A DNA stretch of 64,000 bases from NCBI GenBank assembly GCA_964019135.1, contig OZ025260.1, positions 11,154,254 to 11,218,253 on the forward strand, read 5' to 3'. This document shows positions 1 through 64,000 of the stretch, piece by piece. Below the pieces are notes generated by a model. The model ran no database searches. It was not told the origin of the DNA and saw only the letters and a list, made by a program, of their open reading frames with translations. A program made the position numbers and the translations under genes. The DNA comes from Arenicola marina. Taxonomy: Eukaryota; Annelida; Polychaeta; Arenicolidae. Each line of letters begins with the position of its first letter. Position 1 is the first letter of the stretch.

Positions 1-1297
1 TCTACATACCGGTATCTATATCAGTGATATGGTGATTGCGCAATAATATGCAGATATTTTACAATGTTATAAATAGATATGAAGCTGGGTATAAAACATC
101 CTGCATGAGCAGACTTTTCATCATCTAAAATGCTGAGCTAAATAAAATGTTATAGAGTTTGCCTAGGAATGAAGGAAAATATTTAAAATCAAAATATTAC
201 TGAAACAAGTAAGTTTTGTCCTGCCTTAAAAATCGGCATTCCTTACACTTGTCTACATTTTATCTCAAATACACTGTCCGCTATTCTGAAAGTTAAGAAA
301 ACAAACACTGGTAGACACACAAACTGACAGGGACAGTGAGTGTGACGCAGTAACAACGGCAACGTGACAGTGACAGATCAGATGAACCCACAGGCGCCGC
401 AGATCGACTGACACAGGCCCGGGGGGGGGGGGGGGTCACGCACCGCCTACATACCGGCGGTGCGCGACCCCCCCCCCCCCCACCACCCCCGGCCTGTGTC
501 AGTCGATCTGCGGCGCCTGTGGATGAACCCGAGCCGAGGCCCGAGAGGGGCGTTGCCTTCATCGCTTCGATCGGCTTGTGAATATCAACCTACCCCCATA
601 AATGTATCCATTTCTTCCCTTTCTTCTTGTCCAGTAGGAAGGGAAATAAACTGATTTTTTTTTAATGAACAGCAGTCCCGTGGTTGCACCCAAACAAAGC
701 AATGCACCATTTTAGCGTTTAAAACACTGTCGCTTGCCGCACAATAAACAAGCGAGCAGCCCGGAAGTGCTGCGTGCATGGGTAAAACACGACGCATGAC
801 CGTAATAACCGCGCGAGACTTACATAGCCTATTGGGGCTAGGCTGAAGCCAGCTTGGTATGGATTGTGCTTTCCTTTCAGCATTTCCATTTGTTGGTACA
901 TGAATATAACTGCACTTTAGCAGGTTGCCGTTAGATGAAAGGAATCTATAGTTGTATATATATACAAACGGTGTCCTTTTATGAGGATATCAGCGTTGAA
1001 TTCCCATGCATCCATTGATGCACCAGATATAACATGTCGCGAACCACCTTTTCAATGGCACATATTGTACCCATACCATTAATGTTTCATGCCAGTAGTC
1101 AGTGAGCGACCTCAAGTCATCATGCCACCATGGTCAGTAGCCTGGTAACCACGACATACCGAATCAATACGCGTGGTGCCTTGAGCGCGGCTTGGGACAC
1201 GTCACCTCCCACCATGGTCTGCCGTCACCATTCGGCTTTTGGTTGTCGTGCACCGCTCAGCCAGTTGGACAGCTCAGATTGATTCATTGCAGTCACC
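1..1297. other. Gene-free 5' stretch
   Basis: No coding exon could be supported here. It holds one strong inverted repeat with G/C homopolymer arms (388-522, listed separately) and otherwise AT-rich unique-looking sequence. It should contain the promoter and 5' UTR of the channel gene starting at 1298, but no core promoter motif was convincing. Confidence 0.5.
388..522. repeat. Perfect 32-bp inverted repeat with poly-G/poly-C arms
   Basis: Bases 388-419 and 491-522 are exact reverse complements over 32 bp. Inside them lie a run of about 16 G and a run of about 15 C, then a shorter GC-rich inner stem (CGCACCGCC against GGCGGTGCG) and a loop of about 8 bases. The whole can fold into one long hairpin. 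It could be a small fold-back element or a sequencing/assembly fold-back. Confidence 0.8.
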
Positions 1298-4200
1298 ATG
1301 CCGCAGCCTAGCAAGCCATGCGCATGCATCTCCAAAGCATGTCAGTCAAAACGCTGGAATGACTTTGTCCAGGAAACAACCCTGCATGGCTTGAAGAACG
1401 TGTTTCACGCCGATAGGGGATACATAAGACGGTAGGGATGTATGTGGATATGCAACTACATTTACCTTAGCAATGACGTACATTGACCTGTTTTGACAGC
1501 TGTTGGGGGTGGGTGGGTGGGGGGGGGCAAGGGGTATTTGCGTTCCTCGTGATTGGGCATTTCTTTTCACCGTGAACCGGGAATGAGGAAGATAATTTTT
1601 CGTGAACTGGGAATAGGGTATTAGTCGACCGCCGTGATCAAGGATTTTCATTAATCGTGAACTGGGAATTTTGCGTTGATTCTGCAGATTTCGCCACTCT
1701 ATGAGTTGTCCTACCTTAATGTGTGTTAAATCGCAGTTGTTTCTTCAGTGAGTTGACAATGTAGGTGTATTTTGAAAAATGCAACAGCGCACATGCTGTC
1801 TGCCGGAAATGTAGTTAAACGTCCTTCACCTTGACCTTTCCATTGCATTATGGGAGGCGCAGACTACGGTGTTTAAGCTCCCGCCCGAGTCTTTCATATT
1901 CGTCTTTTTTCTTGTGGTTGACTCTTGATTTCTTTCAGTCAAAGCTGAATATACTGGCGTTCACTGTCTGGACACTTATTTTGTTGGAAGAGTCCCCTCT
2001 TCCACCCCATCACCGTTGCATATTACATATATACTATTGTTATACTGGAACGATTTGTTTTAGTTATGCGAGAATACCATTTATATAGATAACAACGGAA
2101 AACGTACATCCGATATAATTGAACGCAACTTTGTGTAACTTTTCTAAGCTGTCTTCCGTATGAACATGTAGGCCTATACGAAATGCCACTTATAATATAT
2201 AGCCCATGAGCCAGACGATATTTAATTTCATTGTGTTTCTAGATTGCTTGGGCCGCAATGCGTTTCAAATAATGTGATGGACTTGCGTAGTATATATAGC
2301 TAAATATCTTCACAAAAAATAGGCTGTGCCTCCGAAAAAAAGATTTAGTTTCACGATTTTCTGCCTTAAGTCGTGATAGAACGTACGGATATTTGCGTCC
2401 TAAAATATTTGAATCCGCCAAGATATATAATGCGCACGTTAATAGCCGCCATTTGTAATGCGAAGGAATGGCTGTTTGTCAGAAAACGCCCTCTCACTGT
2501 GCTGACATTCGGCCCTCTGGGATCTTGACATGTCAAATTAAAGCTGTTAATACAACATGTTTTCGCCCACAAAGTTACAATTATACATGATACATGGTCT
2601 GTCCGTGGTCGTTAACTCTTTGACAACAATTTTTTTTTATATCTGTCTTCATGTAAACATGCAAAAACTGTACAGTATTGGACTTTTGACTACGTATTAC
2701 ACAAACAAATCAATTGACAACATTTTATATATTATGAGACACAACATCAGATATGAGCAGCGTTAACTTTTACACATGACCTGGTGTGTGTTTCAGCTTG
2801 ATATGGCTGTTTGCAATGCTCTCCACGCTGTTCGCTTCTGTGGTCGTCATAATGGGAATGTTTGAGAAGTACTTAAGCTACCCGATCTACGTTGTCACCT
2901 CAGTACACGGTGTCCCTGCCATGGACTTCCCGGCGGTTACCATTTGTAACTTTAACAAGGTCAGGCGCCATCTTCATTGTGCTGACATTCGGCCCTCTGG
3001 GATCTTGACATGTCAAATTAAAGCTGTTAATACAACATGTTACAATTGTTACAAAGTTACAATTATACATGATACATGGTCTGTCCGTGGTCGTTAACTC
3101 TTTGACAACAATTTTTTTTTATATCTGTCTTCATGTAAACATGCAAAAACTGTACAGTATTGGACTTTTGACTACGTATTACACAAACAAATCAATTGAC
3201 AAAAAGTGGTATATCAATCTATAAATGTGTCGTCGAATTATACGAAAAGACTAGCGCGAATTGGTGTAAAATTGACTAACATCATGAGCAATGTCGCGCG
3301 GTGATATAAGATCGTTGCGTATCTACCATATCAATGCACGGAGTCTGTTGAGTAAGCCGGATAAGAGTTTAAATTATGTTCCTGTTAATCAAAGTTTTTT
3401 CATGGATGAGATCTACCAATTACTAATTGTCGATAGGGAAGCTGATATCATATGCGTGTCTGAAAGCTGGTGTGACGTAAGCGTCACGGACGAAATTGAC
3501 ATTGTTGGTTATCAGGTGTATCGTAATGATCGTAGCAGACATGGAGGGGGTGTGCTTGTCTATGCGCGAAATGCACTTACAATTAAGCGCAGAGCTGATC
3601 TTGAAAACAATAGCATGGAGTGCGTATGGCTCGAAATCGACATCTTTAATGCAGTCCTGTTACTGGGTACCTATTACCGATCCCCAACTTCATGCCTGGA
3701 GAGTGTAAACAACTTCATGTCGTGTCTTGAAGATTCTTATAACCTGGCATCATCAAATAACTCACATCCAATAGTGCTAATAGGCGACTTCAATGACAGG
3801 TGCACGACTTTTGACGGATCCCACGAAAATAGCGATCTCAAATATCACCTGGTCGAATTTGTCAAAACAAACAATCTCTCTCAGTTGATTACTAAACCCA
3901 CTCGCATTACCCCTAACTCTGATTCTCTTTTAGATCTCATTATAACAGATTCACCGAGCCGCATATCAACCAGCGGCGTTTTACCGCCAATATGTAATTT
4001 AGACCATCATCTTGTCTTTTGTGAAATCTCTGGCGCCTCAAGGCAAAAGGTATCATCAAAAAGGACAATTTACAACTATCGGAGAGCTGACTTTGCCGCC
4101 ATGAGAGCTTTCCTGTCCTACTTTCCGTGGCATGATAGCCTAGAAACTTGTGACAACGTAGAAGACAGTGTAAAATACTGGTACGAGTCTTATCGTGAAG

Positions 4201-7200
4201 CCGTCAATGCATATATCCCCAACAAGATTGTTTCAGTACATACTAAAGACAAACCTTGGATGACAGTTGGCATTAAGCGACTACTTAAGAAGAGAGACAG
4301 ACTGTATAGGAGGTACGCTCGGTCCAAAAACCAAGCCTCTCACCAACGATATTTGGACGCTAGACATCAGGCCCACTTACAAATTGACAATGCCAAGGAA
4401 AGTTACTACAAGACATTAGTTACACAACTTGAAAATCCATCGACTGTTGCTAAGGTATATCACAAATTGGTTAAAGTGTTTTACTCGGGAAAAATCAGCA
4501 CTGGGATACCATGCATCCTGGATAACGGGAATAGCTACTCTGACCCCGCCTCAAAGGCAAAACTATTTAACGATCATTTTGCCGCGAATTCTACCCTTCC
4601 TCCCCTTAGGCAGGGATTCACACTTCCAACCCTGACTCTTAAGACATCCGCTCGACTATCTACTATTGAGTTTACTCCGTCGAAAGTCTTTAATGTTCTG
4701 AGCCGTCTTGATGTTACTAAGGCAAATGGAGCGGACTACGTCAGCAACAGAATGCTAAAGGAAACCGCTGAAGTTGTGTCAGAGTCGTTGTCATATATAT
4801 TTAATCGAAGCATGAGAGAAAATGTATTCCCGTCTGCATGGAAAGAAGCCAATATAACTCCAGTCTACAAAAAGTTAGACAAACAATGTATTAATAACTA
4901 TCGGCCCATATCGCTCTTGTCTAACATCGGCAAAGTTATGGAAAAAATTGTTTGTGAACAGTTATATGAATATTGTGTCGCCAATAACCTTCTAACGTGG
5001 CGCAATGCAGGATTCAAAAAGAATGATTCAACAACCAGTCAGATGATATACATAACACATAAAATCTACGAATCTCTCGAACAAGGGAGAGAATCCTTAA
5101 TGGTGTTTCTTGATGTGTCGAAGGCATTCGACAAAGTGTACCACGATGGTTTACTGCATAAGCTCCAATCCATTGGCATTGAGCGTGAGCTACTACTGTG
5201 GCTAGGTAATTATCTCAGTGATAGAAGGCAGCGAGTTGTTATTGACGGGTCTGTGTCTCAGTGGATGTATACAAATGCAGGCGTACCGCAAGGCTCCATC
5301 TTAGGACCCATCCTTTTTCTTGTATTTGTAAACGACATCGTTGACGAACTGGAATGTGAAGTCTTTCTTTTCGCGGACGACACATCGCTATTTTTTGTGT
5401 TAGACTGTAGTCTTAATGTACAATCGGTTAATCGCGATTTACAACGCCTCTCACAGTGGGCTGATCAATGGCGCGTGACTTTCAGTAGTAGTAAGACAGA
5501 GTACATGGTTTTTAGTAAGAAGCTCCAGTCGCATACTTCAATAGATCTTTACCTGGGAAATTCCAAACTCAGAAGAGTCAATACCCACTGCCATTTAGGT
5601 TTTACTTTATCAAGTAATATGACTTGGGAAGCGCATACGCGTAAGCTGATCGAGAAAGCCGGTAAATCTGTTTCCTTGTTAAGACGACTCCCAAGAAAAA
5701 TTGGTAGACAAACCAAGCTATCTGTCTATAAAAGCTATATACGACCGTCTCTTGAATATGGAACTGCAGTGTATCACGGTAATCTAACTAAAATCCAGAC
5801 AGAGAGCCTTGAAAGGGTACAACGAAAAGCCTTACTAGCCATCAGCGGGGCCTACAGTTGCACGTCACACAGCAAGCTATTAGAGGAGGTTGGTGTGGAG
5901 AAACTTGCGCTTAGACGCAATTACTTTAGCCTGTGCATGTTGTACAAAATGGTCAATGGTGTCTGTCGACCGTACTTGGCGTCCTTACTTCCCCAAACCA
6001 ATCGCAATTTCGCATATTCCCTTCGAAATTTAAATGACATCAGAGTGCCAAAAGTAACAAAAAAATACTCGTTGAACTCATTTCTTTGGCACACGGTTCG
6101 CGAATGGAATAGATTATCCCAAGACATCAGGCACGCGTCTTCCCTCCCCGAGTTCAAAACCAAATTTAAGTCTGTTTTCTTCTCTCAGAATCGCGATTTG
6201 TACAACCTACAGTGTGGCGCTGAGTCTATCTACCACGCTCGGCTTCGACTCGGCCTAAGCGCTCTCAATGGCCACCGTAAGAAGTATGGTTTTATTAGCG
6301 ACAACCGCTGCCCCAAGTGCAATTTAAAGCCCGAAGATAATGCTCACTTCTTACTCCAATGTTCAGCTTACCGATCGTCCCGAGAACTTCTCAAGACGGA
6401 CATTTCCTTCCTTACAGACCATGGTATTAACATTGACCCATCCTCAGGCCCCGATCGGAAATCCCTCTGCGAAGTATTATTATTCGGCTGCTCTAATATT
6501 TCCTTCCACCTAAACAACGTATTATTCAGCGCGGTTCATAAGTATATCGAACGTACTGGTAGGTTTGCTATGACCGAATGATTTTACTAAATTGCTTTTG
6601 TTATGAATTTGTTACGTCATGTCGCGCTTCTTTATCGATACTTTGTATATATTATACCGACACAATATGTTTGTAAACAATTATTCAATTATCACCACGA
6701 CCAATGCATGAACGTTTGAGGTGAGCATTTACATGTGAATTCGATGTTGCAAACCTCAGAAAATAAATTATGTTTAAACCAAATTAAAGCTGTTAATACA
6801 ACATGTTTTCGCCCACAAAGTTACAATTATACATGATACATGGTCTGTCCGTGGTCGTTAACTCTTTGACAATTTTTTTTTTATATCTGTCTTCATGTAA
6901 ACATGCCAAAACTGTACAGTATTGGACTTTTGACTACGTATTACACAAACAAATCAATTGACAACATTTTATATATTACGAGACACAACATCAGATAGGA
7001 GCAGCGTTAACTTTTACACATGACCTGGTGTGTGTTTCAGCTTGATATGGCTGTTTGCAATGCTCTCCACGCTGTGCGCTTCCGTGGTCGTCATAATGGG
7101 AATGTTTGAGAAGTACTTAAGCTACCCGATCTACGTTGTCACCTCAGTACACGGTGTCCATGCCATGGATTTCCCGGCGGTTACCATTTGTAACTTTAAC

Positions 7201-10200
7201 AAGGTCAGGCGCCATCTTCAACATCATCATCATCATCACACTAAACTAACGTCCTTGATAGCTGAATAAATATATTGACTATTTAATCCGTCTATCTAAT
7301 ATGATCTGTTGGAGTTTTCAACACATATATGTTGACTACTGCAGTTGTTATTCCACATTAGAGATAAGCTAAAATACGCATTCGATGTGATACTTACCAA
7401 CGAACTCGCGTACATCGCGTGCAGATTGTATAGTCAGATATTTAGCCATTTCGGATATAAGCTGTCATTACTGCCGTCTATATCTGCTGCTATCTAATAT
7501 TTCATTAATGTCAGCTATCCCTTCTGTCATTAACGCGGTTTATCCAACCTGTGACTAGCGAAGACGTCATTATTGCCATCTATCTAATCTGTCTTTCCCG
7601 CGTTCTATCTAATCTATCATGACCATCGCTTATCCCATCTGTCATGACTTTCGTTTATCTAATCTGTAATGACCATCGTCTATCCGTATATCTAATCTAT
7701 CATGACCATCGCTTATCCCATCTGTCATGACATTCATTTATCTAATTTGTAATTACCAATGTCTATCCGTTTATCTAATCTGTCATTAACGCCGTATTTC
7801 TAATCTGTTATTAACACCGTATTTCTAATCTCTCGTTACATCTGTCATTGGTATATGGCTAAATATGCATGAGTGCTGACAACTGAATCTATTTAACTTA
7901 GGTTCGTAAATCGTACGTTCTGGCCGAGGGTCCCGTGGTGGGCAAAGCCATCCTATACACATCGGGTTTGACGAAGAGGCTCCACATAGACGGCCCCATC
8001 CACGTGTCTCCAAACTTCAGCTTTGACCGAAAAGAAATGGCTGACGAGGCATTACGAAGCCGTGTGACTGAGTTAGACATGGAGACCATTGCCGAAGACG
8101 GCGCCCACCAGCTAAACAGGATGTTCCTCGAGTGCCACTGGAAGAACTCTCTCGTCAATTGTTCCGACTACCTATCCAGCACGAAGACGAAGCAGGGATT
8201 TTGCTATACGTTCAACTCCAGACAGACGGAGAGGCTTACTGGCCCCTTGATCACAACCCGCAGCGGCTTCGACCGGGGATTTACTGCAGATATCCTGATC
8301 GACCAGTGGGATTATCTGGACACGGGCACCTCGCCTTCTGCGGGTGTCAAGGTAAGTGGTGCGATGCCATGTCGCTGATTATGTCTGACCTCAGTTCAAC
8401 ATCTTCTGTCATTGTTTGTCTTCAACGTTTTGCTGGTAATAATATATAATTGGCACGATATTGGCACGGATCCAGGATCTCCGTGGGCCCCCTGGATCCG
8501 CGCATGCAATCTTTACTGTAGACCTATAAGGACTACAACTGTCAAGGTGTGTGAGCTCAAAACGTGTCTCTTCCGTGTTGTCCGATATCTATATCCAAGA
8601 AATGTTCTATTGAAAGACGTTTGATTATCTTAACTTGCTATAATGAGGAATTTCTGCAGGAGAGAATTAAGCTGAAGCGAAATTCGCCCTCCCAATGGCA
8701 TTGCACACTTTCGTGATTAGTTGGATGAAAAAATATATACATAATAATGCCATCACATCATATGTAAATATGCAAACCGGGCAATGTCGCATAAATTAAT
8801 CTTCTGAATAGTCGTGGACTAACACATGACTTAGTTGTTACTATCCGTAAAGTCAGAACAACATGGGTCGAGGATTGAACGCACAAACCTACAAGCCTGT
8901 AAGCATACAGCTCTACAACCTTACAAACCTACAAGCCTACAAGCATACAGCTCTAGAACCGTACAATGCGGCCCAGTACTTTACAGGCAGAGACCAACCG
9001 AGCTATGTATTGATCGGTCGCGTTTGAAGGCATTGCGTCCGATTTCGCAGCTGCGTAGCGGAGATTTCGTTTCCAGATCATACTGCGCATGCGCCAAGTT
9101 TACAAATTTTCCGAAAAGGCGAACGGCTTGTGTATACCAGAGCTTGACTAACTCTTGTCCACGTGTCCGGGCAAGTGATTTGTGGTTTCTTGTCGGTACA
9201 AGCAGACACTTCCCTTTACTTGTCCGGCCGGACACGTTCCTACCGGACAAGTGCAAAGTGGATGTTTCTTAACTCCTTTGTCGGCTTTAGCTGGTTCCCT
9301 GTACGAAAATGAGATTCGAATTTCAACTGTATAACTGGAGGTTAGAACTCAGTAATTCCTCAGCTAAAGAATTCATCATGCAAATTAGTTAGTCTGTAAC
9401 TGCCCCAAATGTCAACTGTTGGAATTTGGGCAGTTGAAAACTATTTATACCGTATGTGTAAGTGGCAATGCTCACAGTTTGATGATGCTACACGCAAGAA
9501 GGCGACTGCTCTATTACCAGCACCAATACGCTTTATAAAAGCTGAAATCTTTTCGGAAATATCCTGAGTAGATCTTGTACATTATACATTATTGCCTTTC
9601 TGCAATAGCGGCTTAAACAACGAAACTGGGCCTTCGGAAATGGGGACATTGGTGTATTATTAAGGACATACTATCGGCCGTGTCATTTCCCAGGTTATGG
9701 TACACGGTCTGGACATCCTTCCAAGTGCCGGCTTCAGTTTGTCTCCGGGGTTTGAATACATGATACCCATCAGATCAACCCAGGTCAGTATACGCGTGCT
9801 GTTTGCCCGCGAGCCATGATGATAGTCCTGATGAAATGCTGAAACATGATTGCACGGTGCTCATGGTTCGTTTGCTATCGATAATTCATAAGCAAACGTG
9901 TATTACGCGAAAGGATCGTACGGCGTTAAGCAGGTGTTTGTCTTGAAATTCGCTCTTACCGCCTTCCTCCAGGCGATGTAACGATGTGTGATGGTGTCGA
10001 GAAATCGCACTAACACAGTATGTGCACGAGGTGTAGTTTGTGTTTACACAACATGCACATGGAATTGTGCTTTGTTGCAACTATCATAACTCAGATCCGC
10101 CTCCTGTTTCGGAGCGCTCCTGATTAGTGACACCTCTACCACCCTCATCAAGTAATCAGTGCCACATCAGCGCTTGATTAAACGAGCAATATGTATAATA

Positions 10201-13200
10201 TAACTATATTTCTTTGGTAGACCAACAGGCTACCGGAGCCATATCAAGGGGGTCCGTGTTACGGTGTCCAGTCTCCCGACTTCCGCAACCCGCTGGCCTA
10301 TTACAATGTCTACAGCAAAGAATCGTGTCAGGAGGAGTGCGAACGTAACTTCACGGTAAAGGCCTGTGGATGTCGCTTCTTCGCTTACAAGGGTAAGTCG
10401 CTGTATGTACCAGCACCGTGCAAAAGAAAACGAAATTAGTGGGGAAGACGCAGCTCAAACTCAGACGCTGACCCCCCTTTGACCCTGCCCCCCCCCCCCC
10501 CGCCTGCCACACCCTCCCCATGCCTCTCCCCTCGCCCCCCTCTCCCCTGCCCCCATCTCCCCTTGCCCCTTCTATCTCCCCATGCCCCCCCCCCCTTTCC
10601 CATCTTTTCGACGGGGTTGTGTATACTGCTGTGATAAGTTACGTAGTATAGGGATAGAAAGTGCCAAAAGAAGCCGATATGTTGTTTGTGGCATGACAGC
10701 TTTGAATGCAGATTCCAGATTTATCATATAGAAAGCTTGGCACATAATACAAATATTCTTTTATTGATGCGTAATTGGGGTATGCATATGCAGCAGTTTA
10801 CGTGATATTAAACCTCTGCACGTTTCTGGATCTGTATTATGTATGCAGCATACATGCATGTGTACTATTATTTATGAGGGCATGCAATAAATACTTATAA
10901 TTGCCTTGATGTGATGCAGACATGCAATAACATTGGTATTCTTAATCACGCAAAGGTGGTGATACTCGGCCATGCAATGCCCTGGAGCAAGCGGAATGTT
11001 ACGAAGCTGCACTGGGTGAGTCCGCGACCTTATAATCTGCACACCCACGCCCGATGTCCACCCTCGTATTATGAAAACCCATATGGAACACAGTAAACGA
11101 CGGAGAATAAACGGCATGTTCCTACTCCTGAAGAGTGACGCCTATGTTGGACATTGCAGATATGTTTCGCCTGAACGACTCACAGACCGAAGCATGTGGC
11201 TGCGTTGTGCCCTGCCATGAAGTGTCCTTCGACGAAAAGATATCTATGGCTTATTATCCGCATGATTTTGCCAAGGAACAACTCGTTCGCTCGTATGGTT
11301 CCCTCGGGGAGGATTTCTTTCGGTGAATGTTTCAAGCTGTTACTCTAAATAAAAACAATGCTACGATTGGATGGGTGTATCTATGTTTAACGTGTGTGTA
11401 TCCATACAAACTCAGAAGATTCGTAAACTGATATCGAAAAGATACATGCCTAGTATCACTTCCGAAACCATATCTGCTATATTTGCTAAGGGAATGCGTT
11501 ACTGGTATCAAATAAGATAGTGTTACTATGATACATTCTGCCTTGGTTACGCAAAATTGTGTTGTTTTTATTCCCAGGAAGAATGTGTTGCGGTTTTCTG
11601 TATATTACGAGCATATGCGCTACAGCAGTGTCGACCACGTGCCTGCCTACACCAGTGCAGACATGCAAGGTGCGTAGACACATGGGTCGACTGGATAGTC
11701 AAAATGTCATTGAGATATGGAATGTCAAACTCAGGCAAGTGGGTTGTACACCTATAGCGTGCCGAGGGCGTAAGTGGCCAAATCCCACCGCTGCCACCAA
11801 ACTGTAGCGTGCCGAGGGTGTATGTCTTTGATGTTATGTCAGGACAGGGGCGTTTTTAGCTGCGATAAAATTAAGCATTCTCGGTTGCATTAGTTAAACT
11901 TAGCTTAGATAACCCGGCAATCAGATAATAAGAAAGTGTTATTCCGGTTAACTCGATCAGTCGCTGCCACCACATACAAATGTTTGATCAAAGTATCAAT
12001 ATCACTGGAATATTTATATGGCATCAGCCGCTCCGTAAATACTGATAACTATATTAAAAAGAACCACCATTAAACTGAAGTATCACTGTACATGCTGCCT
12101 AAATTCCCTAATTGGTGGTCGCATCAATCTATCAGAGTATGTCTCTTATCCCCAAGCTTAGTATTAACATACAATTGCTGATTCCTCTCAATATATCTCC
12201 AAAATACAGCTCTCTGACATAGACTTCTAAGACAAGCTTATTTCCAAATTTTACCTTTCTGATACTACATAATACTTATAAAAGAAAATAGCAAAGACTC
12301 AAATTAATGAGTAAAGAGGTGCGCGGATGGTACGCCAAGAGGAGAGGGTAAAGAGGTGAGTGGATGCTGCGCTAAGAGAGAGAGAAAAAGAGGTGCGCGG
12401 GCGTTGCGCTGAGAGAGAGTGAGAGGTGCGCTGGCGCTGCGCTGTGCCCCCCACTCCAACTGAATTTCTGACTGTGATGCAGGCCCTTTTATACCCATAT
12501 TCCAGGGACGCTAACTCTGATGACGCTACCCCCTAAATTGCCCAATGAGCAATAATGAAAGAAACTGTATTTCTACACTTAAAAATAGGGCCAAAATACT
12601 CATCATTATCCTTTAAACTTCTGAGGAAACTTGCTTAACATTTTGCATAAAAAGATGCATAAACCATTCATAAATATACTGGCAATAAATACTCGAATCC
12701 TCTAAATCTTCTTTCTCCGGAACTTGCTCAAATGTCCTTCCTGTCGTGGCGAATGTTTACTAACCCATCTCACCCACGCTCCCCTGCCATCCTACGTCTT
12801 CCTACCATTACGCTAGTTCCCATATGCCGTGCTACTTCTTATCATCCCGCTAGTTCCCCTATGCAAATTCGCTACACACCAAACGAGTGGTGTGTGGAGG
12901 AAAAGTTGTCCATCTTCAAGTTTCTGTCCATTGTGCATTGATAACCCGTCACTGCATACTGAACGACCATTGTGTTGCCATCATGTGCCTGAATTTCTGA
13001 TAAATGTGATATACGATGGGATAGCTCACGTGTAGTGTTCAACATGTCGCAGTGTTTATGACAATTATTACTGTTGGTTGCAGCGGATATCGGAGGCCAG
13101 CTGGGACTGTGTCTGGGCGCCAGTCTGCTCACCGTGCTGGAGTTCGTGGACTACCTGACAGTCTTGGTCTTATCATACCTCAAGACCGAGCGGAAGGTCA

Positions 13201-13268
13201 AGCAACACAACCATCGAGTTGACGCCAATACCGGGGTTATCAATGAGGGTGCGGACGCTGGGATGTAG
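1298..13268 (+). CDS. DEG/ENaC (ASIC-like) sodium channel subunit, gene 1
   Basis: Exons: 1298-1431, then 2797-2959 (2A) or 7041-7203 (2B), 7902-8351, 9694-9783, 10221-10392, 10956-11015, 11160-11322, 11578-11669, 13084-13268. They total 1509 bp, giving 502 aa. All junctions are GT/AG and phase-consistent. The start ATG is the first after an in-frame TGA at 1280. The family forms trimeric, amiloride-sensitive cation channels in the plasma membrane. Visible features: cytoplasmic His-Gly gating motif (residues 30-31, TTLHG); TM1 from about residue 46; post-TM1 motif DFPAVTICNFNK; GFCYTF; SPGFEY; Cys-rich block CQEECERNFTVKACGCRF; CGCVVPC; pre-TM2 region; filter Gly-Ala-Ser at 453-455 followed by LLTVLEFVDY. 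Length and architecture are typical. Exon 1 was found by the TTLHG motif, and its phase fits exon 2. Closest named class is ASIC-like; the ligand cannot be told from sequence. Confidence 0.9.
2501..3202 (+). repeat. Tandem duplication around exon 2A
   Basis: Sequence from 2501 reappears from 2981 at an offset of 480 bp, starting at GCTGACATTCGGCCCTCTGG and running to about 3202, where the LINE begins. The duplicated unit carries the intron upstream of the TM1 exon. The same intron sequence returns after the LINE (6780-7040), leading into exon 2B. Confidence 0.8.
2797..2959 (+). other. Alternative TM1 exon 2A of gene 1
   Basis: This 163-bp exon encodes TM1 and the start of the ectodomain (LIWLFAMLSTLFASV ... 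DFPAVTICNFNK). Acceptor is TTTCAG, donor AAG|GTCAGG. It enters with one base completing the Arg codon from exon 1 and leaves in phase 0. It is almost the same as exon 2B at 7041-7203, with two visible amino-acid differences (F/C in TM1; P/H in the GVxAMDF segment). Using both copies in one transcript would shift the frame, so use should be exclusive if both are functional. Confidence 0.8.
3203..6779 (+). mobile_element. CR1/L2-group non-LTR retrotransposon (LINE), intact ORF2
   Basis: A single ORF (3291-6581, 1096 aa) encodes an APE-type endonuclease then a reverse transcriptase. Endonuclease landmarks: HINARSL near the N-terminus, LIGDFND about residue 165, and LDHHLVF near 238, where most relatives have SDH. 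RT landmarks: YRPISLLSNIGKVMEKI, FLDVSKAFDKV, GVPQGSILGP, and catalytic FADD at residues 694-697. The C-terminus has a CPKC...H...C knuckle, as in Crack/Daphne-type LINEs. No ORF1 is visible; only about 90 bp precede the ORF. The element sits in the intron between exons 2A and 2B in gene orientation, flanked by direct repeats of about 185-190 bp. The unbroken ORF suggests a young insertion. Clade placement is by motif only. Confidence 0.9.
7041..7203 (+). other. Alternative TM1 exon 2B of gene 1
   Basis: This is the second copy of the TM1 exon: same length (163 bp), same acceptor, donor and phases as 2A. It encodes LCASV in TM1 and GVHAMDF after it. It is the copy nearest exon 3 (7902), so it is the default partner on distance. 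The flanking intron sequence is also duplicated, so this is a recent local genomic duplication and not convergence. Confidence 0.85.
7455..7850 (+). repeat. Degenerate tandem repeat in intron 2 of gene 1
   Basis: Imperfect repeats around the core TATCTAATCTGTCAT, mixed with GACCATCG and TTAACGCC variants, fill the intron just upstream of exon 3 (7902). Unit lengths vary (about 22-50 bp), so this is an old, decayed minisatellite. Confidence 0.6.
8352..9693 (+). other. Intron 3 of gene 1
   Basis: This 1.34-kb intron has no supported exon. Around 8884-8965 a short duplication of about 45 bp is visible (core ACAAACCTACAAGCCT and AGCATACAGCTCTA). The longest open frame (8835-9272) starts at a non-ATG codon and resembles nothing known. 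Confidence 0.5.
11670..13083 (+). other. Last intron of gene 1, with a dispersed repeat
   Basis: This 1.4-kb intron separates the pre-TM2 exon from the TM2 exon. About 12300-12880 it carries a repeat that recurs in diverged form at about 15430-15930: both contain an ATGAGC(A/G)ATAAT..AAAG.AACTGTAT core, then CATAAAAAGAT and a pyrimidine-rich stretch. No coding exon was seen. Confidence 0.5.
12300..12880. repeat. Dispersed repeat, copy A
   Basis: Similar in order and sequence to 15430-15930: a GA-rich start, a CCCAATGAGCAATAAT-type block, CATAAAAAGATGCATAAA, then a pyrimidine-rich tract. No terminal repeats or coding capacity were recognised, so the family is unknown. Boundaries are approximate. 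Confidence 0.45.
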
Positions 13269-14719
13269 CAAAGGGGTTCTCTCCTGGTCTCCCGCTGAAA
13301 ATAGTCCTTCTTGGTAGCTGCAAAGGAGAAGTTCCGGCAGCGGGGAGCTATTCGAGTGGTCTAGTCGTCAGCGCGCTGCCGGGTGAGCTCTGCCAGACCG
13401 TCCATTGCAAGAGGTTCGCGCCTAACTGTGCGAATGCATAAGGTGGTGCAGGGTAAATATCCCATTTCCCTCATCGAATACAAGTCGCGTGTTAACCCCG
13501 GAGGCAGGACTTCGCTCAACTACATTGTTCAACGTGTCATTATCTTTCACGACGGACAATTTAAAGCGGTTGGGGAATATTCCTGGTGAATAATATAAAC
13601 CATCTACAATTTCCGACCATTATTTGTTCTAAATATTGTTAAGGTCAAACTAATGAACGTCCGCAAATTGTGAGCCTGTCTTATTTTCACGCACATGATT
13701 GTGACCATGAACCGTCGGTCTACCCGATGTGATACACAGAATCAGCGCCCTCTACCGTGTGGTCATAGCTGCGATAGTGTGACTTGAGACTGATCTCACA
13801 CAGGTAGCCACGAGGACAACCAGAGCGCTGAATCCTATGGATCGATAGTGTTGCTTAGCCACCATTGACACCATATGCGCTGTGGCGTTTATATCATATC
13901 CACCTTAGTCAGTATAGGATATTGCAAGATGTATATCCCGTCTTTAAGATGGAATTATTCTTATAAAGAATTCCCGTTAAATCGGTATAACACATTCACG
14001 TTTTTGGTGTGCACAGTATATAAGGAGGAATTTGATGTTGTTTGCGTTCAGTAGTCGCATTTTCTGTTCCTTTCGTCCCTTCGTGGACGTTAACTAGAAT
14101 GTTGCGGTATGAAAAAAAAATAATGGGCACGTCTGGGTGAATCACAGAGATATATCCCATCACATGGCACCACGGCCAACTGCAAAAGGCGCTGTTGGCT
14201 GATGTTTTGGCGCGTGGCAGGGGTGGCATACGGCTGGAAAGGTTTCATAATTGATGTCGGTGCCGCTGTGACGATGTCCCATGCTCGATCCATTCATCAA
14301 GCATTCTTGTAGACGCTGACGTTGGCTTTTGTATTGGCCTCGCGCATAAATACACATCGTCATACAAACTACGTTTAGTATTTTCTTCCATGTTGCTCCG
14401 ACCAATAAAATGTTACAATAGATGTTCTGAATTATAGAAACATATTACTACAAGAACGCATGGATTCCATCCATACACAGTCGTCGGGCTAGACTAGGAG
14501 GAGGGGGAGGAGGAGGAGGGGGCTGGTTGCTAGAAACGATCATAGAAAGCAATGTATTATGTTCGGTATCGATGCTTAGTTAGACACAGACGTATCACTA
14601 ACATCCATCATACATCCCTCTCACTGGGATGGGTATTTATTTCTCTCACTTCTCGCCTATAGAAATTCGCGGTTATTAGTGGCGGCCGCAACAAAGCAGA
14701 GCATCCAAGGGCCAAAATA

Positions 14720-14935
14720 TACTGCAGCCGTAGAGTACACACTGCAGTAAAACTGGCGTCTATGCCAATACTACAGTGCACACTGCAGTAAAACTGGCAT
14801 CTATGCCAATACTACAGTACACACTGCACTAAAACTGGCATCTATGCCAAAACTGCAGCACCCACTGCACTAAAACTGGCATCTATGCCAAAACTGCAGT
14901 ACACATTGCACTAAAACTGGCATCTATGCCCAAAG
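14720..14935. repeat. 41-bp minisatellite, about five units
   Basis: Units share AAAACTGGCATCTATGCC followed by AATACTACAGT and a CACACTGCA(C/G)T segment. The inner ACTGCAGT-type pieces are partly palindromic. Lies between genes 1 and 2. Confidence 0.8.
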
Positions 14936-15429
14936 GAAAGGGACGGCGGGGTTGTGTGGTGTAATTTTTCTACTCGTCCATATATGTGTAACGTGTCGTG
15001 AGGGTGTCGTGTTGTGGCGATGGCGCAGATATGATGTCTTGGTAAGGTTAGCATTGTTACTACTCGGATATCGGTATTTCGCATTCCGACAAGTCAGATG
15101 TTGTAGCCACCAAACATATAAGATGCGGAAATGCAGAAATACCGTTCTAGTATTTATTTATAAAGACGCTTTAAAACTCTTGGGGAAATACACGATATAA
15201 AAGGAAACCATTGCACTGCTGATCCCAACCCAAACTATACACTATTCCTCTCATATCCTGTCCCTGTTACCCACAGTAACTAATAGCACCCCAAAGTAAC
15301 TAATAGCACCCCACAAAAACTAATAGCCAAGGAGGACACATAAAGAATACGACCAAGGAACCAGACCCAGGAATCACACTGACTAAAGCTGCGGCTACTG
15401 CGGCCAGCTTATGATACGTATGACCCCTG

Positions 15430-15930
15430 GAGTCTGCAGCAGCTTCTCTGTCTCTGTGTGACTCTCTGTCTGTGTCCCGAGGCCTCCCGATGCACCTCTA
15501 TTTATGCCAGCCTGAGCCCCAAGCGTCCCCTAAGCCTTCTCAACCGATGAGCGATAATCAAAGCAACTGTATACCTACGCTTGAAAATAGAACTAAAATA
15601 CGACTGGCTACAATTCAATGTCCTAGAGAAAGCTGCTAATTACCCTACATAAAAAGATAGCTAATCTATAAATAAAGATACTCACGATAAAAGCCTTTAA
15701 TCTTCTGTTCTTCTTCATCTAAACCTTGCCTCTTTCTCTCTCTTCTACTCTGGCGGAGATCTACAAAACCCAATCTGACCTACGCTCCCTACCGAATTAC
15801 CGTCCTACCTCCTGAACTGCTCCTGCTAGCTAGTGCACTTCCATCTATCGTTACCTACGCTGCCGCTATTCGCTAGATGGCGCCACTAAAATTGTAAGTC
15901 GGCCCGAGAAGGGGTCTGGTTGTTACATAT
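15430..15930. repeat. Dispersed repeat, copy B
   Basis: Diverged relative of 12300-12880, sharing the GATGAGCGATAATC block, CATAAAAAGATAG, and a C/T-rich tract with CTACGCTCCC. No terminal repeats were recognised; the family is unknown and the edges approximate. Confidence 0.45.
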
Positions 15931-17167
15931 GCATGTCAGTCTGTGGTCATGGGTACAACGATGCAATATATAATTTTGCTTTAATGTTTTCATGAAAAAA
16001 TAGTGCATTACTGTAACATACGCCTTGCTCAATGTGCGACTGGGCAGCAAAAGTCATGCATTGGTTCACGTGATATCATACGATGCGAGACCCAGACCAT
16101 TCAATGTCCTCCCCAATCAGCAACAACCTATCACAGCACAGAGTCAGCCTCCCCATAATGGCAATACTGGACCAGGCAGGCCGTGTTCGTTATCACTTAT
16201 CTTCATTAATATTTAAAATCACACAGTATAAAAGAAAAAGTGTGTCCACCAAATTTCAGTGGAAACAACTTTCACTATTAAGAAACTGGAGAATTTCGAA
16301 AAAATGGCAAATCAATTGAATCCGCAGAAATCATACCAGCAAAATTCTGTATATGGACAGCCCCCACCCCCCCCCTCCTTCAGATCTAGCTTATTTTGTT
16401 GTCGATTTTAAGCTCCAAATGTCAAGTCTCACAGATGATTTAATCTATTGTTATTTGCTCAATGTTGGAGCTGAATGTCCTAGGCCTGCATTAGCACACA
16501 TATGGGTCGCAAGAGGAAGATTAATGTAACTCCACTGAGAAGGAACTAGTCAAAGCTAACCCTTGTCTCACGTTAGTCCGCTCTGCTGCTTCACATGTTG
16601 TCAGAGCCATTGTACTATTGTTGCCGCAAGGCATCACGTAAAGAACACATGCAGATCTATGTAACAAGGCTGCCTAGCCTTCTACACGCGTCCATAGAGG
16701 TGGGTTCTCGTCGTGAACTGCGCCTGTATTATGCATCCTCTTAAACACCAACAAAAGACAGGTACCAGGGGAGAGTTGGCCCGTGCCCCTGTTCCTGTCA
16801 CCCGTTCACCTATTCGCCTGGTGATCAATTGGTGATTACGGTATCGCTAATACCCCTTGTCATGTGTGACAGCACAGGCCAATCTATGGTAGAGCCAGCT
16901 CATGGTAGCCTGCAGCCAACCATTGGCAGACTGGGCCAGGCAGGCAGGTCCGCCGTGACTGGTCGATATTGAAACTGGCACCCTGGCGGGCCTAGCCTAG
17001 CAGGTCAAGCAGCAGATTAAAGGTGGGGAATATGCCAGAAAAGGCACCGCTTTGTTCGATAAATGTTCACTTGCTGCAGTCCATGGGAGAGGAAACCTGA
17101 TTCGCGTTTGAACCTTAACCTTACTTAACACGAGTGTATAGTCAAGGGTGAGCACATCCTGGTAGAA

Positions 17168-20100
17168 ATGAAACCAGTTGGGGTAAATCATGAAAACAAA
17201 GAAGCCGTTCCGACATATGCACAGGATAAGGAACTAGATAAGTCTGAGGGTGTGTTTTCGCCAGGATCTGACCATAAAGCGATGGCGTACCCGGCTGGTG
17301 TACAGGAATTCGCAAGAGCCACCACGCTTCACGGAGCACGATATGTGTTGGATAGCAGACTGAACAAGATCAGACGGTAAGTCGACATTGGCTGTAATCT
17401 ACGGAAACGTGACAGCGGTGGTTTTCAAAAACAGGAAATTTCGCCTTTTTTTTACATAATCTCACATTAGCCCAAATAAATTTCTATGGGGAAGGGGTAA
17501 GAGGGGTCTGACTTTGAAAGCTTGTGATCTTGCGGGCGGGAGATAAGCACCAAAAATTGCTTTTTCTGTGATCTTTCTCGGCGAGTAAGGTGAGGGGAAC
17601 GCTTGATCAGAGGACTGGGCGTTGGGGAAGGGCTTCTGGTTCTTCGGTGCGTTGACCCAGGGATTGGAGTTTGGGGGGTTGTATCCCCCGAGGCCCCCTC
17701 GCCATGCTGGATCCGCCACTGTACCTGTAGCTCCCTTAATACTGGGTCCAAAGAGCTACGTTATTGCATAGTATTCCTAAGGGTACCGAAAATGATTCAA
17801 AATTGTCCAAATTCCCCGTAGCTACATGAATAAAGATACATGCCATACCATAGAAGTTTCCCTTACTTGGTGGAATATGTCCTTGACAAACATATGAAAT
17901 GGCATAAACATGTTGATAAGATCGCGAATAAAATCCCTGAACTTGCTGGGATTCTAAATAAATTGAAATGAACCCTTCCTCGGCATATTTTACGCACAAT
18001 TTATAATTTATAACTTTAATTTATAATAATTTATAGCACCCTAATATCACCCCATCTAAATTATGGCATCCTTATATGGGGGTATAAGACTGCAGAAAAG
18101 GGCTGTCAGAAATATTAATTTAAGTCGATTTAACGCCAACACAGAACCGATATTTAAAGAACTGAAATTGTTAAAATTGGATGATTGGCATATTGCAAAC
18201 CCAAAAGTGTCATTACAAGCTCAAGGATGATACATTACCATTTTACTTCTCACAGTTACCGATTGTTCATAGCCATCAAATTCATCACCACAATACGAGA
18301 TTCAATTCCCGATTGTCTACCACTATGGTATTTCACGACTTTGCAACTAATTGTATTCAACATAGCCTCGTTAAAGTTGTAAATGAAACTCCAACACTTA
18401 TTCTAAACAAAATATATAAGCATAGCTTACCTGCATTTGCGAGATATATTAAGGATAATTTAATAATTAACTATGATTTCAAGTGTCACATCGAACAGTG
18501 TTATATTTGCCGTCAGTTAATTGTCTGAATAACTTAAGTACATATATTGAAGCCGTTCATGTGAGGTGTGTTTTGATTTGAATTGAATACCTAAAATATT
18601 AGTGAAGATATATTACTGTTATCTTTTGATTGTTTATGTGTAACTGTATAACTTTAAAAATCACAACGTTTAGTGGCTCTAGCGCCAGCGACCTTTAAGG
18701 TCTTAGTTGGAGTCTCCCGGCCAAGTCGACACTATTTGTTTCACTTCTCGTTTGTATTTACGTCATACTTGGTCAAATAAAGCTGGGGAAAAGCTGTCAT
18801 CCTATCTTTAAATATTCCGTTATTTTTTAATCAGTTTATTATGGGACTTCATAAATATAAGAGTCTCTAACGATACAAAACATACTCTACTTACCAATTT
18901 AATAATTCACTGCGTAATGTTTAAAACTGAAATTCAATCAAAACATATTATAACGGAGGCGGTGGGGAGGAGGAGGTAATCCCTTCGGCATCTGTTGTCT
19001 GAATCATGACTGACTGGGTAGGACTTCTTGTTTTTAGCCAACAGCCGGTCCCTGATTAGCTGGCTTGGATAAACAACGGGTTGATAGGGGCGTCAGCGTG
19101 GACGAGTCCATTCTTGTTTCTGCTGTACTGGAGGGGGTTCTTGTTTCCTTACCGAATAAATAATATCTTGCGGTTACATTAAATTAATTCTGAATTTCAG
19201 AATTGTCATTTACGCGTAATTATAATGCCCACCCCCCACCCCTAACAAAATGACGAAAACCAAACGTCTGTTTGGCTGTTGGTCCTTGTGCTAATCTTGT
19301 GCTATTGTTTAACTTACAATTTGCTGAAGTAACTAGTATGCGTTTGATAGATTGAATTTACAAAATGACTGGTACAACATTTTTACCATGCGACGTTTTG
19401 TAACTAAACTGTACCAAATATGCCGATTAAAATTAACCGGCGTTCTATTTTGATGACGCCATATATTGGAATTCATGTCTTTATAACGTTTAGACTAGAT
19501 ATTAACTAATTCTTCATGCTGTCTTCTCGCGTCTAGTTGGCTATTGTCTTGATAATCAACCGGAACCTCACCTGTCTTTCAGCTTTCTCTGGTGCCTTGG
19601 CTTCTCGGCTTTCTGCGTAATTTGCGTCTACATGATTACCCAGCATCTCCAACGCTTTGCCAGACATCCAATCGTCACCCTAGACACTATCCAAGATGCA
19701 TCCAGCTTGGATTTTCCCGCGGTCACAGTTTGTAATTTCAATAAGATCAGAAAATCATTTGCGACCAAGGACGTGCGCCTTGAGGCAGCGCTGAGATATA
19801 GCTCCTATAGTTTAAACCGGCTTTCCTCCATTGACGGAAACGACACGGCCTACGATCTGGCCGTCAACACTGAATTGCGAGATATCGTCTCAAACTGGTC
19901 CATGGAAGAAATATATTGGCAGGGGCATCAAACAGCGGAAAATATGTTCATCGAATGCGGGTGGGCTGGTCAAATCGTTCGCTGTCGGGACTTCGTCGCG
20001 AAGATAAAAACGAGCGCTGGGTTCTGTTACACATTTAATTCGCAGGAGTTCATCGATAAGTTCGGCCGTTTGAATACTACTGGCATTGGACGGGATCACG

Positions 20101-23100
20101 AACTCTTTCTGCGGATGAATATTGACCAGCGGGACTACTTCGACACAGGTTCAAGGTTATCCGCGGGTGCGAAGGTCAGTTATGTTGAAGTTGAACGTTG
20201 ATTGTACTGTTTGTTTCGTCTGTTTCGTAATGCTGCTTACTTCATATCGCGATGCAAGCAGAGTATCAGATCAAGCAGACCGTCAAGTACTATTACTTCA
20301 TCGTAACATTGTAATAAGTCTCATTTAGTAGACACGTTAGACCATGTACCGGCTACCGGCTTAGTATAACTGACAACACTATGCAACCTACACTACAACA
20401 CGAATCCGAAAGAGCTAAAATACGGATATCTTTACAGTTTAACTTGGAAAGTGCTCATAGTTGTGATTTCTTCTTCAGGTTGTTCTTCATGAACCAACCG
20501 TGGCCCCGTCGGTAGAAGACCTTGGTTTTGCAGTATCGCCGGGCTTTGAATACCTGGCGGCTATCAGCAGAATAGAGGTATAGATGTAACTGAGATATTC
20601 CAGTCCGTTTGATACTCGACCAATCACTACATAGCATCGTTCTTATCAGGTGGACGGTGCATTTGACGTACATTCAAATACGGATTCAATTATCGTGGGC
20701 AGAAGAGCACTATGTTTTGTTTCTTTTACAGTAATACACGTCATACGAGGTACTGACATGTCAGGAAATCAAAACTAAAGTTATTATCATCGTTCCATGA
20801 TATAAATTACTTATGTGGCCTTCTTTCTATTGGCGTTTACTGCGGAAGCAAAAAGCAGGGAAAATATCAAATAACACCAAAAGGAGTAAACATCTCATGT
20901 CATTTGATCGCAGCCATATAATGATTATAGAGCTATATATGTCACCTAAACTCATACCATGCTTTGCTCTTTGGCCCGTTAATGCAGCCGGCTGTGATTA
21001 ACCCCATGGTCAATGAATCCATATAAATATGTCTCCATTAACGGGCCACGGGTATAAGCGGGATAAAGGGTAGGTACCGAGTCAATGGACGTCGGTAACA
21101 GACTAATTCAATGACGAAGAAACATTTACGGGAACCCATTGCCAGATCGGCTCAGTAGTACAGGGACATGACATGGCGAACCATTATATGTTATTGATGG
21201 CAACCGGCCCAGTTCGTTGTCTTTTGTGTTCCATTAAGTATGGCACCAGAGCGCAAAATACGCCGTCATGTCTTGGCCCAGCAGGAGTGAGTGGTCCATG
21301 GGTTACTGTTCCTAATGGTCGCGGCGGGGGTATGATTAGATGACCCCTTTGATACCCCGCACGGCCTCCATTTCCTGTCGCCGCCAATCGCGTCATCGCC
21401 ACCCCTCAATTCGGTACTAACCCCCTGCGGTGTAAATGTGACGACATATCCTAGGTTAATACGTGAATTACGCGGATCGCTTACCTATGTAAAGATTAAG
21501 GTCCATTAAGGTAAGCTACCAATAATAACAAGGTAACAGAACTCTGTATTTGTGATTATTTTATGAAATTTTACCCAATTACACACCTTCTGGTAAACTT
21601 TTAGGATACATTACCGTCCCGTTAACAAATATTCTCCATTTTCCAAGTATACCCTCATTTCACAAACACGTCCTGAAGCTTGAAAATGTTATTGCACAAA
21701 TATTTTTTGGCGCAGTTTATGTCACACAAATTACCAGTAATTTACGCCTTGTGTTCACATTCTAATAAATCCGGTTATATATAATGGTCTCCGATATAAT
21801 TATGATCTACACGAATGTTTTCTGAAGTATTTACAAGTTTTCTCTATGCCTTTTTCGTGAATTTTCCGAATTTATCACGCAGAGCCATTGTCGGGGAAAT
21901 ACCCTTGAATGATGTCACGAATTGGGGCTTTCCCTGTGAATGACGTAACGAGTTGAGGATTTCGCTTTCACTGACACCCGCCGATGTTTGTCGATGTTTA
22001 CCGAGATCTCTTCTAAATCGCTTATTACACGATGCTCTATTCATTTTACCTATGTCACCACTTCTTTTGCTGTGTTTTATTCGTGCTTTGTCCATTAAGA
22101 CTGTGTAAAATCTCAGGGCTACAGCCCGCCGATGTTTGCCGATGTTTACCGAGGTCTGCTCAAAATCGGCGAGGCTTATTATGGGGTGAGTTCGGGTATG
22201 CGAGCGGAGTAGTCGGACTCCGCGGAGCGCATAACCGAACGCGGAGATTGTGGTCCGATAGCGCGGTCACGTGGTACATTGGACTCCCAGACCTTACTCC
22301 CCACCCAGAGGAGGATTACCAGGATTTCCAACATGGCGTCCAGGCCGCACAATACATTTAATATATATATAGTAGTATTGCGACCTGCAAAAAATCTGTA
22401 AATAATATTATAGCAACGAGAATAAGATAATGAACACAATACGTACCCGTTGATTTATTTTAAGGCGCTATTTAAAGTTGCATGTCGAGCCCTTTCCCGC
22501 CAAAACTAATGAGGTCAAAATACATATAAGAATCAGTCCTTGAATCATTCAAGACTTCTGTTATCTATACTCCACCCATACCAGACTACCAAATAGTGTC
22601 TCTTAGCCTTGCCCGTGATATGAATTTACCACAAGTTTTCATTTTAGTGGTAAACGTCATCAGTTTGTGTGCTTCGCGATGCTTTGGTATAAGTAGCAGT
22701 GCCGCGACCGAGTGCTGTGGTGTCCCGGGATAGACACGTTTGCCACACCACAGCTGAAACGGCGATGTTTATCAGGTTTCTGAATTTATAGAATGAAACA
22801 ATCGAGTTTTCTGCAAATTTTGATATAAATTTCCCCTAGGCTTAGTTTTGGCGGGAAAGAACTCGACATGCAACTTTAACGATCTTCATAATTTGTGCAG
22901 TCCAGCAAGTGCAACATTCACGCGGACCGCGGATTTTGTGTCCGCCTATTAGCGGAAAGAGTGAGTCCGCATGTTCCAAATATCCGTGCCGATTACTCCG
23001 ATCGCATATCCGAACTCACCCATGGGTAGCTTACCTTAAGTCCTAGTTGACGCCATCGCCATGTTTGGCGCAGACAATTCCAAGAGGAGACGGAAGCTAA

Positions 23101-25400
23101 TATTACTGTTTCAGTCGTTTGACCACATATCTCAGTTATTAGAGGGGGTCCTTCCTGATTTTGATACACTAGCACAATAGACCGTATATCTCACTCCTGG
23201 GTTCGAATCCGGGCCATAGAGCCTAATCTGGGGCACCTTTCATCCCTTCACCTTCATCGTTGCCAGAGGTCCCTTGGTCCTGATTAGCCTAAGTGTGTAT
23301 AAAAGTGACATAGAGCACAAATTCACTTAGTTCGCGTGTATTCCACATCCACATGATCTAACATGTCCATCTTATCAGTAATGTTACGATCTCATTCTAT
23401 CAAATTCACGGTCGGTTCAGTCAGTTAAAGCCAAGCGCAAACCAATTATGCAGGTACTGCGTTGCTTGACTCTGCTGATATACCCGTGACACATACACAA
23501 ATACACTTATACGTCCAGGCGCGGCGTCTTCCCCAGCCGTACGAGGGGAGTGTGTGCGTCGACACCCAGGCTGCCTACTTCCGGAACCCCTTGGCCTACA
23601 GCGCCCCCTACTCATCGGAAGCCTGTCGACTGGAATGTCAGCTAAACTTCACAGTAAGCCGGTGCGGGTGCCGGCCCTACTACATCGACGGTGAGCCTTG
23701 ACCTGTTCGCAGTTCATTTTATCCTTGACATGATCAGGGCTGGGACTATCACAATAGTTAAGATCCATGCCCTGGAGTTGCTATAATATATTGCGATGTC
23801 ATCTCATGCAGTGGATATAAATAATTCAGAAATGTACACGGAGAACTTGTCTTACAGGCGGCAGTGAGAGGGTTTGTGATCTGTTGGAGTTTGCAGAGTG
23901 CGTCACGCCTGCCACAGGTAATACAATTTGACACCTTCTATTCACCGTTCCACATATGATTTATGATGCTTGGTATGCGCTCAACTGTCAAATAAGAGTA
24001 ATGTAATATTCATTCATTATTTTTCTCAATAAATGTTGAAATAAATAGAATTTTGGTTGTTTCGATCCGGTAAGTTTGACTTGCCACACGACATTGCATA
24101 ATTAGGTGTTTAAGCTATATCTAACGCTACGCCCGTATTGATAAAAGATGGCGCCTCACAATCTGGCAGCAGTGGTTTAGATCATAAAATTTATTTATTT
24201 ATGAGCTGGTATATTGCAATTTTGAAAATGCTTCTGACGAAGGACTGTTTCAGGTTTCTATGCCTGAATACCGTCTCCAAATGTTCCACTTAGCGCTAAG
24301 CACTAAATACGATTGAGGAACACAGTGCCAGGCCAATCATGTCTTGATGATCTCACCCCCCTCCCCTTCCCCGGCAGTGGCCTACAGCCGTATTGCCGGC
24401 AGCGATAGTGACTGTGGATGCAATAGAACGTGCCGAGAGGTCGACTACCAGGAAAAACTATCCTTCGCATATTACCCGAATATCTTCGTCAAGCAACAAT
24501 TCAATGTATCCGAAGAATATTTGAGGTACATTGATTATTTTCTGTTAGTAATGGCATTGATATAACACTAATAGTTTATCATGAACACAAGAACATGTTC
24601 ACTGGAATGGCTCGTGGCGAGGATATTGACCAAAAGAAGTACTTTGGTTAACGCGAAAAAAATGACCGTTTGATACGTGGTAAATTCGCAATGGGCCCAG
24701 GTGCTAAAATATTTAAAAAAGTGTGATTAGGCTGTCTGTAAAAAAATCCTCTATCAAGGTTGATTTGCTCCATGTCTTGACATATCATTAATAGGAAAAT
24801 TGTTCTTAACATTTGGCATGTACTATGCAAGACCACAACAGCTTTGTTGCGAGATGCAGGATCAACAAAACCATAAATTTCCAGTGAAATGTGAAAAACT
24901 CATTTTTTTCAGAGCAAATATTCTTGCGCTCTCGATATATTACGAACGCCTGGGGACGAAATTAGTTGTCCAGATACCTGCGTATGAACCAGAGGATCTC
25001 TTCGGTAAGCATGATGCGAGTTGTTTTTGCTCAATGGGTCAATACGCTGGGCAATGGGTGATATTGTTTAAGGTTGTATAGCAACATACATATATAATTG
25101 TGCAGGCATGATGTAAGGTTCAAGTCTGATGGATGTACTGCATGCACGTACTAGGTAAAGATTGCCATATATTTAATTGTTTTGTCCTGCAAGATTAATG
25201 TGACATTAGGTTTGTGTTATTATAAGTTGAACTTTGATCCTAAGGCAGATTCCTATTTTATTACAGCGGATATTGGCGGGGAGCTGGGGTTGTTCTTGGG
25301 CGCCAGTATCTTAACGTTATCAGAAATAGTCGAGTTCATCGCCATTTCATTGGTCAACGTCATCCGACGAATCAAACTGCGCAAGGAGGTTGTCGCGTAG
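17168..25400 (+). CDS. DEG/ENaC (ASIC-like) sodium channel subunit, gene 2
   Basis: Exons: 17168-17376, 19583-20174, 20479-20577, 23519-23690, 23858-23917, 24378-24525, 24913-25004, 25267-25400. They total 1506 bp, giving 501 aa, with consistent phases. Exon lengths 172, 60 and 92 bp match gene 1 exactly. Features: longer N-terminal tail, His-Gly motif at 55-56 (ATTLHGARYV), TM1 (FLWCLGFSAFCVICVYM), DFPAVTVCNFNKIRKS, GFCYTFNS, SPGFEY, ectodomain cysteines CRLECQLNFTVSRCGCRP and CGCNRTCREVDY, filter Gly-Ala-Ser at 469-471, TM2 ending VEFIAISLVNV, and a short basic tail. The intron that gene 1 has after FNK is absent here. AATAAA at 25812 is a possible poly(A) signal. Paralogue of gene 1; gating stimulus unknown. 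Confidence 0.92.
17835..18800 (+). mobile_element. Decayed LINE 3' remnant in gene 2 intron 1
   Basis: Conceptual translation, across several frame changes and stops, shows the C-terminal part of a CR1/L2-type reverse transcriptase: LDKHMKWHKHVDKIANKI, LPRHILRTIYN, LISPHLNYGILIWG, LQKRAVRNIN, then NTEPIFKELKLLKLDD and a terminal HHNTRFNSRLS block (to about 18528). The tail has GTCAAATAAAGCTGGGGAAA. It is heavily degraded and older than the LINE at 3203. Confidence 0.7.
22472..22879. mobile_element. TTAA-flanked MITE, copy 1
   Basis: About 408 bp bounded by TTAA on both sides. Terminal inverted repeats of about 35 bp read AGTTGCATGTCGAG..CTTTCCCGCCAAAACTAA. There is no coding capacity. Copies at 39622-39996 and 57709-58116 share ends and interior (GAATCAGTCCTTGAATC..., TGCCACACCACAG...). 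The TTAA target site is the piggyBac-type preference, but the terminal sequence was not matched to a named family. Confidence 0.85.
23167..23215 (+). other. tRNA-like promoter block (A/B box), possible SINE relic
   Basis: A good B box GGTTCGAATCC lies at 23200-23210, with a weak A-box-like TAGCACAATAG about 30 bp upstream. The flanks cannot form an acceptor stem, so this is not a working tRNA gene. It may be a tRNA-derived SINE fragment. Confidence 0.3.
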
Positions 25401-25843
25401 GTGGCAGAAGTTAATGCCAATCCGGAAGACATGGCTCGTGGTGGTTTGGCAACGGGGGGCGGTGTCAATGACAATGACAAGGAACACTGCCAGATGGCAC
25501 TTTACATGTCCCAATGATACAGAGTGCACCCACTGGCAGGTGACATAGAACTCATCCACAGGACAAAGGATTCATACCGATGCCAGTGTCGGTGGAATTG
25601 GTCTCATACAAAGGATAGATATTGTGTTCCGAAGACGTTCATATAAATCTGAGTTCTTAGGGTGACTTGTTTCAATATATTTAAATGCACCACAGTGCAA
25701 ATTGGTAGTTTATTCATTACTTTTTAATCAGATAGATATTTTCCATTCGTTGCTGGTTTATTCAGAAGCGTGACACATTCATTATATACGCAGCAAATAG
25801 AGCGTGTTATTAATAAATGCAACACGAAATGTCCGATTCGTCT

Positions 25844-28800
25844 TCACAACACGGCAAAGGCTACTATAAGTACCACCGACAATGCTAAGTCATTATTCGC
25901 AATGGCTGCCTTAGATTCGATATATTCCGTGACAGCAGAACCGTTGTAGGCCGTCGTCGTGCGCCAACTCTCCCAGGCTACCACCACCCGTGGAGGTGTG
26001 GTGCTCGGCCTGTGGTAGACAGGCTGGTCCCCATCGTCAGCGGCTGTGCTGTACCGCAGAGGGACTTGCCATACGTCTATGGCCTGCATGACGTCACCAG
26101 GCGTCGTACGCGGTGAAGGCATTGGAGGTCTGTGATAGGTCGGCAGGGGCGGTCGCTGGCCAATAGCGACGTCCGCGCAACCATAGAACTGTTCCTGGTT
26201 ACCGCAGCCTACGCATGCGCGGCCGTCTGCTTCCACTCCCCAACTGTTTCCTGGAGCATGGAAATACATTTACAAAAAAACAAGACAAGAACGTCTATGG
26301 AGACCCATGTACTGACAGTAAATCCCTGACAGGGAACCAAAAAAAGCCCATGTCATTTACAGATTGGTTGGCCATATCTGAAGTATGATTGTCGGTCCTT
26401 GCGGCGGTATCCAGAGCATTAACAGACAGTTGCACTTCAGCGATCATGATGGCGAGTTCCACATTTCCAAACCGTAAGCGTACGGCACACCCGGATCAGA
26501 AACAAACGCGTTGGATATATTGCAGGTGGGTCCATGTTATATATCCATCAATGGGTACCTGCTCAGCTGGCAATGTTACCCAGCAATGTTATGCTGTCGC
26601 CTTTTATGACACCGTTTCAAGCTTGAATAGTTGAGCGCATTATGACGGCAGATCTGCCCCGGCCCAGACCCACTCCTGCACAAAATATTATTGATTCATC
26701 GTTAGCGATGCTGTTTACGGCCATCGCAATGCACGAAACTGAACTTTTCTATATAACGTTGTAGGCATTTTAACAATAATGTTTTAAGGTGGTCGCCTGC
26801 ACGGTACGTACATATACATGTCGATTCAGTACGGCCATTGCATGCCCCTCAGTGTTGTTCTAGTTACTCATGGGCGTTGTGCTATGGACCATAGCCCCAA
26901 GTCGTAGCAATGCTAACAACTTCTTCTTCCTTTGCAGTTTCGCCTGTGTGTCTCGCTCTATTGTGTTGACAGTGGTAGGGGTGCTGGCAGTGGTGGTGGT
27001 GACAGTGGTAGTGGTGCTGGCAGTGGTGGTGGTGGTGGCAGTGGTAGTAGGGCTGGCAGTGGTGGTGGTAACAATGTCAGTAGTACTGGATATAGGATAG
27101 GGTGAAAAATCCCGAAAGTTCGCCCACTCTCTTCTGGAGTGACTTGCGGTGTCCGGGGTTTCCTTAGAGGGATTAGGACTGCCTAATTCTCGTCGAGGTT
27201 CGGTAGCCTCTCGCCGTGATAATCCGTCTATATTGTTGCCTAGAAATTCCATTGGAGCAGACAGCTTTGATGGCTCATCATGGGAAATACGGCGATTGGC
27301 ATTTCCGCCTGCCTGTGCAAGTGGCTGCTGGTCGGGGACGTTGCCTATATTTGATGAATCCTTCTGTTCGTGAGCCATCGCTTCGTTACGCACATCGCGT
27401 TCATAATCCTGAAACCTTAGCCAATCTAGAGTCTGCGACGGAGCCATCAGGGTATCCGGGACCGACTGGTCGCCGCCGGCTCTCTGGCTATTTCCCCATA
27501 GATCCAGATCATTCACCTCTGCAAGCTGATCCAGATTTCCATAATCGGTGTATGCGAAGTCGTCCTCCGGATTTGTATTCCATATGAAACTGTAAAGCTC
27601 CGTGAAAAACACGTCCAGAATATCTTTGACAGAAAACGGTGTTGATGGACCTAGTTCTGGCGGTGCTGCCAGAGCAGACGAAAGGACGTCATCGACAGTA
27701 GCTTCGACCCTCATGGGTGATATAGCGAGCCCATCACTCCGCGTGTTAACTGACACCTTATGCCTTACTCCTACGTTGTTATTTCGCAAATTGCGGTTCG
27801 TTGTCAAGATGCTTGTTTTCTTTTGACGCACAGTTGCTCCTGCCTCTGGTAACGAGTTTTGGTTACGGACCCCTACACTTGCTCCGACAAGTTTGAGTTC
27901 CGTCCTTGACGCGGGTGGATTGTCATCCTGCTTTATTCTCCATTCCTCTCCGTCCCTGGATAATGCTGGCGCGCCCAGTGTATTAGGCAGTATATTACGA
28001 TCTGAGCCACTGGTATATGTGCTAACACGTGGGGTGGTAAATCCTTCAACACTTGCGTCAATTGTGACACCTTTTACGATGTGTTTATTGACGTCATTAA
28101 TGAAACCCCTTCCGATGACCTTTGAGTGGTCATCACCACGGCTGCTTCCATTTTTGTTGTTTGTGACGCCATCACGGAGGTTTGTCCCTACGTTACCTTG
28201 GACGGCATTAAGGTTCTTCTTTTCGGCAGCATTTTCGATGCTTTTATTGCGATGATTGCCGTCAACAGAATCGTGGCTCTTCCCGTCACCGTCCGAACCC
28301 CCGTCGGTACTGTTTATCACCGGGGCAGCCGTCGTCGTCAAGACGACATCACCGATTGTGACGTCAGCGCATGCGTAAAACTGCTCTTGCGATCCACAGC
28401 CGATACAGGACGTGCCATTTTCATCGGTGCCCCAGTTGTTGCCTGAAAGCATGTCAAAGTCGGTTCCATTGATATCGTTACTTGGTTGGAATGAACCACC
28501 GCACCTTCCTTTATGAACAGGCTCCCTTGAATTATTTAATACTGATGTCACTACGTCGGGGTTTCCATGACATTCCTTCCTCCGTGTTAACCTTGTCACG
28601 TATGCAGTAGATGATGTTATTTAACCAACATATCACTTGCTTCCGCCTTTCGCAACTGGTGGCGCCACCGGCCGTCATACATGAAGAATGACTTGGTACA
28701 CCAAGAGTGGAGGCCTCGGCGCCATAACCCGCTTTGTCCCACACACGCCGAGGTGCGAAGGTCCGCCCGTGTGGCGTTAATGACCCAACCTCGTTGTCAG

Positions 28801-30321
28801 ACACATCAAATAGTCGTTAAAACTGGTTCAAATATGCAGGCGTGCCTGGCATATGCGGGCAGTCCTATACACATTGGTGTCAATCAGGACAGTAATTAAG
28901 CAATGCTGTCATTATGTTTAAGGTGAATGGTTGTATCAGGATTTAGGTGCAAGTTATAGAAAACATGATAGTTATAGGGTTGCGGACATCTTCCCATGTA
29001 GAACATTTTGACCTTAATTAAATTTACGCGTCATAAAGGACACCTACCTGCATTGTACATCCATTGGATGACGCACTGACTGCACTCCAACCCCTTGGGC
29101 AGCTCCAACAAAATCTCGTGCTTCATTGGATAAGTGGGCGTGACGTAATAGCGCGTGCCGCTGCCGTCAGCCAATGGGAGCACGTGGCGATTGAGGCAAT
29201 CCCACGTAGCCGCTCTGTAGAAGTCGTTGTTGGGGCAGATCCGGAACTCAAACCAGCCCCGGTGGGGAGCCGTGATCTCCACCACCACCAGGATCACGCT
29301 GGAGACGGAATACTGCCTGGTGATGATCCCGTTGGCGTACTTGCCCCCCGCCTCGTGTTCCCGGGGCCCCTGCCAGGGGTCACCGCAAACACCGCACTTC
29401 CCGCCGTGGATCTGCCACTGGTTCTAAGCGCCAGCAGGAAAGCATTAATGACTGATAGCGGTGCCAAAACTGCATGGCAGTAAATCAATTATGTTATACA
29501 AATCTGTACAATTATTTCTTTTCGTAATTTGTTAGAGGAATATCGATGGATAATTATTTGGTACAGTGTTTTCAATCGAGAATTGATATTTATCGAGAAG
29601 ATAATTAGGTGTGTACCATTATGGCGAGAATAATCCATTGTAATATCACTAAGAGACAAAACATACAGTATGTTTGCGGCATTAGCCATTTACGGATTCA
29701 ATAATAAGCAAATGAAAGATTGCCTTTTATTTACGATTCCTTTCTTTGTCTTCAATGTCTTAGGGTTTATAACAATATAACGCGTGTTATGTCTGTCTGA
29801 TGCAATGAGTATGGAAAGGAAAAATATCGATTGGTTCTTAAATGTTGTTTAATTTATTGTTACTCTGTCACAATTACGATGTATGTTCATCCTGGCACAG
29901 CACAATGTAAGTATATAAAATTGTATTTAGCGTCGACGTTAAACTTTAACAGGAGACCCAGGAAAAGAAAATGGTATTGGTTTGTCGTATGTATATAAAT
30001 TAATCTTGACAAAACCTGGATTACAAACTTATCGCACTCACATATATTTACCACTTCGAAAACTGAATATGTGGTCGATCAATGACCCAGCAATCTTAAT
30101 ACAAGCATACGTTTAATACGAGACTCCTGGACATTGCCTGATATTTAAATCAGTTTTACCGTGAATCCGCCACAGAACAGCTGGTTATCCAGGTAGTTAT
30201 GGGGCGTGTCGTATCCGGACCTCCACATGCTGGCGCGGGACGGAGGCTCCAGAAGTCGGCCATGACCTTCTGTATCCAGGATGTGACTCAAATCAATGAT
30301 AATCCACAGCAATAGCCACAT
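25844..30321 (-). CDS. AA15 lytic polysaccharide monooxygenase, short isoform with GPI-type tail
   Basis: Exons (minus strand): 30321-30160, 29417-29048, 26250-25844. They total 939 bp, giving 312 aa. A 19-residue signal peptide (MWLLLWIIIDLSHILDTEG) is followed directly by His20 (HGRLLEPPSR), the N-terminal copper ligand of the histidine brace. The second brace histidine is His106 in TAPHRGWFEF. CGGF, GGKCGVCGD, HEAGGKYANGIITRQYS and the SQCVIQWMY strand follow the AA15 order. The last exon supplies GNSWG, GCGNQEQF with axial Phe199, and CADV, then a Pro/Thr-rich spacer and a hydrophobic C-terminus (NNDLALSVVLIVAFAVL), typical of a GPI-attachment signal. AA15 enzymes oxidatively cleave chitin or cellulose. 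AATAAA (minus) at 25757-25762. This isoform is inferred from phase and splice sites only. Confidence 0.8.
26860..30321 (-). CDS. AA15 lytic polysaccharide monooxygenase, long isoform with mucin-like tail
   Basis: Same first two exons as the short form, joined to the nearer last exon 28442-26860 (1583 bp). They total 2115 bp, giving 704 aa. The acceptor TGCTTTCAG|G keeps the phase (G|GC completes Gly178). This exon repeats the core end: GNNWGTDENGTSCIGCGSQ, axial Phe199, CADVTIG. It then adds about 490 residues rich in Ser, Thr, Asn, Asp and Gly with many N-glycosylation sequons, a Thr/Ala/Ser repeat near the end (codons in 26985-27085), and a basic segment (LQRKKKLLALLRL). No membrane anchor is visible, so it is predicted to be secreted. 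The tail resembles disordered linkers seen after LPMO domains; no carbohydrate-binding module was recognised. Confidence 0.85.
28443..29047 (-). other. Intron 2 of the LPMO gene
   Basis: About 0.6 kb between exon 2 and the long last exon. The reading frame of the last exon stays open upstream to 28599, but those residues are intron read-through: the conserved GNNWG start and the acceptor are at 28442. Nothing else was seen. Confidence 0.6.
29418..30159 (-). other. Intron 1 of the LPMO gene
   Basis: AT-rich intron of about 0.74 kb without coding signal or recognisable repeat. Confidence 0.6.
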
Positions 30322-30770
30322 GGTTGGCAGCAGAGTGTTATGTCTGGTGATTATTATAGCTCACTGCAGTTCGCCATGTTGGTTGCCGAATACCAAGCTA
30401 AGTTCTTGTTTTTGGGTTGAACAACTCAACACTACGCTGCATGAGTTCTTAATTCAGTACCGAACACGTGGTGACGCGAAAGGACATTGTGTCACGAGTA
30501 GCATAAAGTCATATCCAGTCAACAAGACAAGGCGATTTGATGGAAGTCCTCATGCGCCATATTGTTAGAACAGTAAGTGTCGGAGCTTACAGTCACCGTC
30601 TCCAATCACCGCACCACGTGTCATTGTATGCCGCTCATGCACAACAGTCCAGCAACTGAAATGTTTACGACAATTTCATTGCCCGTCGTTTTATTTCAAC
30701 GCCACCACCCGGGTAATTCTAAATTTGGCAGTGATCGTTTTTGCCTTTGGCTATGGTCATATATTGCCAG

Positions 30771-30886
30771 GAGAGGGAGCCTCCTATGGCCCGTAACAAT
30801 GTGTCGGTGGCCTCGAGATACTGTACAGTGTCTCGGTATAGTGAGGCCAACCCGCTGACGCCCCAGGGCACGGTGCTGCCATACAG
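30771..30886 (+). other. Candidate orphan exon, plus strand
   Basis: An acceptor-like tract ending ATTGCCAG is followed by an open stretch reading ERE..., MARNNVSVASRYCTVSRY and ...ANPLTPQGTVLPYR up to a GTAACA donor. The composition looks protein-like, but no partner exon was found and the product is unknown. It may be chance. Confidence 0.2.
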
Positions 30887-31623
30887 GTAACATTTTATGA
30901 CCTGGCTGTATAATAACTATGGGTCAGTCCTTGTTACAATCTATCGACTCGTGCTTCGCGGAGTCGAATACTGAGTTGCATGTGAGCTGCATCACAGGTC
31001 GCTCGGCCTGGACTTCTGAACTCCCTAATTGAAGTGTTATGGGCATATAGCAATGACATAGGCAACTATTCACTTGTGTTAGACCACGGTAACGATCTGA
31101 ATCTGGGTCATGAGCCTCAAATACGACACAGAAATTGACAACATATTTTACAGTAGACTTTTCTGGCCCTGGCCGGTCAAAATATAACTGGAACTAACAG
31201 GGTATGGGCTGCGCTTCGGGGTCTAAGCCTAGAGAACCGACTGTATTCTTGGGATCGGGATTTAGACATATTCATTGACATATTTGTGGTGTGTACCATA
31301 TTTGGGTTACAACCAGAATCAGAATCAGAGCCGTTCTACTTCGTCAAGCATTCATAACATAACAAACAATATCCGGATAAGGAAGAGATCCAATTTGACC
31401 AGAAATGGCAGCGTATTATTAATACTGCATTAGACAAATAGCGACAAAAACTTGATTAAATTTAAATATCTGGTTAAGCGGGTGTGCCATCTAGTGGGGT
31501 GACGCCGATGCGGCGACAAGAGACTTATGAAAATAATACCAGGGGGAAAATGGTACGATAATCCTTTAGTTTATGATCATAGCTCTCTGGAATGATGTCC
31601 GATATGAATACATGAAGGCCATG

Positions 31624-31971
31624 TTAGTTAACCGATAAATAATTAAAACCGAGGGTCATGTCAGTAACCTTATAGATTCCTGGTATAGGTACAGTCCACT
31701 TGACGGTGCCCGCATACCTGGGGGAAATATTTGGCCTGGGCCGATTCCATCTTATAGGTCCCGATCGACAGAATAATCGCGGCACCATTCGGACAAAGTT
31801 GGACCCCGCCGTGCTGTGCAGCGGCTGACAGGGACACGATGAATAAGTAATCACGCCCAGTAATGCGGGGTGATCAAGGCGGGCGTGGCCGTGAAAACCA
31901 CGTTGAAACAGCCATATCACCACGCAAAGGACGTATCCCAGGCTTGACGAACACCTGTCACAGCGATTCAT
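31624..31971 (-). CDS. Candidate secreted protein or exon with an N-terminal His after a signal peptide
   Basis: An ATG-started 115-codon frame begins with a basic and hydrophobic leader (GYVLCVVIWLFQRGF) followed by HGHARLDHPALLG, then Cys-containing segments (YSSCPCQP, RLFCRSGP) and a beta-strand-like GTVKWTVPIPGIYKV. A His-x-Arg-Leu start after a leader recalls copper monooxygenases, but the rest of the AA15 core (CGGF, GGKCGVCGD) is not here. It may be an exon of a related or unrelated secreted protein. It lies 1.3 kb upstream of the LPMO gene on the same strand and is divergent from channel gene 3. Low confidence that it is expressed. Confidence 0.3.
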   Translation of the reverse strand: MNRCDRCSSSLGYVLCVVIWLFQRGFHGHARLDHPALLGVITYSSCPCQPLHSTAGSNFVRMVPRLFCRSGPIRWNRPRPNISPRYAGTVKWTVPIPGIYKVTDMTLGFNYLSVN

Positions 31972-32036
31972 CCTGCAAGGATTCCGAGCAGATTAGACCG
32001 GGTTATTTCTCTAACCAATTAGCTGAGGCGATATAG

Positions 32037-35000
32037 ATGCAGGCGTGTGAAGGCCTGACGCCGGGAAGAATGCACCCACAGAGTCCGGAACCCGGACCGG
32101 ACGGAGACGTCGCGGATCCGAGCGACTCCAGCGCGACAGATCGCACACCAGACACACGATTCGCTTTCGCGGAGGAAGTTCGTGGTTTCCTGGGTGATGT
32201 GTCCGTGGTTGGCGCCAGATACGTCGCGCTCAATGACGCCCCGCGGATCCGGAAAGTCGTCTGGATCACGCTTATTTTGTTCGGAATCGGCTTCCTGGCA
32301 TTCCAGATATTTGATCGGGTCAAATATTTTAGCAGTAACCCAATCATGGTAGACGTCCGGCTCTTCCACAACAGGACGCTGAGATTCCCAACCGTCACGA
32401 TTTGCAACGAGAACCGCTTGTCCAAGCGAAGAGTGGCGGTCATGGGTGAGTAAGAGTGTCCCTCCTGGGTGAGAAAGAGTGACCCTCCTGAGTGAGTAAG
32501 AGTGACCCTCCTGGGTGAGAAAGAGTGACCCTCCTGGGTGAGTAAGAGTGACCCTCTTGGGTGATTAAGAGTTACCCACCTGGATAAGTAAGAGTGACCC
32601 TCCTGGGTGATCAAGGGTGACCCCCCTAGGTGAGTAAGAATGACTTGCAGGGGTGAGTAAGAGTGACCCTCCTGGGTGAGTAAGAGTGGCCCTCCAGGGG
32701 GGCAAGAGTGACCCTCCTGAGTGAGTAGGAGTGACACTCCTGGGTGAGTAAGACTGGCCCTCTCGGGTGAGTAATAGTGACCCTCTAGGGTTAGTAAGAG
32801 TGACCTTCCTGTGAAGTAAGCGTGACCCTCCTGGGTGAGTGAGAGTGACCCTCCTAGGTGAGTAAGACTGACCCTCTTGGATAAGTAAGAGTGACCCTCC
32901 TTTGTGAGTAAGAGTGACCTTCCTGGGTGAGTAAGAGTGACCCTCCTATGTGAGTGAGAGTGACTCTCCTGGGTGAGTAAGAGTGACCCTTTTGGGTTAG
33001 TAAGAGTGACCCTCCTTTGTGAGTAAGAGTTAGTCTCTTGGGTGAGTAAGAGTGGCAATCCAGAGGAGCAAGAGTGACTCTCATGGGTGAGTAGGAATGA
33101 CCCTCCTGGGTGAGTAAGACTGGCCCTCTCGGGTGAGTAATAGTGACCCTCTTGGGTGAGTAAGAGTGACCCTCCTGGGAAGTAAGCGTGACCCTCCTGA
33201 GTGAGTGAGAGTGACCCTCCTGGGTCAGTAAGAGTGACCCTCTTGGATGAGTAAGAGTGACCCTCCTTTGTGAGTAAGAGTGACCCTCCTGGGAGAGTAA
33301 AAGTGACCCTCCTGGGTGAGTGAGAGTGACCCTCCTGGATGAGTAAGGGTGACCCTCTTGGGTGAGTAAGAATGACCCTCCTTTGTGAGTAAGAGTGACC
33401 CTCCTTTGTGAGTAAGAGTGACCCTCCTGCGAAGTAAGCGTGACCCTCCTGGGAGAGTAAGAGTGACCTATAAGGGGAGCAAGAGTAACCCTCGTGGGTG
33501 AGTAGGAGTGACCCTCCTGGGAAGTAAACGTGATACAACTGGGGGAGTGAGAGTGGTTCTCTTGGGTGAGTAAGAGTGACCCTCCTTTGTGAGTAAGAGT
33601 GACCCTCCTGCCAAGTAAGAGTGACCCTCCTGGGTGAGTAAGAGTGACCCTCCAGGGGAGCAAGAGTGACCCTCGTGGCTGAGTAGGAATGACCCTCCTG
33701 ATGAGTAAGACTGGCCCTTTCAGGTGAGTAATAGTGACCCTCCTGGGAAGTAAGCGTGACCCTCATGGCGGGGGGGTGAGAGTGGCCCTCTTGGGTGAGT
33801 AAGAGTGACCCTCCTTTGTGAGTAAGAGTGACTCTCCCGGGTGAGTAAGTGTGGCCCTCCTGGGTGAGTAAATATTACCCTCTTGGGTGAGTAAGAGTTG
33901 CCCTCTGGGTGAGTAAGGGTGACCCTCCTAGGTGAGTAAGAGTGGCTCTCCTGGGTGTGTAAGAGAGACCCCCGTGGGTGAGTAAGAGTGACTCTACTGT
34001 GTAAGTAAGATAGACCCCCTGGGTGAGTAAGAGTGACCCTCCTGGGTAGAGTAAGAGTGACCCTCCTAGGTGAGAAAGAGTGACCCTCCTTTGTGAGTAA
34101 GAGTTACTCTCTTGGGTGTGTAAGAGTGACAATCCAGAGGAGCAAGAGTGACTCTCATGGGTGAGTAGGAGTGACCCTCCTGGGTGAGTAAGACTGGCCC
34201 TCCTTTGTGAGTAAGAGTGACTCTCCCGGGTGAGTAAGTGTGGCCCTCCTGGGTGAGTAAGTATTACCCTCTTGTGTGAGTAAGAGTTGCCCTTTGGGTG
34301 AGTAAGAGTGGCTCTCCTGGGTGTGTAAGAGAGACCCTCGTGGGTGAGTAAGAGTGACTCTACTGGGTGAGTAAGATAGACCCCCTAGGTGAGTAAGAGT
34401 GACCCTCCTAGGTGAGTAAGAGTGACCCCCCTGGGAAGTAAGCGTGACCCTCCTGGGTGAGTGAGAGTGACTTGCCTGGGTGAGTAAGAGTGACCTCCTG
34501 GGAAGTAAGCGTGACCCTCCTCGGTGAGTGTGGCCCTCTTGGGTGAGTAAGAATTTCCCTCTGGGTGTTTAGGCACGGCCCTCCTGGGCGAGTAAGGATA
34601 GCCCTCCTGGGTGAGTAAGAGTGGCCCTCCTGGGTAAGTAGGAGTGACTCTACTGGGTGAGTAAGGTAGACCCCCTGGCTGAGTAAGACTCTTGTGGGTG
34701 AATAAGAGTGACTCTACTGGGTGAGTGAGAGGGACCCTTGTGGGTGAATAAGAGTTACCCTCCTGGGTGAGTAAGAGTGACCCTCCTGGGTGAGTAAGAG
34801 TGGCCCTCTTGTGTGAGTAAGAGTGACGCTCTTGGGTGAGTAAGAGTGGCTCTCCTTGGTTAGTAAGAGAGACCCTCCTAGGTGAGTAAGAGTGACCCTT
34901 CTGGGTGAGTAAGAGTGACCCTTGCGGGTGAACAAGAGTGACCCTCCTGGTGAGTAAGAGCGACCCTCCTGGGTGAGTAAGAGTGGCCCTCTTGTGTGAG

Positions 35001-38000
35001 TAAGAGTGACGCTCTTGGGTGAGTAAGAGTGGCTCTCCTTGGTTAGAAAGAGAGACCCTCCTAGGTGAGTAAGAGTGACCCTCCTGGGTGAGTAAGAGTG
35101 GCCGTCTTGTGTGAGTAAGAGTGACCCTCTTTGGTGATTAAGAGTTACCCACCTGGATAAGTAAGAGTGACCCTCCTGGGTGATCAAGGGTGACCCTCCT
35201 GGGCGAGTAAGAGTGACCCTACTGGCTGAGTAAGATTGACCCCCCCCCCCCCTTGGATGAGTAAGATTACCCGCCCCCCCCTGGGTGAGTAAGAGTGACC
35301 CTCCTAGATGAGTAAGAGCGGCCCTCGTGGGTGAGTAAGAGTGGCCCTCCTGGGGGAGTAAGTGTGGCCTTGCCGGGGGAGTACGAATGACTCTCCTGGG
35401 CAGAGTAAGGGTGACCCTCTTGGGTGAGTAAGAGTAAACCTTCTAGGTGAGTAAGAATTACCCTCCTGGGTGAGTAAGAGTGACCCTGCTGGGTGAGTAA
35501 GTGTAACCCTCCTAGGTGAGTAAGAGTGACCCTCCTAGGTGAGTAAGAGTGACCCTCCTGGGTGAGTAAGGGTGACCCTCCTAGGCGAGTAAGAGTGACT
35601 CTCCTGGGTGAGTAAGAGTGACTCTCCTGGGTAGAGTGAAGGCGACCCTCCTGGCTGAGTAAGAGTGAGCCTCCTGAGTGAGTAAGAGTGACCCTCCTGG
35701 GTGAGTAAGGGTGACCCTCCTAGGTGAGTAAGAGTGACCCTCCTGGGTGAGTAAGAGTGACCCTCCTGGGTGAGCAAGGCTGACCCTCCTAGGTGAGTAA
35801 GAGTGACTCTCCTGAGTGAGTAAGAGTGACCCTCCTGGGTGAGTAAGAGTGACCCTCCTGGAAAGAGTAAGATTGACCCTCCTGGGTAGAGTAAAGGTGA
35901 CCCTCGTGGGTGAGTAAGAGTGACCCTCCTGGGTAGGGTAAGAGTGGCCCTCCTAGGTAAGTAAGAGTGACCCTCCTGGGTGAGTAAGGGTGGCCCTCTT
36001 GGGTGAGTAAGGGTGACCCTCTTGGGTGCGAAAGAGTGAGTGGGGGGGGGGGGTGTTAATGCCTAATGTTTGATTACGCGGGCAATAGTTCCTTTGCCAT
36101 AGTTCGCGCCACTGCGCGGGGAAAAGGGGATAGAACATTCGAGAGAGAGAGAGAGAGAGAGGAACGGTCAGTTAGCGAGTGAGCAGCCATTGCAAGAGGA
36201 CGAGTTTTTAGAAAGAGTTTTGTTTCAATTGGATACACCGGGGCTGGCAGACAGTTAACTAACCGCTGCCAGTTAAGTTGCACACCGTGTGATAGAGTTG
36301 TGAATTGCTAAGTTCTTATAAGTTTAATTATGTTATAAATTGGGTATATTAAGTAAACCATCGAAACTTTATCGCTGAGTTCGCCTCCATTGGCATTGCC
36401 TTGCGCCACCACCGTGTTAAAAAAAGACCGTGTCGAACGAACACTCGTTTTAGGGTTGTTATTAGCCTGATTAGGCCTATTAGGTTAAATTAAATCAACA
36501 CAACGAGAAGTAATACTATAGTAATAATGAAGTAAAATAAGATCATGTCAGGAAAATATCACAGAAGGACTAAATGCCAAAATGGAAAGATATTACACCA
36601 ATGCTCATACGGAAATTCCACTATACAATTATTATATTAGTCAGTGGCAATAGATAAAATATTGATTAAAACCATAAACTGTTTTTGCCCTTTGTAGGTG
36701 ACGACGTGGTGGACTACATCGTCTCCTTGAATCCCGCCATCAAGTTTGCTGATCAACAACCCGTAAATGTCAACCATGGCATGTTCAACTTCTCTGCAAT
36801 CAACTGGGCGCAGTTTTATGCCGTCAATGCTCAGCCCAAGGAGGAAGCTTTGGTAGTGGTAAGTATGGTGTAGGTGTGGTGTATATAATGTGGTATGTAT
36901 GATATGTTAGATGTGTGATGTGATGTGTGTGATGTTGTATGCATGATGTGGTAATATGACGTGGTATGTATGATATGGTATTATTCTGTGGCATGTATGA
37001 TATGGTATTATTCTGTGGCATGTATGATATGGTATTATTCTGTGGCATGTATGATATGGTATTATTCTGTGGCATGTATGATATGGTATTATTCTGTGGC
37101 ATGTATGATATGGTATTATTCTGTGGCATGTATGATATGGTATTATTCTGTGGCATGTATGATATGGTATTATTCTGTGGCATGTATGATATGGTATTAT
37201 TCTGTGGCATGTATGATATGGTATTATTCTGTGGCATGTATGATATGGTATTATTCTGTGGCATGTATGATATGGTATTATTCTGTGGCATGTATGATAT
37301 TGTATTATTCTGTGGCATGTATGATATAGTATTATTCTGTGGCATGTATGATATGGTATTATTCTGTGGCATGTATGATATGGTATTATTCTGTGGCATG
37401 TATGATATGGTATTATTCTGTGGCATGTATGATATGGTATTATTCTGTGGCATGTATGATATGGTATTATTCTGTGGCATGTATGATATGGTATTATTCT
37501 GTGGCATGTATGATATGGTATTATTCTGTGGCATGTATGATATGGTATTATTCTGTGGCATGTATGATATGGTATTATTCTGTGGCATGTATGATATGGT
37601 ATTATTCTGTGGCATGTATGATATGGTATTATTCTGTGGCATGTATGATATTGTATTATTCTGTGGCATGTATGATATAGTATTATTCTGTGGCATGTAT
37701 GATATGGTATTATTCTGTGGCATGTATGATATGGTATTATTCTGTGGCATGTATGATATGGTATTATCCTGTGGCATGTATGATATAGTATTATTCTGTG
37801 GCATGTATGATATAGTATTATTCTGTGGCATGTATATGATAACACAGCGCGGATATATCCCTGCATACTTCCCTGATTACCACGGTGATTGCTGATTCAA
37901 AATCGCCGCGCTCACTGAGCTTACCTTGGCTGTGTTTTGACCAGGTGTCATGGGATGGCCGAGATATATACGCCAGCGCGTTACACAATGTGGAGACCAA

Positions 38001-40910
38001 CATGGGACACTGCTTCCAGTTTAACAGCGGTAAGTCACAACATGCACCTTGATTCCGAAACCCATCTAAAGCCCAAGATAGACCTGCCCATTTCCTCCAA
38101 CCCATGCCAACATTTGACAAACGGATTTGATTCCATATCCATTTATTATAAGTAGAAGGGTATCCAAGCAATATTTATGTGGCATAACATTCATACTTTT
38201 CCCCAGATAGCCTCAATAGATGGGATCGTATCAGAGTATTACTTTTTGATATTGCTGTGAGATTGTCGATTAGTAAACATCCAGTCTGTATTAATGTTCT
38301 CATAGAGAGAACATCTGTTCGTGATTCTGGTTTGTTCCTAAACATTGCTACGTTATCACTGGCAGTATCTCTGATCGATATGTGTCATCCACGTGTAACC
38401 CATCACACCATCCTTCCATAGATATTGATACAGATACCATTAGGATAGATGTAGCCATGTCGGTTCTTTTGCCTCACAGCTGGTGATAACTATGTCAGCT
38501 CCCAAGCGGGCGCCACGTACGGTCTGAAGCTGATCCTGTTCCTGAACCAATCAGACTACCTAATCACCAACGAGGGGTCGCTAGTGGCGGGATTTCGGGT
38601 GAGTATGTTTTATATGCAACCCGCCCCTGCCATTAAATACCCATGTTCACTTATCTAGTAACGTATTAACATATTAACCAACAGATTAGCTTCATGAATA
38701 ACACTTAATACGTCCCTCGTCGCTCTATAACACAACAACTGTATAAGTCTACCGAAATCATGGCAGTTGTGTTAAAACCAGACAACACGAAAGGTAACTC
38801 TGGGATCAATGCAGGAATGGCATTTCCATCCTAACTAGATCGACCAATTAATCTGTGTAAATTATAATAACACGTTCGTGTATACAATAAATGCATCAGT
38901 TTCATTCAAGCCCGGATCCTGGCTCTTGAAGGAGAGGTGGGATGGGGGGGGGGGGGAGGGGAATAGGCATTTTTGGGGGAGTGCAACAGGGAGTCCAAGA
39001 CGGCATGCATTGTTCATTGGAAAATACTATCCTTGTTTCAATGTGTGTGCGGGGGGGGGGGGGGCGGGGGGCGGGATCCGCCATTGCTATTGGTTCAACT
39101 TCACACGCCTCTTTCATTCGCCAGGTGGCGCTGCACACGCCGGATGAGGTGCCGCTGATGAAGGAGTGGGGTTTCCGGGTCACGCCAGGCTTCCAGACCC
39201 TGGTCGCTGTATCCATGACAAAGGTCCTTGTCCTGTCTGACAATGTTTCACATTGTGTCTGCCCCATACGAACATCAGTAGATATATATACAAACGGGGT
39301 TTTGACTCTTTCTGTTTCAATTCCGTGCTTAACATATATTCACGGTTCGCAACACATGCACCCTGCACCACACTCACACTTGCCAGCCGTACTGTTTTTG
39401 TCAACGCGCTGGTCATTTGAAAGATTATTTGTTGTCTACAGGTGACGGACTGGGGTCCGCCATACGTTGAGTGCGAGAAGAACGAGTCCTACAGCCAGAG
39501 CCGGTGTCTGGCCCAGTGTAAGGCAGACTTCGTCGTGGACAGGTGCCAGTGCAGGGCGATCGGCATGCTCAGTACGTTGACTCCGTTGCACAACGGGTAG
39601 CTTTGGAACAGAAATAAATGTTTAAAGTTGCGAATCGAGTTCTTTCCTGCCGAAACTAAGCCCAGGCGACATAATTATATATCACAATTTGCAGAATACT
39701 GGATTGTTTCATTCTGTAAATTCAGAAACCTAATAAACATCGCCGTTTCGGCTGTGAGATGGCAACCGTGTATATTCCGGGACACCACAGAACTATGTCG
39801 CGGCCCTGCTGGCACACAAACTGATGACGTTTACCACTAAACCTGTGGTTAATTCAAGTCACGGGCAGGCTCCCTTTGGCAGTCTGGTATGCGTGGAATA
39901 TAGACAAGAGAAATCTTGAATGATGCAAGGACTGATTCTTAATGGTATTTTCACTTCTTAAAGTTCGGCGAGAAAGAGCTCGACATGCAACTTTAAAATG
40001 CATTCTATGTTTGTTCATGTGTGACATTCACATGCTGCATAGTAACCATATGGTAAACGTGTAGCATGTTGGTGTGTGCAAAATATTTTGGTTTCGCTTG
40101 ATTCGTTGTAGTAAAAACCAGTAGACCACCAAAGGTGCCACAATTGAAGATTTAAATAAATTCTATTGATTTGCCTCTGCATAACAGAAGAAAATATCCC
40201 CATGAAAGTAAGATCCGGTCAAATGATAGTCGTATATGTCCTCATAGTAGACACGGAAATAATCCTTGTCCAGTTACAACAACAATTCTCGTATGACATA
40301 GGGGATCCACCTTCAACCCAAAGTGATATTCAACACGCTTACTTTAGATTAGAAGGCGACGTGAACTTTCCCTGGAGAGATTAGTTACAACCCAGTTTAC
40401 ATTAGTTTGAGCTTTTGGACTGGATTGGTCACCTGTTTTAACACCCCGTGTTGTACTTCTGCAGAGGAGGCCCCTGTGTGTGAGCCGCCAGCGATGTACG
40501 AGTGCGTCAGTGAAGCCCAGACACTGTACGTGGCGGCCGACCACCAGTCGACGTGTCCCTGTCCCAGGAGTTGCACAGACCTCACCTACAAGTTCACACT
40601 GTCGGCAGCCGTCGCGGCCGACCACGTGATCGCCTTAATGGGAATGGGTGGTGTGTTCGAATCCCCGGAAGTCGCCAAGCAAAGTGTCCCGAGGGATTTT
40701 GCGATGGTGGAGATCTTCTTCTCGCAGCTGTCCTACGAGGAGGTGGCCACCCGTCCGGCCTACACCATCCTGGCTCTCTTCTGTGACATCGGGGGCGCCA
40801 CGGGGCTCATCCTCGGCAGCTCCATCCTCACGCTCTTCGAGGTCATCGACTTTGTCTTCGTCGTCACGTGGAGGGCACGCGGGAGGGGTTCTGGTGGCGT
40901 GGTGGGGTGA
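32037..40910 (+). CDS. DEG/ENaC sodium channel subunit, gene 3 (Gly-Ser-Ser filter)
   Basis: Exons: 32037-32445, 36698-36858, 37945-38029, 38480-38598, 39125-39223, 39442-39571, 40465-40910. They total 1449 bp, giving 482 aa, with all phases consistent. Features: N-tail, then DVSVVGARYV, where other members have TTLHGARYV, so the gating His is Val58 while Gly59 is kept; TM1 about 73-95; LRFPTVTICNENRLSK; MGHCFQFNS; EWGFRVTPGFQTL; YVECEKNESYSQSRCLAQCK; CPCPRSC; pre-TM2 YEEVATRPAYT; TM2 with Gly-Ser-Ser at 452-454 and ILTLFEVIDFV. The last 12 or so residues and the stop codon lie in the first unit of a 40-bp minisatellite. Introns 1 and 2 are mostly minisatellite. A paralogue of gene 4; stimulus unknown. 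Confidence 0.92.
32444..36045 (+). repeat. 23-bp minisatellite filling intron 1 of gene 3, each unit carrying a 5' splice-site sequence
   Basis: Roughly 150 units of about 23 bp with core GGGTGAGTAAGAGTGACCCT plus CCT. The first unit is the exon 1 donor itself (ATGG|GTGAGTAAGAG). Most units keep GGGTGAGTAAG, a near-consensus 5' splice site. Variants include GTGAGAAAG, TTTGTGAGTAAG and GGAAGTAAGC. The array fills about 3.6 kb of the 4.25-kb intron. Long minus-strand frames over it are by-products of a stop-poor unit. Confidence 0.95.
36054..36563 (+). mobile_element. Solo LTR, same family group as the element at 57390-60534
   Basis: A 510-bp block starting TGTTAATG and ending AATATCACA. It shares with the LTRs at 57390 and 60043 the order: ..TTGGATACACCG..GGCTGGCAG..CTGCCAGTTAAGTTGCACA, ..CGAAACTTTATCGC.., GCGCCACCACCGTGTTAA, ..AACGAACACTCG.., CAACACAACGAGAAGTAA. 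No internal region or second LTR is adjacent, so it looks like a solo LTR fossil. No target-site duplication is evident. It lies at the 3' edge of the minisatellite in intron 1 of gene 3. Confidence 0.65.
36955..37840 (+). repeat. 27-bp minisatellite in intron 2 of gene 3
   Basis: About 32 near-identical units with core GGCATGTATGATATGGTATT plus ATTCTGT. It starts about 100 bp after the exon 2 donor, in a transition zone rich in GGTATGTATGATATG. A length of 27 (nine codons) with no stops opens long frames on both strands, which are not genes. Only a few units differ (GATATTG, GATATAG), so homogenisation is recent. Confidence 0.95.
39622..39996. mobile_element. TTAA-flanked MITE, copy 2
   Basis: 375 bp in intron 6 of gene 3, same orientation as copy 3. 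Ends TTAA|AGTTGCGAATCGAG and CGACATGCAACT|TTAA. More diverged than copies 1 and 3. Confidence 0.8.
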
Positions 40911-41872
40911 TAGGGCACGCGGCAGGTGTTCTGGTGGCGTGGTGGGGTGAGAGAGCACGCGGCTGGGGTTCTGGTGGCGTGGTGGGGTGAGAGGGCTCGC
41001 GGCAGGGGTTCTGGTGGCGTGGTGGGGTGAGAGGGCATGCGGCTGGGGTTCTGGTGGCGTGGTGGGGTGAGAGGGCTCGCGGCAGGGGTTCTGGTGGCGT
41101 GGTGGGGTGAGAGGGCATCCGGCTGGGGTTCTGGTGGCGTGGTGAGGTGAGAGGGCACGCGGCAGGCGTTCTGGTGGCGTGGTGGGGTGAGAGGGCACGC
41201 GGCTGGGGTTCTGATGGCGTGGTGGGGTGAGAGGGCACGCGGCTGGGGTTCTGATGGCGTGGTGGGGTGAGAGGGCACGCGGCTGGGGTTCTGATGGCGT
41301 GGTGGGGTGAGAGGGCACGCGGCTGGGGTTCTGATGGCGTGGTGGGGTGAGAGGGCACGCGGCTGGGGTTCTGGTGGCGTGGTGGGGTGAGAGGGCACGC
41401 GGCTGGGGTTCTGGTGGCGTGGTGGGGTGAGAGGGCATGCGGCTGGGGTTCTGGTGGCGTGGTGGGGCGAGAGGGCACGCGGCTGGGGTTCTGGTGGCGT
41501 GGTGGGGTGAGAGGGCTCGCAGCAGGGATTCTAGTGGCGTGGTGGGGTGAGAGGGCACGCGGCTGGGGTTCTGATGGCGTGGTGGGGTGAGAGGGTACGC
41601 GGCTGGGGTTCTGATGGCGTGGTGGGGTGAGAGGGCTCGCGGCTGGGGTTCTGATGGCGTGGTGGGGTGAGAGGGCACGCGGCTGGGGTTCTGATGGCGT
41701 GGTGGGGTGAGAGGGCACGCGGCTGGGGTTCTGATGGCGTGGTGGGGTGAGAGGGCATGCGGCTGGGGTTCTGGTGACGTGGTGGGGTGAGAGGGCTCGC
41801 AGCAGGGATTCTAGTGGCGTGGTGGGGTGAGAGGGCTCGCGGCAGGAGTGCCTCTGGCGTGGTGGGGTGGCG
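40868..41872 (+). repeat. 40-bp minisatellite starting inside the last codons of gene 3
   Basis: About 25 units of exactly 40 bp: GGGTTCTGGTGGCGTGGTGG, then GGTGAGAGGGCACGCGGCTG with variants. It begins within the gene 3 reading frame (codons for RARGRGSGGVVG) and continues about 960 bp past the stop at 40908-40910, so the 3' UTR is probably repeat. Units are G-rich on the plus strand. Minus-strand frames rich in HPTTP are by-products. Confidence 0.95.
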
Positions 41873-43276
41873 AGAGGCTGGTGTTGTGCAATTGTTGTTG
41901 CGAAATATCAAAAACGGAAATTCTGTAATGTAATGATGTTTTCTAAAAAAATCACTGTGACCTTGACCTTTGACCTGCATATGCCAAAGACGAACTTGAG
42001 CGAGCTATTTTGCTTATCCGTCAGTTGGTCAGTTGAATAGCGACATGTATTCCGTGAATATTGCAACATTCGCGTAACAACAAATATATTTAGAAGCCAA
42101 AAATAGCAACATACTGACATAAGGCCCGCCTTCATCCCTCTGCCTCTCTCTTACCAGTGCAATTAGTCTTAGTCTCATATGTAAACACACATGTGCGTTT
42201 CAAACAAGGCTAATGGTTGGGCGTTGCTGTGAGTGGTTGCGATTGAACAAATCTTTGACGAAGAACAGATTTCGTATATCATTTAATGTTGGGGTCCAAT
42301 TACACAAGGTACTGATTTTGCAGTTATATCCAACTGCCTAATTATAAGGTCGTTGGTAGAGAATCACCAGTTAGATTGTGTTGTGCATTAAATTTGTCAC
42401 ACTGAACTTGCCATGCGTCAATAGTGTCTTTATATGAAACGGTCATGTCAATAGCATGGCGTTGAACCCGCTGTCGTTGGGGGTGTGAGGTCGAACGCAT
42501 TCATCGTTCTAACACGGAAGCACATGTCATGTTCACATTGTTCCCCAAAGTCACGTGCAATCTACCGAGTCACGGGAAATCCGTCACATGCCACGCCGAG
42601 TTTTACGTTGTGTCTCCGTGTGTCTCTGCCGCGGTGGTATGAGACGGTAAGCGGACCGTGGCCACTCCACGTACGTGCGACACACCAATCCCCCCCAATC
42701 CCCCATGACACTGGACACCGATCGATGGGTCGGCGGCCGGATGATGTGAATAATAAAGCCAACGTATTGAGTCAGTGTGTGGGATATGTTAAGCCAAATG
42801 GCTCGTGCGGTGACCAAGAGAACAAAAGAGGAAGCCGGGATACCCATTTACGCCTCAGCGCGTCCTGCGACTCGGTTTCATTGCACGGCATTCATCGCAG
42901 AGGCACTGCAGTTGCCTTCTCTGGCATATGCCAGATGAGTATCGACCCCGGTATGAATGTGTCATTAAATATGGCGCCGCAGTGTCATTCTTATCGCTCA
43001 GATGCTAACATTGTTCTCGGCGAACAGTGTGACGTCGGTCAACGCGAACCGAAGGCAACGAAATAGATGTGTTAAGTAATGTGACAGCTAATGTTTGTCC
43101 AGCTTTAATGATTTATACTGTTTTCTGTTGTTGATGCGGTTGTCACCGTAAACTGCTGCAAACCAGCACTGGCGTAGGTGCACACGCCAACGATTGTCCG
43201 CATTTCGACCATTTTTTTTCATCTGACACAACGTAAGGAGACGTGTCCTGGTCTGTATGCATCGGACTCCACACTC
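41873..43276. other. Intergenic region between channel genes 3 and 4
   Basis: No supported gene. A 193-codon open frame (42485-43066) begins with a non-ATG codon and shows no recognisable domain, so it is probably chance. The gene 4 promoter and 5' UTR should be in the right part. Confidence 0.5.
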
Positions 43277-46200
43277 ATGAAGCTCAATACACCATCAGTT
43301 GATGGGTGGGTCGGGATGGAACCGAAGAAGAAAAAAACGGCGATTCACCCGCACAAAACGGGAACCTTAGTGACAAGTATCAGCGGGACTACAACCCAGG
43401 ACCATCCGCTGGGGAATATTGAACCTGACATCAAACTACCATCGAGAAAAGGATTCTATTTCGCTGAAGATCTTCGTAGTTTCCTGGGCGATGTGTCCGT
43501 GGTGGGCGCACGGTTCATCGGGATCCCCGGTGTCGGATTCTTCCGGAGAATCGTCTGGGTTACGTTTATCCTGGTCGGACTCGGCTTTATGACGTATCAA
43601 GTGTACGAGCGGATCAGATATTTTAGCAGTAAGCCGGTCACGGTGGACGTCCGTGTCATCCACAACAGGACGCTAAGGTTCCCGACCGTCACCATCTGCA
43701 ACGAGAACCGATTGTCGAAGCAAAGAGTGGCTGTCATGGGTGAGTAGTGTTATTACTTTACTAGCTAATCCAAAATCCGATCAACGTTATCCGACACACT
43801 TTGACGGGCAAGGGATTCCCCAATGTTAATTGCCCCCTCAATTATCCGATATTTCTCATCCGACAGCGAAACTGCCTACATCTTTTGTTTTTCCCTGAAG
43901 CCAAGCCGAGCTAACAACTTTCGACCCTAAACACCCATTCTTCTGTGGGGCACTAACTAATGGGCGTCCCCGTGGTTGAAGCGGTGGGGTGGGGGGCTCA
44001 TAGGAGTGGGTGTCATGGGCTTCTCACAAATCTCACTTTTAAACCGCAAGATGCACTATTAAGTGAGTGGGGACTGTTCCCGGAGTCCAACACAGCGTTA
44101 CGTGTAATGGAATTCAAAGTCATAAATAATACAGTTCTGAAGTGATATTGAACCGTCCCACCCAAACCCCATATGAAAAACTATGGATGTCTGAACCGTT
44201 TGTTCACCGAATGCTCGGGCTAGTTTAACGATTCGATTAGCTCATCAACCGATAACGCACCAAATTTACACGTTGTATGGGAATATTAGGCCGCATGCAA
44301 CTTTTGGTCAACTGGCCACAATATCGTTAAATAGGATAGGCGGCTTTCTTGGTTACTAAAAGAGGACATGCGGCAATCTACTTTGAGCTTGGATGTATAT
44401 GTATATATGTGTATGTCAATCTATATCTTGCATTTATAATGATAAATAATCGTAGATATTTCATTGTGAAAATGAATGCAATTTTAGAATAAGGATATTT
44501 TTCCTGGAACAGGGTCGGACGTTATTCAGCTGATCCAGAGCATGAATCCGGCCGTTAAGTTCGGAGCGCCCGCGGAAGGTCCGAACTTTAGTGCCTTCAA
44601 CTTCACGGGGATGGACTGGACCGCATTCTATAGTAGCAATGCTCAGCCAAAGGATGAGGCAATAACATTCGTGAGTTCATAGAAAAGTGGATGGGAGATT
44701 TTTACCCAACGATTCTTGTGGCAACACCAATGTTGAAAGCAGACTGGCCCTAGTTAATGATCTAGCTTGCATACTTTGAAACTCCCATCCAGTACAACAC
44801 TTTATCCTTGTGGCAAATATCACCAAGTCCCCATAACAGGCATGCCTCAAACTGCACATATTCTGTTTTTCTATTAATTGGCAAAATAAGATATGGTTTC
44901 CCTTATGTTTAAAAGTAGATCTTTCGAGATCGATCAAGTAGTATCTCAATGCTTTCATGGGTTCGCACATACATCTCTTGGGGAAAAAATGCTTGTGTTT
45001 TGTGTATCATGTCTTCCACACTAAGTGAACCGGCAGTAGCGATCCCAATTGTTTAGTTTAAAGACATTTTGTTTTCAAGTGTGTCAATTCCAAATCAAAG
45101 ATTGATTACAACTGAATTACAAATGCGAACATAAAAATTTGGGAAAGCATGCATCCGGAATAGTCAATTGTTTCTCTTCTTCTTTTGTCTTTTTTAATTA
45201 TTTCTAATATTTCATCACAGGACAGGGAATAATAACGTAATAACGCTACAACGACGGCACATACAAAACGTAAAATAAGACAGCAACAAAACACGTACAC
45301 AGAAACCCCGTACACAGAGGGGTTTGCCCCACACAGAAACCCCGTACACAGTGGGGTGTACACATAAACCTCGTACACAGAGGGGTGTACACAGAAACCC
45401 CGTACACAGAGGGGTGTACACAGAAACCCCGTACACAGAGGGGTTTTCCCCACACAGAAACCCCGTACACAGAGGGGTTTGCCCCACACAGAAACCCCGT
45501 ACAGAGAGGGGTTTTCCCCACACAGAAACCCCGTACACAGAGGGGTTTTCCCCACACAGAAACCCCGTACACAGAGGGGTTTTCCCCACACAGAAACCCC
45601 GTACACAGAGGGGTGTACACATAAACCTCGTACACAGAGGGGTTTGCCCACACAGAAACCCCGTACACAGAGGGGTTTTCCCCACACAGAAACCCCGTAC
45701 ACAGAGGGGTGTACACATAAACCTCGTACACAGAGGGGTTTGCCCACACAGAAACCCCGTACACAGAGGGGTTTGCCCCACACAGAAACCCCGTACACAG
45801 AGGGGTTTGCCCCACACAGAAACCCCGTACACAGAGGGGTTTGCCCCACACAGAAACCCCGTACAGAGAGGGGTTTGCCCTCCGCTTCTCGATATGGAAT
45901 TTTAACCCGCATCGTTGTTTGCCACCATAAGTTCTATATTCTTAACATAGTATTGAACACAGCCTGAATAATTGATTTCTTGACATTTATGAATCCACGT
46001 ATTTGGCATGTCACGTTCATTGATCGTTAATGCCATTAACCATTTGCCACGTTCTTTTGTCAGGCGTACTGGGATGGGCAAGACTTGACAGAAGCTGACT
46101 TCCGTTCACTGGAGACTAACATGGGCCAGTGTTTCCAGTTCAATGGTGGTATGTGGTCCCTCGAGTACCATTAGAGTAATGACTAGGCGTATAAAATCTC

Positions 46201-48344
46201 GGTATCAAGAATACGCCGAGGCAACACCCTGCGTTTCAGCCGATGCAGTAAGGTGACTCATTTATCACGTCGAAACATCAGCCCTTGATCTGTTTTCGAT
46301 GTTATTCGCATTCATTTAGCTAAAGTAAATCAAATAAATGTTGCGTCGAGAAGCTCGTTGCATACGAATGCCCCACTACCATTAAAATGTTTACAGATGG
46401 AGACCACTATGTGAGTTCTCAAGCCGGGGCTACTTATGGGCTCAAGGCCGTCCTGTTTCTCAACCAATCTGACTATCTTGTAACGAACGAAGGATCTCTA
46501 GCCGCGGGATTTCGCGTAAGTTACCAATCTTGCTTGCTGAGGCAAAACGCTGATCATACCTTTTATCTGAGAATCAGCAATGATGAAGTGAACTTCTTAA
46601 TAAATGTAAATAATTAATAAATAAAGAACAACAAAAGGCGTTCCGAAGTAAGATAATTATGAGCCACACATTAAATGGAATACGCTTTGCACGGAAACTC
46701 ATCCTCCAGCTCAAAATTGGCGTGAGTGGGTATTCCATGGGCCAACGGGACACCCCTAGTTTTCTTCACTACACGCAGTCACCAGATACTATGCAGGTTA
46801 TAATCTGGTGGTTGTCTTGTTCACCAGGTGGCGCTGCATGGCCCGGATGAGGAGCCGCTGATGAAGGAGTGGGGTTTCCGGGTCACTCCGGGTTTCCAAA
46901 CCCTCGTGGCTGTCACCATGAAACAGGTTGGACACTATAATACCAATGACACCTATAGTATCGGCATAATGTCAGGGGCTCATACAGAGGGGTTTAAAGG
47001 GTTTAAACCCTCCCTCGTGCAGCAAGTAAATGACAAGTTTAAGGGGTTTAAGCGTACCCTCAAGCAAGACAAGTTAAAGTAGTTTAACCCCTTCCCCTCT
47101 CAAGTAAGCGCTTGCCAAAGACTGCTAAAGTCCAATGGCTGGCCACCCACTCCCTACTAGCATACAATTTTAGAACTCACTCAGTGACCTCCACCCCGCC
47201 ACCGTCCCCAGTTTTCAGATCTAGCTACGCCCCTGAGTAAACATATCCCATGTGATGTTCTACAGCTAGTCTCGACTATGCACAGCCGGTGTACATAAGT
47301 ATAAAATCGTAGCGCATTCAAATTGTGGATTCGCCTTCTAACTATATTCTAGATCATGCCTCGAGGCGAATTTAGCGATGTTGGAATCGCTATAAATGAT
47401 TAATATGTAAACGTAGATAAAATACAATTTTACAACCATGTCGACCAAAATGTAGTTCATTTATTTGATACTATAAGATTACTTCCACTGACTTGAAGGT
47501 GACAGACTATGGTCCGCCATACGTTGAGTGCGAGAAGAACGAGTCTTACATCCAGAGTCGGTGTCTGGCCCAGTGTGAGGCAGACTTCGTCGTGGACAGG
47601 TGTCAGTGCAAGTTGGTCGGCATGCCCAGTACGTATTCTAGATAACTTAGTTACGCCGGCAAGCCATAATCAGACGTTAGATACCAAATACGTGTGTCAA
47701 TTAAGTTATAAAGTCATTCCCGAACGCAAATCTGATTGGTAAAAACATGTTTGAGCAGCATCAGGGAGTGAATATACCTTCATAAATGCACATGTCGGTT
47801 GAGCTCAAGTCATCCATTATCAACTGCCATATGTCTGCCGTCAGTTGCTCTAGACAGCCATACCCCTCGCGGCGGCGTCATCGCTTCATCTGTCACTGAT
47901 CTTTCAGGTAGTGCGCCGGTGTGCGATCCACGTCAGGCCTATGAATGCATGATACCAATCATGAACCTCTACCTGTCGGGGGATTACCTCGGCAAATGCA
48001 CTTGTCCCCGCCAGTGCGCCTCAGTCACTTTCAAACCTTCCCTGTCGTCCGCCATCATATCAGAACACGTGATCGACTTCATGGGAAAAACGCTATTTAA
48101 CTCTCCGGAGCAAGCCGAGAGGTTAATCCTCAAGGACTACACCATGCTGGAGATCTTCTTCTCTCAGCTGTCCTACGAGGAGGTGGCCACCCGTCCGGCC
48201 TACACCATCCTGGCTCTCTTCTGTGACATCGGGGGCGCCACTGGTCTCATCCTCGGCAGCTCCATCCTCACGCTGTTCGAGGTCATCGACTTCGTCATTG
48301 TCGCTTTGTGGAGAGGCTGCGTTATGAGGAGTGACCGCAGCTGA
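43277..48344 (+). CDS. DEG/ENaC sodium channel subunit, gene 4 (Gly-Ser-Ser filter)
   Basis: Exons: 43277-43739, 44513-44670, 46064-46148, 46397-46515, 46828-46926, 47499-47628, 47908-48344. They total 1491 bp, giving 496 aa. Exon lengths 85, 119, 99 and 130 and all phases equal gene 3. The frame is open 33 codons upstream but without ATG, so 43277 is chosen; a later Met (43316) before PKKKK is possible. Features: DVSVVGARFI with Val76-Gly77 in place of His-Gly; TM1 RIVWVTFILVGLGFMTYQVY; LRFPTVTICNENRLSK; MGQCFQFNGG; EWGFRVTPGFQTL; ECEKNESYIQSRCLAQCE; CTCPRQC; YEEVATRPAYT; Gly-Ser-Ser at 468-470; tail WRGCVMRSDRS. Exons 5-6 and the TM2 part of exon 7 are far more like gene 3 than exons 1-4. 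A tandem duplicate of gene 3. Confidence 0.92.
45290..45890. repeat. 29-35-bp minisatellite with hairpin units, intron 2 of gene 4
   Basis: About 18 units built on CAGAAACCCCGTACACAGAG plus GGGTTT, joined by GCCCCACA, TCCCCACA or GTACA linkers. Each unit contains AAACCCC and GGGGTTT about 9 bp apart, so each can form a short stem-loop. Linker variants form a higher-order pattern (blocks with GTGTACACATAAACCTCG recur). Frames on both strands are artefacts. Confidence 0.9.
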
Positions 48345-48725
48345 GTCGACCGGTCACGTGCATTAAACGCTTCCGGTGAACGTGGGAGGACCGCACAACG
48401 CGTTCAATGTGTTCAGTGCGATCTAGACCAGTGTTTATTATACGACACGACAGTACTGATGATGCCAGATTGGTTGATATGTCATATATATATATATATC
48501 TATATATATTGTTCACTTCGGTGTTTTATATATATCCCCTTAATAGCCTGTTCATGGTAACATAAAGAATACCATGTTTTCAGGTTTCCATTGGGGTTAG
48601 TATGTTTCAGATGAATCGCGCAAGGATTCCCATCCAACATTTTTCGCTAGGGTAACCCCTCATTGAGCGGATGTTGTCATATTACTCCTTTCCGGCTGGC
48701 GACGTGGTCCGTTTCTCACAGTACC

Positions 48726-49216
48726 TAAGGGCCACATTGCGGCCAACCACTGTGTTGTAGCCACATTGCAGCCAACCAGTGTTGTAGCCACATTGCGGCC
48801 AACCACTGTGTTGTAGCCACATTGCGGCCAACCACTGTGTTGTAGCCACATTGCGGCCAACCACTGTGTTGTAGCCACATTGCGGCCAACCAGTGTTGTA
48901 GCCACATTGCGGCTAACCACTGTGTTGTAGCCACATTGCGGCCAACCACTGTGTTGTAGCCACATTGCGGCCAACCACTGTGTTGTAGCCACATTGCGGC
49001 CAACCACTGTGTTGTAGCCACATTGCGACCAACCACTGTGTTGTAGCCACATTGCGGCCAACCACTGTGTTGTAGCCACATTGCGGCCACACATTGCGGC
49101 CAACCACTGTGTTGTAGCCACATTGCGGCCAACCACTGTGTTGTAGCCACATTGCGGCCACACATTGCGGCCAACCACTGTGTTGTAGCCACATTGCGGC
49201 CAACCACTGTGTTGTA
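48726..49216. repeat. 29-bp minisatellite downstream of gene 4
   Basis: About 16 units with core TTGTAGCCACATTGCGGCCA plus ACCACTGTG. Two units are shortened to ACCAGTG and two carry an extra GCCACACATTGC insertion. The minus-strand frames (ATTQWLAAMW) are by-products. Confidence 0.9.
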
Positions 49217-49579
49217 TGCGGCTGGCGGTCACGGACGTATCTCAAGCCGCATTTGTATTTGATTCTCCGGTCAGACGTTAAGGATTTGTTCATATATCTT
49301 ATTTATCCCATGATATTTTGTGGCTACACTCGGACTACATGTTGGTGATTATAGTTGTCTGCACACAGAGCACGATTTGTACTTTACATGCCACAATTTT
49401 GTGGGAAGAGATTTGGATAATTGTTGATGAACATTCAGTAAACTAAACTCAGGGAACTCAATCTTGCAGAGCTACTGGAATTTACATGCAGTTCAGGGCG
49501 CAGGCTATGGCTCCAGGCGTGGGCCAAAGTTTTCTAGACATGGGGTGAATTCTTGGAAACGCAACAAAAAAAGGAATTA

Positions 49580-49640
49580 GGTTTCGGTTCACTCCGGGTT
49601 TCCACACCCTTGTGGCTGTCACCCTGGAACAGGTTGGATA
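49580..49640 (+). pseudogene. Ghost fragment of DEG/ENaC exon 5
   Basis: About 61 bp match the 3' part of gene 4 exon 5 plus its donor and first intron bases: CACTCCGGGTTTCCA, then ACCCTTGTGGCTGTCACC, then GGAACAGGTTGGATA. One base is missing near the start (TTCGGTTC against TTCCGGGTC), so the frame is lost. Intron sequence after the exon is retained, so it arose by DNA duplication. No other exon of the copy was found nearby. Confidence 0.75.
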
Positions 49641-50109
49641 TTAGGACCATGGTGGAAACCGCCTCATGTGTGCGCAGGAACCATGGAGTATATGAGTTTG
49701 TAACTTGCAATGAAAGTGTACCAAACAAACAAGAAGTAAAGGCACCATGATAAACGGATGCGGAAAAGCAAACATAAATGAACATTTGTTTGTTTTTCAA
49801 GTTGTTGCAAAGATTTATCACAGTAACAGGTAGATTTAAAACCTTTAACATTTAAAAAGACTGTACAAAACACGTTAAGTAGGTTACTATGCATAACTTT
49901 TCGCACTTTCACACTTGTGTACATAATATCCTGCACCATATGTTATTGTTACCACCTGTAATTATACGACTATCCGAGGTAACCATTTGCATGGGTAAAC
50001 AAATTACGTCGTTAAAAAAGCTAAAAACACGAAGATCAATGTTTTAGAACACCCAATTTGGAATACCTATTGTAGGAAAAATCCAAATTTGAATCCTAGA
50101 AAAGATGAA

Positions 50110-50360
50110 ATGAACATACACTGTTAAAGTCGGGTTCTCCAAGCCGAAGCCCCCACCTCCATGTCGCAAGTTTTTCAGAGAGCAACACCCCCCTTGGAAA
50201 CCTGAACATTCACTGTTCAAGTCGGCTTCTCCGAGCACGCCCCCCCCCCCCCCCTCTCCGCCCCCGGTCGCAAGTTCTCCAGAGAGCACATCCCCCGGTC
50301 GGAAGTTTTCAGAGAGCAACCCCCCCCCCCCTTGGCAAATTCCTAGATCCGCCCTTGATA
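50110..50360. repeat. G/C-run-rich dispersed repeat, copy A
   Basis: Contains C-runs next to AGAGAGCAAC, GGTCGCAAGTT and GGCTTCTCCGAGC, ending near CTAGATCCGCCCTTG. The same words recur in the opposite orientation at 52690-52925. Internally it is itself partly duplicated (two TCGCAAGTTxTC..AGAGAGCA blocks). Unidentified short element. Confidence 0.6.
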
Positions 50361-50649
50361 CCACAGGTAGATCGAGGCTCAACACATGGGGAAGGCGGTT
50401 CTACAGAGACAGATTGGTAGATAGCACAGCTAGATCGAGATTCAACACATGGGGAAGGCTGTTTTACAGCGACAGACTGGTATAGTCACTTTAATTCATA
50501 CCATTATTAATACATAGGTTCGATGATACCCTGAGGAAGTAACAAAGACCGTCCGTACATATAACGTCACCCCGTGTGGCAATATCATTCCCAGATAAAT
50601 TCACTGAAACTCTTTAATGCGTTTCTCGAGTTACATTTCGAGAGACTCA

Positions 50650-53386
50650 CTACTCGTTGAGAAAAGTTCGAAGAACAAACGGTTTATTTAGATCGTGTCC
50701 TACCTCCTTGTTGTTCAAACACCGGCCCACCAAGAGGTTCGCGATGGGGGGTGTTTTCTTGTCGTATTTAAAGGTTTCCAGCAAGGCTTCATCTGGGATA
50801 AAGTGACAGATGGCAATAACAATAAAAGATTACCCAAATTTAGAATTAATGTGTGCTTCGAATTGTGCCTAATGCATACCCATAGAAAAAAACAGTTCTT
50901 ATGTCTATATAGCCTAATGATTATGTCTGTCTAGTATAATGATCTTATCTGTTTACTATAATGATTATGTCTGTCTAATATAATGATTATGTCCGTCTAA
51001 TATAATGATTATATCTGTGCATATAATGATTATGTCGGTCTAATATAATGATTATGACTGTGCAATAGAATGATTATGTCTGTCCAATATAATGATTATG
51101 TCTGAATAATAGAATGATTATGTCTGTCCAATATAATGAACATTTCTGTCTAATATAATGATTATGTCCACCCCCCACCCCCCTTCGATATATCCCCAGA
51201 TTCTCCGCTCAGCGGCAGTTTGCGAACACAACCTCGGAACAATACATATATGCGCGGATGCACTTTAAGTGAAAATCTTACCATTATATTTTATTCTTAT
51301 TGACCTGGACACCCAAAACCGATGGGTTTGACTGGTAACACTCTTTATTGTTATGAAATTTTGATAAATTTACTTCCCGCTAAATATGTTAACACAAATA
51401 ATGTCTTACCGCCAACGATTTTCATGCCGAATTCCGTTCCATTGCGAATAATGGGCAGGTACTCGTTTGCGAAACAAGGATAGTCTGCCACTGAAATAAC
51501 AAGATGGAGACAGAATGATCTTGATGGAGCTTGTTTTAATTAAATCCGATCTTATCAGTAAAGCCAATTCACACGCTTACTCACCCTTTAATTGTATCAT
51601 CAACTTATAGTATTATAAGTTATCGCACTAACTGGGGTACCAGATATTGTACCAGTATTGCCCAGAACGGATATAACACGGACTGACGTCCACTACAATA
51701 GGCCTCATAACGTTTTCTTTCTGGGCCAATATAAATAAAAATGGAGGAAGGACGAAAGGTTTTTACAGTGATGACGAAGAGACTCAGTTCCCGGTAGGTA
51801 GCCGGCGTGGTGGGCAAACACCGCGTGACCTCCGGTTCTCAGCCACTGCGAACACTTCTTCACGAGATCTCGGACCTCGGCCGGGTCCATGTAGTAGAGG
51901 CAGTGCGAGACTATTATCAGGTCCACCGGCTCACTGGGACCGGAATAGTTCTTGGCGATCGTGCGTGTGATGTGGCACTGAAAGGTCCATGAATAATATA
52001 CAAATACATTACTGTATGTAATGATTATCATAACTGATTATTGCTTAGAATATAAAAAAATATCGGTGGTTAATGGAAAAATGAAAGTTTACTGCTTGTG
52101 TTTTTCACTAACACCCTGGAAATATAAATATACACACAGTAGTGTGTGTATAGTTTAATAAGTTGAAGAATGCGAATAAAATGAAAGCTTAGAACCGTTA
52201 GTGGCAGGTTAATAACGGCGATGGAGCGAGTAAATGCGAACGTTTTTCTGATGACGAGGGCCGCTTTCGTGGCTTTAGACGACTTTTACAGATCCGGTGT
52301 GGCATGCGAAAGTGTCCTCCCATGCGCAGCTGTCCCCTTATACGAAATACATGATATTCAGACCCTCTCCGCTCCATGTGTTCGTACGGTGACGTTATGA
52401 TAGATACAGGGGGGGGGGGGTGGCATCTCCACATGAGGGACAATCCCGCATGACCTACGTTCACATCCGGACAGAAATTGGCCAAGTTGGACTTGAGGTG
52501 TTTGGCTGGCCTAGCGTCTGGCTCTACGGCGAAATAGTCTCGGCAGTTGGGCAACAGCTCCTTGATCAAAGGAATGTCGATTGTGCCGCTGGCTGGAACA
52601 ATCAGGAGTCTTATATATTGCCAATGTGTTTAATAAACCAATGTGGAAATGTGTTTACAACCAGACCCAAACCATGGTAGACAGGGGTGGCAGGGGCAAA
52701 CCTAGGAATTTGCCAAGGGGGGGGGGGGGTTGCTCTCTGAAAAAAACTTGCGACCGGGTGGGGGGGAGAGATGCTCGGAGAAGCCAAATTTAACAGTGTA
52801 TGTTCAGGTTCCCAGGGGGGGGGGGTGCAACCCCCGTAACCCCCCACCCTAGATCCGCCCCTGGGCAGATCCAGCCCCCCCCCCCCGCTATCCAGACTTT
52901 CTGGATCCACCCCTGGTAGAGATTGAGGTGAGGGAATACCTATTCCGATCTCCGCGATTGGCATCCAGGAATTCTTGGAGATTCCCGATCAGCTGTTGGC
53001 AATTTTGGGGGTCGTTATCCGTAGCCTACAATTCTTGGTTCAACGCGAACACCCTTTCCCTATTTACCGCGATCCGTTATAATAATAACAGTCTGTGAAT
53101 TCCTGGATATTCGCGATATCATCATCAAAGAGTTTTTTTTCGCGCCCTCCTTCCCTATTAAGAGCGCAGCCCATCACTTACCAGGTCCCACCGAGAGGAC
53201 GGATCGCACATGATTGAAGTTTAGGCGGTGCCTGCTGCGCCGAAAGAAATCCTGATACAAAACACTCCTATTGCTGTTCTCGTAAAACACGGTGAAGGCT
53301 TCGTGGTGCCACCCGTCGGTCCCGAATGTCTCCTGATCCACGCCCAGCTCCTCTGTGGTCGGACTCTGTTTACCGGACGCCGACAT
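50650..53386 (-). CDS. Histamine N-methyltransferase-like SAM-dependent methyltransferase
   Basis: Exons (minus strand): 53386-53182, 52592-52459, 51977-51767, 51490-51410, 50792-50650. They total 774 bp, giving 257 aa; human HNMT has about 292. Features: N-terminal FTVFYENSNRSVLYQDF; SAM motif I region RSVLSVGPG then GASGTIDIPLI; YFAVEPDARPAKHLKSN with the acidic residue expected to hold the SAM ribose; VDLIIVSHCLYYMDPAEV; GGHAVFAHHAG. The family transfers a methyl group from SAM to the imidazole nitrogen of histamine in the cytosol; substrate here is inferred only. The end is uncertain: exon 5 may splice at GAG|GTAGGA (50703) to an exon not found, or read on to the TAG at 50650 with an AATAAA just before it (minus, 50683-50688). 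The terminal-exon reading is adopted. Confidence 0.75.
50925..51175. repeat. About 22-bp minisatellite in HNMT-like intron 4
   Basis: Eleven or so imperfect units with core ATAATGATTATGTCTGTCTA, AT-rich and diverged, followed by a C-run (51169-51183). Confidence 0.8.
52690..52925. repeat. G/C-run-rich dispersed repeat, copy B
   Basis: Inverted relative of 50110-50360: GGTTGCTCTCTGA, CTTGCGACCGGG, GCTCGGAGAAGCC, a G-run, then CTAGATCCGCCCC. Lies in intron 1 of the HNMT-like gene. Short, non-coding, family unknown. Confidence 0.6.
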
Positions 53387-53781
53387 TGTGCTCCGAAATA
53401 ATATGCTGTCAGAAGTTTTAGCGGTAAGTTAGTGGCAGGCGACGGAATCTGTTCCACGGGAGATGCACATGTGTGTGGTGTGTGTGACTTTTAAACGGAA
53501 GGCCGTTGAAGTTCTGACCAATGAGGAGGCTTCATTGTCTCTACCGATGACGGCCCCCGCTTTTGCGATGAATGTCAACAGATATGGGTGCATTAATTAA
53601 CTGAAGAAGTAAACCCCTATGGTGACACCTATAGGGTTGTTAATCAGCGGGCTTCAATCTTACATCGTCGCCTTCTCTTTACGACAGCACATAGACCCCT
53701 ATGATGACGCGCCTATATATAGTTACGTAACACATGTGTGTATGTGTGTGTGGGGGGGGGAGGGTAATGACCGGGCTTCAA
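53387..53781. other. Head of the HNMT-like gene and spacer
   Basis: About 0.4 kb upstream of the HNMT-like ATG, up to the A-tail of the HADH copy. It holds the 5' UTR and promoter of the methyltransferase and repeats of CCCCTATGATGAC/CCCCTATGGTGAC (53610-53640, 53697-53712). No other gene. Confidence 0.5.
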
Positions 53782-55153
53782 TGTTTTGTTTTTTTTGTTT
53801 TTTTTTCAGTTTCATATTTATTTATTTGTGAACAAAACATGTGTCCAATGAGGGAGCCCCTCCTACTCGTGTAGCCATGCCTTCATGACATTTCTTTGTT
53901 CGACTGCTTGCGCTGGTAGCATCCCCATGCTTCGATCATCAACAGAAGCTTACAGTCCTCTTGGGAGGTCCTGCCGGTCGATCACTACTTCTTGTAGCTG
54001 TAGAAACCTTCCCCAGACTTGACGCCCAGTTTGCCTTTACCCACCATCTTCTCCAGCATGGGGCTGACGGTGAAGGCCGGGTTGTCAGGGTAGAGCTCCT
54101 GCCAACCTTGAACGATGAAGAGGGACGAGACCCACGTAGTCAGCCAGTTCCAGGGGTCCCATCGGGTAGCCGGCTCCCAGCCTCATGGCCGTGTCGATGT
54201 CACGTGACGACGCGTCCCCTCTCTCCAACATCTTGACGGCTTCTATCGTGTAAGGCACGAGCAGTCTGTTGACAATAAACCCTGGAGTATCCTTGGCGAC
54301 CACAGTTGCTTTTCCCATAGCCTGTCCGAAATCCATCAGTGTGTTGAAAGTAGCTTCACTCGTCTCCGGGATTCTGATCACCTCTAATAACTTCATTACA
54401 AGCACTGGATTGAAGACATGTAAGCCGCCAAAGCGATCTAGTCGCTGGGTAGAGCTGGCAATGGCTCCAATAGGCAGTGTGGAGGTGTTGCTAGTGAATT
54501 TTGTGTGTTCTGGTGCTGCCTTGTCAAGGGATGAGAAGAGAGTCCTTTTCAACTCAAGATTCTCTTTGATGGCTTCAATGACAAGATCAGTTTCAGCGAC
54601 CACAGCCAAGGCATCAGTGTTGGTGTTAACAAGCTTGAAAGTGTCACTCACAAAACCTGCTTGAGCATCATTATCCTCTGGGAACTTCTTCTTGGCCACA
54701 CGGGCAAGACTCTTCTTGATGCTTTTTGCCGAGCCATCAAGAATCTCTTGATTGATATCTACAATCGTTACCTGGGCCCGTAAGTATAAAAGCGCCAGGG
54801 CGAAAAAAACGGCCCCAAACCCGTAAATTGCCCCGATTTCGGCCTGATTCAGGGCACTTCAAAATACAGGTTTCGTTTCAGGGCCAAAACAAGGCGGAAT
54901 TAGGGCGTATTTAGGGTCATTTGTCTAAACTGACCATTTGGGGCGAAAAAGCCGAGCAGGGCGAAATTGGGGCGAAATCATGGCGAAATCAGGGGCAATT
55001 TACCGGTTTGGGGCCGTTTTTATCGCCCTGGGGCTTTATACTTACAGCCAGGGCAGGAAAATGGCCCTGGCTGAGGCATTTTTTTCGCCCTGAAATCGAA
55101 CCGTTTTGGTCCCGTTATACTTCCAGGCCCTGGTGGCCAGTCTGAGCTGCAAC
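53782..55153 (-). pseudogene. HADH (pseudogene): Processed pseudogene of 3-hydroxyacyl-CoA dehydrogenase (HADH)
   Basis: An intronless minus-strand copy runs from VAAQTGHQ (55153-55130) through [75 protein letters not shown] and [19 protein letters not shown] to the stop near 53992. The parent enzyme oxidises 3-hydroxyacyl-CoA in mitochondrial beta-oxidation. The N-terminal transit peptide and GxGxxG loop are missing (5' truncation). The frame shifts after DYVGLV (about 54127), then continues [18 protein letters not shown] to FYSYKK. A 354-bp element splits the copy at 54776-55129. A 3' UTR with AATAAATAAA (53813-53828) and an A-rich tail (53782-53806) mark LINE-mediated retrocopying. No target-site duplication was found. 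Confidence 0.9.
54776..55129. mobile_element. Inverted-repeat MITE inside the HADH pseudogene
   Basis: 354 bp flanked by CTGG on both sides (possible 4-bp target duplication), exactly between two adjacent HADH codons (CAG and GTA). Ends read GCCCGTAAGTATAA and, inverted, GGCCTGGAAGTATAAC. A second, stronger inverted pair lies inside: about 54780-54834 with 54991-55045 (GTAAGTATAAA, CAGGGCG, AAAACGGCCCCAAACC, GTAAATTGCCCC). The interior is rich in GGGGCGAAATC and GGGGC words. Non-coding. Confidence 0.8.
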
Positions 55154-56879
55154 ATAAACACTAAGACAGTATAACTGCCAGCGCCAGAGGCTCTAATCTG
55201 TCCTCTGCCTAAACCAGAGCTTGCCTAGAGTGCGAGCCTGTGATGTTAGATCGCTCCCTTCTCTTTACGACAACAACAGTAGCAGTAGCGGTATACGAAA
55301 GTTTGCCATAATAGCTTCAAGTTCTGTGATTGAATGAGTAATTGAAAAGTTTCCCCGTAGACGTTTTTACAGACCCGTTCCAACCTTGCGTACATAGACC
55401 GTATAAATGACGATGGTTGTCATATAATCGATTACCATACATTTGTATATCAATAGTGGTTTCCCTGGGGTCTCACTATACCGGCTGCATGTCACTGCGG
55501 GAAGTAAATCATGTTGCTCTCGGTTTTATGAACGAGTTGAACCAGGTAATAATATAACTAGAATTTGTCAAGCATAGCTTGAGAGCGAAGACGAAAATCG
55601 GGAGATAGGTGCAACTGACCACGAGCCGATAACTATGAAAGGTCACAGATAAAGTTTAGGGGTCATATTCATAATCCCGCTTATAACATAGCTGGAAGAT
55701 AGCGAGGACGTAAGAATCTCCAAAAAGTCTCTAAAGAATACTCTGAAACACACCGCGGATCTCTACCCAATATTACCCAATGTGGACCTGTTTCGTTGTG
55801 GTGCGAGATATAAAGATTGAGACGGGCGGATGTAGCGCTTCGGTCGAGCCTATGGAAGACCGAGGGCAGAATGTCGTATGAAATATGACTGATCGACCGG
55901 GTTTGGGGACTTTTGAAACAGTAGGATCTGCATGCAACTCGGCACTTTGGCGTAGTGGATAAGACTTTCGACAGTGGGCATGAAGGTTGTGTGTTCAAGC
56001 CCAGCTGGGTACCATTTTTTTTTTCGTTTTTATGCTGGAAACACATTTCGGTTGATATAAGGGAAACATTCGGCCCGCGGGCGTCACTTTTTGGACATTG
56101 AATTGCAAAGGGCTAGCGACAACAGTGGGGTATATAGGCCGAAACCTCATCTCGATCCGTCTTCAAGTGGCCGCATCGAGTCTTTATAATGGGATTGGCC
56201 ATGGTAATGTTTGATTATTTCTTTGCTTCCAAACTACTGGTTAGATTTCGATGGCATTTGGCACACATGATGTTAGTACTATTAGAACATATTCCGCCAC
56301 ATATAGGTAATCTACCTGCATGCATGTAGTCACCGCAATTTTTTATAATTTTTATTAGGTTACAACTTTTCATCATACGTTAAATCTGATAACGAGAAAG
56401 ACTTTGAGGAGCTGAGTATTTTGACACTAATTGCGGCTCTCCAGCTGCCATATTAAGAGAGCTAGCGCGAAAATGTGTTTTGGACGTATGACGTCATCGT
56501 GACCGTGACGGTGGGTGTGGATATGGGCAGGAGTGTGCGCCAGTGAAGCGCATCAAAGGCAAAATGCGTGTGTGTATTGGCGGGCATGGAGAAGGCCGGG
56601 GTGGGGACTGCGAGAGGGAGGTCGAGTTAGGCGAACGGAAACGCCGTATAGTTTACTATTGCAATGGTATTTTAGTCGATTTACGCAAAAGTGTTAACAC
56701 GGCGAATTTTAGCCATATTTTTCCCTGAAGAACGATACAATTCCTCAGGGTTCTATACCATTTTCAAGTTTGTACGGTCAATATTGAGAACACCGTGAAT
56801 TTCGTTAATTTTAAATTGAAATGACCCGTTACGTGATAACCACCAGTCCGATTTTAGTCCAATTTTAAGCATAAGGTCA
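55154..56879. other. Gene-free region with a tRNA-like relic
   Basis: No supported coding exon. A tRNA-like segment lies at 55938-56018. The minus-strand frame 55681-56046 overlaps it and is judged chance. Confidence 0.5.
55938..56018 (+). other. tRNA-derived SINE or tRNA pseudogene
   Basis: TGGCGTAGTGGATAAG is a good A box and D arm of a tRNA-Arg-like sequence. GTGTTCAAGCC is the B box at normal spacing, and a T-run follows at about 56013. The predicted acceptor arms do not pair (GGCACTT upstream, no matching 3' strand), so it is a pseudo-tRNA or the head of a SINE. Confidence 0.5.
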
Positions 56880-57708
56880 GAGACTCATGGATCGACTCAA
56901 ACGCGTGTGCTTTATTCGCTCTGACTATTAGTGTCAATAAAACAGTCGTACTGAGCCAAGGGGCTATTACACCACCAGTGATTACCCTAACTAACATGCC
57001 TTTAGAGGTGGTGGATAAGTTTTGTTACTTGGGAAGTACCGTCACGGATAATTTATCCCTGGACGAAGAAATAAATATTCGCATTGGGAAGGCAGCCCCC
57101 ACCTTTGGTCGGTTAAACAAACACTGACAAACGTGCTTGGAAACTTATATAGTAAAATTCAAAACCAACCATTCGCACCAAAATACTAATCTACAGAGCG
57201 TGTGTGCTAAGTAACCTGCTGTATGACAGTGAAACGTGGACTACATATTGTGGCCAAGAAATTTTTTTTAACAAGTTCCATCTTCGTTGCCTGCGAAACA
57301 TTTTAGGCATTTCTTGGCAAGACAAGGTAACAAATGCCGACGTGTTAGCCATGGCCAACCTCCCGGGCATATTCTTGCTCTAGTGAAACTGTGGTATCTG
57401 TGGTACGGTGTCCATACTTTTGACCGTTGTATAGTTTTCTTCGCGTGCGTTGCTATAGCAACCGCGGCGGTGATGTCACCGCTTGGGTTGAGTTTAGCGG
57501 GGGAAGTTAGCGGGAGAGCAGCGAGCGGGACGGTCGGGATTTTTAGGCAAGGGACAGCTAGTTTTATATTTCATTCGGATACACCGCCTCGCGGAGCTAG
57601 AGGCTGGCAGCAGGTACACCGACTGCTGCCAAGTAAGTTACACAGCGTTTAACGGAGTCGGTAATGAGTTTTAATTGAGTTTTTGAGTGTTTAATAAATC
57701 ATTGAAAC

Positions 57709-58116
57709 TTAAAGTTGCATGTGGAGTTGTTTCCTGCCAAAACTAAGCCTAGGCGAAATTTATATCAAAATTTGCAGAAAACTCGATTGTTTCATTCTAT
57801 AAATTTAGAAACCTGATAAACATCGCCGTTTTGGCTGTGGTGTGGCAAACGTGTCTATCCCGGCACACCACAGAACTCGGTCGCGGCACTGCTACTTATA
57901 CCAAAGCATCGCGAAGCACATAAACTGATGACGTTTACCACTAAAATGAAAACTTGTGGTAAATTGATATCACGGACAAGGCTAAGAGACACTATTTGGC
58001 AGTCTGGTATGGGTGGAGTATAGATAAAAGAAGTCTTGAAAGATTCAAGGACTGATTCTTATATGTATTTTGACCTCATTAGTTTTGGCGGGAAAGAGCC
58101 CGACATGCAACTTTAA
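57709..58116. mobile_element. TTAA-flanked MITE, copy 3, inside the 5' LTR
   Basis: Ends TTAA|AGTTGCATGTGGAG and CGACATGCAACT|TTAA. The 3' LTR preserves the empty site (GAAACTTAACCACATCG at 60357-60373), showing directly that insertion duplicated TTAA. Confidence 0.9.
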
Positions 58117-59079
58117 CCACTTCGTTTCGCCTCAGTGCCTTCGCCACCACGTGTTAACTTAAGTTGGGGTTGTCGAAATTAAGTTTAGAAATAATTAGAC
58201 CAACACAACGAGAAGTAAAATTAAAGTAGAGTAAAGACACCTACTTCCTAAAATATCACATTTGGTGCCGTGACCAGGATGATTGACTGCCAGCAGGTGT
58301 ATTGGGCTGGCATGGGAGTACATCCACGGTGTGAGCTGGTGTGTTATCTGGGTGGGCATTATGAGGGGGCGGGTAATATGGTATAGCCGTCCTGTTGACC
58401 GGTTACTCGGTATGTCAGTTATTATGTGATAATGTTTCAATGTGTCGAGATTTTTATAGCCCAACTTTTCTTCAACAAACTGACTATAATACTGTCATTA
58501 TTATTACTAATGCGATTGCATAATATTTCTGTATAATGTTTGACTATATGTCATATATCGTTGAAATCTTATGTCCAGACTGTGGACGATACATTTTATA
58601 TTTTGGTTCATTCTATCGTTTAAGGCACGCACCCTGCTTGTTGATGCCACCGGACGGTCGGAGGTTCACGAAGGGTGTTCATTTACTGGACCTTAGGAGG
58701 AACACACTAAACCGCTTGCGGTAGTAGCGGTGTCCTTGCTTGTTGAATCGCTGGTGAAACAAATTAAAACTTTGTCTATTGAGTAATTTGGGGTTAAGTT
58801 ATGAGTGCTTATGGAGTCATTTGGGGTCGATATATGTAAAACGCGATGACCTATGGGTAAAGAGTGAAAGTAATGATCACACGAATACACTTGTTGTTGT
58901 GAAGTTGTCTGAATCCAGGTGGACTCAATGACCTCGCTCGTCTAACGGCTGCCTTGGTGCCTGGTGGACTACGTGACGGGACCACAAGGAGCCCCAGCAG
59001 GGCGCTATGTAGTGCCTGTCACGTTAGGGCGGGAGCCGTTATAGCCGCTCTACAGCCGCCGGACTCTTACGGGAACCTT

Positions 59080-59480
59080 CAAGGCCCGGACACCAGCAGC
59101 GTCACCAGTTTCATCGGTGTCCGCGGCGTCAGCGGCGTCATCATCGGCGTCCGCGGCAGCATGGGCGTCCACCGTATCAGCAGCGTCCTCGGCATCAGGG
59201 GCGTCACCGTTACCATCGGTGACCGCGGCTGACATCGGCGGCGTCACCGCCAGCATCGGCGTGCGCGACAACACGGCGTCAGCATTGGCGGCATCATCGG
59301 CGTCCGCGACAGCATCGGCGGCAGCATCGGCGTCCGCGACAATATCTGCGGCAGCATCGGCGTCCGCGACAGCATCGGCGTCCGCGACAGCATCGGCGTC
59401 CGCGACAACATCGGCGGCAGCATCGGCGTCCGCGACTACATCGGCGTCCGCCGTATCATCGGCGTCCGCGATAGCAGCGG
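59080..59480 (+). repeat. GC-rich 18-bp tandem repeat inside the LTR element
   Basis: Repeats of AGCATCGGCGTCCGCGAC with CGGCGGC variants. Both strands are open (Ala/Ser-rich or Ala/Asp-rich frames), which follows from composition and does not imply a gene. Confidence 0.85.
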
Positions 59481-60951
59481 CTGCTACTGCAGCTGTGACA
59501 GTCACTGGCTGCCCGGATGGCGACGACATCCATGACGACGTCGCTACCTGTGGTCGCTACAGCAGTAGACATCCTGGCTGCTGCGGCAGCCGACACTAAA
59601 CGTTGCTGGTGTCAGGTCCGGCCCAGCCGGCGGTTGTGACTGTTCTGGCGGCGTCCTCTGCACGCGTGGCGTTACCATGTGGTTGCGTCGGTGCCGTAGG
59701 GCCTCGGGACGAGGCCTGGGCGCCAGCACAGAATCACGGCGCGGTCGGCCACATCGGTGACCCAGTGACATCTCTGCGTCGCGGAACGATACGGACTTTG
59801 CCGGGCTTGGCTATGCCGCCTATGTGACAGCGTCCACAACAACCCACAACTGCCATTGAACTCTATTACTACCGTGTGTTCGGTTGTTAATATAGGTGGT
59901 CATTACGAATATTTATAGGTCATTCGATATATTGTCTTAATTGGGTTTACCATAGTTAATCTTATGCATAAATTTGTTTTCTTTTCTCCCCAATTGGGTA
60001 TATTCTTTCGAGGGCGAACGTCTTGAAGGGGTGGGGGGCGAGTGTGGTATCTGTGGTACGGTGTCCATACCTTTGACCGTTGTATAGTTTTCTTCGCGTG
60101 CGTTGCTATAGCAACCGCGGCGGTTATGTCACCGCTTGGGTTGAGTTTAGCGGGGGAAGTTAGCGGGAGAGCAGCGAGCGGGACGGTCGGGATTTTTAGG
60201 CAAGGCACAGCTAGTTTTATATTTCATTCGGATACTCCGCCTCGCGGAGCTAGAGGCTGGCAGCAGTTACACCGACTGCTGCCAGGTAAGTTACACAGCG
60301 TTTAATGGAGTCGGTAACGAGTTTTAATGGAGTTTTTGAGTGTTTAATAAATCATTGAAACTTAACCACATCGTTTCGCCTCAGTGCCTTCGCCACCACG
60401 TGTTAATTTGAGACCGATCTCGGAACGAACACCCAGTTGGGGTTGTCGAAATTAAGTTTAGAAATAATTAGACCAACACAACGAGAATTAAAATTAAAGT
60501 AGAGTAAGAGACACCTACTTCCTAAAATATCACAAAACTACGACGTCTCCGTTGGCTTGGAAACGTTCATCGAATGCAAGATAAACGCATTCCAAAGAAT
60601 GTGCTCTACGGTGAGCTTGCCGATGGCAAAAGGCCAACTGGACGGCCAAAGCTAAGGTTTAAGGATGTTTGGAAGCGCGACATGAAGGCTTTCGGCATCC
60701 ATACACATTATTGGGAGGTCCTAGCATCCGAAAAGAGGGAATGGTCACGTGTCGTGCGTGAGGGAATGGCTCACCACGACGGGCTCTGGTTTGACAAACT
60801 GGACTTGAAACGCCAATCTAGGCGACCAGTGAGTACAAACCAGGACCTGTCGACGGGTCATCGATGCGACGACTGCGGGAAGCTCTGTCGGTCACAGATA
60901 GGCTTGTTCAGTCATAAGCGCAAATGCCGCGACGCAAATCGTATTAATTGA

Positions 60952-63900
60952 AATCAAACAAAGCTGCAAAATCCGTCGTCTTCGGTAGACGGACGGAAGC
61001 CGACCATTAAATTTTCCAGATCTATTGGTTCTCCTGCCGATTTGAAATGAGCAGTCCATTTCCCAACACGCGCGAGCGATTCCGTATACAGTGGGTGTGT
61101 CAACAATGCGTGTTCCGTCCACGAGCGCGCGGACGGTTGCTTCATGACATATCGTGGCGGATTGTGATTAATAGACTTGAGCGCTCGTGGTTCCGTCTAT
61201 CGCGATCCCTCTGTGAAAAGTGGGATTGTGTGGTGTTTTGCACAAATGCGTCAATTTGCCGTATTTAATGCGAATATTACGATCTAAAGTAAGTTTAGTT
61301 AAGAAGATAAACTATTTGTGATGTTGGAAATGGAGACGTATGATGGGATAATGGCATCTTAGCTTGCCGAGGGACATGGAAGTTGAGGCGGTATTGGCAA
61401 AGCCGGTTTTTTTGTGCATACTCTTTGCTATAACTTATATATTTCTAATATCGGCCGCCTCGTTTTCGTAAATTTTTTGTTTGCATTATTTGCAGCCATG
61501 TTCTATGCATTTAAGTAATCCATTACACGACACCCTTCCGATTTTAACTTACTTGTACGCGTATCTTGTTAAATAAAAGCACAACACGACCTAGTCACCA
61601 GCTTGAAGAATAGCAGACGAAAGTTTGTTGACCGCCGCGTTTTTATGACGTCGTAAGGTGAAGGTCATATTACTGCGTTTTCATTGGTTGAAATAAATAA
61701 GCCCATGGAAGAGACTGTTATCAGGCAAAAGAAAAGGGGACAGGCTACACACCAATAGGTCGTGCGTAGAAAAGTATATACCGTCAAGTATTGCCTAAAA
61801 TATGATCGTATATCAGGGTTATATGGTTACTGGTTATTTCTGTCCTTGTATATATTGTTTCTTTTACTAATGTTTGGCCAGATTGCCTGTTGCATTAATC
61901 TGTGGCGTATTTAATCATGCTTGCGGACGTTACGGGTGCGTGGTTCGGTCGACCTCATCACATGCTGATTCGCTGGGTGTTTAATTTTCGGCGGGTCGCG
62001 CTAGGGGGGGTGTCATACAATGGGCTGTAGCTAAAAATATCGCACGTGAACCTATGTTCTGTTTGTTTTTAAAATAAAGTTGGATACTTGCTCTATAATT
62101 TCCTATTGCCCATATAGTCAAACATGGTTACCGATTTTTTTCTAGCATGGGGTTGCAAATTTTGGTTTTTGCATTACTTAACATGGGGATGGGATGGCAA
62201 TTATGTTTATAATTAAGCCGTGGGTAGATCGACCGAAAGAGGACCAGTAAGTGTTATACATATGGATTTCACACTGTTATTTTTGTCGTCAGTTTTGTAT
62301 ATGGGTTGACCAAATTGTGTACTTTATATGGAAATTGTGCCTTCTGTTCGGGGTATCTGTTGAAGATGAAGGAGGATCTGCTTAAGGCAGTCCCGCTGTC
62401 TGGCGTTACCTGCATGCAATGCCGGCATAAGTAATATATTTATTGGCTTTATTTGTGATTTTCTTTGGTAACATTATACCGAAATGTGTTCTTTGCCCCC
62501 TTGGATCTGTCGGTTCCATTTGTTGACGGTTGGTACCATCCTGTCGTCTGCTAGGCCTTAATAGACCAACCTATCGTTTATCTAACCACAAATGTGGCTC
62601 CAAGATTTCGCCAAAGGGGCGGAAGGTGACGATTTCGTCAGGGTTGGGGCGGAGGGGTGGTGGGGGGGGGGGCGGCGCATGTCAAAGCATAGAACAGTCT
62701 CATGTTTATAATTAAGCCGTGGGTAGATCGACCGAAAGAGGACCAGTAAGTGTTATACATATGGATTTCACACTGTTATTTTTGTCGTCAGTTTTGTATA
62801 TGGGTTGACCAAATTGTGTACTTTATATGGAAATTGTGCCTTCTGTTCGGGGTATCTGTTGAAGATGAAGGAGGATCTGCTTAAGGCAGTCCCGCTGTCT
62901 GGCGTTACCTGCGTGCAATACGGGCATAAGTAATATATTTATTGGCTTTATTTGTGATTTTCTTTGGTAACATTATACCGAAATGTGTTCTTTGCCTTCT
63001 TGGGTCTGTCGGTTCCATTTGTTGACGGTTGGTACAAAAATGGCGTGGCAAATCTAACTGACCATCTGATTGGTCAGTGCTTGTGACCTTCCGGTGCATC
63101 TCATTAGCTACACTGCCGTGCACATGAGTATTATAGCGCCCCAACTCACGTATGCTAATGACTGTTTTTCCGCCTACGTGCGAGCCTGGCCGAGCTGTCA
63201 TAGCGCACCCTGCCACGCCCGCCACAAAACCTGCTGCCACAAACTTATATTTGTGCATTACGAGGAGTGGAAACCACCGCTGGGGGTAGAGGGCCTGGCG
63301 AGCACACTACACGCTATTACTCGCGCAAAGCGGCAAGTAGATTAATGTGCGGTTTGTAAAAACAAATTGTAGTGAGCTAGATGCACCCTAAACGGTTCTT
63401 ATTCTTCAGTTTCTGCCATGCCCGAAACTCCTCACGTTTGCCTAATTCTGTATGTCGCCAATTGATGCATTGTTTTTGAAACCAATCGAATTATCCGTTA
63501 TTGAGCTCAAATGAAATGAAATTTGACTTTCAACCCTTTGGTTACCATTTGATTATGACAAACATCACCCGACCTCCCTGGCACGTCGAAACTGACAAAC
63601 TATGCTATGACGATAACCACAAGGATGACGCCTGTGTTATTCTCGCCGTGGTACGTTTCACAAGCGAAGTGCATAACACAGCCAGAAACTGATGTTCTAC
63701 GGGTACACTCTTCTATAACAGAGAACAACTTTCCATGAGTATGTGCGGGTAGTTCAAGTTACGTTTTCATGCAATATGTGTATACCGATTGTAATCTGAT
63801 CGCTATGACTAATTTTACTATTTTGAAATAAAATGTTATGCTACAGGCCCTGCTAAAATGGATTAGTTTTTGCATCAATGGATTAAATCCATCCCCGTAT

Positions 63901-64000
63901 GGGCATACACAGTTGGTATGAGCAGAGCTATAGTGTCTGCATAACCAAACGTACCGTAATGTAATGATCGCTGACATAGCAGTATCCAGATACCTTCAAA
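60952..64000. other. Gene-free right end
   Basis: No coding exon could be supported. Open frames at 63070-63345 and 63501-63692 are short and lack recognisable motifs. The main structure is a 333-bp direct duplication (62203-62535 and 62702-63035). Confidence 0.45.
62203..63035. repeat. 333-bp direct duplication with a 166-bp spacer
   Basis: Bases 62203-62535 and 62702-63035 match almost throughout, from ATGTTTATAATTAAGCCGTG to TGTTGACGGTTGGTAC, with a handful of substitutions. The spacer contains a G-run (62659-62670). There are no TG..CA ends, so an LTR pair is not favoured. A local duplication or two copies of an unknown repeat. Confidence 0.8.

Follow-up and report, generated by a model that had tools for sequence, protein, structure and literature searches.

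An annelid AA15 LPMO gene with two candidate alternative last exons, one predicted to yield a soluble and one a membrane-bound form

The stretch of DNA analysed here (64 kb, in the following termed the window) carries on its minus strand an AA15 LPMO gene composed of exon 1, exon 2, and two last exons of equal phase (3a and 3b). The question raised by this locus is whether both terminal exons serve one gene, which might then place its enzyme either in the surrounding matrix or on the cell surface, or whether one of them is out of use, the stump of a lost neighbour, or an internal exon.

The earlier note on this DNA had attributed it to a lancelet, an attribution that has to be given up in favor of an annelid, judged by the mitochondrial genes of contig C762 and an annelid-type globin match. 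C762 (15,942 bp) is mitochondrial and carries on one strand the order nad4L-nad4-rrnS-rrnL-nad1-nad3-nad2-cox1-cox2-atp8-cox3-nad6-cob-atp6-nad5, with tRNAs between. Ten of the 13 protein genes were put to Pfam, nine of them scoring above the cut-off and nad6 below it (22.7 vs 33.2 bits); nad2, nad4L, atp8, cox3, and the rRNAs were assigned by position and recognition, the Pfam family of nad2 being that of nad4 and nad5. This gene order presumably fits the annelid assignment. A globin exon pair on contig C14 finds its best matches in annelid-type extracellular haemoglobins (E 5.2e-41, among 37 PDB sequences listed), under labels such as 'giant V2 hemoglobin', whose source species we take to be annelids. 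Because of the mitochondrial gene order and the globin matches, the genome is taken as annelid. GFP genes, sought as a marker of lancelets, gave no match here, but as the controls gave none either, this result was set aside. Within the window, exons of an ENaC/degenerin gene type (PF00858, amiloride-sensitive sodium channel) flank the LPMO gene on both sides on the plus strand (19506-20201, 23429-23701, 25155-25400, and 32037-32453), and the near-side ENaC frame ends 444 bases from the LPMO stop. A 3.6-kb minisatellite with a 23-bp unit in about 158 copies occupies 32429-36039; it and its surroundings show open frames of up to 623 codons that are repeat-like and probably not genes. Further dense minisatellites with basic units of 27-40 bp lie at 36939-37835, 40871-41869, 45297-45880, and 48731-49216.

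The gene model is based on the minus strand between 31500 and 24500, and on the frames of at least 60 aa across 20000-36000. Exon 1 (30160..30321; this and all following gene features are on the minus strand) encodes a hydrophobic leader, MWLLLWIIIDLSHILDTEG, followed by the mature His1 (HGRLLEPP...), and ends with the donor ACG|GTAAAA in phase 0; its product aligns to TdAA15A (5msz) starting at residue 1. Exon 2 (29048..29423) encodes the main part of the AA15 domain, including the second histidine of the brace (APH88), and ends with the donor CAG|GTAGGT in phase 1. Exon 3a (26860..28442) consists of a head and a 495-aa tail closed by a TAG stop. After a gap of 609 bp, exon 3b (25844..26250) consists of a head and a 104-aa tail with a hydrophobic end, closed by a TGA stop. 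The earlier note was thus right in placing two separate 3' exons here: both follow an AG acceptor, start in phase 1 (G|GC AAC AAC TGG in 3a, G|GA AAC AGT TGG in 3b), and continue the frame of exon 2, which ends at base 29048. One donor (29048) hence faces two terminal acceptors of matching phase, the arrangement expected of alternative last exons. Spliced in silico, exons 1, 2, and 3a yield a long form of 706 aa, and exons 1, 2, and 3b a short form of 314 aa, with one terminal stop each. The reading frame of 3a spans 586 codons from stop to stop; its 526 exon codons would be open by chance with a probability of 1.4e-11 (from base composition), while the other five frames contain 11-37 stops. 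For 3b, the corresponding probability is 0.008, which considers length alone and is less telling than the value for 3a.

By its sequence, the window gene is an AA15 LPMO gene. The core spliced with the 3b head matches Thermobia domestica AA15 (5msz) with E 4.5e-57, residues 1-190 aligning to 1-192, as its sole PDB match at E up to 1, and reaches 67.6 bits with the LPMO_10 profile (cut-off 23); both searches used the 3b head, and 11 of the 30 residues are different in the 3a head. A Pfam search of the 3a and 3b products gave nothing close to a cut-off. The histidine brace is present in both forms (H1 and H88 in APHxG, His1 being assumed as mature N-terminus), and either form has ten core cysteines, three of them contributed by exon 3; ten conserved cysteines are described for AA15 LPMOs in the cited part of PMC5823890. 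The end of the catalytic core lies in the heads (3a, 28351..28442, NNWG...CIGC...EQFYACADVTIG; 3b, 26159..26250, NSWG...CVGC...EQFYGCADVAIG). Both supply the axial Phe and the CADV strand, as had been proposed, that is, Phe182 in mature numbering, the NxWG Trp, and three of the ten core cysteines in each. By alignment counting, the Trp of N(N/S)WG sits at Td Tyr166 and the Phe of EQF at Td Tyr184. From this alignment it follows that exon 3, be it 3a or 3b, contributes three cysteines, the axial residue, and one residue of the substrate surface. TdAA15A (Sabbadin 2018, PMC5823890) shares with the window gene the full-length domain, the ten core cysteines, and, by alignment counting, His1, Ala-Pro-His, and Tyr24; the window gene differs from it by having Trp at the Tyr166 position and Phe at the Tyr184 position, and by its long C-terminal tails. 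The same Trp and Phe replacements characterize the insect LPMO15-1 proteins (group I) analysed in PMC9156745, in the part cited here, and the window gene shares them. Chitin is probably the substrate of the predicted copper enzyme.

The two tails differ in nature. Exon 3b ends with a hydrophobic C-terminus (25847..25888, LALSVVLIVAFAVL-stop), and simple sequence rules find the features of a GPI signal in the short form: a leader, a candidate attachment site at Ser292, a spacer of 8 residues, and 14 hydrophobic residues up to the stop, although a short membrane span is also compatible with them. The last 14-mer has a mean Kyte-Doolittle value of 3.14 and ranks first among the 337 stop-ended ORFs of at least 60 aa in the window, and none of 20,000 shuffles of the 3b tail was as hydrophobic at its C-terminus. 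The GPI-type end formerly ascribed to the short exon is therefore well founded as a hydrophobic feature, being the most hydrophobic of 337 ORF ends, and 3a lacks such an end (mean Kyte-Doolittle of its last 14 residues, -0.19). The 495-aa tail of 3a contains no cysteine, 23% charged residues, and 21% Ser+Thr. Its description as glycosylation-rich holds for one Thr-rich, mucin-like block of 40 aa near the end (26971..27090, 80% S/T/P), where a tandem repeat finder reports a 33/36-bp array (26963-27073), but not for the tail overall, which has 3 N-glycosylation sequons vs 7.8 in shuffles. Further on, at 26881-26940, the 3a form ends in a stretch rich in basic residues and leucine (KLQRKKKLLALLRLGAMVHS), perhaps a site of processing or a helix that binds membranes. 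The pair of C-terminal six-cysteine repeats typical of LPMO15-1 is absent from the window gene, neither tail having a cysteine. In the cited part of PMC8615602, some AA15 proteins are described as GPI-anchored, and disordered C-terminal regions are given for 32% of AA15, with Ser/Thr enrichment across families. Reading the long form as secreted and the short form as GPI-anchored fits the sequence, both the signal peptide and the anchor being predictions.

To place this gene among its relatives, the assembly (867,369,267 bases in 762 contigs) was searched; only the best candidates were scored, so all counts are lower bounds. With exon 2 plus the 3a head as the query, at least nine matches were obtained from 11 candidates, with exon 2 at no fewer than four places and the exon-3 head at no fewer than five. 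One of the exon 2 matches is the window gene's own copy on contig C13, and the other three are all on C9, each with its own exon 3. Three AA15 genes are arranged there in tandem (37267000-37346999), about 30 kb apart, with three coding exons in the phases of the window gene. Each of these paralogues shows one last exon, in which the head is followed by a Thr-rich stretch and a pair of six-cysteine repeats. Their exons 2 are nearly identical (1-4 of 375 bases differ), and their last exons encode 465, 466, and 227 aa with Thr-rich linkers of different lengths, as if the linker-coding repeat expands and shrinks. A motif scan for exon-3 heads detected three across an 80-kb stretch of C9, and the window contained two. 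The 3b protein and 452 of the 526 residues of 3a, used as assembly queries, recovered the same heads, and among the assembly matches scored none was confined to the 3a tail or the 3b tail. Two weak matches of 3b on C12 (E 0.057 and 1.58) were rejected, because scanning all their frames with a strict and a loose head motif found nothing, whereas the same scan recovered the 3b locus as its control.

The tandem genes on C9 demonstrate that AA15 tandem duplication occurs in this genome, and 3b might accordingly be a stump, left by a tandem duplicate whose exons 1 and 2 are gone. The earlier note had named an exon 1/2 pair belonging to the short exon itself as the observation that would speak against alternative splicing; such a pair was looked for in the 3.6-kb interval, the window, and, for exon 2, the assembly, and was not found. 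In 25400-29047, queries from the C13 and C9 loci gave no exon 1 or exon 2 relative better than E 0.20, the C13 exon 1 and 2 queries returned nothing from the 64-kb window besides self and noise, and no spare exon 2 for 3b turned up assembly-wide among the best candidates scored with the exon 2 query. The exon 2 on C13 appears to be the only partner for 3b among the assembly matches scored. Moreover, 3a and 3b lie a mere 609 bp apart, and 3b has kept its acceptor, frame, and core residues intact. We consider such a stump quite improbable.

The signals for splicing and 3' end formation bear on a further alternative. On a donor-site matrix, the exon 2 donor is good with 6.1 bits, and the exon 1 donor scores 0.8 bits. 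The acceptor tract of 3a is poor in pyrimidines (52%, with 29% T), that of 3b somewhat richer (62%, with 48% T), and that of exon 2 67% pyrimidine. Neither AATAAA nor ATTAAA is present between 3a and 3b; of 13 poly(A) hexamers sought in this interval, the variants CATAAA (26603..26608) and AATATA (26516-26521) are the only ones found. Behind 3b, AATAAA occurs twice as a candidate poly(A) signal (25757..25762 and 25709-25714). With AATAAA following only 3b, the long and short forms may share one 3' end. None of the three C9 genes has AATAAA within 600 bp after its stop, and this hexamer can thus serve only as a loose criterion in this genome. Exon 3a could instead be internal, spliced from the phase-1 donor AAG|GTAACG at 28197 to 3b, whereby both heads would stand in series in one protein. 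This site has the right phase and, by the same matrix, 3.2 bits, a value between those of the exon 1 and exon 2 donors, and neither AATAAA nor ATTAAA intervenes between the two last exons. Such a protein would, however, carry a second core end without a core to complete, and none of the three C9 relatives shows this arrangement, which makes an internal 3a highly improbable. A weak proximal and a stronger distal acceptor are, we infer, what a regulated choice between 3a and 3b would need.

The age of the exon pair was derived from the heads. The 3a and 3b heads are 63% identical across 30 aa and find each other by tblastn in the 64-kb window with E 2e-10 and 1e-11, which excludes chance likeness. 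Over the 30 codons compared, about 19.6 synonymous differences fall on 19.2 sites and 14.4 replacement differences on 70.8 sites (pS 1.02, i.e. saturated; replacement-site difference 0.20). Compared with the C9 head over 29 codons, two unpaired C9 codons having been removed by hand, 3a shows 0.82 synonymous and 0.19 replacement difference, and 3b 0.94 and 0.13, respectively. The statement that the exons are diverged and not fresh duplicates stands, with synonymous sites saturated and a difference of about 20% at replacement sites. A recent duplication of exon 3 is ruled out by the saturated synonymous sites, and an assembly artefact by two exon copies that are too unlike. No nucleotide similarity at E up to 1 was found in plus orientation between 29045-26851 (intron 2 and 3a) and 26859-25400 (3b and flanks).

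When the 34 base differences between the heads were placed randomly, a mean of 20.1 amino-acid changes resulted, and the observed number of 11 or fewer was reached in 0 of 5000 trials; with half of the base changes placed neutrally, 11 or fewer occurred in 45% of trials, so the amino-acid count alone is compatible with one neutral lineage. Polarised by the C9 head, 5 amino-acid changes fall on 3a and 4 on 3b. This split speaks against one neutral lineage and gives no sign of decay in just one of the exons since they were duplicated. The comparisons of these 29-30 codons show both heads to be under selection for protein sequence, as judged from the substitution pattern. Combined with the missing spare exon 2, this constraint makes it unlikely that 3b is a relic. 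The head comparisons also weigh on the possibility that one exon alone is used, 3b working in a membrane-bound AA15 gene while 3a is a copy out of use or disabled very recently, or with the roles exchanged. The weaker acceptor of 3a, the lack of a standard poly(A) hexamer behind it, a tail without the third-position GC bias of exon 2 (GC3 0.50 vs 0.82), and the single last exon of each C9 paralogue agree with this idea. It is contradicted by the 586-codon open frame in 3a, the core residues kept in both heads, and the even distribution of amino-acid changes between 3a and 3b, and we regard it as unlikely.

Alternative terminal exons are thus the best explanation of the locus, with both junctions predicted from the gene structure. 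That a single annelid AA15 LPMO gene uses one or the other of two 3' exons, the products of an ancient last-exon duplication, is the account that we consider reasonably probable. The low pyrimidine content of the 3a acceptor, the lack of AATAAA and ATTAAA between 3a and 3b, and the single last exon shown by each C9 paralogue weigh against it. Exons 1 and 2 would provide the predicted signal peptide, both histidines of the brace (His1 and H88), and the greater part of the fold, and the joining of 3a or 3b to the phase-1 donor at 29048 would add the last ~30 core residues together with a tail. Use of 3a would produce a soluble enzyme with a long tail, whereas use of 3b, with 3a skipped, would produce a cell-surface enzyme held by a GPI anchor or by a C-terminal hydrophobic segment. 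Transcripts of the 3a form may use a weak poly(A) site close to 3a or continue to the AATAAA sites behind 3b, so that the choice may be one of acceptor and not of poly(A). A more far-reaching version, in which one gene switches both location (matrix or cell surface) and the edge of the catalytic face, via the exon-specific last 30 core residues around the surface Trp and the axial Phe, is conceivable but doubtful. In that version, the membrane form might trim newly made chitin beside the cell that secretes it, with the soluble form acting in the mature tube or chaeta.

Several components of this arrangement have counterparts in other systems. In the cited part of PMC9156745, the insect LPMO15-1 proteins possess a Cys-rich end, which resembles the six-cysteine repeats of the C9 paralogues (the first being C-X15-C-X3-C-X4-C-X4-C-X1-C by eye), and LPMO15-2 has a predicted C-terminal membrane span resembling 3b. 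Cys-rich and membrane-span forms are separate gene groups in insects (PMC9156745, same part), whereas the window gene alone would give rise to both soluble and membrane forms. The cited part of PMC8615602 does not describe both endings within one AA15 gene. Outside the LPMOs, alternative 3' splicing of Drosophila Mmp1 adds a soluble or a GPI ending, releasable by PI-PLC, to one secreted enzyme; its catalytic part is fully common to both forms in the cited part of PMC5353688, while each last exon of the window gene would also rebuild the last 30 core residues. In Tribolium Knk3, a cuticle-organising protein that is not an LPMO, splicing decides on a predicted GPI ending in a developmentally regulated manner, by inclusion of a frame-shifting exon (PMC4140639, cited part) and not, as in the window gene, by duplicated last exons. 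Among the best-ranked titles of the open-licence literature, no report was found of one LPMO gene with both endings, of LPMO splicing, or of an annelid LPMO study, and the main text of a tubeworm genome paper (PMC8476170) contains neither 'monooxygenase' nor 'LPMO'. GPI-anchored AA15, disordered AA15 tails, and soluble/GPI splice switching are hence already known; both endings in one LPMO gene were not found among these titles.

The animal AA15 studies found concern insects. A splice-made pair in an annelid, if true, would show how a single copper enzyme is shared out between matrix and cell surface. Annelids produce chaetae and tubes of beta-chitin, and this gene offers a direct test in such animals.
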